Origin: Natronobacterium haloterrestre
GTDB taxonomy: Archaea > Halobacteriota > Halobacteria > Halobacteriales > Natrialbaceae
Assembly: GCF_900112205.1 (NCBI RefSeq)
Contig: NZ_FOKW01000005.1
Location: forward strand, 1-64,000
Direction of reading: 5' to 3'
Length of the DNA stretch: 64,000 bases
The notes under the pieces were generated by a model, which was not told where the DNA came from, ran no database searches, and worked only from the letters and a program-made list of their open reading frames with translations. How positions within the stretch are numbered: position 1 is the first letter of the stretch; the number at the start of each line of letters is the position of its first letter. A program made the position numbers and the translations under genes. Shown here one piece after another: positions 1 to 64,000 of the stretch.

Positions 1-541
1 CTACCTCCGTGCCAAAGGCCGGAGGGAACGTGGCGACCTGCGCCACGTCGTTCGCATTATCACCAAATGCCGGGTGCATATATAAGGCCGTCGAACCAGT
101 TCCGCACCGAAACCCACTACCATGGGACGATTATTCACTTTCGTTGTGCTCGAGTCACACTAATAAACGGCCCAGCGGCTCGAGGCGGGACACGAAAGGG
201 GGTCACGACAGTTCAGCGCAGGCTCGGTCAAAATGTCACGCGGGCGGAGGCCGGCCAGTCATCCCGCCCTGGCAGACTCGGTCGGACCGGATGAGACCCG
301 CGTGTTCGCACACGAGTGCGCGCGTGTAATAAGGAACACGGTACCGGTACCGGGTAACGGTACCGTCCCGTTATCGGATTCGGGTATGAGCGTGCTCGAG
401 ACAGGTCACAATTCGAGAGGGTCGGAGACGTTCGAGCGGTGCCGCAGTCGGGCGAACACGTTCGGAGAGCGGCCGAATCAACCGGCGACGGGCAGAACGC
501 ATCGATGCCAATAAACCCCGTGGGTCGTAACTGGGGTACGA
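1..541. other. Gene-free left edge with possible regulatory DNA
   Basis: No open frame here looks like a real haloarchaeal protein. Three structures are visible. An inverted repeat with 8-base arms (28-35 and 41-48, loop of 5) may belong to the end of a gene left of the window. A good TATA-like element (catatataagg, about 76-86) is followed by no convincing gene. GGTACC occurs three times within 340-364, about 180 bases before the next gene. A weaker TATA-like caataaacc near 508-516 lies about 28 bases before the ATG at 542 and would suit a leaderless transcript of that gene. Confidence 0.4.
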
Positions 542-919
542 ATGGTCCGGGACCCGATCGCTTCGGAGTCGACGCCGTCAGCGGAAGAGATCTGCGCTGC
601 GCTCGACGACCCCGACTGCCGAGAAATCATCCGGAATCTCGACGAACCTATGACGGCCTCTGAACTCACGAACCGCTGTGAGATCCCGCAGTCGACGCTG
701 TATCGAAAGCTCGAGTTGCTAACCGAGTCGACGCTGCTCGAGGAGACGACGGAGATCCGCCGCGACGGACACCACGCCAGCAAGTACGCCGTTGCTTTCG
801 AGGATATCACGCTCTCTCTGGACGAAAACCGCGAACTGGCTGTCGAGATCGAACGCCCGGCCAGGAGCGCGGACGAGCGACTCGCGGAACTGTGGTCGGA
901 GGTTCGGAAGGAAACATGA
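542..919 (+). CDS. Small winged-helix (ArsR-like) transcriptional regulator
   Basis: This is a 125-residue acidic protein whose middle (about residues 38-85) has the pattern of a winged helix-turn-helix: a helix beginning TASELTNRCEIPQSTLYRKL, then a wing-like stretch with basic residues (RRDGHHASKY). No metal-binding cysteine cluster or ligand domain is present. Family knowledge: haloarchaea carry many such stand-alone ArsR-like regulators. It overlaps the next gene by ATGA, so the two are probably co-translated, and it may regulate itself and that membrane protein (inference). The ATG at 542 lies at leaderless distance from a weak TATA-like box. The target is unknown. Confidence 0.75.
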   Translation: MVRDPIASESTPSAEEICAALDDPDCREIIRNLDEPMTASELTNRCEIPQSTLYRKLELLTESTLLEETTEIRRDGHHASKYAVAFEDITLSLDENRELAVEIERPARSADERLAELWSEVRKET

Positions 920-1212
920 GCCCACACGCCACCAGTGGGATGGAAATCGCACTCGCTCTCGCGGCCGTCAAGACGCTGATGCTCGTGACGGGGGGTATCA
1001 TCACGTACTTCGCCTTCAAGGCCTATCAGCGGACGAGACAGCGGGCCCTGGGGCTGCTCGCGTTCGGGTTCGGGCTCGTCACCTTCGGATTGGTGCTGGC
1101 CGGGATGCTCTATGAGGTACTCGAGGTTCCGCTCGCGGCGGGGATTCTGCTCGAGAGTCTGCTCGTTCTCGCGGGCTTTCTCGTGATCGCGTATTCGCTG
1201 TACGTGCAGTAA
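916..1212 (+). CDS. Small three-helix membrane protein, partner of HTH regulator
   Basis: The start is taken at the ATG at 916, which overlaps the stop of the regulator gene (ATGA); an earlier in-frame GTG at 892 would lie inside that gene. The 98-residue product has three hydrophobic segments (about residues 10-30, 42-64 and 70-93) separated by a short basic loop (KAYQRTRQRA), so it is an integral membrane protein with little exposed sequence. Regulator plus small membrane protein pairs of this kind recur in haloarchaea (family knowledge), but the function is not known to me. Confidence 0.8.
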   Translation: MSPHATSGMEIALALAAVKTLMLVTGGIITYFAFKAYQRTRQRALGLLAFGFGLVTFGLVLAGMLYEVLEVPLAAGILLESLLVLAGFLVIAYSLYVQ

Positions 1213-1413
1213 GTGTGGTGTGGTCGTCCCGGCTTCGACGCCGGGTGTGTCGAACCTCTTCTCCTCTGTTTTCGGTCGCCGTTCGGTTTCGCCGTCGCTG
1301 TCCTCGTGACTGGCGACGGATAGGACGCGGTCGGGCTATCGGCTACCTGAAGCCGAATGGGCCTCGAGGCACAGCGAGAGAAGACAGACGGGCGGGGAGG
1401 GCAGAAGCGAAAG

Positions 1414-2874
1414 TCAGCGGTTCAGCGTGTGGATCGCGTGGCCCAGCGCGTTCTCCGCGGCCTCCATGACCGACTCGGACAGCGTGGGGTGGGCGTGGAC
1501 CGTCGAGGCGACGTCCTCGAGGGTCGCGCCGAGTTCGATCGCGAGTCCGAGTTCGGCGATCAGTTCGGAGGCCTCGGGGCCGACGATGCCCGCGCCGAGG
1601 ACGTACCCCTCCTCGGCCTCGGCGACGATCTTGACGGAGCCGTCGGCGTGGCCGGTCGTCAGCGCCCGACCGCTCGCGTGGAACGGGAACTCGCCGGTGA
1701 CCGTCTCGAAGCCGGCCTCCTCGGCCTCGGCTTCGGTCATCCCGACCGTCGCGATCTCGGGGTCGGTGAAGACGACTGCGGGCATCGCCTGGTGGTCGAT
1801 CGCGGCGGGTTCGCCGGCGATCACCTCGGCGGCGACCTCGCCCTCGGCGCTGCCCTTGTGGGCGAGCATCGGTTCCCCGGCAACGTCGCCGACCGCGAAG
1901 ACGTGGTCGACGTTCGTCCGCGCGCGGTCGTCGGTCTCGATGAAGCCGCGGTCGTCGGTCTCGACGCCCACTTCCTCGAGGTCGAGCGTGTCCGAGACGG
2001 GTTCGCGGCCCACGGCGACGAGGACCTTCTCCGCATCGAGTTCGAGCGACTCCGTCTCGACGGCTTCGGCACCGCCGTCGGCGGCGACGTCCTCGGCGGG
2101 GTCGGCGACGACGCGGATGCCGTCGCCGGTTTCCTGCCACTCGGAGGCGGTGTAGCCGAACTCGAAGTCGATGCCGAGTTCGTTCGCGCGTTGCTTGACC
2201 GGCCGCTTGAGGTCGTCGTCGTAGCCCGGCAGGATCGAGTCGAGCATCTCGATGACCGTGACGTCGGTGCCCAGCTTGGCGAAGACGCTTGCCAGTTCCA
2301 TCCCGATGTAGCCCGCGCCGACGACGACCAGCGAGTCCGGGACGGAGTCGAGGTCGAGCGCCTGCTTCGAACTCAAAACGGGGTCGTCCCCGTAGGAGAA
2401 GTTCGGGATCTCGATCGGACGGGAGCCGGTCGCGACGATCGCGTGTTCGAACTCGAGCGTTTCCGAGCCCTGACCGTCGCCGCTGTGGGAGATCCGGGCG
2501 GTGTTCTCGCCGTCGAACTTGGCGGTGCCCTCGAGCAGGTTGACGCCGTTTGCTTTGCACAGCTTTTCGACGCCGCCGGTGAGCTGGTCGACGACGTCGT
2601 CCTTCCAGCTCACCATGCCCGCCATGTCGACCGCGGGATCGGCGTGGATCCCCATCTCCTCGGCGTGGCGGGCCTCGTGGGCGACGTCGGTCGCCGTGAT
2701 TAGCGCCTTCGAGGGGATACAGCCGTAGTTCAGGCAGGTGCCGCCGTAGGCGTCCTTCTCGACGAGCGTCACGTCGAGGTCGAGTTGTCCGGCCCGGATC
2801 GCGGCGACGTAGCCGGCCGGTCCGGCCCCGATGACCAGCACGTCCGTGCCGGTGGTGACGTCTCCGACGACCAT
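1414..2874 (-). CDS. lpdA: Dihydrolipoyl dehydrogenase (E3)
   Basis: This is the FAD enzyme that reoxidises dihydrolipoamide of 2-oxoacid dehydrogenase complexes with NAD+. The 486-residue protein has the usual length. It shows the N-terminal FAD motif GAGPAGY (17-23), the redox-active disulfide in GGTCLNYGCIPSKA (Cys47, Cys52), a second dinucleotide motif (VVVGAGYIGMELAS) and the C-terminal dimerisation and active-site segment with HAHPTLSE. It is the last gene of the E1 alpha-E1 beta-E2-E3 run, 62 bases after the E2 gene. Small numbers of haloarchaeal E3 copies can also serve other lipoyl proteins such as glycine cleavage. Confidence 0.97.
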   Translation of the reverse strand: MVVGDVTTGTDVLVIGAGPAGYVAAIRAGQLDLDVTLVEKDAYGGTCLNYGCIPSKALITATDVAHEARHAEEMGIHADPAVDMAGMVSWKDDVVDQLTGGVEKLCKANGVNLLEGTAKFDGENTARISHSGDGQGSETLEFEHAIVATGSRPIEIPNFSYGDDPVLSSKQALDLDSVPDSLVVVGAGYIGMELASVFAKLGTDVTVIEMLDSILPGYDDDLKRPVKQRANELGIDFEFGYTASEWQETGDGIRVVADPAEDVAADGGAEAVETESLELDAEKVLVAVGREPVSDTLDLEEVGVETDDRGFIETDDRARTNVDHVFAVGDVAGEPMLAHKGSAEGEVAAEVIAGEPAAIDHQAMPAVVFTDPEIATVGMTEAEAEEAGFETVTGEFPFHASGRALTTGHADGSVKIVAEAEEGYVLGAGIVGPEASELIAELGLAIELGATLEDVASTVHAHPTLSESVMEAAENALGHAIHTLNR

Positions 2875-2936
2875 TTACGATCCCTCCGTCGCGTTCGATG
2901 CCACTGTGGTGTTCGGTTCCATTGTCGTACTCATCG

Positions 2937-4547
2937 TTACTCGAGCAGTAGTAGGTTCGGGTCCTCGAGGTACTCCATGACGGTGTTCGTGAACTCGGCG
3001 CCGACCGCGCCGTCGATCAGCCGGTGGTCGAAGGACAGCGACAGCGTCATGACCGAGCGCGGTTCGATCCGTTCTTCGCCGTCTTCCTCGACGACGCGGG
3101 GCTTGCGCTTGATCTCGCCGACCGCCAGGATTCCCGACTCGGGGTAGTTCAGGATCGGCGTGGCGTACTCGCCGCCGATACCGCCGATGTTGGTGACGGT
3201 GAACGTCGACCCCTGCAGTTCGTCGGGGCTGATCGAGCGCTCGCGGGCGCGCTCGACGAGTTCGTTCATCTCCGAGGAGAGCTGCAGGATGCCCTTGCCG
3301 TCGGCGTCCTCGAGGACGGGCACCATCAGCCCGACGTCGGTCGCGGTGGCGATCCCGATGTTGTGGTAGTCCCGGTAGACGATCTCCTCGTTGTCCTCGT
3401 CGATCACCGCGTTCATCTCGGGGTACTCTTTCAGCGCCGCGACGACGGCCTTCACGATGAAGGGCATGTAGGTCAGCCGAATCCCCTTCTCCTCGGCGCG
3501 GGGCTTGAGCCGTTCGCGGACCTCGACGAGTTCCGTCACGTCGACCTCGTCGTGGTGGGTGACGTGTGGCGCGGTGTACTTCGACTCGACCATCGCGTCG
3601 GCGATGCGCTTGCGGACGCCGCCGAAGTCCTCGCGGCGCTCGCGTTCGCCGGGCGCGAACGTCCCCTCGTCGCCGACGGGTTCGCCGGCCGCGACGGCCT
3701 CGCGGTCGGCCTCCTGGGCCCGTCGCTGGGCCTGGGCGTACTCGCGGACGTCCTCCGGGGTGACGAACGCCTCGCCGTCGCGCTGCTCGCTTGCGGGGAC
3801 GGCGTCGAGGTCGACGCCTTCCTCCTCGGCGATGCGGCGGGTCGCGGGCGCGGCGAGGGTCCGGTCGCGGTCGGCGGATTCGACGGACGCGGGGGGCTGC
3901 GCTTGCGCCTGTGACGTTCCGGTCGACGAACCACCGACGCTCGAGGTCGCGTCCGCAGTCGCACCGGCACCGGCGGCTTCGCTCGCCGTCTCGTCGGTCG
4001 CGGCTGTGGCCTCGGCCTCGGCGTCGCCCGTAGGCTCGGGTGCGGTGCCGGCCGCGGCCTCGACGTCGGCCGCGGTGATCCGACCACCCGGACCGGAGCC
4101 CTCGAGGGCGGCGAGGTCGACGCCCTCCTCGCGGGCGAGTCGGCGGACCCGCGGCGGGGCGAAGACGCGGTCGGTTGGGGTGGCGACCTCGTCGGTGTCG
4201 CCGCCGGTCGCGCCGGGGCTGCCGGCGGTTTCGGGCTCAGGTTCGGGTTCGGGTTCGGACTCCGCTTCGGCATCGGCTTCCGCAGCCTTGGCTTCGGCCT
4301 CGGCCTCGCCCTCCACCTCGAACGTGATGAAGACGTCACCGACCGGAATCACGTCGCCTTCCTCGAAGTGGCGTTCGACAACGGTCCCGTCGACCGGCGC
4401 GGGCACGTCCACGAGGGCCTTGTCGGTCTCGACCTCGGCAACCGGCTGGTCCTCGCTGACCGTGTCGCCTTCCTCGACCAGCCACGAGACCAGTTCGCCC
4501 TCGGCGACGCCCTCGCCGACGTCCGGCAGTTGGAACTCGCGTACCAT
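2937..4547 (-). CDS. pdhC: 2-oxoacid dehydrogenase E2, dihydrolipoyl acyltransferase
   Basis: E2 forms the core of the complex and carries acyl groups on lipoyl lysine. Residues 1-78 are one lipoyl domain with lysine 43 in ETDKALVDV. A Glu/Ala-rich linker follows, then a peripheral subunit-binding domain at about 128-165 (PPRVRRLAREEGVDL). A second one follows at about 230-271 (ATRRIAEEEGVDL). The acyltransferase domain occupies about 305-536, with the catalytic HRLIDG near residue 508. Two E3/E1-binding domains in one chain is unusual compared with most bacterial E2s. The gene lies 1 base after the E1 beta stop. Substrate is uncertain: archaea normally oxidise pyruvate with ferredoxin oxidoreductase, so the complex may act on branched-chain 2-oxoacids. 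Confidence 0.95.
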   Translation of the reverse strand: MVREFQLPDVGEGVAEGELVSWLVEEGDTVSEDQPVAEVETDKALVDVPAPVDGTVVERHFEEGDVIPVGDVFITFEVEGEAEAEAKAAEADAEAESEPEPEPEPETAGSPGATGGDTDEVATPTDRVFAPPRVRRLAREEGVDLAALEGSGPGGRITAADVEAAAGTAPEPTGDAEAEATAATDETASEAAGAGATADATSSVGGSSTGTSQAQAQPPASVESADRDRTLAAPATRRIAEEEGVDLDAVPASEQRDGEAFVTPEDVREYAQAQRRAQEADREAVAAGEPVGDEGTFAPGERERREDFGGVRKRIADAMVESKYTAPHVTHHDEVDVTELVEVRERLKPRAEEKGIRLTYMPFIVKAVVAALKEYPEMNAVIDEDNEEIVYRDYHNIGIATATDVGLMVPVLEDADGKGILQLSSEMNELVERARERSISPDELQGSTFTVTNIGGIGGEYATPILNYPESGILAVGEIKRKPRVVEEDGEERIEPRSVMTLSLSFDHRLIDGAVGAEFTNTVMEYLEDPNLLLLE

Positions 4548-4548
4548 G

Positions 4549-5592
4549 TTAGAACTCCATCGCCTCCCGAATGCCCGTCTCGACGCGAGCCGCTTCGGGC
4601 AGGTAGTAGTCCTCGAGCGCGTACAGCGGGAACGGCGTGTCGAAGCCGGTGATGCGCTCGACCGGTGCCTCCTGATACAGCAGCGACTGCTCCTGGATCG
4701 TCGCGGCGATCTCGGCGCCGAGCCCGCCCGTCTTGGGGGCCTCGTGGACGACCGCCGCGCGGCCGGTCTTCTCGAAGGATTCGACGATGGCGTCCTCGTC
4801 GAGCGGCGACAGCGTCCGCAGGTCGACGACCTCGACGTCGATCTCGCCCTCGAGGTTCTCGGCGGCCTCGAGGGTCGGCCGGGTCATCGCGCCCCAGGTG
4901 AACACGGAGATGTCCGAGCCCTCGCGGCGCACGGCGGCCTCGCCGAGGGGGACCTCGTAGGATTCGGTGGGTACCTCCTCGCGGAAGGCCCGGTAGATGA
5001 GTTTCGGCTCGAGGAAGAGCACGGGGTCGGGCGAGCGGATCGCGCTCGTCAACAGCCCCTTGGTGTCGTAGGGGGTCGACGGGATGACGACTTTGAGCCC
5101 GGGCTGGTGAGCGAACATCGCCTCCGAGGACTCGGAGTGGTGTTCGGGGGCCCGGATACCGCCGCCGTAGGGGGCTCGAATGACCATCGGGCACGTGTAT
5201 CGACCGCGCGAGCGCGTCCGCAGGCGCGCGGCGTGGGAGACGACCTGGTCGAAACCGGGGTAGATGAACCCGAGGAATTGGATCTCGGGGACAGGGCGCA
5301 TCCCGTAGGCAGCCATCCCGACCGCGGTGCCGAGGATGCCCGACTCGGCCAGCGGCGTGTCGATGACCCGCTGGTCGCCGAACTCGTCGTACAGCCCCTC
5401 GGTGGCGCGGAAGACGCCGCCGTTCTCGCCGACGTCTTCGCCCATGACGACGACGTCGTCGTCGCGTTGCATCTCGGTGTAGAGGCCGTCTCGAACCGCC
5501 TGGACGAGCGTCAGGTTCTCCGATTCGACCGCGTCCACGTCCGGTTCGGCCTGTACGTCCGCATCGGTGTCGGAGTCTGCGTGCGTAGCCAT
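4549..5592 (-). CDS. pdhB: 2-oxoacid dehydrogenase E1 beta subunit
   Basis: The 347-residue protein is the transketolase-like beta chain of the thiamine-diphosphate E1 heterotetramer. Typical segments are VVVMGEDVGENGGVFRATEG, the DTPLAESGILGTAVG stretch, and the C-terminal transketolase_C region around VEVVDLRTLSPLDEDAI. An acidic N-terminal extension of about 25 residues precedes the conserved core. It lies 3 bases after the E1 alpha stop and 1 base before the E2 gene, so the subunits are made from one transcript. Confidence 0.96.
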   Translation of the reverse strand: MATHADSDTDADVQAEPDVDAVESENLTLVQAVRDGLYTEMQRDDDVVVMGEDVGENGGVFRATEGLYDEFGDQRVIDTPLAESGILGTAVGMAAYGMRPVPEIQFLGFIYPGFDQVVSHAARLRTRSRGRYTCPMVIRAPYGGGIRAPEHHSESSEAMFAHQPGLKVVIPSTPYDTKGLLTSAIRSPDPVLFLEPKLIYRAFREEVPTESYEVPLGEAAVRREGSDISVFTWGAMTRPTLEAAENLEGEIDVEVVDLRTLSPLDEDAIVESFEKTGRAAVVHEAPKTGGLGAEIAATIQEQSLLYQEAPVERITGFDTPFPLYALEDYYLPEAARVETGIREAMEF

Positions 5593-5595
5593 GTG

Positions 5596-6705
5596 TTATC
5601 CCTCCAGCAGTGCGTCGTCGCCGTGTTCCTCGCGGATCGATTCGAAGTACTCGAGCTGGCGCTGGAGTCGCTTCGGCATGCCCTCGTAGACGTGGGCGAA
5701 GATCTCCTCCGGATCGGGGCGCTCGACGGATTCGGCCGCGTCGATGGCGTCGGCAACCGACTCCTCGATACGGGTCTCGATCGCGTCGACCCGCTCGTCG
5801 TCGAGCATCCCGTTGTTCCGCAGGAACGTCTCCATCCGCGGGATGGGATCTTTCTGCTTCCAGCGTTCGACCTCCTCGTCGTCACGGTAGACCGACGGGT
5901 CGTCCGCGGTGGTGTGGGCACCGAAACGGTACTGGACGGCCTCGATCAGCGTCGGCCGGAGTTCGTCCTCATCGGGGTTTTTCGCTTTCTCGACGGCGTC
6001 GCGGGTGACCTTGTACACCGCCAGGGGGTCCATCCCGTCGACCTGGACGCCCTCGAAGCCGTAGGCCGTCGCTTTCTGGGCCAGCGTTTCACTCGCGGTC
6101 TGGCGCTCCCGGGGGACCGAGATCGCCCACTGATTGTTGTTACAGAAGAAGACGTTCGGCGTGTCGAAGACGCCGGCGAAGTTCAGCCCCTCGTGGAAGT
6201 CGCCCTCCGAAGTTGCGCCGTCGCCGAAGTAACAGAGGAAGGCTTTGTTCTCGCCTTTGAGCTGTGAGGCCCAGGCGGCACCCGTCGCGTGCGGGATCTG
6301 GGTCGCGATCGGCACCGCGACCGTGAAGATGTTGGCGTCCTCGGGGATCTGATTCCCCTCCTCGTGACCCATCCAGTACAGCAGCGTCCGCTTGAGCGAC
6401 AGCCCCCGAACCAGCCCGGTGCCGTGTTCGCGGTAGCTGGGGAACACCCAGTCCTCGTCGTCCAGGGCGTGGGCGCTCCCGATCTGGGCCCCCTCCTGCC
6501 CGGACAGCGGCGGGTACGTTCCCATCCGCCCCTGTCGCTGGAGGCTGACGGCCCGTTCGTCGAAGTGCCGGGCCAGCCGCATCTGTTCGTACATCTCGAG
6601 CAACTCCTCTTCCGAGAGGTCAGGTACCTCGGCGTCGTCGAGCACCTGGCCCTCCTCGTCGAGAACCTGTACTCGCTCTCGGGGATCGCGCTGTAGCGTA
6701 CTCAC
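5596..6705 (-). CDS. pdhA: 2-oxoacid dehydrogenase E1 alpha subunit
   Basis: This is the thiamine-diphosphate-binding chain of E1. The cofactor motif [20 protein letters not shown] through CNNNQWAIS is intact. I chose the GTG at 6705, giving about 369 residues that begin [18 protein letters not shown]. It fits the usual haloarchaeal N terminus and has an AGGTGG ribosome-binding site about 9 bases upstream. A GTG at 6747 would add 14 residues but would fall close to the likely transcription start (TATA-like AT-rich DNA at about 6750-6778). First gene of the operon alpha-beta-E2-E3. Confidence 0.93.
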
Positions 6706-6951
6706 GGGTAAACCCACCTGCGCATGTTGCAACGATCTATCGCTCACGTTAAAGGATTTTCGTAAATAGTTTACTATCAGTGAGATTCTTGCCCGCGCGG
6801 ACGGGAGGCGTCCGGGGAATCCCGGGCGGACCGATCAATCGTCCACATCCCTTCGAGAGCGCGTCATCCCCCACGATCGATCGGGTAGGACCGGCCTACC
6901 GGCTCTCGAGGTCGAACGGAAAACGAACGCGAGAAAGAACGGGAAATCCAG
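6706..6951. promoter_or_regulatory. Promoter region of the E1-E2-E3 operon
   Basis: The 246-base gap separates lipA from pdhA, both on the minus strand. Its right-hand part next to pdhA is AT-rich for this genome (about 6747-6780). It contains TATA-like hexamers and a short interrupted palindrome ATAGT-TT-ACTAT at 6766-6777, which could be an operator. The rest is GC-rich, and I see no gene in it. Confidence 0.4.
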
Positions 6952-7911
6952 TTACTCCGCAGTCGAAACGGGCGAGTCGCTCGAGTGCGCGTCGCGTCGC
7001 GCCTCCTCGACGCTTTTGCCGTCCCGGAGCACGGCGTCGACGAACAACTCGCCTGCCTTGTACGACGAGCGGACCATCGGGCCACTGGCACAGTAGAGGA
7101 ATCCTAACTCCTCCTCGGCGACCCGTCGCCAGGTCTCGTACTTGTGCGGGTGGTCGTAGCGCTTGACCTCGAGGTGGTCCCGCGAGGGCCGCAGATACTG
7201 CCCGAGGGTGACGACGTCGACGCCCCGCTCACGCAGATCCGCCAGCGTCTGGTAGACCTCGTGGTCGTACTCGCCGTGGCCGAGCATGATCGAGGTTTTC
7301 GTGTAGATGTCCGATTCGCGGTCGACCTGCTCGAGGACCGAAAGCGACTGTTCGTACCCGGCGCGGCGGTCCCGGACGGGGAACTGCAGGCGCTCGACGG
7401 TCTCGACGTTGTGGGCGATCACGTCCGGATCGGCGTCGATGATCTTCCGCACGAGGTGTTCCTCGCCCTGGAAGTCGGGGATGAGCACCTCGACGAGGAT
7501 ACCCGGGTGTCGGTCCTTGATCTCCCGGATCGTTTCGGCGAAGTGGCCCGCGCCCTGGTCGGGCAGGTCGTCCCGGTCGACCGACGTGAGGACGACGTAG
7601 TCCAGCCCGATCTCGGCGACGGCGTCGGCGACGTTCTCCGGCTCGTCGGGGTCGAGCGGTTCCATCCCGCCCGTCTGGACGTCACAGAAGTTACAGGCCC
7701 GCGAGCAGCGGTCGCCCATCAGCATGAACGTCGCGGTGCCGCCCTCGTCGCTGCCCTCGCCGCCGGACCAGCACTCCCCGAGGTTCGGACAGTTCGCCTC
7801 CTCGCAGACGGTGTGTAGGTTCCGGTCGCGGAGGGATTCCCGGATGTCGGTGAACTCCCGGCCCGACGGCGGCCGCATCTTGAGCCAGTCGGGCTTTCGA
7901 GCGCTGCTCAT
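6952..7911 (-). CDS. lipA: Lipoyl synthase, radical SAM
   Basis: LipA inserts two sulfurs into octanoyl chains bound to lipoyl domains. The 319-residue protein has both iron-sulfur cluster motifs: the auxiliary-cluster cysteines 36, 41 and 47 (CEEANCPNLGEC) and the radical SAM triad CxxxCxxC at 69, 73 and 76 (CSRACNFC). It lies just upstream of the E1-E2-E3 genes on the same strand, and the E2 lipoyl domain encoded there is its natural substrate. The 246-base gap with its own promoter-like DNA suggests a separate transcript. Confidence 0.97.
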   Translation of the reverse strand: MSSARKPDWLKMRPPSGREFTDIRESLRDRNLHTVCEEANCPNLGECWSGGEGSDEGGTATFMLMGDRCSRACNFCDVQTGGMEPLDPDEPENVADAVAEIGLDYVVLTSVDRDDLPDQGAGHFAETIREIKDRHPGILVEVLIPDFQGEEHLVRKIIDADPDVIAHNVETVERLQFPVRDRRAGYEQSLSVLEQVDRESDIYTKTSIMLGHGEYDHEVYQTLADLRERGVDVVTLGQYLRPSRDHLEVKRYDHPHKYETWRRVAEEELGFLYCASGPMVRSSYKAGELFVDAVLRDGKSVEEARRDAHSSDSPVSTAE

Positions 7912-8094
7912 ACCCGAGTCCTCGGGCCCCGAGGGAAAAGTGGTTGCGGTCGTCGAACGAGTCGAACGGGCCGGAACGAATCAAACGGACCGGACGAGTC
8001 GAAGCGTCGAACGGCCCGAACGATCCCGGCGGCGTCCGCCGGCCGGTCGGCGAGCGAAACTTTTATTTTATTTACTAATAACCAGTGGTGGTAG

Positions 8095-9501
8095 ATGTTC
8101 GACATCGGTCGTGAGGAAATCACAAGCGGACCCATCCCGACGACGCTCGCGATCCTGGCGGCACCGCTGCTGGTCCAGAACCTCGTGCAGGTCGCCCAGC
8201 AAGTGATCGATACCCTCTGGCTCGGCCGTCTCAGCCTCGAGGCGGTCGCAGCCGTCGGGTTGAACTTCCCGCTTCTGGGCCTGCTTGCTGCCGTCTCCAT
8301 CGGGACCAGCGTCGGCACGCAGGTGCTGGTCTCCCAGCGGACCGGCGCGGACGAACTCCGGGGCGGCCGCCGGGCCGCGTTCAACGGGGTTCTCCTCGGG
8401 TTCGTCGCCGGCGTGGTGGTCGCGGCGCTGGTGTTCGTCTTCGCCCGTGACATCGTCGGCGTCCTCGGGGCCGAAGCGAGCGTCACCGAACTCGCGGCGC
8501 TGTACCTGGCGGCGTACGCGGTCGCCTTTCCCCTGATGAGCGCGAGCGAGTCGCTCGAGTCGGGCTTTATCGGCTGGGGCGATACGCGCGCTGCGCTGTA
8601 CATCAACGTCGTCGCGGTCGCGGTCAACGTCGTCCTCGATCCGTTCCTGATCTTCGGCTGGGGACCGGCACCCGAACTCGGGATCGCCGGTGCCGCGTAC
8701 GCGACGGCCGCCGCCTACGGCGTTGCCCTGCTGTTCGGGATCACGCTCGCGCTCGTTGGACGCGACGGGTTCGCCCTCACCCGCGAGGTCTGTGCGTTCG
8801 ACGTCGGTGACTGGCGCGAGATCCTCGACATCGGCTGGCCGACGGCGGGCCAGCACGTCTCGAGCCAGTCGGCACGGGTGGGGATGATCTGGCTCGTCGC
8901 CGCCGTCGGCGGCGCGGCAGGGCTCGCGGCGTTTACGGTCGGCGCGCGGGTCGCGACCATCGCCTTCGTCCCGGCGATGGGGCTCCAGCAGGCCGCCCAG
9001 AGCATGATCGGCCAGAGTCTGGGCGCGGAACTGCCCGAGCGCGCCCGGCGGACGACGTGGGTCGGCGTCGCCATCGCGGCCGGCGCGCTCTCGGTCGTCG
9101 GCGCGATCCAGTGGGCCATCCCCGAGACGCTGTCGGTGCTTTTCGTCCCCGACGCGACGGCCGCCGAGGTCGAGGTCGCGGCGCGGTACCTCGAGATTCT
9201 CGCGTACGGCTACTGGGCGATCGGCGCGACCTACCTCCTGCAGGCGGGGTTCAACGGGGCGCGACGCACCCGCACGAGTCTCGTCGCGACCCTCCTGCAG
9301 TACTGGATCGTCCGGCTACCGATCGCCGCGGGGGCGGCCCTCCTGCTGGGCTGGGGCGTCGTCGGCGTCTTCTGGTCGGTCACCGCCTCGAACGTCGCCG
9401 TCGCGGTCGGTCTGGGCTGCTACTACTGGTACGAGACGAGCAACGGGATGAACGTCCGCGCGGTCGACGTCGCCTCCGGAGAGGCCGACGCGGCCGACTG
9501 A
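8095..9501 (+). CDS. MATE family multidrug/solute exporter
   Basis: The 468-residue integral membrane protein has about twelve hydrophobic segments and typical MATE stretches: the N-terminal PTTLAILAAPLLVQNLVQVA followed by IDTLWLGRL, and the second-half IGWPTAGQHVSSQ. The family exchanges Na+ or H+ for organic cations or other metabolites across the cytoplasmic membrane (family knowledge); the substrate here cannot be read from sequence. The start is preceded by a clear AT-rich promoter (cttttattttatttact, about 8060-8076) and a GGTGGT-like ribosome-binding site. Confidence 0.93.
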   Translation: MFDIGREEITSGPIPTTLAILAAPLLVQNLVQVAQQVIDTLWLGRLSLEAVAAVGLNFPLLGLLAAVSIGTSVGTQVLVSQRTGADELRGGRRAAFNGVLLGFVAGVVVAALVFVFARDIVGVLGAEASVTELAALYLAAYAVAFPLMSASESLESGFIGWGDTRAALYINVVAVAVNVVLDPFLIFGWGPAPELGIAGAAYATAAAYGVALLFGITLALVGRDGFALTREVCAFDVGDWREILDIGWPTAGQHVSSQSARVGMIWLVAAVGGAAGLAAFTVGARVATIAFVPAMGLQQAAQSMIGQSLGAELPERARRTTWVGVAIAAGALSVVGAIQWAIPETLSVLFVPDATAAEVEVAARYLEILAYGYWAIGATYLLQAGFNGARRTRTSLVATLLQYWIVRLPIAAGAALLLGWGVVGVFWSVTASNVAVAVGLGCYYWYETSNGMNVRAVDVASGEADAAD

Positions 9502-9582
9502 GTACGACGCCTCGAGAGCGAGCGGCAGAAACCACTCCCTACCCACGATAGCTTTACGGGAACGAGCGGAATACGCCCCTCC

Positions 9583-10116
9583 GTGAGCCGTCCGACGCCA
9601 TCGACCCACCCGGACTGGCTGCATCTCTCCGGCGAGGAGAACGTCGTCTGGGAGAGTCGGCCGCACCCGGTCACGATGGGCGTCAGGGTGCCGATCGGGC
9701 TGGCACTCGTCCTCGCGGGGTTTGCCGTGGCCGCCTGGGGCGTCACCGACGGGGGCGTCGGGGGCCTCTCCCTGGTGGGAGTCGCGCTCGTCGTCCTCGG
9801 CATCGCGCTCGTGCTCGTCCAGTACGTCGTCTGGACGAACACCCGATACGTGATCACCTCCGAGGAACTGTACAAGAAACGCGGCATCGTCTCCCGGAAC
9901 GTCACCCAGTTCCGGATCGACCGCGTCCAGAACACCGCCCTCGAGCAGGACGTGCTCGGCCGACTGCTGGGGTACGGCGACCTGACGATCTACACCGCTG
10001 GCTCGGGCGACCCCGAACTGACCTTCGAACGGACGCCCGAGCCCGAGCGTGCGAACGGCGCGTTGAACGAACAGTTGGGCGAACTCGTCGATCGGGACCG
10101 AAATCAGTCGAGGTAA
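9583..10116 (+). CDS. PH-domain (bPH2/DUF304-like) membrane protein
   Basis: The 177-residue protein starts at a GTG. It has an N-terminal soluble stretch (HPDWLHLSGEENVVWESRPHP), two transmembrane helices at about residues 30-50 and 57-80, and then a small beta-rich pleckstrin-like domain. The signature TNTRYVITSEELYKKRGIVS and VTQFRIDRVQNTALEQ resembles bacterial PH-like YdbT/YdbS proteins. Role unknown; such proteins sit on the cytoplasmic face of the membrane. The gene stands alone between an exporter and a helicase. Confidence 0.85.
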   Translation: MSRPTPSTHPDWLHLSGEENVVWESRPHPVTMGVRVPIGLALVLAGFAVAAWGVTDGGVGGLSLVGVALVVLGIALVLVQYVVWTNTRYVITSEELYKKRGIVSRNVTQFRIDRVQNTALEQDVLGRLLGYGDLTIYTAGSGDPELTFERTPEPERANGALNEQLGELVDRDRNQSR

Positions 10117-10186
10117 CCCGACGACCCGCGACGGCCCTGACCGGGGAAGGAAACGCCTTTCATCGCCCGCACCCCGTATCCGTCTG

Positions 10187-12559
10187 ATGGAGGTCGCCGA
10201 GGTTCTGCCCGAATTCGCCGACGCCTTCGCGTTCGAGGAGTTCAACCGAATGCAACGCGAGGCTCTGCCCGCCTTACTCGAGTCCGAGGCGAACGTCGTC
10301 GCGAGCGCGCCGACGGCCTCGGGCAAGACCGCCCTGGCGGAGCTGGCGATCTGCAAGGCGCTCGCCGACGGCGGCACCGCGCTGTTTATCGCCCCGTTGC
10401 GGGCGCTGACCAACGAGAAGGAAGACGACTGGAACCGCTTCGAGGATCTCGACTACTCGGTGTACGTCGTCACCGGCGAGCGGGACCTGAACCCGCGTCG
10501 TGCGCGCCACGCGGACATCCTCGTGATGACCCCCGAGAAACTCGACTCGGCGACGCGGAAACACGACTCCCGGCGGTACGACTTCGTCACCGACGTCGAC
10601 GTCTGTGTCATCGACGAGGTCCACCTGCTAGACGCCGACCGGCGCGGGTCGGTGCTCGAGGTCACTATCTCGCGGCTCCGTCGGCTCTGTGATCCGCGCA
10701 TCGTCGCGCTGTCGGCGACGATGCCCAACGTCGACGACGTGGCCGCCTGGCTCGACGCCCCCGAGGAGACGACCTTCGAGTTCGGCGAGGAGTACCGGCC
10801 GGTCGACCTGAACGCGGGGGTGAAGACCTACACCCACGGCGAGAACTCCTTCGCGGACAAGTACCGCCGGCTCTACCGGGCGCTGGACCTCGCGGAGCCA
10901 CACCTTCGGGAGGACGGCCAGGCGCTCGTGTTCGTCTCCTCGCGCCAGGACACGGTCCGTGCCGCGGAGGCCGCCCGCGACGAGATCGCCGAGCGCGACG
11001 TTCCGATGGGTGCCCGCGGCGACTACGACTTCCACACCGAATCGAAGGAACTGGAAAACGATACCCTCCGCAACTCCGTGTTAGACGGCGTGGCCTTCCA
11101 CCACGCCGGCCTCTCGAAGAACGACCGCGACCTCGTCGAGGAGTGGTTCAAGCAGGGCCACATCGAGTTGCTGTTCTCGACGTCGACGCTGGCCTGGGGC
11201 GTCAACCTGCCCGCCCGCTGTGTCGTGATCCGGGACACGAAACTGCACGACCCCCTCGAGGGCGAGGTCGACATGAGCCCGCTCGACGTGCTCCAGATGC
11301 TCGGCCGCGCGGGACGGCCAGGGTACGACGACGTCGGCTACGGCTGGGTCGTCTGCGACGGCGCCGACGCCGACAAGTACCGGCGCCTGCTGAACGAGGG
11401 CAAGGAGATCGAGTCCAGACTGGCCGACAGCTTAGAGACCCACCTGAACGCCGAGATCGCGATGGGGACCATCACGGACCTCGAGGACGTGATGGACTGG
11501 CTCGAGACGACCTTCTACTACGTGCGGGGCCAGTCGAAACCCGAGGCGTACGACTTCCCGAACCTCCGAAAGCGGGTGCGGGACTGCCTCGAGGAACTGG
11601 TCGAGCGCGGCTTCGTCGAGACCGGCGAGTCGGGCGACCTCTCGATCGAGGCGACCCCGCGGGGGGTGCTCGCCTCGAAGTACTACCTGCGCCTGGAGAC
11701 GGCCGCGTCGTTCGCCGCGCTCTGTGACCGGGTCGCGGACGCCGACGGGGAGGACGACGACCTCGAGACCGAGGACGTCCTCGCCGCCGTGGCCGGAGCC
11801 GCGGAGTTCGAATCGGTCTCGGCCCGCCAGGACGAGCGCGAGGCCGTCAACGCCGTCCTCGTCGGTCAGGAAACCGAGGACCTCGAGGCCGGCCAGCGGA
11901 AGGTGCTGGCGATCCTCCGGTCGGCGGCCAGCGGCACCACCCCCGCGGAACTGCAAAGCGACGCCTGGGTCATCCGGCGGAACGCCACCCGCCTGCTGTC
12001 GGCGCTCGGGGCGTTCCTCGACCGGTTCGTCGGCCCGCACGCGGCGAACCTCGCTCGGCGGGTCGAGGCCCGGATCGAGAACGGCGTCGCCGAGGACGCG
12101 GTCGGGCTGACCGCCATCGACGGCGTCGGCCCCGGCCGCGCGAGCAAACTCGCGAAGGAGGGATTGTCGACGCCGGGCGACGTGCTCGAGGCCGAGATCG
12201 AGGGGCTGATCGACGCCGGCCTCTCGGAGGGGGTCGCCGAGCAGGTCTACGAAGGCGCCCAGTCACTGCCCTCGATCGAGATGGACTGGGGCGCGTTCCC
12301 CGAGACGATCGCCACGGGCGAGAACGAGGTCCACGAGGTGACCGTCCGGAACGTCGGCGAACCCGCCCGCGCCGGGATCGAGGTGACCGTAAACGGGACC
12401 GAGATGACGAGCACGAACACCTTCCTGCGAGGGTCCGAGACCGTCCCGGTCGGTGTCTTCGGGGCCGACACGGAGGAACTCGAGTTCACCGTCAGCGTCG
12501 CGTTCCCGGAGGAACCCCTGTTGCCGGTCGAGCGGCACCGAACCGTTTCCGTCCGCTGA
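10187..12559 (+). CDS. Ski2/Hel308-like DEAD/DEAH-box helicase
   Basis: This 790-residue superfamily 2 helicase shows Walker A APTASGKTA (41-49), a DEVH box near residue 143, SATMPN (motif III) and QMLGRAGRPGYDD (motif VI). A winged-helix and ratchet region follows. Near residues 640-690 there is a helix-hairpin-helix segment (AIDGVGPGRASKLAKEGL), as in Hel308/Ski2-like repair helicases. Unlike canonical Hel308 it ends in an extra beta-rich domain of about 90 residues (VHEVTVRNVGEPARAGIEV) resembling an Ig-like fold. Role in replication-fork or recombination repair is inferred from the family. Some haloarchaea have two such paralogues, and this may be the less canonical one. Confidence 0.9.
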   Translation: MEVAEVLPEFADAFAFEEFNRMQREALPALLESEANVVASAPTASGKTALAELAICKALADGGTALFIAPLRALTNEKEDDWNRFEDLDYSVYVVTGERDLNPRRARHADILVMTPEKLDSATRKHDSRRYDFVTDVDVCVIDEVHLLDADRRGSVLEVTISRLRRLCDPRIVALSATMPNVDDVAAWLDAPEETTFEFGEEYRPVDLNAGVKTYTHGENSFADKYRRLYRALDLAEPHLREDGQALVFVSSRQDTVRAAEAARDEIAERDVPMGARGDYDFHTESKELENDTLRNSVLDGVAFHHAGLSKNDRDLVEEWFKQGHIELLFSTSTLAWGVNLPARCVVIRDTKLHDPLEGEVDMSPLDVLQMLGRAGRPGYDDVGYGWVVCDGADADKYRRLLNEGKEIESRLADSLETHLNAEIAMGTITDLEDVMDWLETTFYYVRGQSKPEAYDFPNLRKRVRDCLEELVERGFVETGESGDLSIEATPRGVLASKYYLRLETAASFAALCDRVADADGEDDDLETEDVLAAVAGAAEFESVSARQDEREAVNAVLVGQETEDLEAGQRKVLAILRSAASGTTPAELQSDAWVIRRNATRLLSALGAFLDRFVGPHAANLARRVEARIENGVAEDAVGLTAIDGVGPGRASKLAKEGLSTPGDVLEAEIEGLIDAGLSEGVAEQVYEGAQSLPSIEMDWGAFPETIATGENEVHEVTVRNVGEPARAGIEVTVNGTEMTSTNTFLRGSETVPVGVFGADTEELEFTVSVAFPEEPLLPVERHRTVSVR

Positions 12560-12626
12560 CCGGTCGCCGCCCGTACTGGTCGCGAGGCCGATACTTCTTT
12601 ACCCCTCTACTCGCCAGTTGTGCTAC

Positions 12627-14312
12627 ATGCAGATCGACCGTTTGGGGGGAGGACGGTGGCCGTTCGGCGATCCGCCGGCGGTCGCCACCGACCGGGGAGC
12701 CGGAACGTCGTTCCCGGAGCTGATCGATCCGGCCGTCGCGTCGCTCGCGCGGGGAGTCGCCGCCCTCGAGCCGGCGGCGGGCGTCGCGGGAGATCTCGGC
12801 ACCGGGGTCGGCCTCGCGCTCGCGGTCGGCGGGTTACTCGTCCTCGGGGGCGGACTCGCTGCCGTAGTTCGCGCCCGGTCGGGATCGACCGCAACAGCCG
12901 CGAACGAAGGGAGAAACGAAAAGGGGACGTCGACTGACTCCGGCATCGACGGCGATTCCGGAACGGACGATAGACCGTCGTCCGCACCGGACGGAGACGA
13001 GGACCCGCGAGTCGTGTTCGAGGAACGAATCGGGGACGGGACGCTCGAGCGCCTCGAGCCGATCGCGCCCGCGGCGGTCGACCGGGCCCGGGCGTTCGAC
13101 CCGGATTCGGCTACGGACCCGAAACGGGAGATCGACCGACTGGAACGCGAGTTGCGCACCGCGCTCGAGGACGCGATCGCCGACGGTCGCCTCGATCCGG
13201 GCGTCACCTCCACGTTCGGCGAACCCTACGAGATCGTGAACCTGCCGAGCCAGTACCGCGAGGTCACGCTCCCGCCGTCGGACGGGACGATCCACGTCGC
13301 CGACGTCGAATCCGTCGCCGCGGACGTCCTCGAGGAGGAACGACACGTCCGCAACGCAGCACGGACGATCGGGACCCTGTCCGACCACTGCCGCGAGATC
13401 GAGACCTACGTCCGCCGCCAGGAGGAGGCGTTTACGGACCGCCGCGAAGCCGTCGAGGGGACGCTCGCGGACGTCCGGGACCTGGCCGACCGGCTCGAGG
13501 ACGACCTCGGGGACCGCATCGGCGAGTTCGTCGTCGAGGGCCGACACGAATCGATCGACGGCGTCGTCGAGATCGAACGCCTGCTCTCGGACGCGACCCG
13601 GGCGCTGCACCGCTGTACGTTCGACGAGGCGATGCGGACGCTGGACCAGGCCCGGGCGAGCAGCGACGAATTGCTGGTGACGGTGGACTTCCTCGGCGGC
13701 GTGGTCGGAACGGTCGATCACGGCCGGGGGACGATCGACGTCCCGGAGGAGGTACCGCTGGCGCTCGTCGCCGACGTCGTCCCGCTCGTCACGCGCCGGT
13801 ACGACGTGGCGGTCGACCTCGATCGGGAGGCGCGGGAAATCGTCCTCGAGAGGGTCGAGAAGGAGAGCGAGAGGGACCGCGATCGCCAGGGCGAAACCGG
13901 CCGGAAGGGGATCGATCCCGGCTCCGGTCCCGACTCCGATCCTCCTCCCGCTTCCTCGAGCGATCCGAAGTCGGGAGACAGCCGGGAAACCGATCGAGAA
14001 CGAGCACGCGAGGCGGTCACCCCCGAATCGGTCGCCGACGAGGTCCTGTACGTCCTGCGGGAACTGGACGGGGTCGGCGACGCCGCGAGCGTCGAGTGCC
14101 AGACCGAGCGGCTGCCGGACCCGGTCGCCGAACCGGCCGTCCTCGAGGAACTGGCGCGGTTCTGCCGGCGCCAGACCGACGTCGTCGTCGACGTCGAGCT
14201 ACAGGAGGGCGCACCGCCGGGCTTCCTCGAGATCCGATTCGACGAGCACACGGGCGTCGACGCCGGTCTCGAGACGCTCCGGGAACGGTTCGCGGACAGG
14301 TACGGCGGATGA
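12627..14312 (+). CDS. Membrane-anchored coiled-coil protein, first gene of tubulin cluster
   Basis: Function not recognised. The start is the ATG at 12627 (561 residues), which directly follows promoter-like DNA; upstream in-frame codons lie inside the helicase gene. One transmembrane helix is seen at about residues 58-81, then a Ser/Asp/Gly-rich linker to about 135. A long helical part follows with a coiled coil at about 225-290, and another alpha/beta-like domain sits near 450-561. A segment near residue 330 (ALHRCTFDEAMRTLDQARAS) resembles one in the 21309-23414 protein (ALERYEFDTAVDRVLEARDR), which ties this gene to the cluster. It is probably anchored in the cytoplasmic membrane with most of its mass inside (inference). 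Confidence 0.75.
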   Translation: MQIDRLGGGRWPFGDPPAVATDRGAGTSFPELIDPAVASLARGVAALEPAAGVAGDLGTGVGLALAVGGLLVLGGGLAAVVRARSGSTATAANEGRNEKGTSTDSGIDGDSGTDDRPSSAPDGDEDPRVVFEERIGDGTLERLEPIAPAAVDRARAFDPDSATDPKREIDRLERELRTALEDAIADGRLDPGVTSTFGEPYEIVNLPSQYREVTLPPSDGTIHVADVESVAADVLEEERHVRNAARTIGTLSDHCREIETYVRRQEEAFTDRREAVEGTLADVRDLADRLEDDLGDRIGEFVVEGRHESIDGVVEIERLLSDATRALHRCTFDEAMRTLDQARASSDELLVTVDFLGGVVGTVDHGRGTIDVPEEVPLALVADVVPLVTRRYDVAVDLDREAREIVLERVEKESERDRDRQGETGRKGIDPGSGPDSDPPPASSSDPKSGDSRETDRERAREAVTPESVADEVLYVLRELDGVGDAASVECQTERLPDPVAEPAVLEELARFCRRQTDVVVDVELQEGAPPGFLEIRFDEHTGVDAGLETLRERFADRYGG

Positions 14313-14421
14313 TCCGGCCGACGGGGGCGCCGGCGACCGGAATCGACCCCCGGCGTACGACCGCCGGCGAGACGACCCGAAACCTAAAGCACGATCCGAC
14401 GAACGAGTACGACATCCGAAC

Positions 14422-16050
14422 ATGAGCACTATCTGTAAAATCTGTATGAAACGGGCGGACGAGTGGGACGGCAACTCGCTCGTCGAGCACGTTCGCAACG
14501 CACACGGAGACGAACCGGCGTCGGTCGAACAGGTGTATCCGGACCTCGAGGAGGAGGTCTTCGCGGAGCCCGAACCCGACGAACCGGAAGCCGAGGACGG
14601 ACTGGAATCCGGCGCGGGGCCCGGGTCGGTCGGTTCGGGCGGGAGTCGCGGACCAACCGAGACCCCGAGTGACGACCTGATGGACGACCCCTACGGGAAG
14701 AAGTGGTACCTCGTGGGGGTCGGCGGCGCGGGGAACAACATCCTCGATGCGATCCTGCTTCGCCGGGACACCCTCGAGGCGAACAACGAGCGCCGCGCCC
14801 GCATCTGGAACGGCGGACTCGCCGGCTACGGGCCGCTGAACACGAACGTCAGCGAACTCGAGCAGACCTACTACGCCCAGGAAGAGAAGGAGTACAGCCG
14901 GAACGACCTCCTTCCGAACTGTATCATCGGTTTCGGGAAACACGACTACGCGGGGGCCGGCTACCGCTGGGACATCGGGAAGAAACTCGTCGAAGCCGAC
15001 TTCGCGGACGACGGCGACCCCTTCCGTGAACGGTGGGACCTGCGGAAAGACCGGATCCAGGACTCCCAGGCGGTCATGTTCGTCCACAGCGTCACGAAGG
15101 GGACCGGCTGTGGTTCGACGCCGGTGCTGGCCGAGAAGATCCGCGAGGAGGTCCTCGAGGACGACCTCGTCGTCCCGAAGCCGCTGTTCAGCAGCATCGT
15201 CATCCCCTCGAAAGGAACCGAGTACTCGGAGTTCGGCGGCCGTGCGAAGGTCAACGGCGTCGTCGGCCTCGCCCGCGCCTCGCGGACCGTCGACGCGATC
15301 ATTCCCTTCGACAACAACCGGCTCGAGAACGTCCAGGCCGACATCAGGCCCCGGATCGAGCGCCTCGAGGAGTACAACCCGCCCCAGTATCGGGAGATCA
15401 ACAAGCCGCTCGTGGCGTTCCTCGAGGCGTTTACCATGTCGTCGGTACCACAGTTCCTCGACCGGGACGCCACCATGTCGATCATGGGCGACGTCTTCGA
15501 TCCCGCCGACAGCTTCCGGCCGGTCCAGGACAAGTACGAGCGCGACCCCGACAGCGAGTTCACGCCGGCGGTGATCCTCGCGCCCGTCCTCGGCCGCTCG
15601 CGGGCGAGTTCGTTCGACCGATCGAAACTCGAGATTCTGGTCCGGAACGCCCTGTTCCAGAACAAACTCGCCGAGTTCGACCCGACGACCGCGTGGGGCG
15701 GCACCTTCCTCGTTTACGGCCCCGAAGAGAAGATGGAGGAGGTCACGAAGTTCGTCTCCGACGGCACGCTCGCGAACATCATCGGCGACGAGCAGTTCCT
15801 CGATGCGGGGAACGTAAGCGGCATCGAGTCGGTCGATATCCACGTCAAGCAACTCGTCACACCCTATCTGGACGACGTCTTCCTCTGGGGGACGCTGTGG
15901 AACCCCGAACTGCCGTCGCTCGAGGAGATGTACGACCACGCCCAGCGACTCAAACAGGAGGGCAACAGCCAGCAGGCCGAGAACGTTCGGGACGCGTGGG
16001 AACACGTCGAGGCGCTGTTCTCCTGTCTCGGGCGGGAGAACATGGCCTGA
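14422..16050 (+). CDS. Tubulin-like GTPase with N-terminal C2H2 zinc finger (tubulin-like 1)
   Basis: Residues 5-28 form a C2H2 zinc finger: Cys5-X2-Cys8, His23-X4-His28. An acidic, low-complexity linker runs to about residue 90. The tubulin/FtsZ-like domain then starts with YLVGVGGAGNNILDAIL (FtsZ-like T1 loop, 99-106). It carries a diverged tubulin signature KGTGCGST at 226-233, where FtsZ has GGGTGTG. The 542-residue length suits the large tubulin-like families of prokaryotes (Pfam Tubulin_2 type, from memory). Nucleotide binding is likely; polymerisation is an inference. It is flanked by a membrane coiled-coil gene and a PH-like membrane gene, with separate promoters. The zinc finger could bind a protein partner or DNA. 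Confidence 0.85.
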   Translation: MSTICKICMKRADEWDGNSLVEHVRNAHGDEPASVEQVYPDLEEEVFAEPEPDEPEAEDGLESGAGPGSVGSGGSRGPTETPSDDLMDDPYGKKWYLVGVGGAGNNILDAILLRRDTLEANNERRARIWNGGLAGYGPLNTNVSELEQTYYAQEEKEYSRNDLLPNCIIGFGKHDYAGAGYRWDIGKKLVEADFADDGDPFRERWDLRKDRIQDSQAVMFVHSVTKGTGCGSTPVLAEKIREEVLEDDLVVPKPLFSSIVIPSKGTEYSEFGGRAKVNGVVGLARASRTVDAIIPFDNNRLENVQADIRPRIERLEEYNPPQYREINKPLVAFLEAFTMSSVPQFLDRDATMSIMGDVFDPADSFRPVQDKYERDPDSEFTPAVILAPVLGRSRASSFDRSKLEILVRNALFQNKLAEFDPTTAWGGTFLVYGPEEKMEEVTKFVSDGTLANIIGDEQFLDAGNVSGIESVDIHVKQLVTPYLDDVFLWGTLWNPELPSLEEMYDHAQRLKQEGNSQQAENVRDAWEHVEALFSCLGRENMA

Positions 16051-16254
16051 CCGTAGTTCGAAGTCGGTCCGACGGCCACGTTCCGTTCCGTTCCGTTCCC
16101 GTCGACGTGCGAACTCCGGCCGACCGGAACCGGCATCCGATCGACGGCACCCTCTCTCGCGGATTCGAAATATTCTCGCCCGTTCGAGTTAGTACAGAAA
16201 AATATCGTCTGAAACGGACATATCACGGCAGAAGGTTAATCACGGCCTGAGTGC

Positions 16255-18294
16255 ATGGCCTCTGCAATGGCAGGGGACGTCAACAACATCCGGTGGAAGA
16301 TCGGCTGGTCGCCGTGGAGCGTCATCATCGGCATCACGGTCGTCTTCACGCTGGTCGGTGCGGGGGTCGAAGAGGTCGGGGCCTTCTTCGTCCTCGGAAT
16401 ACTGGCCGGAGTTATCACGTGGTACTGGGGAGTCAGGGAGATCAACGACAAGTATCGACCGTTCGTCAAGAAGTTCATCGGGGAGTCCGAGCGCAACGCG
16501 AAACGGGGGATCGACGTGGAGGACGCGAACCTCTACAACCTCACGTACAACTCCGGGAGTTCGCCGCTGCTGGTCGAACCGTCCGATACCTACTACAACA
16601 CGACTATCGTCGTCACCGAAACCTCGATCAATCTCAACAAGGGGGCCGAGTACGACATGAAGTCCCGGTCGGGCGTCGGCGGCGGGACCAACAAAGAGAT
16701 TTACTACGATCAGGTGACCGGCGTCCAGTCCCACCAGGACGGCGCGTTCACCGAACTCGAGATCAAGACCTCGGGCGGGGGATCGACCCGAATCAGTTCG
16801 AGCGCGACGGATACCGTCGACGAAGTCGTCTCCCAGGTGCGCCAGCGCGTCCGGGAGATCAAGAATCCCGGGAGCAGTCGGCGGAGCCGACGAGAGGGCC
16901 GCGGACGCGGGGCCGAAGCAAACCAGCAGGTGGGATCGTCCGCTGAATCGGCCGATCCCGATCCGGATCCCAGTCGCGATGTCAGCGGCGACAGCCAACC
17001 CAGCGAGAGCGGCGCGTCCGAATCGACTCCGCACCCGGTGACGACGGTCGCCGACGACGTCGCGTCCCGAACCCGGCCGAGCGACCCGCTTGCCGGCGAA
17101 CTGTGTCGCGTCCTGTCCGCTTCTTCGCCCGACGAGGGGCGCGTCGAGGACGTTCTCGAGGACGTGGTCGACCGTCTCGAGCGTGCTGGCACGGTAGCCG
17201 ACGCCGTCGCCGACGTCGACGATGCGACCGACGAACGACGGGTCGAAGCGGCGAAACGGTCGCTTGCCGCCCAGGAGGGACCGATCGCCGACGGCGTCGA
17301 ACCGGTGTTCGAGCGGGTACTGGAACTCGAAACCGAGGTCGCTGAGGCGAGGTCGGAGCCGGCCTCCGCATCCACGTCCGCGTCCGACGCCCGGCCCGAC
17401 GAGAACCGACGGGAGGAAATCGCCGAACTCGAGGCCGAACTGGACCGGTACCGGCGAACCTACGACCGGATCGAGGACGCCGCCGGAACCGTCTGCCGGG
17501 AGGCCGCCCGGAACGGGGGCCTCACCTTCCGGACCGACGAGGTCGACGATCGGACGGTCGAACTCGCCGACGCCCTCGAGGACGGCGAACTCGTCTTCGA
17601 TACCCCGGGGACGGACCTGGCACCGATCGTCGACGAGGTCGAGCGAACGGTCCGACCGCAGACGGCACAGTCCCGGGAACTGCTCGAGATACTCGGCGAC
17701 TCGGGATGGGAAGAGTCGGACGTGTCGGCGGTGCTCGAATCGACGGTCGAGACCGTCGACGAACACGCCGAGTTGCGGGCCGCGGTCGCCGACATCGGAA
17801 CGAACGACGTTCGACGGCGGCTCGATTCGCTGGACGACGAACTGCAACGCGAGGAGGGCGCGATCTACCGTCACCTCGCCGACCGCGTCCGGGAACTCGA
17901 GGCGATGGTCGACCGCGACGGGGTCGACGACGTTCAGTTGTACGCGATCTACCAGGAGTGTACGTTCTACGATCGAACGCTCCTGCCACGGCTCGCCCGG
18001 TCCCGGTCCGACCAGGGATCGGCCGACGTCCAGCGACTCGCATCCGACGTCGAGTCCCGGGTCGCGACCATCGAAGACGAGTACGTCAGCGTTCGAGCCG
18101 ACCACAACCACACCATCCCGAACCACTTCCTGTCGCTGGCCCGTGACCTCCGCCGCGAGGCGGCGACCCTCGAGGAGCGGAATCCGGAGCGGGCCGCCGG
18201 GATCCTGTCGGCGACCGACGAACTGCTCGGGCACGTCGAACAGTTGTACGAGCGAAACGAGTACAGCGTCATGCTCCGGCGTCTCCGGGGCTGA
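16255..18294 (+). CDS. Membrane protein with PH-like domain and C-terminal coiled coil
   Basis: The 679-residue protein has two transmembrane helices near the N terminus (about residues 18-40 and 42-62) with a very short loop, so the remainder is cytoplasmic. Residues about 85-205 look like a bacterial PH-like domain (IYYDQVTGVQSHQDGAFTEL, then an RISSS strand and a final helix VDEVVSQVRQRVREIKN). A Ser/Asp/Pro-rich linker (about 205-275) follows. The rest is mostly helical with coiled-coil character (RRRLDSLDDELQREEG). A second ATG at 16267 is an alternative start. It lies between tubulin-like genes 1 and 2 and could link the membrane to the filaments (inference). Confidence 0.75.
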   Translation: MASAMAGDVNNIRWKIGWSPWSVIIGITVVFTLVGAGVEEVGAFFVLGILAGVITWYWGVREINDKYRPFVKKFIGESERNAKRGIDVEDANLYNLTYNSGSSPLLVEPSDTYYNTTIVVTETSINLNKGAEYDMKSRSGVGGGTNKEIYYDQVTGVQSHQDGAFTELEIKTSGGGSTRISSSATDTVDEVVSQVRQRVREIKNPGSSRRSRREGRGRGAEANQQVGSSAESADPDPDPSRDVSGDSQPSESGASESTPHPVTTVADDVASRTRPSDPLAGELCRVLSASSPDEGRVEDVLEDVVDRLERAGTVADAVADVDDATDERRVEAAKRSLAAQEGPIADGVEPVFERVLELETEVAEARSEPASASTSASDARPDENRREEIAELEAELDRYRRTYDRIEDAAGTVCREAARNGGLTFRTDEVDDRTVELADALEDGELVFDTPGTDLAPIVDEVERTVRPQTAQSRELLEILGDSGWEESDVSAVLESTVETVDEHAELRAAVADIGTNDVRRRLDSLDDELQREEGAIYRHLADRVRELEAMVDRDGVDDVQLYAIYQECTFYDRTLLPRLARSRSDQGSADVQRLASDVESRVATIEDEYVSVRADHNHTIPNHFLSLARDLRREAATLEERNPERAAGILSATDELLGHVEQLYERNEYSVMLRRLRG

Positions 18295-18650
18295 TCCCCG
18301 GCGGAATCCGTTCGTCGCCGGACATCGGGAGTCGACGGCAGTCCACGCCGGCCGTCGAGAACTGCAACCGGGCCGACCAGGCCGACAATGTACTTATATC
18401 TGACACTACCTGGACGGCGTCATATCGACTCGTCTTATGGAAATCGAGAGCGGTGTGGTAGTATTCGACATCCAGGATTCTATATATTCACTAATTCGGC
18501 CACAAATAACGAGTAGATGGGCGAATAAAACAGGATATCGGCGAGGGCCAGTATCTTTATTACGCGGTACTCGAGTACTAACTACCGTCGGAAAATGTAC
18601 CGTTTAGCGACTATTTTTCCGTATGAAATAAACAACGGGCTGATATTCAC
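18295..18650. promoter_or_regulatory. AT-rich promoter region of the eight-gene tubulin operon
   Basis: This 356-base gap is clearly richer in A and T than its surroundings. It holds several TATA-like elements (cttatatctg near 18393, tctatatattc near 18480, tctttatta near 18554, atgaaataaac near 18622). It also holds a perfect 12-base palindrome GTACTCGAGTAC at 18567-18578. No gene is evident. The arrangement suggests a regulated promoter, possibly with more than one transcription start, driving 18651-31047. Confidence 0.5.
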
Positions 18651-19937
18651 ATGACGTACCTGTTCGTAGGGGCGGGACAGGCAGGGGGAGCAATCGTCGA
18701 CGCGATCTTCGATCACACCGACGACTCGATGCTCGGGCTGTTCGAGTCGACCGACATCTCGACGCTCGGTCGGCCGCTGGTCTTCAACTCGACGATGCGG
18801 GACCTCCAGAACCTGTCCAACGTGCCTGTCGAGGATCAGTACGGCGTCGCAGAACAGCACGGCCTGGTGCAGGGAACCGAACCCGGGTTCGAGGAGATGG
18901 TCACCGGCGGCTTCGGGCGCAACCCGGCCGCGGCCGACGAGGTGATGAGCGATCACGCCTCGGAGCTACAGACGATCTTCGGGGAGAAGTTCGACGGCGG
19001 CTACGAGACGGCCTACGCCGATGACGAGGGCGACGAGGAGGAACCCGCCGTCGATCCCGGCCGATCGGACACGATCCAGTTCGCCTTCCTCTTTCTCGGA
19101 CTCGGCGGCGGGACCGGCTGCGGGATCGGTCCCCACCTGGCTCGAGAGATCAAGGAGTTCACCGACGGTCGAACCAAGGTCGTCGCGGTCGCCGTTCTCC
19201 CGAACACACGGAGTAACGCCGACGACGAGACCAACGCCGGGCGGCAGGCCTGGAACGCCCGCTACGGGCTCGACCGGCTCGAGGACGAGGTCGACGGGAT
19301 CATCCTCGTGGACAACCAGCGGATCTCCTACCTCAACTCCGCCGGCGGCGAGTTCGGCGAGTACAACGAGTACGTGGCGACGGCGATCCACGACATGGTC
19401 GCCGGCCCGATGCTGAGCAGCGTCGACGCCAGCGAGGTCGACGGGGTCGATACCCCGGACATCGACGTTCAGGACATCGTGACGTCGCTGTCGTTCGGCG
19501 TCGGTACTGACGAGTCGCGGCCGGGTTACGGCGCGATCGGACGATCGGTGACGATGACCCGATCGCTCTCGGGCTACCTGTTGCCGTTCGTCGGCAAACG
19601 GGACGTAGACAGCGCGGCGCTGTCGCGGCTGTCAGCCTCCAAGCAGACGGTCGCGAACGCCGACGTCGAGGACGCACAGAAAGCGATCTCGCTGATCAGG
19701 GCACCGAGTTCGAACCTCGGGGCGGGCTCGTACAGCGTCGAGACGGGGACGGTCAAGGAGTTCCTCGAGCGCAGTTGCGGGCTGAACGAAGTGAACCTGG
19801 GCGTCGCGCTCAGCGACCGGAACCTCGCGTCGGTGACGACCCTTCTGACCTACCGGCGCGAGGATCTCGACCGACTCGAGGAGATCGAAGCCGCGGCGGA
19901 CGCCTACGAACGGGAAACGGAGGAGTTGCTCGCATGA
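18651..19937 (+). CDS. Tubulin/FtsZ-superfamily protein (tubulin-like 2)
   Basis: The 428-residue protein begins YLFVGAGQAGGAIVDAIF, whose GQAGG resembles the tubulin/CetZ GQAG motif. It contains a near-perfect tubulin signature GGGTGCG at 152-158 followed by IGPHLAREI. An acidic insertion (about residues 121-138, DDEGDEEEPAVD) precedes the strand leading to the signature. It is closer to tubulin/CetZ than to FtsZ in these two loops but far shorter in recognisable similarity elsewhere. First gene of the operon; its stop overlaps the next start (ATGA). GTP binding is predicted; the kind of filament is unknown. Confidence 0.85.
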   Translation: MTYLFVGAGQAGGAIVDAIFDHTDDSMLGLFESTDISTLGRPLVFNSTMRDLQNLSNVPVEDQYGVAEQHGLVQGTEPGFEEMVTGGFGRNPAAADEVMSDHASELQTIFGEKFDGGYETAYADDEGDEEEPAVDPGRSDTIQFAFLFLGLGGGTGCGIGPHLAREIKEFTDGRTKVVAVAVLPNTRSNADDETNAGRQAWNARYGLDRLEDEVDGIILVDNQRISYLNSAGGEFGEYNEYVATAIHDMVAGPMLSSVDASEVDGVDTPDIDVQDIVTSLSFGVGTDESRPGYGAIGRSVTMTRSLSGYLLPFVGKRDVDSAALSRLSASKQTVANADVEDAQKAISLIRAPSSNLGAGSYSVETGTVKEFLERSCGLNEVNLGVALSDRNLASVTTLLTYRREDLDRLEEIEAAADAYERETEELLA

Positions 19938-20218
19938 TGCAGCGCTGGTCCCGAACGGTCACGCGGGCTGCGAGCGCGGCCGCCGCCCTCTGTCTCGGGA
20001 TCGGTATCGCGGTCGCGACCGCCAGTGGAACCGATGAATCGCCGGTCGAAGCGGCGGCTGACGTGACTGGCAAGGCGATCACCACGGTCGAACTCGAGGA
20101 ACAGGCCCTCGTGGTCGTCGGCGGTGGACTGCTGATCGGACTCGGCTTCGGCATCGTCGTCGCGAGCGGCCTCACTTACTGGTACAAGAACAGACAGATC
20201 GGGGGGAAGCTACGATGA
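19934..20218 (+). CDS. Small single-pass envelope protein
   Basis: Function not recognised. The 94-residue protein starts at the ATG overlapping the tubulin-like 2 stop; a second ATG directly follows. It has a signal-peptide-like N terminus (about 10-31), a short acidic extracytoplasmic segment, one transmembrane helix (about 58-82) and a basic tail YWYKNRQIGGKLR. Its stop overlaps the next start (ATGA). The basic tail beside the membrane could contact a cytoplasmic partner such as the co-transcribed tubulin-like proteins (inference). Confidence 0.7.
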   Translation: MMQRWSRTVTRAASAAAALCLGIGIAVATASGTDESPVEAAADVTGKAITTVELEEQALVVVGGGLLIGLGFGIVVASGLTYWYKNRQIGGKLR

Positions 20219-21312
20219 CGAGCGGACGAACGCGAGCCTCGATCCTGATCGTTTTGGCAGTGGTGACGGTCGGCATCGTCGCCTTTGGCGGCAGCGCCGC
20301 GGCAATCGAGGACCCCTGTGAGGGGTACGAGGCCGACGAGCGGACGGTCGTCGCCGTCGTCGACGGTGACGACGAGCCCGAAGCCGAGGAAGTCACGCTC
20401 CACGCCGGATCGACGTTCGACCTCGTCTACTGCGAGGGTGACGAACCGGCGACCGGCGAGTGGCTCAACACGAGCGACACGACCGGTTTCGAGGCCGACC
20501 GCGACGCGGGGACGGTCGACGGAAGCTACGGGATCACCGTTACTGCCACCGACGGCACGGAGACCGATCGGGTTGCGTTCCCCGACTACGTCGAGACCGA
20601 CGAATTCGAGGACCGCCCCGACGGCGTCGAGGTCGGGGTCGCCACGAGCGAGTACGCGACCAACGGAACGCTCGAGGGGGTCGACTGGATCGCAGGAGCC
20701 GACGGGCAGTACAGCCTCCACGAGCGGAACTACGTCACGGCAAGCGAGAACCTCACGGCCGCCATCGACGAGTTGAACGAGACGATCGCCGCGATCGAGG
20801 ACGACGACGAGTTCGATCGCGACGACCTCGAGGAGGCGAACGAGACGCTGCACGAACTCCAGAAGCGACACGGGTATATGATCGATAACGAGACGAAGCT
20901 GATCGACCACCTGAGAAACGAGACGACGGACGGGAACGCAACGGGAACGTTCGCCGCCATCGAGGCGATCGAAACCGAACGGGCGGATCGGGAAGCCGCC
21001 CTCGAGGCCGCGACCGAGAACTACCGAACCGCCGTCGAGGCGGAACGGGCCGAACCACGGTCGACGGTCAGGCTCTTTCTGTTCGGTTCGCTCGCCGGCG
21101 GATTGGTCGTCGGGACGGTCGCCGGGGCGGCAGTACCGCTGATCGCCGCGAGACGCGTCGAAGAGAAGATGAAACTGAGCCGGGACGTCAGCTACGACCG
21201 CAAGGCGGCGCTGTTGCCGGTGCTGGTCGGTCTCCTGCTGGCGATCGCCGGTATCGCCGTCTTCCTCGTCGTGGCCGACGGCGGCACGCGAGTTCTGGAG
21301 GTGATCGGATGA
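20215..21312 (+). CDS. Exported helical protein with two C-terminal membrane helices
   Basis: Function not recognised. The 365-residue protein has a signal peptide (1-30, ending SAAA). An extracytoplasmic part follows: first beta-rich (with two cysteines, near DPCEGYE and VYCEGDE, that could pair), then helical/coiled-coil (about 170-280). Two transmembrane helices lie at about 287-312 and 332-354. The loop between them is basic and cytoplasmic (RRVEEKMKLSRDVSYDRK). Translational coupling by ATGA overlaps on both sides places it firmly in the tubulin operon. Confidence 0.72.
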   Translation: MTSGRTRASILIVLAVVTVGIVAFGGSAAAIEDPCEGYEADERTVVAVVDGDDEPEAEEVTLHAGSTFDLVYCEGDEPATGEWLNTSDTTGFEADRDAGTVDGSYGITVTATDGTETDRVAFPDYVETDEFEDRPDGVEVGVATSEYATNGTLEGVDWIAGADGQYSLHERNYVTASENLTAAIDELNETIAAIEDDDEFDRDDLEEANETLHELQKRHGYMIDNETKLIDHLRNETTDGNATGTFAAIEAIETERADREAALEAATENYRTAVEAERAEPRSTVRLFLFGSLAGGLVVGTVAGAAVPLIAARRVEEKMKLSRDVSYDRKAALLPVLVGLLLAIAGIAVFLVVADGGTRVLEVIG

Positions 21313-23414
21313 ACGGGAACGTCAAGACCGCCGCGGGAATCGGCTTGCTGGTCGTGCTCGCAGCGGCGATCGGGGCCGGCATCTTCGTCTGGTCCGGCTC
21401 CCAGGCCGCGACCTGGTTCGTTCTCGTGGGTATCCCCCTGATCGTCGTGGTGGGTATCACGCTGTACGTTCGCGGCGTCGTCGCCCGAAGCGGCACCAGC
21501 GAACAGCAGTTCGTACGCACCCGTGCCCGGTCGGTCGCCGAGGAGTTCCAGGAGTGCGTACGACGGGTAAACGACCTCGAGGCCGCCTATCCGAACTGGA
21601 GCCCCGGCGTGGACGCCCGCCTCGAGTCGATCGAGGGCGACTTCCGAACCGAGGGAGTCACCTTCGACCTCGAGTCCGGCGCGTTCGACCTCGGGAAGGG
21701 CGTCAAAAGCGCCGACCTCCAGACGTTCGAACAGCTCTCGACGGAGATCGAGAGCGTCGACGCGGAGATCGAATCGTCGTTCCGCGAGTTCGGCGCGGCC
21801 GAGCAGGAACGCGTCGACGACGGCCTCGAGCGGCTCGCGGAGGTCGACCTCGCAAGCGCCGATCGCGGCTCGTCTCCCGAACTCGATCCCGAGAAGGGAG
21901 CGACCGTGCCGGAGTGTCGAGACGCGATCGACGGCCTGCGGGCGGACGCGACCGACGAGATCGAAGCCGCGATCGGGACGGTCCGCGAGATGGGCCGGGG
22001 CGACGTCCGGCCGGACGACGCGGACGCCGTCGAACGCGACCTCGAGGACGCCGAGAGCGCGCTCGAGCGGTACGAGTTCGATACTGCCGTCGACCGGGTT
22101 CTCGAGGCCCGCGACCGACTTCGCGACCAGTTCTCGGGCTCCTTCGAGAGCGAGCGGGAGTCGCTGCTGGACCTGATCGACGCCGTCGACCGGGCGGACG
22201 TCGACGCCTACGTCGACGCCGAGTACGTCGACGACGTCGATCGCATCGAGTCCGAGGTGGAGTCGCTCGACTCCGCGCTCGACCTCGCAGAACTGAGCCG
22301 GCCGCGGGCCGACCTGCGCCGGACCTGTATCGACATGATCGCGACGATGGAACGCGACCTCGAGGACGACGTCCGAACGCTGCGGGAAGCGGACCTCCCG
22401 CCGGGGTACTACGCGGAGCCGGACGTGGTCGGCGAACGGTTCGTCGACGAACTCGAGGAGATCGACGACCTCGACGCGTTGGCAGACCGCTGGAGCGAGG
22501 TCGCGACCCAGCTCCGGGACGCCCTCGAGACGGCGAATACGAAGGCGGCAGTCGTCGACGCCTACGACGACGTCGCCGACACGATCGAGACGACCCTCGA
22601 GCGCGAGGGCGAAGTCACCGGCGACGACCTGCCGATGCGTCACGCCGACCAGTTCCTCGGCCTGTACTTCCGGCGCAACGACGGCGTCGAGTTCGACCCC
22701 GACGTTCCCGTGCTCAGGCGCGGCGACGTCGAGACTTCCGAACTCGCGGTCGAGGTGACCTACGAGCGCGGTGGCGACGTCCGGACCGCCACGCTCGAGT
22801 TGACCGACGGCTACGCAGCGACCGAGACCGTCGAGACGCGGATCGCCGGCACCGCGACGTTCCCGGACGTGCCGGAGGGGACACACACTCTCGCGGCCGA
22901 TCCGGGCGACGAGGATTTCGCCCCCGTCGAGCGGGAAATCCGGGTCGACGGCGACACGACGATCGACGTCGAGTTCGCCGAGCGCGGCCTTCGAGAGCAA
23001 CTCTGTGAGGGCGTCGATGCCGACATGGAGGAGGTCCTGCCGGAGATGCGACCCCGTCTCGAGGACCTGTTCGCCGACGAGGGATACGTTTCGACGGCGA
23101 TGGACTTGCCCGTTCGGGACAGCCACGCACCGTGTCTCCTGGCAGCGTGGGCCGAGGAGACGGCCTACGACGTCTGTCGGGACGGCGACGACGTCGTCGT
23201 CTACGACCGCGAGCAACTCGAGCGGGAACTGACCAACGTCGTCCGGTACAACGTCGAGCCGGGCGACCGGCTGACCTTCGACGAACTCGAGCGGAACTTC
23301 CTGTCGGCGCCAGTTCCCGATTCGGTCGTCCGGGATGCGGTCGTGGCCGTCGACGCCGACGCGGACGTGGAGTACAGCGTGACGACCACCGAAACAGCGA
23401 TCGAGGTACGATAA
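21309..23414 (+). CDS. Membrane-anchored cytoplasmic coiled-coil protein with beta and winged-helix-like C-terminal part
   Basis: Function not recognised. The 701-residue protein has two adjacent N-terminal transmembrane helices (about 6-28 and 34-55), so the rest faces the cytoplasm. Residues about 60-440 are helical with coiled-coil stretches, including a hairpin motif (ALERYEFDTAVDRVLEARDR) also found in the 12627 protein. A beta-rich domain of the carboxypeptidase-regulatory type follows (about 470-560, TATFPDVPEGTHTLAADPGD). The last 130 residues look winged-helix-like. Its stop abuts the start of tubulin-like 3, suggesting the two products work together. Confidence 0.72.
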   Translation: MNGNVKTAAGIGLLVVLAAAIGAGIFVWSGSQAATWFVLVGIPLIVVVGITLYVRGVVARSGTSEQQFVRTRARSVAEEFQECVRRVNDLEAAYPNWSPGVDARLESIEGDFRTEGVTFDLESGAFDLGKGVKSADLQTFEQLSTEIESVDAEIESSFREFGAAEQERVDDGLERLAEVDLASADRGSSPELDPEKGATVPECRDAIDGLRADATDEIEAAIGTVREMGRGDVRPDDADAVERDLEDAESALERYEFDTAVDRVLEARDRLRDQFSGSFESERESLLDLIDAVDRADVDAYVDAEYVDDVDRIESEVESLDSALDLAELSRPRADLRRTCIDMIATMERDLEDDVRTLREADLPPGYYAEPDVVGERFVDELEEIDDLDALADRWSEVATQLRDALETANTKAAVVDAYDDVADTIETTLEREGEVTGDDLPMRHADQFLGLYFRRNDGVEFDPDVPVLRRGDVETSELAVEVTYERGGDVRTATLELTDGYAATETVETRIAGTATFPDVPEGTHTLAADPGDEDFAPVEREIRVDGDTTIDVEFAERGLREQLCEGVDADMEEVLPEMRPRLEDLFADEGYVSTAMDLPVRDSHAPCLLAAWAEETAYDVCRDGDDVVVYDREQLERELTNVVRYNVEPGDRLTFDELERNFLSAPVPDSVVRDAVVAVDADADVEYSVTTTETAIEVR

Positions 23415-24641
23415 ATGGCACGAACGGACACGTTTACGAGATGGAGCGTCATCGCCTCGGGAGAGGGTGGCGGACGAATCGCGTCGCAGTTTTTCGATCG
23501 AAGCGAGAATCCGGGGATCGACGACCGGATCCTGGTCATGAACACCAACCGCGCCGACCTCCGGAACACGATCGACCGGATGCAAGGCGGGATGGGGACC
23601 GACCGGGACGAAGACGAGATGATGGAATCCCACGCGCTGGAGTTCGGCTCCCAGCAGGGTGCGGGGAACTTCTTCCCGAACGGGGAGGCCTGCGCCCGCG
23701 AGGACCTCGATCGGATCGTCGAGAACATCAAGGAGTTCGGCACGACCGACGCGTTCATGCACGTCGCCACGCTCGGCGGCGGCACCGGGAACGGATCGAT
23801 TCCCTACGTCGTCGATCAGTTCAAGAACGGCCTCGAGGATCTGAACGATAACGGGGCCTCGGAGCGGTGGATGGACAGCGTGATCCACACGGCCTTCGGC
23901 GTCTGGCCCTACTACTACGAGCAGCCCCAGCGGCACTTCAACGCCGTCTGTGGTCTTTCCCGGCTGCTTCGAACCGGCGAGGGCGAGCAGAACGGCGACA
24001 TGGTCCTGCTGGCGGCGAACTCCCACCTGGACGAGGAGGAGAACGGCAACGGCCGCCACTACGACTCCATCAACGACGCGATCATCACTGCGATCGACCT
24101 GATGATCGGCGCGGGCCGGGAGACACGCAGCGTCATCGACGTGAAAGACTACGTCACGATCCCGTCCCAGATGGACGCCTACCACTTCACGCCGGCCGTC
24201 GCGACCGAACTCAACGGGAACGTCTACGAACTCGAGTACATGCTCGATCAGGCTGCCGAGAACACCTACGTCCCGATGGACGTCGGCACGACCCAGGCGG
24301 CCTACGCGATCGTCCGTGCGCCCGAGAGTATGATCGACAACGGCGAGATCACCGAGCCGGACGTCTACGGCGCGTTCCGCGACTGGACGGGGAAACACGA
24401 CATCAACGTCGCCGGCCAGGCCAGTCTCACCCCCAAGCGAGGCCGGGGAAGCGACATCGACGTCCTGTTGTTGCTCGGCGGGTTCGACCTGAACCCGCTG
24501 CTCGAGCACTCCTGGGACGAGTTCGAGATGCTGGGGGACAGCCTCGCCGGCCAGGGTCGCGGCGAGGGCGACCTCTCGCGGGCGGAACTGGATCGCATCG
24601 TCGACAACCTCGAGTCGTACGTGGAGCGGAACGCGGAGTGA
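23415..24641 (+). CDS. Tubulin/FtsZ-superfamily protein (tubulin-like 3)
   Basis: The 408-residue protein starts WSVIASGEGGGRIASQF, a diverged first glycine loop (GEGGGR 16-21), followed by a T3-like strand with asparagines (VMNTNRADLRNT). It has a clear tubulin signature ATLGGGTGNGS at 119-128. A candidate T7-like segment is YDSINDAIITAIDLMI. It is distinct from tubulin-like 1 and 2 in every loop, so the cluster encodes three non-redundant members. No gap separates it from the upstream coiled-coil gene, and 7 bases separate it from the large membrane protein that follows. Confidence 0.83.
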   Translation: MARTDTFTRWSVIASGEGGGRIASQFFDRSENPGIDDRILVMNTNRADLRNTIDRMQGGMGTDRDEDEMMESHALEFGSQQGAGNFFPNGEACAREDLDRIVENIKEFGTTDAFMHVATLGGGTGNGSIPYVVDQFKNGLEDLNDNGASERWMDSVIHTAFGVWPYYYEQPQRHFNAVCGLSRLLRTGEGEQNGDMVLLAANSHLDEEENGNGRHYDSINDAIITAIDLMIGAGRETRSVIDVKDYVTIPSQMDAYHFTPAVATELNGNVYELEYMLDQAAENTYVPMDVGTTQAAYAIVRAPESMIDNGEITEPDVYGAFRDWTGKHDINVAGQASLTPKRGRGSDIDVLLLLGGFDLNPLLEHSWDEFEMLGDSLAGQGRGEGDLSRAELDRIVDNLESYVERNAE

Positions 24642-24648
24642 TGCAGAC

Positions 24649-27600
24649 ATGGTAGGATACGAACGCAATCGACGCCGGGACTCCCCGCCCGACGGTCGCG
24701 CCACGACCGTGAGACGGGTCCTCGTCGCACTCGCGCTCGTCGCGGCACTCGCGCTCGGCGGTGCGGTCGTCGCGGACGTCGCGGCGGCCGACGAAGACGG
24801 GAACGAGAACGAAAACGAGGACGGCGAGGCCGCCCTCGAGGTCGACCTCGAGCGTGAGGGTCACGACCTCATCGTGACCCTGTCCGAGTCCGGGGTCGAC
24901 TCCCTCGAAGAGGTCCGCATCGACGTAGAGGACGCCGACGTCGCGTACGCGGAAGAGGTCGGCGAAAACGAAAGTCGAACCGAGTTCGCGTTCGACGTCA
25001 CCGATCCCGACGAGGGGGACGCCGCCGGGGTCTCGTTGACGAACGCGAACGTCACCGTCTCGGTCACCGGTGACGGCGAGACGGCGTCGGCCGACCACGA
25101 AGGAGTCCCGCTTCACGCCGTGACCGTCTCGGACGATCTACCCGTGTGGACCGACGCGACCGACGACGAAGACGAAGACGAAGACGAAAACGAAAGCGAG
25201 AGCGACAAACTCCGCGTGCCGCTGAACGCCTCGGCGACGACCGGCGTCGCCGCCGGCGACACGGTCGCCGTCAGCGGAGAGAGCGGATCCGAGAGCGACT
25301 CGTTCCAGGGAACGATCCGCGGAAACGGCAGCCAACTCGAACTCGAGCGCGAAGGCGTCGCCGCGCTGGGTGCCGGCGAGCCGATCGAACTCGCGGTGCT
25401 GGCCGAGTCCGACGGGCCGGCTGTTTTCGAAGCTCCCGACGAGCCGATCGTCCTCGAGCCGGAACTCCGGTCGATCGACGACCGTCTCTCGCTGTGGTAT
25501 CCCGGGCTCGAGACGGATCAGGAGTACGACGTGGTCGCGGAAGGGAGCGACGGACGGTACGTCGCTACCGTGGAACCGAACCGACCCGGCGTCCTCGGAC
25601 TCTCCTCGCTGTCACCGCAGGGGAGTATCGACGTCGAGGTCGTCGCCGCGAACGACGCCGGTGACCTCGAGATCGACGAGTCACTCGAGTACGACGGGCC
25701 GTTCGGCCTTACGGCGGTGGCGGACGGTTCGACGCTCTCGTTCGACGAAGCGGCGGCCGACCTCGAGGTTACCGGTGCCGTCCTCGAACCGAACGACAGC
25801 ACGGCCCACACGGTCGGGGTCGACGGCATGGACGAGGAAGGGACGCTCGAACTCGACCTCGAGTCCGCTGGGATCGACTCCATCGGCGAGGACGACACCG
25901 TGCTCGTTCAGACCGTCGCCGGAACGGCGACGGTCGAACTCGTCGAACCGGACACCGCGGACACCGACGAGGCAGGGATGGTCACGCAGGCGATCGTCGT
26001 CGGAACGATCGGGTCGCCGGTGGTGCTATCGCTCGTCCTCGGACTCGGAATCGGCATAGCAGGGGTCCGCATCGGCGGGCAACCGACGACGGCGAAGGTC
26101 GCCCTCTCGGCGCTGACCACGTTCTGTCTGGCGCTCGCGGGGACCATCGGCGTGCTCTACGTCACCGGGAACGTCTTTCCGATCGATCCGGTCATCCACG
26201 GCGTCGGGGCAGGCGGCGTCCTCCTCGGAACCGCCGTCGCGCCGCTTTCGTATGCTCTGCTTGGCAACCGCTCGAGCGGAGCCGACGTGACTCCCGGCTT
26301 CACGGCCGATGTGACGATCAGTGACGGCAGCGGGAAACTCTCCGGACAGGCGACCGTCCACTACCGCGAGGCGGGCGACGGCGACCGGAACGGCTCCTCG
26401 ACCATCGTCGGCGGCAGCGGCACCCTCTCCCTGCCCGATCGGGGCACGTGGGAACTGGTCGCCAAGTACGGTTCCGACACGTCGGACGTCGAAACGGTCA
26501 GCCGACGTAATTCGAGTGCGGTGCTGACCGTCACCTCCGAGACGACGCTCACCGTCGTCGATGCTTCGGATCGCGACCCAGTTCCCGGGGCGACAGTCCG
26601 CACGGCCGACGGCGCGTCGAAGACGACCGGCAAGCGGGGCACGGTGACGATCGAGCCGCCAAACGACGGCTCGAGTTCCGGGGTCGAAGTCGAGATCGGC
26701 CACGAGGCGGACAAGTACGAGAGTCGGACGAAGACCGTCCGGTTCGGTCGCAACGACGACCGCACGGTCGAACTCGAGCCTCGAACCGGCCGGGTGAAGA
26801 TCGTCTCTCGGATCGACGGCGTCGCGACCGAGTCGATGGCGCTTCGGGTTACGCCCGAAGACGGCGAGCGGTTCCTCCAGCAACGCTCGAAGGGCTTCCG
26901 GACGACGACCGGGCGCGACGGAACCGCGACCCGCGACGACGTGATGGTCGGTCGGTACCGCGTCGAGATCCCCTCGCCCGGCAACCGTTCGGACCTCTTT
27001 GCCGGCGGCGAAGCCGACCTCGTCGTCCGCGAGAACGGAACGGCAACGGCCGAGGTCGACGCCCGCTTCACCTGGTCGCTCTCCCAGGGCCAGCGCGACC
27101 GGATCGCCGACGTCCGGCGCGACCTCGAGTCGCTCGCGACCCAGTCGGGCCGGGATACGTCGATCCCCGAGTACTACGCGTCGGTCGTCGAGTCGATGCT
27201 CGAGAGCGTCGAGTCGATGCCCGAGGCCGGTCACCTGTTCGTCGGCGGCGACCACGATCCCGACGCGGTCGCGGACGCGATCCTCGAGGCCGCGGCGGAG
27301 ACGACCGAGGCGATCAACGACGCGATGACGACCAAGCGCAACGTCGACCTCTTCGCCGCCTGCGCTGATATGCCGGACGCCGGCGTCCGGTGGCGCGGCG
27401 AGTACGACCTCGCCGAGTTGCTCGATCGCCTCAGTGACGATCCGACGAGCCAGCGGAACCAACTCAAACAGCGCTACGAGGACGTCGCCGGGCAGATCGA
27501 GGACGCCCGGCGGGACGTCTCCGAGATCGCGCCGGCCCGAGAGATGCACAACCGCGCCTGGGACCTGGTCGGCGACGCCGATCGGGGAGATCAGGCGATC

Positions 27601-27696
27601 GTCACCGCCTACGCGTCCCTGCTCGTGCTCGATGCGGTCGAACAGTTGCTAGAGCACGACTCCCTCCGCGAACGACTGTCACGGACGGTGTTCTAG
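24649..27696 (+). CDS. Large envelope protein, exported N half and cytoplasmic helical C half
   Basis: Function not recognised. The 1015-residue protein has a signal sequence (about 25-48). An acidic extracytoplasmic region with several beta-rich Ig-like units follows (50-443). Three transmembrane helices occupy about 444-540. A cytoplasmic half comes next: two carboxypeptidase-regulatory-like beta domains (for example ATVRTADGASKTTGKRGTVT), then a helical domain of about 230 residues to the C terminus. Odd number of helices after signal cleavage puts the C half inside. It is the biggest plus-strand protein of the cluster and a good candidate for the membrane-spanning link between surface and filaments (inference). 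Confidence 0.72.
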   Translation: MVGYERNRRRDSPPDGRATTVRRVLVALALVAALALGGAVVADVAAADEDGNENENEDGEAALEVDLEREGHDLIVTLSESGVDSLEEVRIDVEDADVAYAEEVGENESRTEFAFDVTDPDEGDAAGVSLTNANVTVSVTGDGETASADHEGVPLHAVTVSDDLPVWTDATDDEDEDEDENESESDKLRVPLNASATTGVAAGDTVAVSGESGSESDSFQGTIRGNGSQLELEREGVAALGAGEPIELAVLAESDGPAVFEAPDEPIVLEPELRSIDDRLSLWYPGLETDQEYDVVAEGSDGRYVATVEPNRPGVLGLSSLSPQGSIDVEVVAANDAGDLEIDESLEYDGPFGLTAVADGSTLSFDEAAADLEVTGAVLEPNDSTAHTVGVDGMDEEGTLELDLESAGIDSIGEDDTVLVQTVAGTATVELVEPDTADTDEAGMVTQAIVVGTIGSPVVLSLVLGLGIGIAGVRIGGQPTTAKVALSALTTFCLALAGTIGVLYVTGNVFPIDPVIHGVGAGGVLLGTAVAPLSYALLGNRSSGADVTPGFTADVTISDGSGKLSGQATVHYREAGDGDRNGSSTIVGGSGTLSLPDRGTWELVAKYGSDTSDVETVSRRNSSAVLTVTSETTLTVVDASDRDPVPGATVRTADGASKTTGKRGTVTIEPPNDGSSSGVEVEIGHEADKYESRTKTVRFGRNDDRTVELEPRTGRVKIVSRIDGVATESMALRVTPEDGERFLQQRSKGFRTTTGRDGTATRDDVMVGRYRVEIPSPGNRSDLFAGGEADLVVRENGTATAEVDARFTWSLSQGQRDRIADVRRDLESLATQSGRDTSIPEYYASVVESMLESVESMPEAGHLFVGGDHDPDAVADAILEAAAETTEAINDAMTTKRNVDLFAACADMPDAGVRWRGEYDLAELLDRLSDDPTSQRNQLKQRYEDVAGQIEDARRDVSEIAPAREMHNRAWDLVGDADRGDQAIVTAYASLLVLDAVEQLLEHDSLRERLSRTVF

Positions 27697-27698
27697 AG

Positions 27699-28730
27699 AT
27701 GAGATCGAGACCGACACTGACGACGACAACACCGGGCGCCGACGCTCGAGCGGTGATCCTCGTCGCGATCGTCGCCGTTTCGGCGGTCGCGGCCGCGCCG
27801 CTTTTCGCGGGGACCGCCGCGGCGGACGAGCCCGAAACGGCCGACGACTACTTCGAGGAGTTCCGGGCGATGGAGGGTACCGAGGCCTACGAGGAGTACG
27901 ACGAGTTCGAGACGATCCGGACCTTCGCCGTGACCCAGGTACAGGAGACCGGCACCCTCGACGACGACGAGCGCGCGCAACTCGAGGCCGCGCGCGCCGC
28001 GATGGTAGCGTTCGATCAGGCGTACCGCCACGCCGAGAACGGCGACTACGAGGAGAGTCTGGAGTACGCGGAGGAGACCGACGCACACATCGCCGAACTC
28101 GAGGAGTACGAACAGACCCAGGCGACGCTCGCCGACCTCGCGGTAACGCGGTTCTACGAGGGGCTTGCCGACGGTCTCTACGACGAGGCCGAGGCGGCCG
28201 AGCGGACCCCCGACCGGCTGGAGTTGCTCTCGCTGACCGCGACGGCCTACGAACGGGCGAACATGCCGGACGAGGCCGCGGAGTTCAACCTCCAGGTCCA
28301 GCAAGAGACTGCGGCCTACGAGGCCGCGCTCGCGGAGATGGACGACGCCGAAGCCGACGCCGAGGCGTTCTTCGACGACTGCGAGGACTGCAACGACGTC
28401 GGCAGCGCTGTCGCCGGCGCGCCGAACGTCCTCGGGACGTTCGAGCAGTACCAGGAGGTGCGAACGGTCGACGACGCGGTGGCCGACGCTCGAGCGGAGG
28501 CGACGTTCCACGGACTCGAGGACCGCGAGGAGGCGCTCGCGACGCTCGACGACGAAACGAGTGACGCTCGCCTGTCGCTGGCGATTGCTTCGGCGTCGGT
28601 GCTCGTGGGGTATGGCGTGATCGTCGGACTGTTCGGGACGGTCCTGCTGGGGCGGATCTTCGCCTGGCAGCGGACCTACGAACGAGCGCAGGTCGGGTCC
28701 GTCGTGACGGTGGGTGATGGCGATGTCTAG
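27699..28730 (+). CDS. Exported helical (TPR-like) protein with C-terminal membrane anchor
   Basis: Function not recognised. The 343-residue protein has a signal peptide (about 17-42), an all-helical extracytoplasmic part with TPR-like helix pairs (HAENGDYEESLEYAEETDAH), a two-cysteine motif DDCEDCND, one transmembrane helix (about 289-317) and a short cytoplasmic tail of about 25 residues. It lies 2 bases after the previous gene, and its end overlaps the start of the next. Confidence 0.72.
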   Translation: MRSRPTLTTTTPGADARAVILVAIVAVSAVAAAPLFAGTAAADEPETADDYFEEFRAMEGTEAYEEYDEFETIRTFAVTQVQETGTLDDDERAQLEAARAAMVAFDQAYRHAENGDYEESLEYAEETDAHIAELEEYEQTQATLADLAVTRFYEGLADGLYDEAEAAERTPDRLELLSLTATAYERANMPDEAAEFNLQVQQETAAYEAALAEMDDAEADAEAFFDDCEDCNDVGSAVAGAPNVLGTFEQYQEVRTVDDAVADARAEATFHGLEDREEALATLDDETSDARLSLAIASASVLVGYGVIVGLFGTVLLGRIFAWQRTYERAQVGSVVTVGDGDV

Positions 28731-31047
28731 GCGCAGTGTGGCACTGCTTGTGCTCGCGGTAGTGGTCGGGTTGACGATGGTGCCGGCCGCGCAGGCGGCA
28801 TCCGTCAGCAGCGCGAGCGCCGACGACGTGGAGGTGATGGCCGGAGAAACGGGCGAGACCACGGTCACGGTCTGGACGAGTGGGACCGAAGAGGAACAGG
28901 ACGTCGACGCGACGATCTCGGTCGACGACGGCGGACAGCCGTTCGACGTCGAGGAGACGACAGTGACGATCCCGCCGGGCGATTCCGAGAGCGTCGATCT
29001 CGACGTCGACGTCGACGACGACGCCGACCCCGGCACGTACACAGTCTACGGTGATGCAAACGGTGTATCGTTCGACTTCACCGTCACCGTCGAAGCCCAG
29101 CCACCGACTCCGGATTTCGAGGACGATCCCCTGGACGCCGGCGACCTGCTCGTCGGCGAAACCGCGAGCGGAGAACTCGTCATCGAGGAAGTCGGCGGCG
29201 ACACCGGCCTCGAGGGCGTCGAGTGGCGGATCGTGGACGACGATCCGGACGCCACGCTCGAGTTGAACGACATGGACGGCAGTGGCTGGGGCGAAGGCAG
29301 CGTCCAGACCGGTCCGGGCGGCGAGGATACCGCCGAGTGGCAGATCACGGTCGACGAGGACGTCGATCAACACGAGTCGCTGTCCTGGACCGTCGAACTC
29401 GAGGATGCACGATACGAGTACGACGAGACCCGCGAAGTCGACGTCGAGGCTCGAGTCATCTACCCCGGCTACTTCGGCGAACTCGAGTTCGACGATCCGA
29501 TGGTGTTCGACGAGCCACGGGACGAAACCGACGAGATCACCGAGACGATCGAACTCGAGGTGCCAAACGACGGCGACCAGCCGCTCGACGTCAGCAGCGT
29601 CTCCGCTTCGGCCTCGAGCTGGGACATCTCGGTCGACACCCAGAGCGTTCCGGACGAGATCGACGCCCGGTCGACCGAGACGGTCGACGTCGTCGTCACG
29701 GCGAGTACCGGCCTCTCCGAGGGCGACTACGACTTCTCGGCGACCGCGAGCGCGTCCGATTACTCGGTCGAAAGCGGGAGCTACGACGGGGACCTCGAGA
29801 TCGTCCACGACACGCGGATTGCGGTCGAAAGCGTCTCGCTCGGCGACGTACCGATCGGCGAGGGTGAGCGAGTCACCGCCACCGTCGAAGAGGAACTCGG
29901 CTACAACGACATCTACGACCTCGAGATGACGCTCGAGGAGGGCCCGGACGACTGGCTCACCGTCCAGAGCGCGCCGGGCGGTCTCCTCGCGGGCGAGTCG
30001 GATACGGTCAGGTTCGCACTCGAGTTCGACACCGACGCGGAACTCGGGACGAACTACGAGTGGACCTACGAATTCGACAGCGAGGACGCCGAGAGCGAAC
30101 GTATGACTATCGTCGCCGCCCCCGTCCCGCTCGACCTCGATCCGATCCGGGACGATCTCTCCGGACACGACGGCCCCGTCGCCGACGGGACGCTCGAGAT
30201 GGTCGAGACGATGGATTCCCAGATGCGAGCCGGGGAAGCCGACGGCGACGACGTCTCGACGATCCTGACCTTCGGCAGCGCGTCGACGCTGTACCTCGAT
30301 GCATCCGAGGAAGCGACGGACCTGCTCGATGACGGCCAGTACGACGAGGCCCAGGCCGAGATCGTACAGGCCTCGGCCGCGTACAACACGATGACGCTGT
30401 ACGCGGAGCGTCTCGAAGGTGACGAACTCCGGGCCGACAGCGACGAGGTCCTCGCGACCGCGGAGAACGACCTGGCAGGGTTGATCGACGAACAGGAGGC
30501 CTACTACGAGCAACAACTCGAGTCGGGCGATCTCTCCCTGCTCGAGGAAGCGACGATCCAGCGGAACCTCGCGCGAGTCGTCCTGCTACAGGGCGACGAA
30601 GAGCGGGCGGCCGAACTCGAGAGCGACGCCGAGGCCGCGTTCGAAGACTACTCCGAGGCAGTCGCCACGGGCGAGAGCGCCGCCCAGGAGGCCGACGAGG
30701 TCTGGGAGTCGATGGAGTCCGAGCAGTTCGTTACCGTCCTCGGGCAACCGCTGCTCCTGAATCCGGCCGAGTACGACACCGTCACGGACAGGACCGCGGC
30801 GCTGCACGAGTCGTACGACGAGTCGGTCGCCGCGTTCGAGGACGCGGGCGAGTCGAGTCGTGCCGAAGCGGTGGCCACCGAACACGAGACCCGTGCCAGC
30901 GCGCTCGAGACGGCCCGACTCTCGCTGTTCCTCGCGATCGGGGTCTACGGGCTGGTCGCGGCGGCGATCGTCACGCGAACCGCTCGACGGATGTACTGGT
31001 ACCTCCAGGACGCCCGCGAGTCGGTGACCGGCGATTTCCTCGTGTAG
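28723..31047 (+). CDS. Exported Ig-like/helical protein with C-terminal membrane anchor
   Basis: Function not recognised. I prefer the ATG at 28723 (774 residues) because GGTGA lies about 5 bases upstream. An ATG at 28717 is also possible. After a signal peptide (about 1-26) come Ig-like units (about 30-470) of the type common in archaeal surface proteins (ETTVTIPPGDSESVDLDVDV). A helical domain follows with a TPR-like pair (LLDDGQYDEAQAEIVQASAA). One transmembrane helix at about 734-756 and a short tail (RRMYWYLQDARESVTGD) end the chain. It resembles the preceding protein in helical stalk and anchor, so the two may form a pair. Last gene of the operon. Confidence 0.72.
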   Translation: MSRRSVALLVLAVVVGLTMVPAAQAASVSSASADDVEVMAGETGETTVTVWTSGTEEEQDVDATISVDDGGQPFDVEETTVTIPPGDSESVDLDVDVDDDADPGTYTVYGDANGVSFDFTVTVEAQPPTPDFEDDPLDAGDLLVGETASGELVIEEVGGDTGLEGVEWRIVDDDPDATLELNDMDGSGWGEGSVQTGPGGEDTAEWQITVDEDVDQHESLSWTVELEDARYEYDETREVDVEARVIYPGYFGELEFDDPMVFDEPRDETDEITETIELEVPNDGDQPLDVSSVSASASSWDISVDTQSVPDEIDARSTETVDVVVTASTGLSEGDYDFSATASASDYSVESGSYDGDLEIVHDTRIAVESVSLGDVPIGEGERVTATVEEELGYNDIYDLEMTLEEGPDDWLTVQSAPGGLLAGESDTVRFALEFDTDAELGTNYEWTYEFDSEDAESERMTIVAAPVPLDLDPIRDDLSGHDGPVADGTLEMVETMDSQMRAGEADGDDVSTILTFGSASTLYLDASEEATDLLDDGQYDEAQAEIVQASAAYNTMTLYAERLEGDELRADSDEVLATAENDLAGLIDEQEAYYEQQLESGDLSLLEEATIQRNLARVVLLQGDEERAAELESDAEAAFEDYSEAVATGESAAQEADEVWESMESEQFVTVLGQPLLLNPAEYDTVTDRTAALHESYDESVAAFEDAGESSRAEAVATEHETRASALETARLSLFLAIGVYGLVAAAIVTRTARRMYWYLQDARESVTGDFLV

Positions 31048-31128
31048 CACCGGCGTCCCGACCCTTCGATTCTCGAACGTTCTACCCGTTGCTCGTTTAG
31101 CTTCCGTTACTCCTGTAGAGAAGGGGTT

Positions 31129-31190
31129 GCCACGTCCACGTCCGCGTCAACGTCCACGTCCACGTCCACGTCCACGTCCACGTCCGCGTC
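31129..31190. repeat. Hexanucleotide tract CACGTC in convergent intergenic gap
   Basis: About ten copies of a CACGTC-type hexamer, some changed to CGCGTC or CAACGT, lie between the convergent ends of the plus-strand tubulin operon and the minus-strand AAA operon (gap 31048-31278). It is not in frame with either gene. It could be a slippage-prone spacer; no T-rich terminator-like run stands out. Confidence 0.7.
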
Positions 31191-31278
31191 GATGTCGTTG
31201 GCGCGCTCGAGGTCGACGAACCGGGCGACAAGAGGGAGAGAGTCACACCGCGGGACCGTATCGGGAGTCGGTCTCGGG

Positions 31279-34200
31279 TCAGGTATCGCGGCGAAGCGGT
31301 GTCGACAGCGACGACGGGAGTTCGGGGACCGACGGCGTCCCCCCCGAATCGGGAGTCGACGACTCCGTGTTCTCGAGTCGTTCGACCGACCACGCCTCGA
31401 GGTGGTCGTCGGTCCAGGCGTCCTCGTCGGCGACGGCCGGACCCGACGCCCGGACCGTGTACTCCCGTTCGGCACCGTCGACGGCGTAGCTCACCACAGC
31501 CTCGAAGGTGGGTTCCTCGATGCCGGCCTCGAGATCGACGAAGTGTTCGATCCAGTCGCCGGCAGCGAGTCGCTCGCGGCGGGCTTCCGAGTAGAACATC
31601 TCGTTGATCGGATCGCCCCCGGCCGAGACGGAGACGTCCGACAGCGCGCGATCGCTCTCGTTCTCGAAGACGAGGACGACCGAGCCGTACTCGCCCGCAG
31701 CCTGGGTCTCCGGGCCGATTTCGACGGCGAGCGGCCGTTCGTCGGGGAGATCGTCCCCGCTCTCGCCACCGGCGGCCGCGCCGCCAGCAGCGCCCTCGAG
31801 CGAGGCAACCGTCGCCAGCGCGTCGATCGTCTCTTCTTCCCCGTCGGCGTACCGGACGGCGATCGAGAGAGGGGCGGCCCCGCCCTCTCCCAACGCTGCT
31901 AACTGCCCGTCGGGGGAGACGGAGGCCGTCACAGTGGTCGTCTCGCCGGCCTCGAGTCGCTCGCCAAGCGATTCCGGGCGGGCTGCGTCGGCGAGTTCGA
32001 GCCCCAGCACCCGACAGTCCCGGTCGTCGCGGTTCACCAGGTCGGCAGCCACCGTCCCGTCGTCCGGGTCCACCGCGGCCTTGACGGCGATACCTCCCAC
32101 GGACGCCTCGAGACGGCGGTCGGGGAGACGGTCGACGACCACGTCCCCCACCTCGATCTCCACCGACGGCAGCACGACGCCGTCCGGCGAAACGACGCCC
32201 ACCGCCCGCTCGAGGGGGACCGTCTCGCCGGCGGGGACGGTACCGACCCGGCGTCGATCGTCACCGACTGCAACGACGACGTCTTCGGCTGGACCGTCGC
32301 CGTCGTTTCGCAGGACGATCCGATCGCGGACCGCGTGGCCGATCGCTGGCTCGGCATCGGGTACGCGACGCGTCGCCGCGAGAGTCGGTGATCCGGTCGT
32401 GTCGGAAGCCGAGCGGTCGTCGTCGTCGGCCGCCGGAATCGATCCGTCGTCGGCCGGGGAACCCGTGTGCTCGTCCCGCGTTCGTGATCCCGTTTCTGAC
32501 GGTTCCGTGCGAGCGGAGTCGTCGGTCGTCTCGCTGCGGGGCCGGGAATCGGATCGGGACTGGGTTCCACTGTCGGTGCCGGATCGGGATCGGGATCGAG
32601 ATCGAGATCGGGATTGGGACTCCGAACTTGAACGCGACTGGGACCCCGCTCCCGACACCGACCGGCTACTCGAGCGCGACGGCGTCGAGAACGGTCCCGA
32701 ATCCGACAGCCGGATCCGCTCGTCGATCCCGAGCGCGTCGAAGCCGATGCGGGCCGTCCCCTCCTCGTACTGGGGGACGACCAGCAGCAGTTCGTCGCCG
32801 TCGATCGTCACCGGCGATCGGACGCGTCCGGCTCCGGGCATCTCGATGACCAGGCGATCGGATAGGGTCACGTCCCCCTCGAGTCCGACGGTCGCCCGGA
32901 GTGCGTCCCGACCCGATTCCAGATCGATCGTCGGAGCGGACGGCAGCGTACACGTCGGCGCGTACTCCCGCCGTCGATCCCCCCGAGCGACCTCGAGCCC
33001 GACCGAGACGCGGCGCTCGGGCTCGTAGGGGCGAGTCACGGACCCCGTCCAGGTCTCGCCGGCCGGGAGTTCGCCCGTTCCGGCCTCCGTCTCGAGCAAC
33101 GTAACGCTATCGAGCGAAACCCCGCCGACGTTCTCGACTGCGACCTCGAGTTCGGCGACGCCGTCCTCGATCGTTCGCGTCTCGAGGGCCGTTTCGACGG
33201 CGATGCCGCCGCTGGCGGCGTCCTCGACGGTGATCGACGCCTCGTGAGCGACGGAGCCATCGACCGCGATCGCCAGGTCCGCCTCCCCCTCCGCGCGGAC
33301 CGACGACACCGGAAAGTCGACGATTTCGGTTCCTCCGGGGTCGACGGTGACGGTTCGGTCGCTCGGTGAGAGCGAACAGCCCGTAACGTCGACGGCGATC
33401 GAGGCGGTTCGCTCCCGATCGGTTTGGTTCGTCACCTCGACGGCGATCGTTCCGCCGACGCCGACCGAGTCGGTCGCGACGGCAAGCGCTAGCTGATCGC
33501 CCGCGTGGACGTGCGTCGAGACCGTCCCCTCGCGTACGGAGCAGACGATTCCCCCGTCCGGCGTCGCGTACGGCGCGCCGTTCGGGAGGTCACCGACGGG
33601 TTCGGTCGCCCCGTCAGCACCGACTGCGCGCGTGCCCGCGGCCGTTCCGACGAGCACGGATCCCTCGCCGACCGGGGCGACGTGGGTCGCCTCGAGTTCC
33701 GTCCGCCAGCGGAGTTCCCCGGTTCCGGCCTGGAGTCCCACGAGCTGGTCGCTTTGCAAGGCGGCGACGATGACGTCGTCACAGCGGCCGACGCTGCGGA
33801 TCACCGCCGAGAGGTCGCGGTCGAAGTCGACCTCGCCCTCGAGGTCGACGTGCGTGAGGAACGACCAGGTGGCGATCAGGAAGCCGGTCGGCACTGCGAG
33901 CAATTCGTCGTCGCGGCCGCCGGGGCGGGTTCGGTCGGCGTCGAACTGCTCCCGTCCGGTCGCGATCTCGATGGCGCGGAGGCGATTCGGTCCGAGCACC
34001 CCGCAGATCCCGGCGTCGGGAACGGCGGCGATCGCGTGTGCGTCGCCGACTCCCTGGCTCCAGAGCCGGTCGCCGTCCCGGGAGTAGGTCGTCAGGTCCC
34101 CGGACGAGAGGACGACCACCCGATCGGCGACGGCGACGTCGTCGATCCGGTCGCCGTGGTCGATCGCGGTCGACCGGCTCCCCTCGACGACCTCGACGCG

Positions 34201-34296
34201 AGTGCCGATCCCGACGGCGATCGCTCCGCGACCGACCCCGACTGCGTCGACCCGACCGCTCTCGAAGGAGCCGACCTGACGGTAGCTATCGGCCAT
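31279..34296 (-). CDS. Cytosolic beta-propeller plus Ig-like domain protein
   Basis: The start is the ATG at 34296, which has a strong GGAGGTG site 5 bases upstream; the frame is open further upstream only as low-complexity shadow of the AAA gene. The 1005-residue protein has no signal or membrane helix. Residues about 1-300 show WD/PQQ-type propeller repeats (GDRLWSQGVGDAHAIAAVPD, AGTGELRWRTELEATHVAPV). Several Ig/CARDB-like beta domains follow. A Ser/Arg-rich linker lies near 545-620, then more Ig-like units. The start overlaps the AAA ATPase stop by 11 bases, so translation is coupled. It could be a cargo or filament adaptor for the ATPase (inference). Confidence 0.75.
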   Translation of the reverse strand: MADSYRQVGSFESGRVDAVGVGRGAIAVGIGTRVEVVEGSRSTAIDHGDRIDDVAVADRVVVLSSGDLTTYSRDGDRLWSQGVGDAHAIAAVPDAGICGVLGPNRLRAIEIATGREQFDADRTRPGGRDDELLAVPTGFLIATWSFLTHVDLEGEVDFDRDLSAVIRSVGRCDDVIVAALQSDQLVGLQAGTGELRWRTELEATHVAPVGEGSVLVGTAAGTRAVGADGATEPVGDLPNGAPYATPDGGIVCSVREGTVSTHVHAGDQLALAVATDSVGVGGTIAVEVTNQTDRERTASIAVDVTGCSLSPSDRTVTVDPGGTEIVDFPVSSVRAEGEADLAIAVDGSVAHEASITVEDAASGGIAVETALETRTIEDGVAELEVAVENVGGVSLDSVTLLETEAGTGELPAGETWTGSVTRPYEPERRVSVGLEVARGDRRREYAPTCTLPSAPTIDLESGRDALRATVGLEGDVTLSDRLVIEMPGAGRVRSPVTIDGDELLLVVPQYEEGTARIGFDALGIDERIRLSDSGPFSTPSRSSSRSVSGAGSQSRSSSESQSRSRSRSRSRSGTDSGTQSRSDSRPRSETTDDSARTEPSETGSRTRDEHTGSPADDGSIPAADDDDRSASDTTGSPTLAATRRVPDAEPAIGHAVRDRIVLRNDGDGPAEDVVVAVGDDRRRVGTVPAGETVPLERAVGVVSPDGVVLPSVEIEVGDVVVDRLPDRRLEASVGGIAVKAAVDPDDGTVAADLVNRDDRDCRVLGLELADAARPESLGERLEAGETTTVTASVSPDGQLAALGEGGAAPLSIAVRYADGEEETIDALATVASLEGAAGGAAAGGESGDDLPDERPLAVEIGPETQAAGEYGSVVLVFENESDRALSDVSVSAGGDPINEMFYSEARRERLAAGDWIEHFVDLEAGIEEPTFEAVVSYAVDGAEREYTVRASGPAVADEDAWTDDHLEAWSVERLENTESSTPDSGGTPSVPELPSSLSTPLRRDT

Positions 34297-36139
34297 CGGA
34301 GCCACCTCCGTCGTCGCCGGTATCGCCGTCGGCGCCGAACTCGAACACCCCGTCGTCCGCAGTGCCCGACTCGTCGGTGCCGCCGTCGGCGCCGACGGCC
34401 GAACTCGAGTCTCCGTCCCGGCTTTCGTCACTGTCACCGCCGTCACTATCACCGCCGTCACTATCACCCCCGTCACCGTCGCCGCCGTCACCATCACCAT
34501 CACCATCACCACCCGCGTTCGACCCCGAAGCGTTCACCCCCGCCTCGAGCAACGTCTCGAGCGAGGACGGCCCCGATCCCGATCCCGATCCCGGTCCCAG
34601 TCTCATTCCCAGACGCTCGGCCTGCTCCTCGACGTACCGGCGCAGTTCCGGATACCCCTCGAGGTCGTCGATCTGGGTCCGGACGCTGGCGACGTATTGG
34701 CGGATCGTCTTCGGGTCGGTCCCCTCGAGACGCTCGAGGAAGTAGTCAGTATTCGGCTCGATCGGCTCCCTGTCCGGCTGGTAGACGCTCTCGACGAACT
34801 CCCGCTGCAGTTCGCTGCCGAGGACGCGGTCGGCGATCTCTGCCGGCGTGTACCCCTTCGAGGCTTCGCCGAGGCGGTCGTAATCGATCCCCTCGGTGCC
34901 GGACATCGCGGAGAGGTGTTTGCGCCACACCTCGGCCATCACCTCCTCGTTGGGCTGGGGAATGAACTGCTGGATCGGGAACCGGCGAGTGGCGGCCGGA
35001 TCGATGGTGAAGGGCATGTTGGTCGCCCCGATCACGAGCAGGTTGTCCTCGATCTCGTTCATCTCCTGGAGGAAGGCGTTGGTCAGCGACCGCTCGTGGC
35101 GTTGCAGGGAGTCGTCACCCCGATCCGGAATGAGGGTGTCGACCTCGTCGAAGAAGAGGACCGCGAACCCCTCCTGGGCGATCCCGTGGGCCTTCTCGAA
35201 GATCGCCTCGACGCGTTTCTCGGACTCGCCGGAGTACTTCGAGAGGACGTCACTGCCCTTGATCTCGAGGAACTTCACCTCACCGTAGCTGTCCTCGATG
35301 TTCGAGTTGTACTTCGCCTCGTAGGCGATCGCCTCCGAGATGAGGGTCTTCCCACAGCCCGGCGGCCCGTACAGCAGCATGCTGTTCCCGCGGGAGGCGA
35401 ACTCGTCACCGTACCGCTCGACGACCTCGTCTCGAACGTCCGGATCGAACAGCGCGAGCAGGTTCTCCGCCGTCCGCTTGACCTCCGGGAGCCCGGCGAC
35501 GTCCTCCTCGAAACTGACGGTCGGTTTCTTCGGCTCGAGCGACACCTGAACCTCCTCCTCGTCCCCGGCCGCCTCCTCCGGGCCGCCGGGTCCCGGCGCG
35601 CCGGGGCCGTGGCTCGCCGCGTTTCGCGTCGCTCGCAGTTCCCGCAGTTCGCCGGCGTCGATGAACTCGAGGTCGGTGTTGTGGGTCACACGGAGCGTGT
35701 TGTACCCCGTCGGCTCCATCGCGGCGACCTCGAAGGTCGCAAGTTCGTCGCTGTTGGCCTTGGGGACGACCTCCTCCATGGGGTGCAGCAGGTAGTCGTT
35801 CTCCCGGAGGAACGGCTCGAGCTCCTCGGGCGGCACCTCGCTGGTGTGGATCTTCGCGGACGAACACTCGACGACGTCGCGTTTCGCCGCGTCGGGGTCG
35901 ACGAGGAAGTCCTTCCCCCGGTCGATCCCCCCGAACACCGTCTTGACGTTCTGGTGCATCCGGACCTTGTTACCGATCCCGTCGACGATCGAGTCGTCGA
36001 CGGGGTCGACGTAGAAGAACGCCCGCCTGTCGTTGTGGCGAATCTCGACGATGTCCGTGTTCGGTCCGACCTTCTTGGCTCCGATCTTGATGCGTGACGT
36101 CGGCTGGTCTCGTTTCAGTATTGGTGTCAGGTTAAGCAT
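34286..36139 (-). CDS. AAA+ ATPase with Cdc48-like N domain and Vps4/katanin-like core
   Basis: The start is the ATG at 36139 (617 residues, MLNLTPILKR), overlapping the previous stop by 8 bases. Residues 1-165 resemble the Cdc48/p97 N domain (NKVRMHQNVKTVFGG; FEVAAMEPTGYNTLRVTHNT). A short Gly/Pro linker follows. One AAA module comes next: VSFEEDVAGLPEVK, Walker A GPPGCGKT (258-265), SKYSGESEKRV pore-loop region, Walker B VLFFDE (327-332), sensor GATN (371-374) and arginine finger ATRRF (383-387). The last 80 residues are a Gly/Asp/Ser-rich acidic tail. Such ATPases thread or disassemble protein polymers. Beside tubulin-like genes and a coiled-coil gene, a filament-remodelling role is plausible (inference). 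Confidence 0.88.
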   Translation of the reverse strand: MLNLTPILKRDQPTSRIKIGAKKVGPNTDIVEIRHNDRRAFFYVDPVDDSIVDGIGNKVRMHQNVKTVFGGIDRGKDFLVDPDAAKRDVVECSSAKIHTSEVPPEELEPFLRENDYLLHPMEEVVPKANSDELATFEVAAMEPTGYNTLRVTHNTDLEFIDAGELRELRATRNAASHGPGAPGPGGPEEAAGDEEEVQVSLEPKKPTVSFEEDVAGLPEVKRTAENLLALFDPDVRDEVVERYGDEFASRGNSMLLYGPPGCGKTLISEAIAYEAKYNSNIEDSYGEVKFLEIKGSDVLSKYSGESEKRVEAIFEKAHGIAQEGFAVLFFDEVDTLIPDRGDDSLQRHERSLTNAFLQEMNEIEDNLLVIGATNMPFTIDPAATRRFPIQQFIPQPNEEVMAEVWRKHLSAMSGTEGIDYDRLGEASKGYTPAEIADRVLGSELQREFVESVYQPDREPIEPNTDYFLERLEGTDPKTIRQYVASVRTQIDDLEGYPELRRYVEEQAERLGMRLGPGSGSGSGPSSLETLLEAGVNASGSNAGGDGDGDGDGGDGDGGDSDGGDSDGGDSDESRDGDSSSAVGADGGTDESGTADDGVFEFGADGDTGDDGGGSDGR

Positions 36140-36869
36140 TGTCGTCACTCCGTGTACGGGACCGAGTCCGTTGCTGTGGTCGCAGTTGCGTCGCGGCTCG
36201 TTCGACCGTCGCAAGCAGTTCGCCCTGGCGGTGGTCGGTCCGCTCACGGACGTACCGTGCATCCGCGTCGGCCCGTCGTACGACCAGCGCGAGCGTCTCG
36301 AGCATCTCGACGACCGCCTCGCAGCCGGTCACGAGCGTCCCGTTCCCACCCGCTGCCCGCACCCGGCGTACGATCCGCCTGAAGTCCTCGAGAGCGTCCT
36401 CGACGCGTTCGATCAGGGCCTCGATGACCGGCCGCCAGTTACGGGCGTACGGGACGACCGACGAGAGCGGCACGACCACGCGGGAACCGACCGTCTCGAA
36501 CCGGCTCGCGTCCGCGATGCGGTCGGCGACGGAGGGTTCGAAGGCCTCGAGTGTCACCTCGTCGTGCTCGTCGCCGACCTCGAGGACGCGCCGAACGAGC
36601 GCGTCCTCGGTTCCGGTGTCGTCGGGAGACGACTCCCGGGAGCCGCCGTCCGGGCGGGGAACCCTCGAGTCGTTGCCGCGGCCGGCAACCTCGGGTCGTG
36701 GGGGAAACGGCGCACCGGCGCGCAGCAGTTCCGCGAGATCGACGAGCGCGCCCATCGCGACGTCGACCCGTCGCGACGGGTCGGGCCCCGACAGCGTCCG
36801 CAAGGAGAGCAGGTGCTCTCCCTGTTCGGCGACCCGGCCGACCCCTCGAAGCAACGAATCGGCGTGCAT
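36132..36869 (-). CDS. Helical protein of unknown function in AAA operon
   Basis: The 245-residue product is not recognised. It has an N-terminal helical region (about 1-55), a Pro/Gly/Asp-rich linker (about 55-90), and a C-terminal helical domain with a long amphipathic stretch (NWRPVIEALIERVEDALEDFRRIVRRVRAAGG). No signal or membrane helix is seen. It lies 1 base after the coiled-coil gene and overlaps the AAA gene by 8 bases, so it is probably a stoichiometric partner of the ATPase. Confidence 0.72.
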   Translation of the reverse strand: MHADSLLRGVGRVAEQGEHLLSLRTLSGPDPSRRVDVAMGALVDLAELLRAGAPFPPRPEVAGRGNDSRVPRPDGGSRESSPDDTGTEDALVRRVLEVGDEHDEVTLEAFEPSVADRIADASRFETVGSRVVVPLSSVVPYARNWRPVIEALIERVEDALEDFRRIVRRVRAAGGNGTLVTGCEAVVEMLETLALVVRRADADARYVRERTDHRQGELLATVERAATQLRPQQRTRSRTRSDDNA

Positions 36870-36870
36870 C

Positions 36871-37935
36871 CTACGACATCTCGAGTTCGCTCGTTTCCGT
36901 CTCCGCGGCCCCGTCGGCTTCGGTGACCTCCTCGCCGGCCGTCTGCTGGGCGGTCTCGCCGACGCTCTCGATGTTGCCGAGCACGTCGTCGACGACGCTG
37001 CCGACCTCGTGGTCCGGGGTCTCCTCGATCGCTTCCTCGATGCCGCCGACGCCGGCCAACTGGGTCGTCAGTTCGCCCATGTTGTCGACGATGTTCATCG
37101 CCTCGTCGGGGAACGTCTGCTTCTTCAGCGCCTGCGTGCGGACCTGTTCGCGCTTGTTCGCGAGCGTGCTCTTCGCGGACTCGAGCATCTCGATGTTGTC
37201 GGCCAGCCGAGCCGTGCCGCTCTCGACTTTCTCGGCCAGGTTCTCCTGGTCGGCCTCCTTCATCTTCTTGTGGTAGATCAGCTTCCGCTTGAGCTGCTGG
37301 AAGCGTTCCCGCTCTTCGGCCGGCAGCGTCGACGGATCCTCCGGAACGCCCGCCCCGTCGCCGAGGCTCCGGAGCTCCTGTGCGGTCTCCTCGAGGTGTT
37401 CGTCGATCTTGCCCGAGTCCTGGTCGATGTCGTCCATCCGGTTCTCGAGTTTCTGCTTTGCGCTGTCGACCCGGTCGATCGTCTCGGTGATCTTCTCGAC
37501 GCAGGCGTCGATCGCCGCGGCCCAGTTGAGGATCATCCGACCGTTGATCTCGTCCGGGTTGTCGCTCGGATTGCGGAGCATGACGACCTGGCCGCCCTGG
37601 AGCTCGAGGATGTCCTCGTCTGCGAAGAACTCGAGGAGCGCTTCGGCCTGCTGTTCGCTGGTGACGATGTCACCTTCCTCGTCGCTGGCCGACGCGAGCG
37701 TCTCGATGGCACGGCGGCGGTCGATCCGGCCGTTGCCCTCCTTGAGCTCCATCGAACCGAGCAGGTCGGTCTTGATGATCGCCCGGACGGCCCGCTCCCA
37801 CTCACCCTCGACGTCGTCGCCCTCGATCCAGCGGGCGTCGAGACGCACGGGGTCGTCAGTCTGGTTTACCGGGTCGGCGATCACGTACTCCTGTCCGTCG
37901 CTTTCGATCCGTTCGAATTCGTACTTTTGTGGCAT
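36871..37935 (-). CDS. Winged-helix plus coiled-coil protein, ESCRT-III-like layout (tentative)
   Basis: The 354-residue protein is soluble and acidic. Residues about 40-122 are compatible with a winged helix (ending EDILELQGGQVVMLRNP). Then come two long antiparallel-capable helices, about 133-190 and 205-270, the second rich in basic residues at its start (LKRKLIYHKKMKEADQENL). Shorter helices follow at about 276-325, and an acidic tail ends the chain. Basic helical hairpin, smaller helices and acidic tail is the layout of ESCRT-III/CdvB proteins, and its neighbour is a Vps4-like ATPase. The sequence resemblance is too weak for me to assert homology. A generic coiled-coil adaptor is the alternative. 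Confidence 0.7.
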   Translation of the reverse strand: MPQKYEFERIESDGQEYVIADPVNQTDDPVRLDARWIEGDDVEGEWERAVRAIIKTDLLGSMELKEGNGRIDRRRAIETLASASDEEGDIVTSEQQAEALLEFFADEDILELQGGQVVMLRNPSDNPDEINGRMILNWAAAIDACVEKITETIDRVDSAKQKLENRMDDIDQDSGKIDEHLEETAQELRSLGDGAGVPEDPSTLPAEERERFQQLKRKLIYHKKMKEADQENLAEKVESGTARLADNIEMLESAKSTLANKREQVRTQALKKQTFPDEAMNIVDNMGELTTQLAGVGGIEEAIEETPDHEVGSVVDDVLGNIESVGETAQQTAGEEVTEADGAAETETSELEMS

Positions 37936-37988
37936 AGTGGTAGTCGATGAGGTGTGTCAGATCCGATTCGCAGTTGGTCGTGTCAGTG

Positions 37989-39107
37989 TCACGCCGCCAT
38001 CCCGCCGAACTCTTCTTCGTTGACCAGTGCCCGATACCGCTCCCGGACGGCGTCCCGGACGTGCTCGTTGACAGCCGTCGTCGAACTCACCTGTAGTTCC
38101 GTGAAGTGTTCCTCGGCGAGTTCGATCCACTCGGGGAGTGTGCCGGGAAGCTGATCCTGTTCGGCCTTCAGGTCGGTGAGAATCCGCCTGGCGTGATCCT
38201 CGGCGACGTCCTCGAAGGGGTCGGTTGCCTCGACCATCTCGCGCCCCTCCTCGAGGCCGAGCCGGTCGACGAGCGTGGCCCGTGTCTCCTCGAGGATCTC
38301 GCCGCGGACGCTGCGGGCCTGCGAGAGGACGTCGAACCGGCTCTCGATTTCGTTTTCGACGACCTGGTCGAACTCGCCGACCCGGAGGACGTAGCTCGAC
38401 TCCTCGAACTCGTTCTCGACTGCCTCCTCGATCTCCTCGGCGAGGTAGCGACCGTACTCGTCGATGGCCTCCTCGACCAGGTACTCCCCGTCGAGGTCGA
38501 CGATGTACCCCTCGCGGTCGAGGTAACGGATCACGTCCGAGGTCGCGTCGACGTCGATGACGCTCTCGAGGTCGCTGTGTGCGATCTTGCCGTTCGAGGC
38601 CTCCCGCTCGAGCCGGGAGTCGAGGCCTACGTCGTCGGCGTGTTCCTTGAGTTGCGGGCCGATGGTGTAGTAGTCGCGTTTCCCAGCGGTGATCCGGCGG
38701 AGGTAGTTCCGGTCCGCGAGTTCGTCGGCGAAGAATTCCATGTCGTCGATCGCCAGCGAGAACCGGGAGCGCAGCGTCTCGCCCGTCACGACGAGGCGTT
38801 GACCGAACAGGTTGGTCAGCTCTCGGGTGATGTTCATGTTCCCCTTCACGCCGAACGGGTCGACGTAAAAGACGCCGTCCCTGAGCTGTTCGAGATCGAC
38901 GAACTCGTCGGCGGCCATCTCGGTCAGCGCCTTGCGCATGTCGCTCGAGGACAGCGAGCGCGCGTTCACCAGCCCCACGTCCGCGCTCTCGTAGGCGGAC
39001 TTGATCTCCCCTTTCTGGTCGGAGACGTAGATAAATCCGTAGTTGTCCTGGGCGATGTCACGACAGACGTCTTCCAGGACGTCGGTATCGACCGGTAAGA
39101 GTGTCAT
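37989..39107 (-). CDS. Tandem winged-helix protein, first gene of AAA operon
   Basis: The 372-residue soluble protein seems built of repeated winged-helix units. Examples are VCRDIAQDNYGFIYVSDQKG, ADELADRNYLRRITAGKRDYYTIGP, and a unit with SNGKIAHSDLESVIDVDATS then REGYIVDLDGEYLVEEAI. A helical C-terminal part (about 225-372) follows. Repeated winged helices are seen in ESCRT-II subunits and in UFL1-type scaffold proteins (family knowledge); a DNA-binding role is the other option. It is the promoter-proximal gene of the operon, with a TATA-like tttagtatgc about 25-35 bases before the start. Confidence 0.72.
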   Translation of the reverse strand: MTLLPVDTDVLEDVCRDIAQDNYGFIYVSDQKGEIKSAYESADVGLVNARSLSSSDMRKALTEMAADEFVDLEQLRDGVFYVDPFGVKGNMNITRELTNLFGQRLVVTGETLRSRFSLAIDDMEFFADELADRNYLRRITAGKRDYYTIGPQLKEHADDVGLDSRLEREASNGKIAHSDLESVIDVDATSDVIRYLDREGYIVDLDGEYLVEEAIDEYGRYLAEEIEEAVENEFEESSYVLRVGEFDQVVENEIESRFDVLSQARSVRGEILEETRATLVDRLGLEEGREMVEATDPFEDVAEDHARRILTDLKAEQDQLPGTLPEWIELAEEHFTELQVSSTTAVNEHVRDAVRERYRALVNEEEFGGMAA

Positions 39108-39246
39108 TGTAGAGTGAGTTACATTCTCGCATACTAAACCTTGCGCCCGCGATATTCGTTTCTCGGTTCTCAGACCCTATTTCAACCGCTGGTCGGAGAG
39201 TTACTGGCCTCGAGTCATCTATCAGAAATAGTTCATTCCGCGCTTC

Positions 39247-39332
39247 GGTCGCGTCGGGGATCGGTCGTTGCCGTTCGCCCGTAGTCTTTGGTCGCGTCGT
39301 GGATCCGTCGCTGCCGTTCGCCCGAGTCTCCG
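39247..39332. repeat. Imperfect 43-base tandem duplication
   Basis: Two adjacent copies (about 39247-39289 and 39290-39332) share ggtcgcgtcg, ttgccgttcgcccg-like and agtct blocks with roughly five differences and one indel. They lie just after the stop of the HAD gene and before the promoter of the 39107 gene. The remaining DNA of this gap (39108-39246) shows no gene. Confidence 0.65.
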
Positions 39333-39333
39333 G

Positions 39334-39984
39334 TCACTCGATTCGCTCGAGGACGCCCTCCCGAAGTGCGGCCGGCGAGTCGACGACGGTGTCGGCCGGC
39401 GACCGGTCGATGTCGCCGTGGGCGTCGATCCGGTAGGCGACGACGGACGCGCCCGCTCGCGCACCCGCTGCGATCCCGTTCTCGGAGTCCTCCACGACGA
39501 CGCAGTCCTCCGCGGCGACCCCGAGTTCGTCGGCCGCGAACTCGAAGACGTCCGGCGCGGGCTTGCTCGCCGCGTCGATGTCGTCGGCGCTGATCACGCG
39601 GTCGAACTCGCCCTCGAGGTCGAACCGCTCGAGGACGACGCCGATCCAGTCGTGAGGGGAGGAGGAGACCAGCGCCGTCGACGCGTCGCGGTCGTCCAGT
39701 TCCCCGAGCAGGTCGCCGAGGCCGTCCAGCAGCGTGACCCGCTCGCCGTAGATCTCCTCGGCCGTCGCGGCGAACCGGTCGACGAACTCCTCGCGGGTGA
39801 TCTCGGTCCCGTACTCGTCCTCGAGGTAGTCGTAGATCTCGCGGTAGTTCATCCCGCTGATCTCGGCGAGGTCGACGTCGGCGTGGGGAACGGCGGCGGG
39901 GAGGATCTCCTCGCGCTCGAAGCGAACCCAGTAGTCCTCGCTGTCGACGAGGACGCCGTCCATGTCGAACAGTACCGCCCGCAT
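39334..39984 (-). CDS. HAD-family hydrolase, beta-phosphoglucomutase-like
   Basis: The 216-residue protein has all HAD motifs. Motif I is FDMDGVLVDS with nucleophile Asp7 and acid Asp9. Motif II is ALVSSSPHDW. The lysine of motif III lies in AASKPAPDVFEFAA, and motif IV is VVVEDSENGIAAG. A helical cap sits between motif I and motif II, as in phosphoglucomutase/phosphatase subfamily I members. Likely a small-molecule phosphatase or mutase in the cytosol; substrate not determinable. It abuts the DJ-1/PfpI gene upstream with no gap. Confidence 0.92.
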   Translation of the reverse strand: MRAVLFDMDGVLVDSEDYWVRFEREEILPAAVPHADVDLAEISGMNYREIYDYLEDEYGTEITREEFVDRFAATAEEIYGERVTLLDGLGDLLGELDDRDASTALVSSSPHDWIGVVLERFDLEGEFDRVISADDIDAASKPAPDVFEFAADELGVAAEDCVVVEDSENGIAAGARAGASVVAYRIDAHGDIDRSPADTVVDSPAALREGVLERIE

Positions 39985-40581
39985 CTACCCGAACACCTCC
40001 CCGCGGCGCTCGTGGGCCATCCGTTCGCCGACGGCCTCGGCGACGTCTTCGCCGAACTCCCGTTCGACGATCCACAGCGCGAGGTCGATCCCCGAGGTGA
40101 CCCCGCCCGCCGAGAGCACGTCGCCGTCGTCGACGACCCGCTCGTCGAGCACGGTGGCGTCGGTCGCCGCGAGGTCGTCGACCGCAACCGGGTGGGTGGC
40201 GGCCGGTCGCCCCTCGAGCAGCCCAGCCTCGGAGAGGATCATCGCGCCGGTACAGACCGACGCGACCGTCGCGCCAGCGGTGTACCGTTCGTCGACCGCG
40301 TCCGGGAGCGAGCCGTCCTCGACGACCGCCCGGACCCCGCCCTCGCCGGTCCAGCCGCCGCCGGGGACGACGAGGAGGTCCGGTTCGCCGAGCGTTCCCT
40401 GTGATTCGACGCCCAACCCGTGGCTCGCGGCCACGATGTCGTCGTCCCCCTCGAGCGTCACGAGTCGGGTCTCGAGATCGGCCCCGAGGTCGGCAGCGTT
40501 CTCGAAGACCTCGTAGGGGCCGATCGCGTCGAGTTCGTCGAACCCGTCGAACAGTACGATCTCGGCGGTCGTCTCGCTCAT
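39985..40581 (-). CDS. DJ-1/PfpI family protein
   Basis: I chose the ATG at 40581 (198 residues, SETTAEIVLFDGFDELDAIG); the open frame extends further upstream but reads as shadow. The glutamine-amidotransferase-like fold is shown by VVPGGGW and the nucleophile elbow ASVCTGAMILSEAGLLEG with Cys110. Family members act as glyoxalases, deglycases, isonitrile hydratases or chaperones; the DELDAIGPYEVF segment resembles the isonitrile hydratase/transcription-regulator-like branch. Co-transcribed with the HAD gene. Confidence 0.9.
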   Translation of the reverse strand: MSETTAEIVLFDGFDELDAIGPYEVFENAADLGADLETRLVTLEGDDDIVAASHGLGVESQGTLGEPDLLVVPGGGWTGEGGVRAVVEDGSLPDAVDERYTAGATVASVCTGAMILSEAGLLEGRPAATHPVAVDDLAATDATVLDERVVDDGDVLSAGGVTSGIDLALWIVEREFGEDVAEAVGERMAHERRGEVFG

Positions 40582-40803
40582 GGTGAACCGATCGCCGGCG
40601 GCCGGGAAACGCCTTGCGCCTACGGCAGACGGCGGCCGGCCGACGTTCGGTCGTCGCTCCCCATGGTCCGCCCGGTGCCAGAGCGCGAGGCCTCGAGCCG
40701 TCTCGAGGACGGCACGGTTCGCCCGTCGGCCGCCGCCCACGGTCCGGGATGCTCGGAGCGCAAACCCCCACCGTTCATACACGTTCCCCGTCTCGAGCGA
40801 CGT

Positions 40804-41124
40804 ATGGACGTCGACGACGCCCAACGACAGGTAGCGGAGTTCGTCCAGGAGCACGACCTCGAGACGCCCCCCGAGTTCCGACTGCTCGATCTCGTCTCCG
40901 AGATGGGCGAACTCGCCAAGGACGCCAACACGTCGACCGATTACGGCGACGCTCCCGCCGATCTCGACCTCGCCGCCGACGAGGTCGGCGACGCGCTGTT
41001 CGCCCTGCTGGCGCTCGCCGACGCCCTCGAGATCGACGCCGAGGCGGCGCTCGCGGAAGCGCTCGAGAAGTACGAGGCGCGGATGGCGACCGGCGCCGAG
41101 GAGTCGCCGGGCTCCGGAGAGTAG
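40804..41124 (+). CDS. MazG-type nucleotide pyrophosphohydrolase
   Basis: The 106-residue all-alpha NTP pyrophosphatase starts at the ATG at 40804. It has the metal-binding motifs LVSEMGELAKDAN and ADEVGDALFALLALAD. It would hydrolyse (d)NTPs to monophosphates, with a housecleaning role inferred from the family. It stands alone on the plus strand, convergent with the HD gene 12 bases away. Confidence 0.9.
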   Translation: MDVDDAQRQVAEFVQEHDLETPPEFRLLDLVSEMGELAKDANTSTDYGDAPADLDLAADEVGDALFALLALADALEIDAEAALAEALEKYEARMATGAEESPGSGE

Positions 41125-41136
41125 CGAGGAGGAGCG

Positions 41137-42318
41137 TCAGGGACGGACGTTCGCGCCGTCCTCGAGATCGAGCACCGTCGCCGCCGCCTCGCCGACCGGC
41201 TCGAGGACCGATTCCGGCGCGTAGACGCCGAGCCGCCAGATCTCCCGCGCGCAGGCGTCCAGTCCCGCCACGAGCGACGAACGTTCCTCGAGCCGGCGGA
41301 GATCGCCGTCGACGACGATCCGTGCCCGCGATTCCGGCGAACTCGGCTCGCCGGGGCTGTCCAGGACGACCGCCTCGGGATCGACGCCCGCGATCTCGGC
41401 GATCTCCCGCTCGAGGGCGCGCGTGCGGTCGTAGTCGAGCCCCCGGAACCCGGCGGGCACCGCGTCGCGGCGCGCCCAGATCGCCCGCTTGTAGAGGTCG
41501 CGGTCGCGGATGCGGTCGGCGAACGCGGCCGTCCCGTCGTACTCCGCGAGCGTCGCCAGCAGGTCGGCGTCGGTCAGGCGCGCGAACGACTCGGGATCGA
41601 CGACGCCGTCGGCGAGGAGTCGCTCGCTCGCCCGGTCGAGCATCGCCCCAGCGATCCGGGAGACGTGGTGCCGGTAGACCGTCGCGTTCATCAGCGTCCG
41701 GGCGATCAGCGCGCTCTCGGCCGTCGCGACGTTGCCCTCCTCGAGGGCCAGTTCGCCGTCGACGACCTCGAGGGCGTACAGCAGCCGCGCGTGATCGATC
41801 GTCCCGTAGGGAACGCCCGTGTGGTGGGCGTCCCGCACCAGGTAGTCCATCCGATCGACGTCCAGCGTGCCGGCGACGAGTTCCCCCAGCGGGCCGCGGC
41901 CGTCGACCGTCGCGGCGACGGCCCCGGGCTCGAGCCCGTGGTCCTCGAGGACGCGCCCGAGGTCCGTCGACTCGAGCAGCCACTCGATCTCGTCGTGGTG
42001 ACGGCCGAGATGGCGCTCGATGGCGGCCTCGGTCTGGTGACCGAACGGGCCGTGGCCGACGTCGTGGACGAGCGCGGCGATCCGGAGCCGGCGGTCGATG
42101 TCGTCCTCGATCGGCAGCCGCTCGACGGCCTCCGAGGCGAGGTGATAGACGCCGAGACTGTGCTCGAACCGGGTGTGGTTCGCGGAGGGATAGACGAGCT
42201 GGACCGTACTCAACTGGCGGACGTACCGGAGCCGCTGCATCGGCGCGGTATCGAGCAGCGCCTCCGCGGCTGGCTCGAGTTCGATGTAGTCGTGGACGCT
42301 GTCCTTGATGACGGTCAT
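41137..42318 (-). CDS. HD-domain phosphohydrolase
   Basis: The 393-residue protein carries the HD signature with metal ligands in NHTRFEHSLGVYHL (His53), ALVHDVGHGPFGHQTE (His85, Asp86 and following histidines) and a later MDYLVRDAHHTG segment. The order and length match the YwfO/SAMHD1-like HD hydrolase family, which acts on (d)NTPs or other phosphorylated nucleotides (family knowledge). It is followed on the other strand by MazG, another nucleotide-cleansing enzyme. Confidence 0.92.
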   Translation of the reverse strand: MTVIKDSVHDYIELEPAAEALLDTAPMQRLRYVRQLSTVQLVYPSANHTRFEHSLGVYHLASEAVERLPIEDDIDRRLRIAALVHDVGHGPFGHQTEAAIERHLGRHHDEIEWLLESTDLGRVLEDHGLEPGAVAATVDGRGPLGELVAGTLDVDRMDYLVRDAHHTGVPYGTIDHARLLYALEVVDGELALEEGNVATAESALIARTLMNATVYRHHVSRIAGAMLDRASERLLADGVVDPESFARLTDADLLATLAEYDGTAAFADRIRDRDLYKRAIWARRDAVPAGFRGLDYDRTRALEREIAEIAGVDPEAVVLDSPGEPSSPESRARIVVDGDLRRLEERSSLVAGLDACAREIWRLGVYAPESVLEPVGEAAATVLDLEDGANVRP

Positions 42319-42411
42319 TGCGGCACACTCGTCGCGGAGGTCGTATAGACGCGGTGGTTCCCGATCGGTCCCGTCGGGGCCGGAACGGAGCGAGGTGGGA
42401 TCGACGCGCCG

Positions 42412-42912
42412 CTACAGTACCGCCCGATCGATCTGGCGATACGTCTCCTCGAGCGACCCCGAGTTGTCGATCTCGACGTGGTCGCGCTCGAGCGGATCGA
42501 ACGTCTCGCGCAACTGGAGGTGTTGCTCGAACTGGGCGTCACTGACGGCGTTCGTGCGGTCCTCGAGCCGTTCCCGGACGACCTCGAGATCGCACGTCAC
42601 CCGGACGAAGGCCCGAGCGGCCTCGACCGTCCGCGCGATCTCGGCCGCGCGGTCGCGGTACGGCCTCGACTGGAACGTCGCATCGAGGACGACGTTGCGG
42701 CCCGACTCGAGGTCCGAACGGGCACGCTCGAGGAGTTCGGCATAGGTGGCGTCCGTCTCCTCGGAGGAGTAACTCGGTTCCGGGAACAGTTCCTTTCGGA
42801 CCTCGTCGCTCCGGTAGCGGTTGGCCGGGAGCCGCTCGGCGGTGTAGGCCGAGGCAGCCGATTTACCCACGCCCGGCAGCCCGCAGTAGACGATCAGCGA
42901 TGGACGGGACAC
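42412..42912 (-). CDS. P-loop small-molecule kinase
   Basis: The 166-residue protein has an N-terminal Walker A GLPGVGKS (11-18), a switch-like segment NRYRSDEVRKELFP and a Walker-B-like NVVLDATFQS, then VRVTCDLEVVRERLEDR. This arrangement is that of zeta-toxin/AAA_33-type kinases acting on nucleosides, sugars, antibiotics or tRNA-linked serine. The substrate is unknown. It is monocistronic, with AT-richer DNA upstream. Confidence 0.88.
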   Translation of the reverse strand: MSRPSLIVYCGLPGVGKSAASAYTAERLPANRYRSDEVRKELFPEPSYSSEETDATYAELLERARSDLESGRNVVLDATFQSRPYRDRAAEIARTVEAARAFVRVTCDLEVVRERLEDRTNAVSDAQFEQHLQLRETFDPLERDHVEIDNSGSLEETYRQIDRAVL

Positions 42913-43401
42913 AGGGTCCTATCGACGGTACTGGTACTAAATCCGAACGGATTCCGACGCCCGGTATCGGCTCCGTTCCAATCGAATTCTCGAGAGACGA
43001 AGCCCGGCGGACGAGTCTGTAACGACGACGCGACGGGGGAGCGAACACGGATCGGTTTCGGTCGTCCGCCGATCGGACGCGTTCGGGGATGTCGTCGGTC
43101 TCGGATAGAGGAGACATAGAGAATACGTTCGTCACCTAATGTAACAATCGGAAGAATACGGCTACATAACACAAACTTCCCAATTTCATTAGCAGTGTTC
43201 GAAAGGAATAGTTCAGCAAGATGCAGTCGAATACCGAGGCCCATCAGCTCCCTCGGTGTCCGTTCGCGCTCCACAAAACTCGACCCAATACTGCCGATAC
43301 AGTCACTGAAGCGGCCGGTTTCGGCATGAACCGGCCGAAGTTCCTCCCGCCTCACTTTTCAGTCTTCCCTAAACGCGATCGATCGAGGGGCGAGTTGTAG
43401 G
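42913..43401. other. Gene-poor gap with hairpin between kinase and phn operon
   Basis: The gap is less GC-rich than its flanks, especially about 43120-43230. It contains a hairpin with 9-base arms (43312-43320 and 43329-43337, cggccggtt/aaccggccg, loop of 8), about 65 bases past the phnE stop on the minus strand. It may mark the operon end, although no T-run follows. A 59-codon plus-strand frame from 43221 to 43400 has no features I recognise. Confidence 0.45.
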
Positions 43402-44418
43402 CTAGTCCCGTTTCTTCGTCGTCAGACCGAGCCACTTGTTCGGGTCGAAGAGGTCGCGGACGGCCTCCGTGAAGCTCTTCCCGGAGTGCTCGCCGGGGCG
43501 GAGCCGGGCGCGAATCCGCGACGACACGAGTTCGATGCCGAGCACGACGATGAAGACCATAATGAGGCCGGCCGCGGTCTGCCGGAACTGGAAGAGGTCC
43601 TGACTGTTCCGGATCATATATCCGAGGCCGCCGGCGCCAACGACGCCCAGGGAGATGGCGATCCTGGTATTGATCTCGAGGATGTACAGCGTCCACGCGA
43701 TGAACGACCGCGAGACCTGACTGAGCATCCCGAAGCTGACCGTCTGCGTGCCCGAGGCGCCGGTCGACCGGATCGCCTCGATCGGGCCTTCCTCGATCTC
43801 CTCGAGGTCGTCGGTGAACAGGCGGCCGAGGTTTCCGATGCTGTCGGTTGCGATCGCCAGCACCGCGGTGACCTGACCGGGCGGGCCGATGGGGATGTAC
43901 AGGAAGATCCAGACGATCGCGGGGATCGCGCGGATGGCGCTTAGGGTGCCGCGGAAGATGAAATTGAACGGGAACGGCATGACGCGCTCGCTGCCGAGCA
44001 CGCCGAGAACGAGCGCGAACGGGAACGCCATCACGGTCCCCATGAAGCCGAGTAGCAGCGTCACGAGGCTGGCCTTCACGAGCGACTGCCGGGACGAACC
44101 GAGGCTGTCGATGATCGGCTGCCCGAAGTCGCGGAAGCTCGCCGGAATCGCTCGCAGGCCCGTGATTTCGTTGTCCTTCGTGTAAACGGTGAAGTTCTGG
44201 AAGTCCGGTGGGAAGAACCCCTCCCGGATGAAATCGTACATCTTGGGGAACCGCCGCGCGACGACTTCCGCCTGGAACCCGATGAAGCCCAGCCCCCAGT
44301 AGGTGACACCGAGGACGGCGGCGACGAGCGTCACCCAGAGCACGTACTTCAGGTGGCGGACGCGCCGCAGTTCTTGGAGTTTCTCGCGAACCTCGGGGCC
44401 GGTCGACTCCTGAGTCAC
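43402..44418 (-). CDS. phnE: Phosphonate/phosphite ABC transporter permease
   Basis: The 338-residue inner-membrane permease has about six hydrophobic segments and the conserved cytoplasmic loop SIGNLGRLFTDDLEEIEEGP, the EAA-type loop that contacts the ATPase. The N terminus has an additional helix (KYVLWVTLVAAVLGVTYWGL). The start is a GTG that overlaps the phnC stop. With PhnC and PhnD it forms an importer for phosphonate, phosphite or phosphate-like oxyanions. No C-P lyase or other phosphonate catabolism gene is in the window. Confidence 0.93.
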   Translation of the reverse strand: MTQESTGPEVREKLQELRRVRHLKYVLWVTLVAAVLGVTYWGLGFIGFQAEVVARRFPKMYDFIREGFFPPDFQNFTVYTKDNEITGLRAIPASFRDFGQPIIDSLGSSRQSLVKASLVTLLLGFMGTVMAFPFALVLGVLGSERVMPFPFNFIFRGTLSAIRAIPAIVWIFLYIPIGPPGQVTAVLAIATDSIGNLGRLFTDDLEEIEEGPIEAIRSTGASGTQTVSFGMLSQVSRSFIAWTLYILEINTRIAISLGVVGAGGLGYMIRNSQDLFQFRQTAAGLIMVFIVVLGIELVSSRIRARLRPGEHSGKSFTEAVRDLFDPNKWLGLTTKKRD

Positions 44419-45236
44419 GCGCCGTCACCTCCGCCCGCCGCTGCGCTCGCGTCAGCGGCCCCGGACTGTACGGTGTCCGTACCGGTCGGGTCCGTCGAGA
44501 GGTTGTCGCCGGTGGCGTCCTCGCCGTAGTAGATTTCGTCCATCCGCTCCATCGTGAGGTCGTCGGCGTCGCCGTCGAAGATGACTTCGCCGTCGCGGAT
44601 GCCGAGGAATCGGTCGCCGAACTCGCGGGCGATGTTTACCTGGTGGAGGCTCGTGACCGTGGTGAGGTCCTGTTTGTCGGCGGCCTTCTTCAGGTAGCGC
44701 ATTACGTCGCGGGCGGCCTTCGGGTCGAGGCTGGCGACGGGTTCGTCCGCGAGCAGAATCCCGGGTTCCTGGACGAGCGCGCGAGCGATGCCGACGCGCT
44801 GCTTCTGGCCGCCGCTCATGGACTCGGCGCGCTGCCCGGCCTCTTCCAGGAGGCCGACGGTCTGGAGGGCTTCCAGCGCGTTTTTCTTGTCGTACTCGGA
44901 GTGGAGGCCGAGCGCGCTCCGCAGCAGGCCGTTCCGGGAGAGCGCGCCGGAGAGGGCGTTCCCGAACGCGGTCTTGCTCTCCAGGAGGTAATGCTCCTGG
45001 AACACCATGCCGACGTCGCTCCGGTTGCCCTTGATCTCGTCGCCGCCGATAGTGACCGTTCCCTCACTCGGCTGCGTGAGCCCGTTCAGCACGCGCAGCA
45101 TCGTGGACTTGCCGGCACCCGACGGCCCCAGTAGGATGACGAACTCCCCTTCCGGAATCGTAAACGACACGTCGTCGAGTGCGACCGTGTCCTCGTCGTA
45201 TATCTTGCTGACGTTTTCGAACTCGATCTTTGGCAT
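44415..45236 (-). CDS. phnC: Phosphonate/phosphite ABC transporter ATP-binding protein
   Basis: The 273-residue ATPase has Walker A GPSGAGKST (37-45), Q-loop VFQEHYLLESKTAFGN, signature MSGGQKQRVGIARAL, Walker B ILLADEPVASLD and the switch histidine in TVTSLHQVNIAREFG. These match the PhnC subfamily. A disordered Ala/Gly/Asp tail (about 240-273) extends the usual length. It lies between phnD (78 bases upstream) and phnE (overlap of 4). Confidence 0.95.
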   Translation of the reverse strand: MPKIEFENVSKIYDEDTVALDDVSFTIPEGEFVILLGPSGAGKSTMLRVLNGLTQPSEGTVTIGGDEIKGNRSDVGMVFQEHYLLESKTAFGNALSGALSRNGLLRSALGLHSEYDKKNALEALQTVGLLEEAGQRAESMSGGQKQRVGIARALVQEPGILLADEPVASLDPKAARDVMRYLKKAADKQDLTTVTSLHQVNIAREFGDRFLGIRDGEVIFDGDADDLTMERMDEIYYGEDATGDNLSTDPTGTDTVQSGAADASAAAGGGDGA

Positions 45237-45314
45237 GAGTTGGGTCCTTGGATAGATAGGGATTCAGCCGCCGGAAAAGCGGCCCGAACTGTCGTCACAG
45301 GCGTCGTGACCGCC

Positions 45315-46358
45315 TCACTCGAAGATGTCAGTCCCGACGCCGAGTTCGTCAGCGACGTCGATGACGGACTGGTACTCTTCCTGGCCGGCTTCGCGGACGT
45401 CAGAGAACCAGAGGTCGTCGTCGGTGCCTTCCTCGCCGTCCTGGCCGTGGTAGATGCTGTCCGGGCCCTCGAGGAACGCGTTCTGGATCGCGGTCTTCTC
45501 CTCCTCGCTGAGCTCAGGGGAGACCACGATAGGCGCGCGCGGCAGGCCAGTGTCCTCGTGAAGCGTCGTCGCGACCTCCTGGAACTCATCGGGGGACGGG
45601 CCGGTGCTCGTGTCACGCACGAACCCGCCCATCGCGGCGGCGTCGACCTGGCCCTGTTCGAGGAGCGTGTACGAACTGACGTGCCCGCCGGCGAAGCGCG
45701 CGTCGAACTCCGCCTGCGATCCGTTGCCGTCGGGGAGTTCGCCGATGTCGAGGCCGCCATCCGCGGACATGCTGTACAGCGGGTAGAGCGCGCCACTGGT
45801 GGACAGCTGGTCGGAGAACGCGACTGTCTTCCCGGAGAGGTCCGAGAGTTCCGTGATGTCGCTGTCGTTGGACACGGCGATGATGCTGCTGTACTCCCAG
45901 CTTCCGTAGCCGTACCGCTGGAGGATGATTTCGGCGTTGCCGGTCATGACGCCGAGGCCGGCCGCGAACGGCCCGGTCTCGGCAACGTCCGTCGTCCCCT
46001 GGCCGAGGGACTGGATGACGGCGCTGTAGTTGCTGCCGATGTTCCCGGAGACCTCGAGACCGTCGGAGGTCTCGTAGTTCTCCGTGGCGTAGGTGCCGAT
46101 ATGGTCGAGCAGGGGAGCGTACTGGACTTCGAGGTCTTCCTGAGGGACGGACGGCGAGATACCGACGTCTATGGTTCCGTCGCCGCCGAACGCCAGTTCG
46201 TCGGCGGAATCGGTGGTCTGGTCGCCGGAATCCGTCATATCGTCCCCGTCGGACTCCGTCGTCTCGTCACCGTCTTCGTCGCCGCCGCCGGTGCAGCCGG
46301 CGAGGCCTGCGATACTTGTCGCACCTGCGAGCGTGAGGAATTTGCGTCGTCCCGCCAT
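45315..46358 (-). CDS. phnD: Phosphate/phosphite/phosphonate-binding lipoprotein
   Basis: The start is the ATG at 46358 (347 residues): AGRRKFLTLAGATSIAGLAGC holds a twin-arginine-like GRRKF and a lipobox LAGC with Cys22, so the protein is a Tat-exported lipoprotein, as is usual in haloarchaea. A Thr/Asp-rich tether follows. The mature domain matches PhnD-type periplasmic-binding folds (IDVGISPSVPQEDLEVQYAP; GTTDVAETGPFAAGLG; GKTVAFSDQLSTSGALYPLY). First gene of phnDCE. Confidence 0.93.
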   Translation of the reverse strand: MAGRRKFLTLAGATSIAGLAGCTGGGDEDGDETTESDGDDMTDSGDQTTDSADELAFGGDGTIDVGISPSVPQEDLEVQYAPLLDHIGTYATENYETSDGLEVSGNIGSNYSAVIQSLGQGTTDVAETGPFAAGLGVMTGNAEIILQRYGYGSWEYSSIIAVSNDSDITELSDLSGKTVAFSDQLSTSGALYPLYSMSADGGLDIGELPDGNGSQAEFDARFAGGHVSSYTLLEQGQVDAAAMGGFVRDTSTGPSPDEFQEVATTLHEDTGLPRAPIVVSPELSEEEKTAIQNAFLEGPDSIYHGQDGEEGTDDDLWFSDVREAGQEEYQSVIDVADELGVGTDIFE

Positions 46359-46385
46359 GAGGAATTCGTTTGTGAATACGAGAGA

Positions 46386-46417
46386 TAGTTGAAAAGTGTT
46401 CCCATTCAACTATATAG
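46386..46417 (-). promoter_or_regulatory. phnD promoter with overlapping inverted repeat
   Basis: A perfect inverted repeat with 9-base arms (ATAGTTGAA 46385-46393, TTCAACTAT 46405-46413, spacer of 11) runs into a TATA box (tatatag, 46411-46417). The TATA box sits about 55 bases before the phnD start on the minus strand and is nearly symmetric, so it could also serve the plus strand. A repressor or activator bound to the repeat would sit beside the polymerase; phosphate control is a guess from the operon content. Confidence 0.5.
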
Positions 46418-46714
46418 AGCAGTACACAGGTCTACGGAATGAACCGACGAGGACCCGATGGGACTCTGGGAGCTCATCACCGGCATCCCCCAGCCCCTCG
46501 TCGAGTCGCCGTCGAAGTAGTCGGTCGCCACGACCGATCCGACTATCTCCGATTTTCCGGTTCCGTACCGATCAGCCGACTAGCAGTCCGTCGCCGAGTT
46601 CGTCGGAGTCGGACGGAGTCCGGACGGGCGATGGAATCAGCGAAAGCCGACCGCGACGCGATGTCGCCCGCGTCCGACCGCGAGTTTAAATACGAACCCG
46701 CGGCCACCGATCCT
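46418..46714. other. Divergent intergenic region between phnD and the zinc-ribbon gene
   Basis: About 297 bases. It contains a 20-codon plus-strand frame (46458-46520, starting MGLWELITG) at a plausible distance from the TATA box at 46411, of unknown meaning. A TTTAAATA box at 46685-46692 is the likely promoter of the next gene. A longer upstream frame exists but is Arg/Pro-rich and looks like noise. Confidence 0.4.
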
Positions 46715-47488
46715 ATGATCGACGACGCGATCCGCGTCCTCGCGGGCGACTGTACCGTCATCACGGAAGGCACCGACCGCCAGGAGTACCGCGGCCGCAT
46801 GACGACGGTCGTCAAGCCCGACAACACCGTGCTGGTCCACGACATCGACGGCTACCAGCCCGTCGCGTGGCTGACCCGCGCCGACAGCGTCTCGAGCGAC
46901 CGCGCGGACGGCTTCACCCTCGTCGCGAAGAAGGACACGCAGACGCTCCGGATCGCGGCCCACGATCAGGACGGATTCGCCCACTATCCCGCCTCGGTTG
47001 CGGGCCCGGTCGTAGGCACCTGCCCCGACTGCGGGGGCGCACTCGTCCGCTCGAACGGCGTCCACTGCGTCGACTGCGGCGATCACTACGGCGTGCCCAC
47101 GGACGCGACGATCCGGGGGGACGCGAGCAACTGCGACTGCGGGCTCCCGCGGATGCGCGTCGAACGGGGGCTCGCGTTCGACGTCTGTCTCGACCGGGAC
47201 TGCGAGTCGCTGGACGAGGCGGTCTCCGAAGCGTTCGACCGCGAGTGGAACTGCCCCGAGCCCGACTGTGACGGTGACCTCCGGATCCTCCGACGCGGCG
47301 GACTCATCGCCGGCTGCGAGCACTACCCCGACTGCGACACCGGGTTCGCGATGCCCGCGGGCGTGATCGACGGACAGTGTCGCTGTGGCCTGCCGACCTT
47401 CGATACGGGCAGCGGGACGCGGTGTCTCGACGCCACCTGCGATCCGATCGGGGAGCGGTCGCCCGAGCAGGCGACCGGGGACGATTGA
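46715..47488 (+). CDS. DNA-binding protein with NucS-like N domain and zinc ribbons
   Basis: I chose the ATG at 46715 (257 residues) because TTTAAATA is centred 26 bases upstream, which fits a leaderless mRNA. The N-terminal 85 residues (CTVITEGTDRQEYRGRMTTV through VLVHDIDGYQPVAWL) resemble the beta-sandwich DNA-binding domain of the endonuclease NucS/EndoMS. The rest carries four cysteine sets (CPDCGG/CVDCG, CDCGL/CLDRDC, CPEPDCDG/CEHYPDC, CRCGL/CLDATC) of the topoisomerase C4 zinc-ribbon type. The NucS nuclease domain is absent. Function unknown; nucleic-acid binding is likely. Confidence 0.85.
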   Translation: MIDDAIRVLAGDCTVITEGTDRQEYRGRMTTVVKPDNTVLVHDIDGYQPVAWLTRADSVSSDRADGFTLVAKKDTQTLRIAAHDQDGFAHYPASVAGPVVGTCPDCGGALVRSNGVHCVDCGDHYGVPTDATIRGDASNCDCGLPRMRVERGLAFDVCLDRDCESLDEAVSEAFDREWNCPEPDCDGDLRILRRGGLIAGCEHYPDCDTGFAMPAGVIDGQCRCGLPTFDTGSGTRCLDATCDPIGERSPEQATGDD

Positions 47489-47550
47489 CCGGCGGCGGCC
47501 GCGAGCGAGCGATCCACAGCCACTTAGTGTCCGACGGCCAACGCCCGGAC

Positions 47551-48657
<1,107 letters not shown>

Positions 48658-48738
48658 CGCGACCGACGGTCTCGAGGTCGACACCGTCGGCGGCCGCGAA
48701 CGGAACTGTGAAACCCTCCCCATGTGATAGGTCCGGAT

Positions 48739-49920
48739 ATGCAACTCGAGGTGATCGGCGTCGGCGGCGCGGGGTGTCGGATCGCCGACGCGATTCTGGC
48801 GGCCGAGCCGGCGGATCACCGGTTCGTGGGCGACGCGTTCGCGTTCGACACCGATACGGACGGGCTGGCGGCGCTCGAGGCGATTCCCGAGTCGAACCGG
48901 CACCGGTACGGCGAGACGATCCGGAACGGGCTCAACGGGAACCTCCAGCGCGGGTTCGAAGTGGGTGACGCGTCGGTCGACGAACTCAGTCGGCACTTAG
49001 ACGACGGACGGCCCTCGATCGCGGACGCCTTCCTCGTGGTCCTGGGACTCGGAGGCGCGACCGGCGGGGGAACGGCGCCGGAACTCGTCGCGACGCTCCG
49101 GGCGGTGTACGACAAGCCGGTCTACGTCCTCGCGACGGTACCGGCCGAGCGCGAACTCGAGCCGCCGGAGGATCCCCTGGTCGAGGGGGTCGTACCGGAG
49201 TCCGAGGCGGGGACCGAAGATGCGGACGAGCCCGAGGACACGGACGACCACACCCGCCCGCTCGCGGAAGAAAACGCCGCCCGAACGCTCGAACGGCTCG
49301 ACGGCCTCGCGAGCGCGGTGCTGTGTTTCGACAACGAGGCCTGGCTCCGCACCGGCGAGCGTCTTGCGGAGGGGCGCGACCGGCTCAACCGCGACCTCGC
49401 GACCCGGGTCGCGGCGTTTTTCTCCGCCGGAGCCGCGAGCGAGAGCGACGGCGAGGTCGCCGAAACCGTGATCGACGCAAGCGACGTGGCACGGGTCCTC
49501 GACGGGGGCGAGGACACCCTCGTCGCGACGCTTGGGTACGGCGAACAGGAGGTCGAGTCCGACGACGGCGGCTCCCGGTTCGGGCTCGGCCTGTTCTCGA
49601 CGGAGTCGAACGTCGACACCGCATCGGCGGTCAGCGCCGTGGAAACGACGATCAGCAAGGCGCTCAACGGGAAGCTTACCCTCGAGTGCGACCGCGAGAA
49701 CGCCGACGCCACGATGGTGATCGTCGGCGGGCCGCCAGCCTGGCTCAACCGGACGGCGATCTCCGACGGCCGACGAACGGTGCAGTCGAGGACCGGGTCG
49801 CGGGAGTTGCTCGGCGGCGACGCACCGCGGCCGAACGGTGACCGCGTGTTCGCGACGATCCTGTTTGCCGGCGTCGAACCGGTCGAGCGCCTCGAGGCGA
49901 TCCGGGAGACGGCCCGGTAA
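48739..49920 (+). CDS. Orphan FtsZ/CetZ-like protein
   Basis: I chose the ATG at 48739 (393 residues); a GTG at 48724 would add 5. It begins LEVIGVGGAGCRIADAIL, very like the FtsZ T1 loop, and has FAFDTDTDGLAAL where FtsZ has its NTD segment. The tubulin signature is altered to GLGGATGGGTA (about 103-113), and a candidate T7 loop is LNRDLATRVAAFFSAG. It is separate from the three tubulin-like proteins at 14-25 kb and closer to FtsZ in its first loop. It is not the canonical division FtsZ. Function unknown; some haloarchaeal CetZ proteins control cell shape. Confidence 0.82.
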   Translation: MQLEVIGVGGAGCRIADAILAAEPADHRFVGDAFAFDTDTDGLAALEAIPESNRHRYGETIRNGLNGNLQRGFEVGDASVDELSRHLDDGRPSIADAFLVVLGLGGATGGGTAPELVATLRAVYDKPVYVLATVPAERELEPPEDPLVEGVVPESEAGTEDADEPEDTDDHTRPLAEENAARTLERLDGLASAVLCFDNEAWLRTGERLAEGRDRLNRDLATRVAAFFSAGAASESDGEVAETVIDASDVARVLDGGEDTLVATLGYGEQEVESDDGGSRFGLGLFSTESNVDTASAVSAVETTISKALNGKLTLECDRENADATMVIVGGPPAWLNRTAISDGRRTVQSRTGSRELLGGDAPRPNGDRVFATILFAGVEPVERLEAIRETAR

Positions 49921-50055
49921 CGGCACGGGTTTCGGGACGGTATTCTTCCCTTTCGTGCTCGAGCAGCCGCCGATTCGGCAGGTCGGGCGCGCGGTGGACG
50001 GGAAGCCGGCCCGAAGGCGAAGGCTTTTGCGCGCCGGAGCGCCAAACCGAGGATA

Positions 50056-51663
50056 ATGAGCGGAGACGATCCACGCGAGGAGGCCCCGGAAACCGCCGGG
50101 ATCACTGGAAGCGAATCGGGTGAACCGTTGCCGGACGGCGGCGCTGCTGGAGCCGACGACGTCGCGCTCGACCCGTGGGGTTCCTCGACCGTCTCCGACT
50201 ACCGCAAACTGTTCGAGGAGTTCGGCATCGAGGAGTTCGACGAGATCTTAGAGGAGGTACCCAACCCCCACTACCTGATGCGACGGGGAGTCATCTTCGG
50301 CCACCGCGACTACCGGCCCGTGGCCGAGGCGATGCAAAACGACGAACCTGCGGCCGTCCTCTCCGGGTTCATGCCGACCGGCGACCCGCACATCGGCCAC
50401 AAACTCGTCTTCGACGAGATCATCTGGCACCAGCAGCAGGGGGCCGACGCCTACGCGCTGATCGCGGACCTCGAGGCCAACGCGGCCCGCGGGATGACCT
50501 GGGAAGAGATCGACGAACACGCCCGTGACTACCTCCTCTCGCTGCTGGCGCTCGGCTTCGACCCCGAGGAGGGAACCCTCTACCGGCAGTCCGCGAACCG
50601 CGAACTGCAGGACCTGGCCTTCGACCTCGGCGCGGAGGCGAACTTCTCTGAGTTCCAGTCGATCTACGGCTTCGACGGCGAGACCGACGTCTCGCACATG
50701 CAGTCGGTCGTCACCCAGATGGCCGACATCCTCTACCCGCAACTCGAGGAGCCCAAGCCGACGGTGATCCCGGTCGGGCCCGATCAGGACCCCCACGTCC
50801 GGCTCGCCCGGGACCTCGCCGAGCGGATGCGCTTTTTCAAGGTCTCGGAGGCCTACGCCAGCTTCGAACTCGAGCCCGAGGAACGGGACCTCGTCGCCGA
50901 CTTCCACGAGCGGCTCGATCCCGCGGACTTCGACGACGACACCCTGCGATGTACGCACGTCGCCGAGGCCCTCGAAGAGACGCCCCTCGAGGACCTCGCC
51001 GTCGACGCGGCCACCCTCGACTCGGTGCTGACGAAACTCGAGGAGGGTGGGATGGAGCCGCTTCGGCCGCGCACTCGCTTTTTCGACCGGCGCGCGACCG
51101 AGGAGGCCTTCGAGGCGCTGATCGACGCGATCGACGGCGAGAAGCGGGTCTACGAGAACCACGTCGACGCCTTCGAGATCGACCGTGACGAGGCCGAGGA
51201 ACTGGCCCGCGAGGTCGAGGTCGAGAACGGCGGCTACGGCTTCCGGCCGCCGTCCTCGATCTATCACCGGTTCATGACGGGGCTGACCGGCGGCAAGATG
51301 TCCTCCTCCGTCCCCGCCTCACACATCTCCCTGCTCGACGACCCCGAAGACGGCTACAGCAAGGTGAAGGCCGCGACCACGGGCGGCCGCGAGACCGCCG
51401 AGAAACAGCGCGAGAAGGGCGGCCGCGCGGACGAGTGTCCAGTCTACGAGCTGTACGCCTACCTGCTGTCCGGCGACGACGACGAGTTCGCCAAGCGCGT
51501 CTACGACGAGTGCGTCGGCGGCGAGCGACTCTGTGGCGACTGCAAGGAGCAGGCGGCACAGCTGATGAAGGAATTCCTCGAGGAACACCAGGAGAAACGC
51601 GAGGAGGTCGAGGAACTGCTCGAGGAAACCGACATCGAACTCGAGTCGCCCCGGCGTCGCTGA
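50056..51663 (+). CDS. trpS: Tryptophanyl-tRNA synthetase
   Basis: This class I synthetase charges tRNA-Trp. It has the HIGH-type motif PTGDPHIGHK (about 106-115) and the KMSKS-type motif LTGGKMSSS (about 410-418). The 535-residue chain has an acidic N-terminal extension and an archaeal-type C-terminal region with CxxC-like pairs (YDECVGGERLCGDCKEQ). The start ATG at 50056 lies about 28 bases after a TATA-like gcttttgc, consistent with a short or leaderless transcript. Confidence 0.96.
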   Translation: MSGDDPREEAPETAGITGSESGEPLPDGGAAGADDVALDPWGSSTVSDYRKLFEEFGIEEFDEILEEVPNPHYLMRRGVIFGHRDYRPVAEAMQNDEPAAVLSGFMPTGDPHIGHKLVFDEIIWHQQQGADAYALIADLEANAARGMTWEEIDEHARDYLLSLLALGFDPEEGTLYRQSANRELQDLAFDLGAEANFSEFQSIYGFDGETDVSHMQSVVTQMADILYPQLEEPKPTVIPVGPDQDPHVRLARDLAERMRFFKVSEAYASFELEPEERDLVADFHERLDPADFDDDTLRCTHVAEALEETPLEDLAVDAATLDSVLTKLEEGGMEPLRPRTRFFDRRATEEAFEALIDAIDGEKRVYENHVDAFEIDRDEAEELAREVEVENGGYGFRPPSSIYHRFMTGLTGGKMSSSVPASHISLLDDPEDGYSKVKAATTGGRETAEKQREKGGRADECPVYELYAYLLSGDDDEFAKRVYDECVGGERLCGDCKEQAAQLMKEFLEEHQEKREEVEELLEETDIELESPRRR

Positions 51664-51756
51664 CCGGTTCATACGGACTGCTGTACGTCAGTTCCGACGC
51701 GGCCGTGACCCGTCCCGTCCTGCGGTCGCGCCGGTACATCGGGACAGGGATCCGTA

Positions 51757-52143
51757 TCAGCCGTCGTCACCGACTCGCTGACACCGCTCGACCCATAGTT
51801 CTCGATACGCCCGGGGACCGACGACCCGGCCGTGGAGGTCGTCGACCGTCTCGACTCCTGCATCGCGACACCACTCGATACACCGCCGGTACACCTCGAA
51901 GTCGTACGTCTCGCGGACCGACGGGTCGCGTTCGACCCGGATCGCGTCCGCGCCCGCGAGCGAAGCCGCGAACGCTCGGGTGTGTCCGTCCGCGAGATAC
52001 CACTCGCCACCGTGTTCGAAGGCCGGGAGCGGCTCGTACTCCGGCTCGTCGAACTCGAACCACTCGAGCACGCCGGCGAGTTTCTCGCTCGAGAGATACA
52101 GCTGGGTGGGGCGAACCTCGGCACGGGGCAGGCACCGCGTCAT
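51757..52143 (-). CDS. ParB/Srx-like domain protein
   Basis: The 128-residue protein has the ParB-N-like core: PTQLYLSSEKLAGVLEWF, then EWYLADGHTRAFAASLAGAD, where DGHTR corresponds to the ParB/sulfiredoxin GHxR motif. The helix-turn-helix of chromosome-partition ParB is missing. The C-terminal third is helical (YEVYRRCIEWC-like). Stand-alone ParB-N proteins can be nucleotide-binding or nucleases; the role here is open. Convergent with trpS. Confidence 0.7.
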   Translation of the reverse strand: MTRCLPRAEVRPTQLYLSSEKLAGVLEWFEFDEPEYEPLPAFEHGGEWYLADGHTRAFAASLAGADAIRVERDPSVRETYDFEVYRRCIEWCRDAGVETVDDLHGRVVGPRAYRELWVERCQRVGDDG

Positions 52144-52245
52144 GGGCGTTCCGAATCGGCTCCGGAGACGTCATAAAGCTACGGTCGGATTCGCGACCCA
52201 GCGTCTGACGAACTTATATTGGACGGGTCGTGGTTGTCCAGGGTG

Positions 52246-53595
52246 ATGGCTGGCCCTCCTTCCGACGACGACGGCGACGCCACCGCCGACGACCTCCTCG
52301 CGGCCGACGTGCTCGGCGCGTTCGGCGTCAGGCCCGCCGACGTCGAGCGTCGTGCAGGCAACGGAACCGGCGAACCCGGAACGGCCGACTCCCTCGAGGC
52401 CGCCCTCGCCGACGTCCTCTCGGACGGCCGTGACCGCACGGCCGTCCTGCGGGAGGTTATCGCACGCAGCGCCCGCGGAATCAACTGCTCGGCGCGGTAC
52501 CCCCGCGAGACGCTCGCGGCCGAGTTGACCCGCGTCTTCGAATCGATCGGCTGGTCGTTCGACTTAGAGCGGGCGATCACGGCCGGCCCGCGGGTGCGCC
52601 TGGAACTGCGGGCGGCCGACCTCGACGGCCGCCGGCGAGAGGCCTCCTTCGAGTACCCGGACACGCCCCTGGGGACGGACAACCTGCCCGCCGTCCTGTG
52701 GGCGATCGAGGAATCGCTGCTGGCCGGCACCGACGCACGGTTCGTCCTGCTCTCCGACGGCGTCGACCGCTGGCGGGCCGCGCTGGTCGACGGCCGCGAA
52801 CTCGAGTCCCTCCGGGAGCGGTACGGCCCGCGGATCGAACCGTTCGACCGGCCGTTGCTCCCGGAGGACGGTCTTCGACTCGAGGCCTACGTTCCCGACG
52901 CCGGGGACGAATCGGCGGAGGGCGCGAGCGTGAACGCGAACGGTGACGGCCCCTGGCCCGGCTGGGCCGCCGACCGCGAACGGAACGCGAGCACGCCACC
53001 GACCGAGGACGGGACGTCGTTGATCGAGGAGGCCGAAGCCGGGTCGACCCGGACCCAGAACCGGAGCACGGAGGACTCGGACGCGACCTCGAGGGGGACC
53101 GACGGGTTCGAACTGCGCGGGTCGCCCTCCGTCTCGCGCGTGAGCGGGGACGACGGAAGCGACGACGAGGCCCGGTGCGAGGGCGGAGTCGAGGGGGCGG
53201 ATCGGGAATCGGAGGCCGCCCGGGATAGCGAGGAAGGTGAAGCCGACTCGAGCGAAGGGAACCCCGAATTCGGCTCGCTCTCCGGAACCGTCGATACCGC
53301 GCGGGTCTCGAACGACGCCTTCGGCAGCGACGTCGAGTGGGAGACGGAGAACGACCGTTATCGGGCGCTCGGGGCCGCGCTGGGCGCCGGCGGCGACGTC
53401 TCCGTGCGGGGGCTGCTCGAGGACGACGACTTCCTCCCGGAACTCCCGGCCGCCGAACCGGACGAGACCCGCATCGAGTTCGCCGAGGAGTTCGACCCCG
53501 GTGCGGTTCGCCGGGCCGAAGCCGCCGCCGAACAGTCCGGTTTCGTCTGGGTCGATTCGGGCTCGCTCGAGACGACGCGGCTGTCGAACGGATAG
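52246..53595 (+). CDS. Conserved-looking haloarchaeal protein with long acidic linker
   Basis: I chose the ATG at 52246 because a TATA-like cttatatt lies about 30 bases upstream and GGGTGA directly precedes it (449 residues). No family is recognised. Residues about 15-215 form a globular alpha/beta part (SARGINCSARYPRETLAAEL; DARFVLLSDGVDRWRAALVD), a Ser/Asp/Glu/Gly-rich disordered linker runs from about 220 to 370, and a small C-terminal domain follows (NDRYRALGAALGAGGDVSVR through AAAEQSGFVWVDSG). No signal or membrane helix. Confidence 0.7.
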   Translation: MAGPPSDDDGDATADDLLAADVLGAFGVRPADVERRAGNGTGEPGTADSLEAALADVLSDGRDRTAVLREVIARSARGINCSARYPRETLAAELTRVFESIGWSFDLERAITAGPRVRLELRAADLDGRRREASFEYPDTPLGTDNLPAVLWAIEESLLAGTDARFVLLSDGVDRWRAALVDGRELESLRERYGPRIEPFDRPLLPEDGLRLEAYVPDAGDESAEGASVNANGDGPWPGWAADRERNASTPPTEDGTSLIEEAEAGSTRTQNRSTEDSDATSRGTDGFELRGSPSVSRVSGDDGSDDEARCEGGVEGADRESEAARDSEEGEADSSEGNPEFGSLSGTVDTARVSNDAFGSDVEWETENDRYRALGAALGAGGDVSVRGLLEDDDFLPELPAAEPDETRIEFAEEFDPGAVRRAEAAAEQSGFVWVDSGSLETTRLSNG

Positions 53596-53672
53596 TGCGG
53601 GTCCGACGCCGGGGCTACGGACCGTGCCACCGTCCCGCAACGTTTTTGCCCTCGGTCCCGAATCGAACGTGT

Positions 53673-53762
53673 ATGGCACCCGAATCCCTCGCTCGTGCCG
53701 GTGTCGCCACCGCCAGCCAGCCACAGCGCACGCAGTCGGGATTCGGTTTCGGCTTCTTCTGA
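53673..53762 (+). CDS. Candidate phenylalanine leader peptide of pheST
   Basis: A 29-codon ORF ends in SGFGFGFF, four phenylalanine codons (all ttc) within the last six codons before the stop. A TATA-like gtttttgc is centred about 27 bases before its ATG, so a leaderless transcript would begin at this ORF. pheS starts 172 bases after its stop, on the same strand, with no other strong promoter seen between. In bacteria, pheST is attenuated through a Phe-rich leader peptide (pheM); by analogy this ORF may sense charged tRNA-Phe. Inference only: no clear alternative hairpins were established by eye. Confidence 0.55.
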   Translation: MAPESLARAGVATASQPQRTQSGFGFGFF

Positions 53763-53934
53763 CGGACTCGAGACGGTGGACCCGCGGCGTCCCTACCGGG
53801 TCGCCGCGGCGAAACCGTCCGTCGCGGATCGGGGCCGCACGATCGGGCGCGACCGCCTGACTCGCCGCCAGAACTCGTCCCCGACGCGAGTCGGAACCGC
53901 TAACTGACCGCCACGCAGCCATCTAACCAAGCGA

Positions 53935-55449
53935 ATGCAACTCCCAGAATCACAGGTCGCGGTCTTGGAGGCCGCGAGCGCGGACGAGGCAACGTCCGTC
54001 GACGCCCTCGCCGAGGCGACAGACCTCCCGCCGGAGACCGTCACCGGGGCGGCCTTCGAACTCGAGGCGGAAGGACTCGTCACGGTCGAGGAGCGCGTCG
54101 ACGAATCGATCGAACTCACCGAGGAGGGCCAGGAGTACGCTGCCGACGAACTGCCGGAAGTACGTCTCTACGAGGCCGCCCTCGAGGCCGGTGCCGACGA
54201 GGATTCGGTCTCGATGGGCCAGGTCATCGGCCGATCGGGCCTCGAGGGCAACGCGGTCGACATCGCGCTCTCGAACTACGCCCGGAAGGGGTACGGCGTC
54301 ATCGACAGCGGCGAGATCACCGCCGACCCCGACGCCGAACCCGCGGCCGACGCGGAGGCGACGGCGCTCGAGGGACTCGCCGCCGAGGACGCCGACACCG
54401 ACGTCGACGAGAACACCCTCGAGTCCCTCGAGCGGCGCGGCCTCGTCGAGGTCGTCGAGACGACCGCCCGCGAGGTGACGCTGACCGACGACGGCGTCAC
54501 CGAACTGATGGCCGGCGTCGAGACCGCCGAGACGGTCGGACAGGTCACCCCCGAACTGCTCACGAGCGGCGAGTGGGAAGACGTCGAGTTCGCCGACTAC
54601 AACGTCGAGGCCGACGCCGAGCGCGTCGACGGCGGCAACGTCCACATCCTGCGCCAGACCGCCGAACGCGTCAAGGACGTCCTCGTCGGCATGGGCTTCC
54701 AGGAGATGCAGGGGCCCCACGTCGACGCGGACTTCTGGATCAACGACTGCCTGTTCATGCCCCAGGACCACCCCGCCCGCACCCACTGGGATCGGTTCGC
54801 CCTCGAGGAGCCGACCCACATCGACGACCTCCCAGAGCAACTCGTCGAGGACGTCGAGCGCGCCCACCGGGAGGGCGTCGGCGAGGACGGCGAGGGGTAC
54901 CACTCGCCGTGGGACGAGGACTTCGCGCGGGCGCTCGCCCTGCGCGGGCACACGACCTCGCTGTCGACGCGGTACCTGTCGGGGGAGGAGATCGGCGAGA
55001 TCGAACCGCCCGCGCGGTTCTTCAGCGTCGAGAAGGTCTACCGCAACGACACGCTGGACCCGACCCACCTGCTCGAGTTCTTCCAGATCGAGGGGTGGGT
55101 GATGGCCGAGGACCTCTCCGTGCGGGACCTGATGGGCACCTTCGAGGAGTTCTACGCCCAGTTCGGCATCGAGGACATCCGGTTCAAACCCCACTACAAC
55201 CCCTACACGGAGCCGTCGTTCGAACTGTTCGGCACCCACCCGACGACCGGCGAACTCGTCGAGATCGGCAACTCGGGCATCTTCCGCGAGGAGATGTTAG
55301 CGCCCCTCGGGGTGGAGTGCGACGTGATGGCCTGGGGGCTGGCCCTCGAGCGACTGCTGATGCTGATGTACGGCTTCGAAGACATCCGCGACATCCACGG
55401 GACGCTGTGTGACCTCGAACTGCTGCGGAACACGGAGGTGACCTACTGA
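53935..55449 (+). CDS. pheS: Phenylalanyl-tRNA synthetase alpha chain
   Basis: The 504-residue class II catalytic chain has an N-terminal winged-helix extension (LPESQVAVLEAASADEATSV), as in archaeal/eukaryotic enzymes. Motif 2 is FFSVEKVYRNDTLDPTHLLE followed by FFQIEGWVMAEDLS, and motif 3 is WGLALERLLMLMYGFEDIRD. It overlaps pheT by one base (TGATG), and the two form the alpha2-beta2 enzyme. Confidence 0.97.
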   Translation: MQLPESQVAVLEAASADEATSVDALAEATDLPPETVTGAAFELEAEGLVTVEERVDESIELTEEGQEYAADELPEVRLYEAALEAGADEDSVSMGQVIGRSGLEGNAVDIALSNYARKGYGVIDSGEITADPDAEPAADAEATALEGLAAEDADTDVDENTLESLERRGLVEVVETTAREVTLTDDGVTELMAGVETAETVGQVTPELLTSGEWEDVEFADYNVEADAERVDGGNVHILRQTAERVKDVLVGMGFQEMQGPHVDADFWINDCLFMPQDHPARTHWDRFALEEPTHIDDLPEQLVEDVERAHREGVGEDGEGYHSPWDEDFARALALRGHTTSLSTRYLSGEEIGEIEPPARFFSVEKVYRNDTLDPTHLLEFFQIEGWVMAEDLSVRDLMGTFEEFYAQFGIEDIRFKPHYNPYTEPSFELFGTHPTTGELVEIGNSGIFREEMLAPLGVECDVMAWGLALERLLMLMYGFEDIRDIHGTLCDLELLRNTEVTY

Positions 55450-57158
55450 TGCCCACGGTCGACATCGACCCCGACGAACTGCGCGACCTGACCGGCAAGG
55501 AGGAGAAAGCCGACGAGGAACTCAAGGAGGACCTGTTCGGCCTCGGCCTCGAGTTCGAGGGCCGCACCGAGGACGGCGAGTTCGAACTCGAGTTCGCCCC
55601 GGACCGCCTCGACCGGCTCTCGGTCGAGGGGGTCGCCCGCTCGCTGCGCTACCAGTACGGCGACGCCCGCGGGGTGCACGTCCCCTCGACCAACTCCGCG
55701 GAGTGGACCATCGAGGTCGACGAGTCGGTGCCCGAGGAACGGCCCTACGTTACGGGCGCGGTGATCCGCGACGTCGACCTGGACGAGGACGGCCTCGACT
55801 CGCTGATCCAGCTTCAGGAGAAGCTCCACGCGACGATGGGTCGCAAGCGCGCGAAGGGCGCGATCGGGATCCACGATCTGACGATGTTAAAAGGCAGCCC
55901 CGCCACGGAGGGGACCCCGACGATCGAGTACGTCGGCCTCGAACCCGACGAGGACACGTTCGTCCCCCTCGATTCGGACCGCGAGATGACGCCCGCGGAC
56001 GTCCTCGAGGACCACCCGACCGGCGAGACGTACGCCGATCTGGTCAGCGAGTACGAGCGGTATCCGGCGATCTACGACGACCTCGGGCTGTTCTCGTTCC
56101 CGCCGGTGATCAACGGCCGGCGCACCGAAGTCTCGACCGACTCGCGGGACCTGTTCGTCGAGATGACCGGCACGGACCAGTGGACGATCGACAAGATGCT
56201 CAACATCGTCTGCTACGCGCTGGCCGCCCGGGGAGCCACCCTCGAGGAGGTGCGAGTCGAGTACCCGGATCACGAGGTCGTCCGCCCCGACCTCTCGACG
56301 AAGACCAAGACGGTCGCTCACGACCGGATCGAGACCATCCTCGGGATCGACCTCGACCCCGAAGAAGTGATCGACCTCGCCGAGCGGTCGGGACTCGAGG
56401 CCGGGAAGGACGAGGACGACGGCAATCTGGTCTACGAGGTCACGATCCCGCCGTACCGCGTCGACGTCCTCCACCCGCTGGACGTCATCGACGACCTCGG
56501 CCGGGCCTACGGCTTCAACGACCTCGAGCCGAAGTACCCCGACGTCGGGACCGTCGGCGGCCGCCACGAGCGCTCCCGCCTCGAGCGATCGGTCCGCGAG
56601 CAACTCGTCGGGCTGGGCTTCGAGGACCTGCTGAACTTCCACATGATCAGCGAGGAAGAGAACTACGAGCGCCTCGACGTTGAGCCGGGCGAGGACGTCT
56701 ACGGCGCCGGGGAGCCGGCGACGATCAAGGGTCCATACAGCGAGGACTTCACCATGCTGCGGACGTGGGTCACGCCCTCGCTGCTGATGGTCTTGGAGCG
56801 CAACACTCACCGCGCGTACCCGCAGGACTTAGCGGAGATCGGCTTCACCGCGGAGGTCGACGAGAGCGAAAATACGGGCGTCGCCGAACGGCGCCGCGTC
56901 GGGGCCGTCCTCGCGAGCCACGAGGCCGGCTACGAGGACGCCAAGGCGCGACTGCAGGCGCTTTGCCGGAAGTTCGACGTCGATCTGGAGACGCCGCCGA
57001 CGGACCACCCGACCTTCATTTCGGGTCGAACGGCGAGCGTCGTCATCGACGGCGAGGAGGTCGGCGTCATCGGCGAGGTACATCCGAAGGTGCTCGTCGA
57101 GCACGACCTCGAGGTGCCGGTGGCCGGCTTCGAGTTCGACCTCGCGGCGCTCCGGTAG
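55449..57158 (+). CDS. pheT: Phenylalanyl-tRNA synthetase beta chain
   Basis: The 569-residue archaeal-type beta chain lacks the bacterial EMAP and C-terminal RNA-binding domains. Recognisable parts are the B1/B3-B4 editing region (LTMLKGSPATEGTPTIEYVG; FSFPPVINGRRTEVSTDSRD), the B5 domain (TVAHDRIETILGIDLDPEEV) and the class II-like C-terminal core (PGEDVYGAGEPATIKGPYSE; FIEFTAEVDE-like region near residue 470). It edits Tyr-tRNA-Phe and completes the enzyme with pheS. Confidence 0.97.
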   Translation: MPTVDIDPDELRDLTGKEEKADEELKEDLFGLGLEFEGRTEDGEFELEFAPDRLDRLSVEGVARSLRYQYGDARGVHVPSTNSAEWTIEVDESVPEERPYVTGAVIRDVDLDEDGLDSLIQLQEKLHATMGRKRAKGAIGIHDLTMLKGSPATEGTPTIEYVGLEPDEDTFVPLDSDREMTPADVLEDHPTGETYADLVSEYERYPAIYDDLGLFSFPPVINGRRTEVSTDSRDLFVEMTGTDQWTIDKMLNIVCYALAARGATLEEVRVEYPDHEVVRPDLSTKTKTVAHDRIETILGIDLDPEEVIDLAERSGLEAGKDEDDGNLVYEVTIPPYRVDVLHPLDVIDDLGRAYGFNDLEPKYPDVGTVGGRHERSRLERSVREQLVGLGFEDLLNFHMISEEENYERLDVEPGEDVYGAGEPATIKGPYSEDFTMLRTWVTPSLLMVLERNTHRAYPQDLAEIGFTAEVDESENTGVAERRRVGAVLASHEAGYEDAKARLQALCRKFDVDLETPPTDHPTFISGRTASVVIDGEEVGVIGEVHPKVLVEHDLEVPVAGFEFDLAALR

Positions 57159-57200
57159 CGGGGCGGTAGGTAGGCAACCACGGATCGACGGATCGCCGAC

Positions 57201-58049
57201 TCAAACCCGGCGGGTGAGGTGATCCCGGACGACCCGCTGACACTCCCGGCACCGCTCGAGCAGTCGAACCACCGTCGACAGGACCGGGTACGCCGACGGG
57301 AGTTCGCGATAGAGATAGGTCACCAGCGAGCGATGGACCAGGCCCGCCGTAGCGCCGGATGCCGCCGTTTCTCCAAGGACCGACTGCCGACGCTCGAGGA
57401 GACGTCGGCACGTCGCCCGGTGCTCCGCGAGCCGGTCGTGACGTCGGCACAGTGCCTCGAACCCCAGGTCCGAAAGCGGGGTCTCGTCGGCCTCGAGGAG
57501 CCACGCGCAGATCTCGGCGACCGCGTCGGCGCTCGAGCGGAGCGATTCGGCCTCGGTGTCGAGGGCGCGTTCCATCGCCTCGAGTTCGGCGCGGCGTCGA
57601 CGAGTCGCCGAGAGGACGACCTGCTTCAGGTCGGACGTGAACCGGCGGTCGGTCGAGGGGGCGAGTGCGACCGCGACGTCGTCGCCGAGTTCCTCCGCGA
57701 TAGTCGCCGACAACGGCTCGGCGTCGTCGACGTCCGCCACGCTGTACGGGCGGATCGTCTCCGCGAACAGATCGCGAACGTCCGCTCGGCGGTCGGCGTT
57801 GGCTGTCTCGCTATCGGCTATCGGTGCGGAGCGAACGGTGGCAACAGTCGAAGCGGGCACGGCCCGGCCGCCATCCGCGATGCGGGCGGTCGCGCGAGCG
57901 GGCGACGAAGACATCGCCGCCACCGCCGGAAGGGCATCGACGCCTTTGGCGAACCGGTCGACCGCCGACAGTTTTTCCGACACCGCTTCCCGTTCGTCCG
58001 TGACCCGCGCCGTTGCGTTCTCGAGTAACGCAGGAACGGCGTCGGTCAT
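57201..58049 (-). CDS. Helical haloarchaeal protein, second gene of metal-operator operon
   Basis: The start is the ATG at 58049 (282 residues), which overlaps the previous stop by one base. The protein is largely helical: an N-terminal coiled-coil-like stretch (LLENATARVTDEREAVSEKL), and a C-terminal half with many Arg/Cys (ALCRRHDRLAEHRATCRRLL; RLLERCRECQRVVRDHL). No signal or membrane helix. I recall similar proteins in haloarchaea as domains of unknown function; no role is assigned. Transcribed with 58049-59047 from the double operator. Confidence 0.75.
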   Translation of the reverse strand: MTDAVPALLENATARVTDEREAVSEKLSAVDRFAKGVDALPAVAAMSSSPARATARIADGGRAVPASTVATVRSAPIADSETANADRRADVRDLFAETIRPYSVADVDDAEPLSATIAEELGDDVAVALAPSTDRRFTSDLKQVVLSATRRRRAELEAMERALDTEAESLRSSADAVAEICAWLLEADETPLSDLGFEALCRRHDRLAEHRATCRRLLERRQSVLGETAASGATAGLVHRSLVTYLYRELPSAYPVLSTVVRLLERCRECQRVVRDHLTRRV

Positions 58050-59047
58050 CAGCGGGTCACCCCGGACGCGAGGACCAGTCCTCGGGAGCGATCCATCGGA
58101 TCGGTCGTAACTGTCGCCCGATAGGTCGACGGATCGGAGCCACACTCGACGCCGGTCTCAGCGTCAGCCTCAGCGCCGGTCTCAGCGCCGGTCTCAGCGC
58201 CGGTCTCAGCGCCGGCGATAGCCAGATTACGGCTCGGGGATCGGCGGAGGAGTTCGAGCGAGATCGGCAGCGTCACGATGCCGCCGTTGCCAGCGTTCGG
58301 GACGGGTTCGTCGAGTGCGTAGTCGTCGATAGTAACCGTCCACGAGCGCGCGCCAGTCCCCGGTTCGACCGTTCGGGACCGGATCGTGTATGCTCCGAGG
58401 AGCGCCGACCCCTGCAACTGTGCCAGCGTCGATTCGAGCGGGTCCTCCGCCGGCGGGGAAGCGGGAAGCCGCCGGGCGGCTCCGAGGAGAAGGTCTCGTT
58501 GCTCGGTCGGGTCGAGGACCGCCATCTCCGCGGCCATGCTCTCGAGCAGGCACAGACAGAGTTCGTCGGTGTGCTCGATACGCTCGGCGACATCGAAGTA
58601 GGTGTCCATGATCGCGTTCTCGAGGTCGTCGTGGGCAGAAACGGCGATCGCCTCGAACACCGCCCCGGCGACGGCGTGACAGAAGTCGATCAACGAACCG
58701 TCGCCGAAGGATTCGGTCGACGCCGGACGCTCCGGAGCCGTACTCTGCTCGGCCCGCTCCCGTGTGCTCTCCGACGACGAGTTGGGGGAGTCCCCCGCCG
58801 GTTCTCGGTTCCGCTCACAGACGATGACGTCGTAGGTCGGGAGACTCGGATCGTAGCGTCGAAGTGCTGCCCTGTACTGTTCGGTCGCTCGCGCCGCGGC
58901 CCTGGCAACCGGCCGATTCCGGAAAGACAGTCCCGCCGCCGGGACCGGTTGCTCGCCGGTCCGGCCGCAGACGAGGTAGTACCGGCCCGCATCGCTCGAG
59001 AGCGACGTGACGTACTGACGAATATCCTCGAGCGTCGTTCCAACCAT
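58049..59047 (-). CDS. Haloarchaeal protein of unknown function under TTTAGGT operators
   Basis: The 332-residue soluble protein begins VGTTLEDIRQYVTSLSSDAG and YYLVCGRTGEQPVPAAGLSF, followed by a helical segment (RAAARATEQYRAALRRYDPS). I remember this N-terminal layout from an uncharacterised haloarchaeal family. A Ser/Glu-rich linker separates it from a second domain (about 110-285). Near residues 275-300 a 12-base DNA repeat encodes ETGAETGAETGAE. The start codon directly follows an operator palindrome. The context suggests control by metal, probably iron; biochemical role unknown. Confidence 0.75.
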   Translation of the reverse strand: MVGTTLEDIRQYVTSLSSDAGRYYLVCGRTGEQPVPAAGLSFRNRPVARAAARATEQYRAALRRYDPSLPTYDVIVCERNREPAGDSPNSSSESTRERAEQSTAPERPASTESFGDGSLIDFCHAVAGAVFEAIAVSAHDDLENAIMDTYFDVAERIEHTDELCLCLLESMAAEMAVLDPTEQRDLLLGAARRLPASPPAEDPLESTLAQLQGSALLGAYTIRSRTVEPGTGARSWTVTIDDYALDEPVPNAGNGGIVTLPISLELLRRSPSRNLAIAGAETGAETGAETGAEADAETGVECGSDPSTYRATVTTDPMDRSRGLVLASGVTR

Positions 59048-59063
59048 TTTAGGTCAACCTAAA
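59048..59063 (-). promoter_or_regulatory. Operator palindrome abutting the 59047 start codon
   Basis: TTTAGGT-N2-ACCTAAA, perfect 7-base arms. It ends one base before the ATG of the minus-strand gene, where RNA polymerase would start or be clearing the promoter. The half-site TTAGG/CCTAA resembles DtxR/SirR/IdeR-type metal-regulator boxes. Confidence 0.7.
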
Positions 59064-59074
59064 TGCTGGCTGCC

Positions 59075-59082
59075 ATAAATAG
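59075..59082 (-). promoter_or_regulatory. TATA box between the two operators
   Basis: On the minus strand the sequence reads CTATTTAT, about 28-35 bases before the ATG at 59047, so the transcript has a very short leader. It is flanked on both sides by the TTTAGGT palindromes. Confidence 0.6.
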
Positions 59083-59098
59083 TTTAGGTGAACCTAAA
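59083..59098 (-). promoter_or_regulatory. Second, upstream operator palindrome
   Basis: TTTAGGT-N2-ACCTAAA again, 35 bases centre to centre from the downstream copy. It directly touches the upstream side of the TATA box, where it could block TFB binding. The pairing implies cooperative binding of a dimeric repressor. Confidence 0.7.
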
Positions 59099-59227
59099 CG
59101 ACTGGCGACGGGCCATGCTTTGAACTGTCGGTCCCCGCTGGTGGTGCGAAGAACCGGACCGGACCGCAGTCGATGCAGGCGGACCTATCGCTCCAGAGTG
59201 TACTCGGTTCGCGAAAGAACGGCCGTA

Positions 59228-59425
59228 TTAGAACTCGTGTTCGACTTCTTCCTCGTCCGCTTTCTGGATGATAATTTTACCGTCCCGTACCCGGACGAAG
59301 ACCTCGTCGCCGATATCCATGCCCGCGACTGCGAGTTCGTCCTCGTGGAGATTCAGATGGACGTTGTGGTAGTTGCCGTCTTCGTCTTTCGCACCGCTTG
59401 GACTCAGCTTCTTTTTCCGAACCAT
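59228..59425 (-). CDS. AbrB/SpoVT-like small DNA-binding protein
   Basis: The 65-residue protein begins VRKKKLSPSGAKDEDGNYHN and continues with HLNLHEDELAVAGMDIGDEV then FVRVRDGKIIIQKA. This is the swapped-hairpin AbrB pattern (beta, short helix with a glycine-D, beta). It is a probable transcription regulator or antitoxin-like protein, without an adjacent toxin. The AT-rich promoter on its right (about 59446-59470) is shared divergently with the MC1 gene region. Confidence 0.8.
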   Translation of the reverse strand: MVRKKKLSPSGAKDEDGNYHNVHLNLHEDELAVAGMDIGDEVFVRVRDGKIIIQKADEEEVEHEF

Positions 59426-59657
59426 CGCGGGATTCTATGACGAACTTCGCCGTAGGATATACTTAAGTGTTTTCTACCCGCCAACGACCGGTCACTGGAC
59501 ACGAAACCGTTCTCCGGACAAAAGCCTCGGCCGCCGGAGACCGGATACTGCGGGGAAGTGACGTCCGTAACCACTTAAAGATACCGACGCAGTCGGTCGA
59601 TTTTCGGGGATATCTTTATACTATCCCGTGCGCTGGGTTGACACGGAGGCGAAAACC

Positions 59658-59966
59658 ATGGTACGCGAAGACGGGAAACGAAACTTTGCGCTGCGAGAAT
59701 CGGACGGCGAAGAGTCGAGCGTCTTCTCGGGGAACACTCCCCGACAGGCGGCGCTCAAGGCAGCCCGGCGACTCGAGCCCGGCTCGAGCGAAGACGAGGC
59801 CGAGCGCGTCGAACTCCGACTCCGCGAGAAGGGAACCGACAAGGTCCACATCTACGACGGCTGGGCCTGGGAAGAGACCGCACCGGACGACAAGCCCGAC
59901 TGGATGCCCGAGGAGATCACGGAGGCCAACGTCTCCAAGAAGGGAATCGAACACCTCGACGAGTGA
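59658..59966 (+). CDS. MC1-family chromosomal protein
   Basis: I chose the ATG at 59658 (102 residues), which has GGAGG about 9 bases upstream; an earlier ATG at 59628 would lie near the TATA box (tctttatac, about 59611). The sequence NFALRESDGEESSVFSGNTP then RQAALKAARRL and VHIYDGWAWEE is the MC1 signature. MC1 bends DNA and is an abundant chromatin protein in haloarchaea and methanogens. The acidic surface fits high-salt cytoplasm. Confidence 0.94.
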   Translation: MVREDGKRNFALRESDGEESSVFSGNTPRQAALKAARRLEPGSSEDEAERVELRLREKGTDKVHIYDGWAWEETAPDDKPDWMPEEITEANVSKKGIEHLDE

Positions 59967-60117
59967 GAGTCCGGCCTTTTTCACGCTCACACCCGCTCGA
60001 GCGGCTGTGACAACGAGCAGTAACGCGGACGAGAGCTCGGTCCCCGCGAGTGTGGCGACGGCACAGCCGCCGAACGCGCCGTGAACTCGAGATCCGAGAC
60101 TCGGGATTCGAGAGTGC

Positions 60118-61803
60118 CTACTCCGTCGTGATCTCGAACCGGGCACCCCCCTCGTCGCCGTCCGTGACCGACACCGACCAGCCGTGGGCCGAGACGATCC
60201 GGTCGACGATCGACAGGCCGAGTCCCGTTCCACCGTCACCGGTGTACCCCTCCTCGAAGATCTGCTCGCGGCGATCTTCGGGGATGCCGACGCCGTCGTC
60301 CTCGAGCGCGAACCCCTCTTCTATCTCCTCGACCCGGATCGATACCGCGTCGCCGTTGTGTTCGACGGCGTTGCGGATCAGGTTCTCGAGCGCCTGCCGG
60401 AGCCGGCCCCGGTCCGCCTCCAGCGTGGGGAGATCGTCGGGCTCGAGTTCGAGGGTTGCGCCGTCGGTGGCGACGTCGTCCCAGGCGTCCCTGACGACCG
60501 ACTCGAGGGCGACGGGTTCGGTGTCGCCGACGCGGACCCCGTCGCGGGCGAGCGTCAGGAGGTCGTCGATCATCGCCTCCATCCGGTCGGCCGCGTCGAT
60601 CACGTCATCGAGATAGGCGTCGTCGCCGGTTTCGGAGACGAGTTCCGCCGACCCCGAGATGACGTTCAACGGGTTCCGAAGGTCGTGGCTAACGACGGAG
60701 GCGAACTGCTCGAGGCGCTCGTTCTGGCTGACGAGTTCCCGTCGCCGCTGGCGGCGCTCGAGCCGGTAGCCGACGAGTTCACCGAGCGTCCGGAGCTGTC
60801 GCCGGAGCTGTTCCGGCCAGGGACGGCACTGCCGCCCCGCGACGGCGAGGACGCCGGTCAGTTCCCAGTCGACGACGATCGGAACCGCGAGCAGCGCATC
60901 GAGGTCGCGTTCTTCGAGGTACGGATGCGGGTCCCGCGAGCAGTCAGGGGAGCCACGATCCGTGCCGCCGCGGATGCCCGCGGCCGCCCCCAGATCGCCG
61001 ATGAACCCCTCGGGGATCTCGAGGCCCTCCTCGGCCCCCAGGTCGATCGCCGACTCCCCGACCGTACCGGTCGCCGTCTCCGCATCGGTCCCGGCCGGCA
61101 CTGCGTGAACGTCGAACGCACGAATCGCCTCCTCGAACCCGGGGAACGACGCGGCCGGGAGCGGTTCCGGCTCCGAGTCGGTCGACTCGGGCCGGGCGAA
61201 CCAGGAGTGAGTCGGGACGAGCCGTTCGTCGTCCCCGTCGTACTCGAAGACGAGCGACCGGTCGGCATCGAGCCGTCGCCCGACCGACTCGAGTCCCCAC
61301 TCGATCTCGATGTCGACCTCGTCGTGGGCCGCTCCCATCAGCGAGCGCGCGACCTCGAGGACGGTCTCGCCGGCGTCGGAGATCGACGCCTCGTAGACGG
61401 CGTCGATCCGGTCCCGGAGCCGTCGGGGAGCGTCCGTTCCCGGCTCCGACCCGGCGTCCCGGTACACGACGTCGTCGACGCTCGCCCGGAGCAGCGCCCG
61501 CACCCACTCCGGGCTGTTGCCCGTCAGCTCCGACCGCGACACGAAGGGAACGATCGGAACGTCGGGACGGGCCGCGGCGACCGACTCGAGGCAGTCGACG
61601 ACCGACTGCGACTCCGCGGTCGCCCCCGCTGCGAGCACGAGACAGTCGACGTCGTCCGCGAGCAGGTCGGCCGTCGAATCGACCCCGGCGACCGTCGTCA
61701 CTCGATAGGTCGACTCGAGCGCGTCGACCGCCCGGTCGCGGACCGATCCATTTACCCCGGCGTACCGGACGTGAAAGGATCTACGCTCGCTCCCTACGGC
61801 CAC
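60118..61803 (-). CDS. Cytosolic sensor histidine kinase with degenerate receiver and GAF-like region
   Basis: The start is a GTG at 61803 (561 residues), with later starts possible. Residues about 10-125 look like a response-regulator receiver, but the phospho-acceptor position in DCLVLAAGAT is not Asp. A GAF-like sensor region follows (about 140-350; DALLAVPIVVDWELTGVLAV). The HisKA box VVSHDLRNPLNVISGSAELV has His373, and the ATPase has NAVEHNG, DDGVGIP and GTGLGLSIV. No membrane helix, so it senses an internal signal or partner. No cognate response regulator is adjacent. Confidence 0.92.
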   Translation of the reverse strand: MAVGSERRSFHVRYAGVNGSVRDRAVDALESTYRVTTVAGVDSTADLLADDVDCLVLAAGATAESQSVVDCLESVAAARPDVPIVPFVSRSELTGNSPEWVRALLRASVDDVVYRDAGSEPGTDAPRRLRDRIDAVYEASISDAGETVLEVARSLMGAAHDEVDIEIEWGLESVGRRLDADRSLVFEYDGDDERLVPTHSWFARPESTDSEPEPLPAASFPGFEEAIRAFDVHAVPAGTDAETATGTVGESAIDLGAEEGLEIPEGFIGDLGAAAGIRGGTDRGSPDCSRDPHPYLEERDLDALLAVPIVVDWELTGVLAVAGRQCRPWPEQLRRQLRTLGELVGYRLERRQRRRELVSQNERLEQFASVVSHDLRNPLNVISGSAELVSETGDDAYLDDVIDAADRMEAMIDDLLTLARDGVRVGDTEPVALESVVRDAWDDVATDGATLELEPDDLPTLEADRGRLRQALENLIRNAVEHNGDAVSIRVEEIEEGFALEDDGVGIPEDRREQIFEEGYTGDGGTGLGLSIVDRIVSAHGWSVSVTDGDEGGARFEITTE

Positions 61804-61938
61804 TGGTGTGCACCTCCATCGTGAGCCAGTCCTTCCGTAAGAGTTCGTCAGTTAGCCGAAATAATTTGTGGCAGAGAATGAAGCACTGTCGTCGTCGACC
61901 CGACGCGTTTTTGCGGGCGTCCCTGCAATAGGCTGGCA

Positions 61939-62757
61939 ATGACCGCAGTTACGCTCGGTCCCGAAGGAACCTACTCACACCGGGCGACGACCGCCGTCGC
62001 CGACGAGGACGAGATCGACTTCCGCCAGTCGGTGACCGCGATCGTCGACGCCGTCGCCGCCGGCGAACACGACCGGGGCGTCATCCCCATCGAGAACAGC
62101 ATCGAGGGCTCCGTGACGGAGAGTTTAGACGCCCTCGCCGAGTACGAGGTCGCCGTCGTCCGCGAGATCGTCACCCCGATCAGGCACGCCCTGCTCGCCC
62201 AGGGACCGGAGTTCGACACGATCGCCAGCCACTCGCAGGCGCTCGCACAGTGTCGCTCCTACCTCGAGCGGGAACACCCCGACGCCACCCTCGAGGCGGT
62301 CGCGAGCACCGCCCAGGGAGTCGAGTTCGCCCGCGACGATCCCTCGATGGCCGGGATCGGCCATCCCGCAAACGCCAGCAACGGCACCGACCTCGAGGTG
62401 CTCGCGGAGGACATCCAGGATCAGGACTCGAACGCGACGCGGTTCTTCGCCGTCGCGCCGGCCGACGAGCGCTCGAAAGGGGGCGGCAAAACCTCGCTGG
62501 TCGTCTACCCGAACGCCAACTACCCGGGCCTGTTGCTCGAGTTGCTCGAGCCGTTTGCCGACCGGTCGATCAACCTGACCCGCGTCGAGTCCCGGCCCAG
62601 CGGCCGACGACTCGGCGACTACGTCTTCCACGTCGACATCGAGGCCGGCCTCTACGAGTCCCGGACGAAAGAGGCCTTAGAGGAGATCGAGGAACTCGCG
62701 GAGAACGGGTGGGTGCGACGACTGGGATCGTACGATACGGAACACGTCGTGGAGTGA
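61939..62757 (+). CDS. pheA: Prephenate dehydratase
   Basis: It converts prephenate to phenylpyruvate in phenylalanine synthesis. The 272-residue protein has the dehydratase domain (LGPEGTYSHRA; IPIENSIEGSVTESLDAL; TRFFAVAPAD with the TRF motif) and a C-terminal ACT domain for Phe feedback (LTRVESRPSGRRLGDYVFHV). The start lies about 27 bases after a TATA-like gcgtttttgc, so the mRNA is likely leaderless. No Phe-rich leader ORF is visible here, in contrast to pheST. Confidence 0.97.
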   Translation: MTAVTLGPEGTYSHRATTAVADEDEIDFRQSVTAIVDAVAAGEHDRGVIPIENSIEGSVTESLDALAEYEVAVVREIVTPIRHALLAQGPEFDTIASHSQALAQCRSYLEREHPDATLEAVASTAQGVEFARDDPSMAGIGHPANASNGTDLEVLAEDIQDQDSNATRFFAVAPADERSKGGGKTSLVVYPNANYPGLLLELLEPFADRSINLTRVESRPSGRRLGDYVFHVDIEAGLYESRTKEALEEIEELAENGWVRRLGSYDTEHVVE

Positions 62758-62810
62758 CGGCGGCCGAGGTTACCGAAAGCCGTTTCCGCCCGTTCGCAGT
62801 ACGGGCACCC

Positions 62811-63266
62811 ATGACGCTCGAGACCGGCGCGGACGCACCCGACGTCACCGCACCCAACCAGAACGGCGAGGAGGTCTCCCCCGCGTTCGAGGAACCGACC
62901 GTCCTCTACTTCTACCCGCGGGACGATACCCCGGGCTGTACCGTCGAGGCGAATCAGTTCCAGCGGGAACTCGAGACCTACCGCGACGCCGGGGTCGCGG
63001 TCTACGGCGTCTCGACCGACGACGTCGACTCCCACCGGGAGTTCCGCGAGTCGGAAGGCCTCGAGTTCGACCTGCTCGCGGACCCCGACGGGGAGGTCGC
63101 CGACGCCTTCGACGTCGACGTCCGAAGCGGCGCGACCGCACGGACGACCTTCGTGCTCGCCGACGGCGAGGTGAAAGCGGTCTACGAGGGCGTCGATCCG
63201 GACGGCCACGCCCGCGAGGTGCTGCAGGACGCCCTCGAGGAAGGGATCGCGACGCTGCCGGAGTGA
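62811..63266 (+). CDS. bcp: Peroxiredoxin (Bcp/PrxQ type)
   Basis: The 151-residue thiol peroxidase starts at the ATG at 62811. It contains the PrxQ signature FYPRDDTPGCTVEANQF with peroxidatic Cys43. The resolving cysteine five residues later in many PrxQ enzymes is absent, so it may use an external thiol. It reduces peroxides in the cytosol. It lies 53 bases after pheA, perhaps with its own start. Confidence 0.94.
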   Translation: MTLETGADAPDVTAPNQNGEEVSPAFEEPTVLYFYPRDDTPGCTVEANQFQRELETYRDAGVAVYGVSTDDVDSHREFRESEGLEFDLLADPDGEVADAFDVDVRSGATARTTFVLADGEVKAVYEGVDPDGHAREVLQDALEEGIATLPE

Positions 63267-63378
63267 TCGTCGAAGGACCGAGGATCGCGAGAATCGCCGG
63301 AGGGAAGCGGCATCGAGCAGTCGTTCTGTCCTCGCGGTGCGGGCAGAATTTATCTCGCTGGAAGCCATACCACTGGAC

Positions 63379-63798
63379 ATGCGACGGAACCCGTTCGACG
63401 AAATCGAGGAAATGCTCGACCGCGTCAGCCGACAGGTCGAAGAGGGGATGACCGGCGGCGGCCTCCAGGTCCCGGGCTCGGTGCCGGTCGACGTCGCCGA
63501 CACCGACGAGGAGTACGTCGTCACCGCCGACCTCCCCGGCTACGAGACCGACGACATCGAACTGACCCTCTCGGACGGCACCCTCCGCCTCGACGCGACG
63601 CGCGAGGACGACCTCGAGTTCGCCGAGGGCGAGTACCTGCGACGCGAGCGGACCCGCAAGACGGCGAGTCGCCGGGTTCGCCTGCCGGAGCCAGTCGAGG
63701 AAGACGAGGTGACGGCGGGGTACGAGAACGGCGTGCTCACCGTGCGACTGCCGAAGGTCGGCGGCGGCACGGGCTCGAAGTCGATCGACATCGAGTAG
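63379..63798 (+). CDS. Hsp20/alpha-crystallin small heat-shock protein
   Basis: The 139-residue protein starts at the ATG at 63379 (RRNPFDEIEEMLDRVSRQVE). The alpha-crystallin domain runs from VPVDVADTDEEYVVTADLPG to AGYENGVLTVRLPKV, and the A-x-x-x-n-G-v-L-x-v signature is present. A typical IXI-type C-terminal motif is weak (SIDIE). It acts as an ATP-independent holdase. A TATA-like atttatc near 63348 precedes the gene. Confidence 0.94.
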   Translation: MRRNPFDEIEEMLDRVSRQVEEGMTGGGLQVPGSVPVDVADTDEEYVVTADLPGYETDDIELTLSDGTLRLDATREDDLEFAEGEYLRRERTRKTASRRVRLPEPVEEDEVTAGYENGVLTVRLPKVGGGTGSKSIDIE

Positions 63799-63805
63799 CG
63801 AGTCG

Positions 63806-64000
63806 TCACTCCGAGAGCAGCCGTTCGATCGCGGTCGCCGCGTCACGGAACGCGGCGACGTCCATGCTGTCGGTCGTCAGGACGACGCCGACGTCGTCGA
63901 CGATCTTTCTGACCACGAACCCGTCCCCGTGGACCCGAATGGTAAAGGAGTACTCGCCGATCCCGTTGGCGTGCTCTACGGCCTCGAGGCCGTTGCGGAT
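63806..64000 (-). CDS. Haloarchaeal hypothetical protein, cut by the window edge
   Basis: The minus-strand frame is open from the right edge to a stop at 63806. The visible 64 C-terminal residues include EHANGIGEYSFTIRVHGDGF and KIVDDVGVVLTTDSMDVAAF and end ERLLSE. The composition is that of a real acidic haloarchaeal protein. It is convergent with the Hsp20 gene. The start and family lie outside the window. Confidence 0.6.
   Translation of the reverse strand: MRNGLEAVEHANGIGEYSFTIRVHGDGFVVRKIVDDVGVVLTTDSMDVAAFRDAATAIERLLSE

Follow-up and report, generated by a model that had tools for sequence, protein, structure and literature searches.

Tubulins usually have partners that are separate proteins. 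A tubulin-like GTPase of Natronobacterium haloterrestre that carries two cysteines and two histidines at its own N-terminus raises the question of whether these residues form a genuine domain and, if so, what that domain would bind. The protein, here called TubA (542 amino acids), is encoded at 14422..16050 on the plus strand of the window, the whole 64,000-nucleotide stretch of DNA that was analyzed. A first-pass annotation of this DNA had described it as a tubulin-like GTPase fused to a C2H2 zinc finger formed by Cys5, Cys8, His23 and His28, a fusion for which no known tubulin served as precedent, and had proposed DNA, RNA or a protein as what the finger could tether filaments to. The four positions and the open reading frame coordinates agree exactly with the translated frame, and a literature search found no paper describing a zinc-finger tubulin. 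Conserved and carried on a flexible stalk, the finger offers an experimental way into the question of how a prokaryotic tubulin is recruited.

A finger-like domain on a tubulin-like GTPase

TubA opens with MSTICKICMKRADEWDGNSLVEHVRNAHGDEP, in which the putative ligands are arranged as C5-x2-C8-x14-H23-x4-H28 (finger core from C5 to H28 at 14434..14505, plus strand). The canonical C2H2 spacing is C-x2-4-C-x12-H-x3-5-H. The spacing initially called classical is correct in its two cysteines and two histidines, while the central loop exceeds the textbook x12 by two residues. This loop has 14 residues in most orthologues, 11 in three of them and 9 in the divergent locus L038; the exact x12 spacing occurs in another divergent orthologue, L039.

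Matches to TubA were found in 37 of 392 genomes of the same order, and no match was seen outside this order in the phylum sample. The C..C..H..H motif lies within the first 36 residues in every one of the 37 distinct orthologues, and the four ligands also occur at 21/21 named-genome loci, which come from Halorubrum, Natrinema, Halorussus, Haloarchaeobius, Halopenitus, Halobaculum, Natronomonas, Halomicroarcula, Halovenus and Haloquadratum. They are retained down to 31% identity (31-33% for L038 and L039). Within the first 93 positions of a 28-row alignment, nothing is invariant except M1 and the four ligands. Likewise, eleven pairwise comparisons with 11 relatives gave 0 nonsynonymous differences in the ligand codons, with pN/pS values of 0.35-1.05 at the other finger positions, which evolve fast. 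The objection anticipated in the first-pass annotation, that the ligands might not be conserved among close orthologues, falls away because they are kept in all of them.

These data also bear on whether this Cys/His cluster could be accidental or vestigial and lack a metal function. Such a cluster would be compatible with the rapid change at non-ligand positions and with the matches of Pfam finger families to this region, all of which fall below cut-off. However, the ligands remain invariant across many genera despite changes in loop length, and the motif appeared in 0 of 2,000,000 simulated 40-residue N-termini with the composition of the locus, making this explanation highly improbable. A wrongly assigned start codon was considered and rejected: the frame is open upstream in the window, and several orthologues have stops within the 15 codons before M1. 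A viral origin was also set aside, as none of 239 pattern matches in viral contigs was confirmed as a relative. Related haloarchaeal fingers were observed in two other settings, as a stand-alone protein of 52 amino acids (L119) and at the N-terminus of a membrane-anchored protein (L120). One genome holds a second TubA copy spread over two overlapping frames (G423:C2:21416-23031), which looks like a frameshifted paralogue.

AlphaFold2, run with the orthologue alignment, predicts a folded N-terminal domain, a disordered stretch at residues 51-91 and then a tubulin fold. The N-terminal mini-domain (residues 1-48; 14422..14565, plus strand) is modeled as the finger followed by two short helices. 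The fold characteristic of C2H2 fingers is beta-beta-alpha; in this model, two bridge residues precede a helix at positions 20-28 that bears H23 and H28. The pLDDT of the core is 86-92, and that of the finger modeled alone is 88. A Foldseek search with the 50-residue finger model returned no match, the query being too short. A published caution is that AlphaFold still models a finger fold after the ligands have been taken out, and that zinc binding is absent from some of the fingers predicted in haloarchaea (PMC11241148). Taken together, conservation, selection and structure prediction strongly support a zinc-finger-like domain fused to a tubulin-like GTPase, and we infer that this finger binds zinc.

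Between the two domains lies a flexible, low-complexity linker (residues 49-91; 14566..14694, plus strand; pLDDT 30-38), with a pN/pS of about 0.4-1.1. The proposal of a 60-residue acidic linker is right as to its existence and its acidic first half; its low-confidence stretch, residues 51-91, is about 41 residues long, and the sequence becomes Gly/Ser-rich after the acidic part. Its length among orthologues ranges from 32 to 131 residues, which makes it less natural that the metal site acts as a structural or sensing element, such as a zinc or redox switch, regulating the GTPase directly in cis. Regulation in cis would be in keeping with the wide variation of the finger beyond its ligands and some hydrophobic positions, as expected of a domain with no fixed ligand surface, and on balance it is judged quite unlikely.

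The assignment of the remainder of TubA to the tubulins is borne out by a match to PF00091 (E 6e-11; 43.4 bits against a cut-off of 33). The predicted model has the two-domain tubulin fold, and its Foldseek matches are CetZ2, CetZ1, gamma-tubulin and FtsZ (probability 1.00, TMt <=0.79), the closest being CetZ (4b45, E 1.5e-16). Alignment locates the T1 nucleotide loop GVGGAGN at residues 99-105 (14716..14736), the T4 signature loop TKGTGCGS at residues 225-232 (15094..15117) and the probable T7 catalytic loop at FDPAD (15496..15510), all on the plus strand. Invariant residues include G99, G101, G102, A103 and G104 in T1, G227, T228, G229 and G231 in T4, and the acids D360 and D363 in T7. With T1, T4 and the T7 acids conserved, TubA possesses the elements that an active GTPase needs. 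If INKPLVAFLEAF were read as T7, TubA would appear to lack the catalytic acids; this reading was discarded, as the alignment puts T7 at FDPAD.

Three tubulins in one accessory block

TubA lies in a block of about 15 genes spanning roughly 26.8 kb (12560..39333). Besides TubA and two further tubulin-like GTPases, the block encodes a Cdc48-like AAA+ ATPase and numerous membrane proteins or coiled-coil proteins. The plus-strand set begins with a trio: g1 (12627..14312), a membrane-anchored, coiled-coil-like protein; TubA; and g3 (16255..18294), a membrane protein with a long helical C-terminal part. These are followed by the second tubulin-like GTPase, TubB (18651..19937; PF00091, 1.4e-16), the membrane protein g5 (20215..21312), the membrane-anchored protein g6 (21309..23414) and the third tubulin-like GTPase, TubC (23415..24641; PF00091, 1.2e-8). 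The set ends with g8 (24649..27696), a large membrane protein with a CarboxypepD_reg-like Ig stretch, and the membrane proteins g9 (27699..28730) and g10 (28714..31047), the latter with NEW3/Ig-like repeats. On the minus strand are g11 (31279..34296), a homologue of a propeller-like protein at L038, the Cdc48/VCP-like AAA+ ATPase AAA12 (34286..36139), the conserved gene g13 (36132..36869), the soluble protein g14 (36871..37935), which has weak matches to helical domains, and the conserved soluble protein g15 (37989..39107).

Of 20 genomes, 18 keep the order g1-TubA-g3-TubB-g5-g6-TubC-g8-g9-g10; in some, a few accessory genes could not be detected. The set g11-AAA12-g13-g14-g15 lies next to it in the majority of 16 additional stretches. 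Relatives also provide precise empty sites: where TubA is absent, as in three related genomes, the helicase and HAD genes that flank the block are separated by just about 16, 81 and 130 bp, compared with 26.8 kb in the window. This marks the block out as a discrete accessory unit. Its distribution among relatives is conserved but patchy. As a discrete unit, it could be deleted from relatives that can be cultured (Halorubrum, Natrinema, Halobaculum) to probe what a multi-tubulin system does. At the distal end of the block, in the interval from g15 to the HAD gene, lie two adjacent 39-nt direct repeats that are 90% alike (39243-39324 of the window). Assignment to a known defense system was considered and dropped, since the tubulins have no PADLOC match and AAA12 matches the IetA and TRIP13 models only as an AAA protein.

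TubA, TubB and TubC all lie within 10.3 kb in a conserved arrangement. Each forms a separate, strongly supported clade whose stem measures some 2-2.6 changes per site, and a recent tandem duplication was rejected on this ground. TubA is placed in its own 100/99 clade, and the CetZ-like sequences form a 99/96 clade that does not include it. Moreover, the inner branching of the three tubulins agrees in several places, for example in pairing the window with L053, L049 with L050, and L040 with L046. In combination, the separate clades, long stems and matching branching suggest three old families that were inherited together. Elsewhere in the window, a fourth gene of the tubulin superfamily (48724-49920) falls in a CetZ-like clade with L008, and genome G000 encodes nine PF00091 proteins in all.

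L038 and L039 present contexts other than the block, of which they keep only the trio of a membrane coiled-coil protein, TubA and a second membrane coiled-coil protein. In both cases, the downstream neighbor has a weak sequence match to g3, and the upstream neighbor corresponds to g1 by position and architecture only. Near the divergent zinc-finger tubulin of L038 are a 1144-aa protein with PF13809, of the FtsZl1 type, and a g11-like propeller protein (L038:4896-13312). L039 contains a MoxR-type AAA+ gene and a gene for a 456-aa protein without a Pfam match, whose GLGGGG loop resembles the T1 loop of tubulins (L039:5754-9024).

Relation to described tubulin systems

Among described tubulins, the Halo.Tub group comprises tubulin-like paralogues of Halobacterota that occur in several quasi-tandem copies with coiled-coil gene neighbors (Santana-Molina et al., 2023; PMC9871819). 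By this published description, the block, with its three quasi-tandem tubulins and coiled-coil neighbors in Halobacterota, resembles Halo.Tub, which may overlap with or include some of these tubulins. The block tubulins therefore probably belong to a group that is known but uncharacterized. The published account differs in making no mention of zinc and, in the text consulted, of neither a three-family cassette nor a Cdc48 partner (PMC9871819). CetZ1 and CetZ2 of Haloferax volcanii also belong to the haloarchaeal tubulin superfamily and are the best structural match of TubA; TubA, however, lies outside the supported CetZ-like clade on a very long stem, and has an N-terminal finger and linker.

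The membrane-remodeling system of FtsZl1 (Tubulin_2) is likewise a multi-gene operon combining a divergent FtsZ-like GTPase with membrane proteins (Makarova and Koonin, 2010; PMC2875224). In contrast, TubA has no match to PF13809 at E<=0.1 and no long C-terminal coiled coil, and vWA, kinase and OmpA genes were not recognized in the block. The PF13809 protein close to the zinc-finger tubulin of L038 links the two tubulin systems. GTPase/MoxR conflict systems, in which tubulins come paired with TRAFAC GTPases and HSP70, share the linkage of tubulins to NTPases and to vWA or Ig-like proteins (Kaur et al., 2020; PMC7159879), and L039 lies near a MoxR gene; in the block of the window, however, neither MoxR nor vWA was recognized. 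Finally, the small zinc-finger proteins described in haloarchaea are mostly one-domain proteins of the C(P)XCG type (PMC11241148). L119 is a related stand-alone finger, whereas the finger of TubA is fused to a GTPase. Against this background, the conserved finger and the bounded cassette of three tubulins and a Cdc48-like ATPase appear to be new.

Candidate partners of the finger

C2H2 fingers often bind DNA, and the finger of TubA might accordingly tether a filament to DNA or RNA, for example in DNA positioning, much as TubZ does with its adaptor TubR but within one polypeptide. Residue 6, which is mostly K or R in the 28-row alignment, and the existence of the haloarchaeal relative L119 would be in line with such a tether. 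The finger is a single one, however, and its mean net charge of -0.10 to -0.14 per residue makes it more acidic than the GTPase domain. The same alignment contains no conserved basic column in the finger, the cassette is rich in membrane proteins, and the viral-contig matches yielded no confirmed relative. Acidity is common to proteins of halophiles and is therefore weak evidence against DNA binding. On the whole, a nucleic-acid tether is considered unlikely. The negative charge, the lack of a conserved basic residue, the single finger and the trio with membrane and coiled-coil proteins together favor a protein partner, as do the flexible stalk and the variable surface of the finger.

One such partner would be the Cdc48/VCP-like ATPase conserved in the block, or a ubiquitin-like modifier, for which the finger could serve as a recognition handle controlling filament turnover. 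Yet the zinc-finger tubulin persists at L038, where no AAA gene was seen within its 20 kb, and the ATPase at L039 is of the MoxR type, leaving this proposal with a low probability.

The preferred reading, with a probability of roughly 45%, is that TubA is a tubulin GTPase whose stalked finger docks onto a membrane coiled-coil partner and thereby anchors the filament at the envelope. By itself or together with TubB and TubC, TubA would most likely polymerize with GTP, and the finger would most likely be the docking head for the cytoplasmic coiled-coil part of the membrane partner. The gene neighborhood points to g1 or g3 as the first candidates for this role. Docking could then tether the filament to the envelope or position it there, and the Cdc48-like ATPase may remodel or disassemble the resulting TubA complex. 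FtsZ offers an analogy, as it is anchored through its own C-terminal tail and linker. A broader and more tentative possibility is that the block encodes an archaeal cytoskeletal machine of a new kind, gained or lost as a unit, in which the three tubulins would work as one membrane assembly with the zinc-finger tubulin as adaptor subunit and the Cdc48-like ATPase as disassembly motor. At the other end of TubA, the C-terminal tail LGRENM (16027-16047 of the window) is strongly conserved, with G537 and R538 invariant, and is a possible second docking motif.
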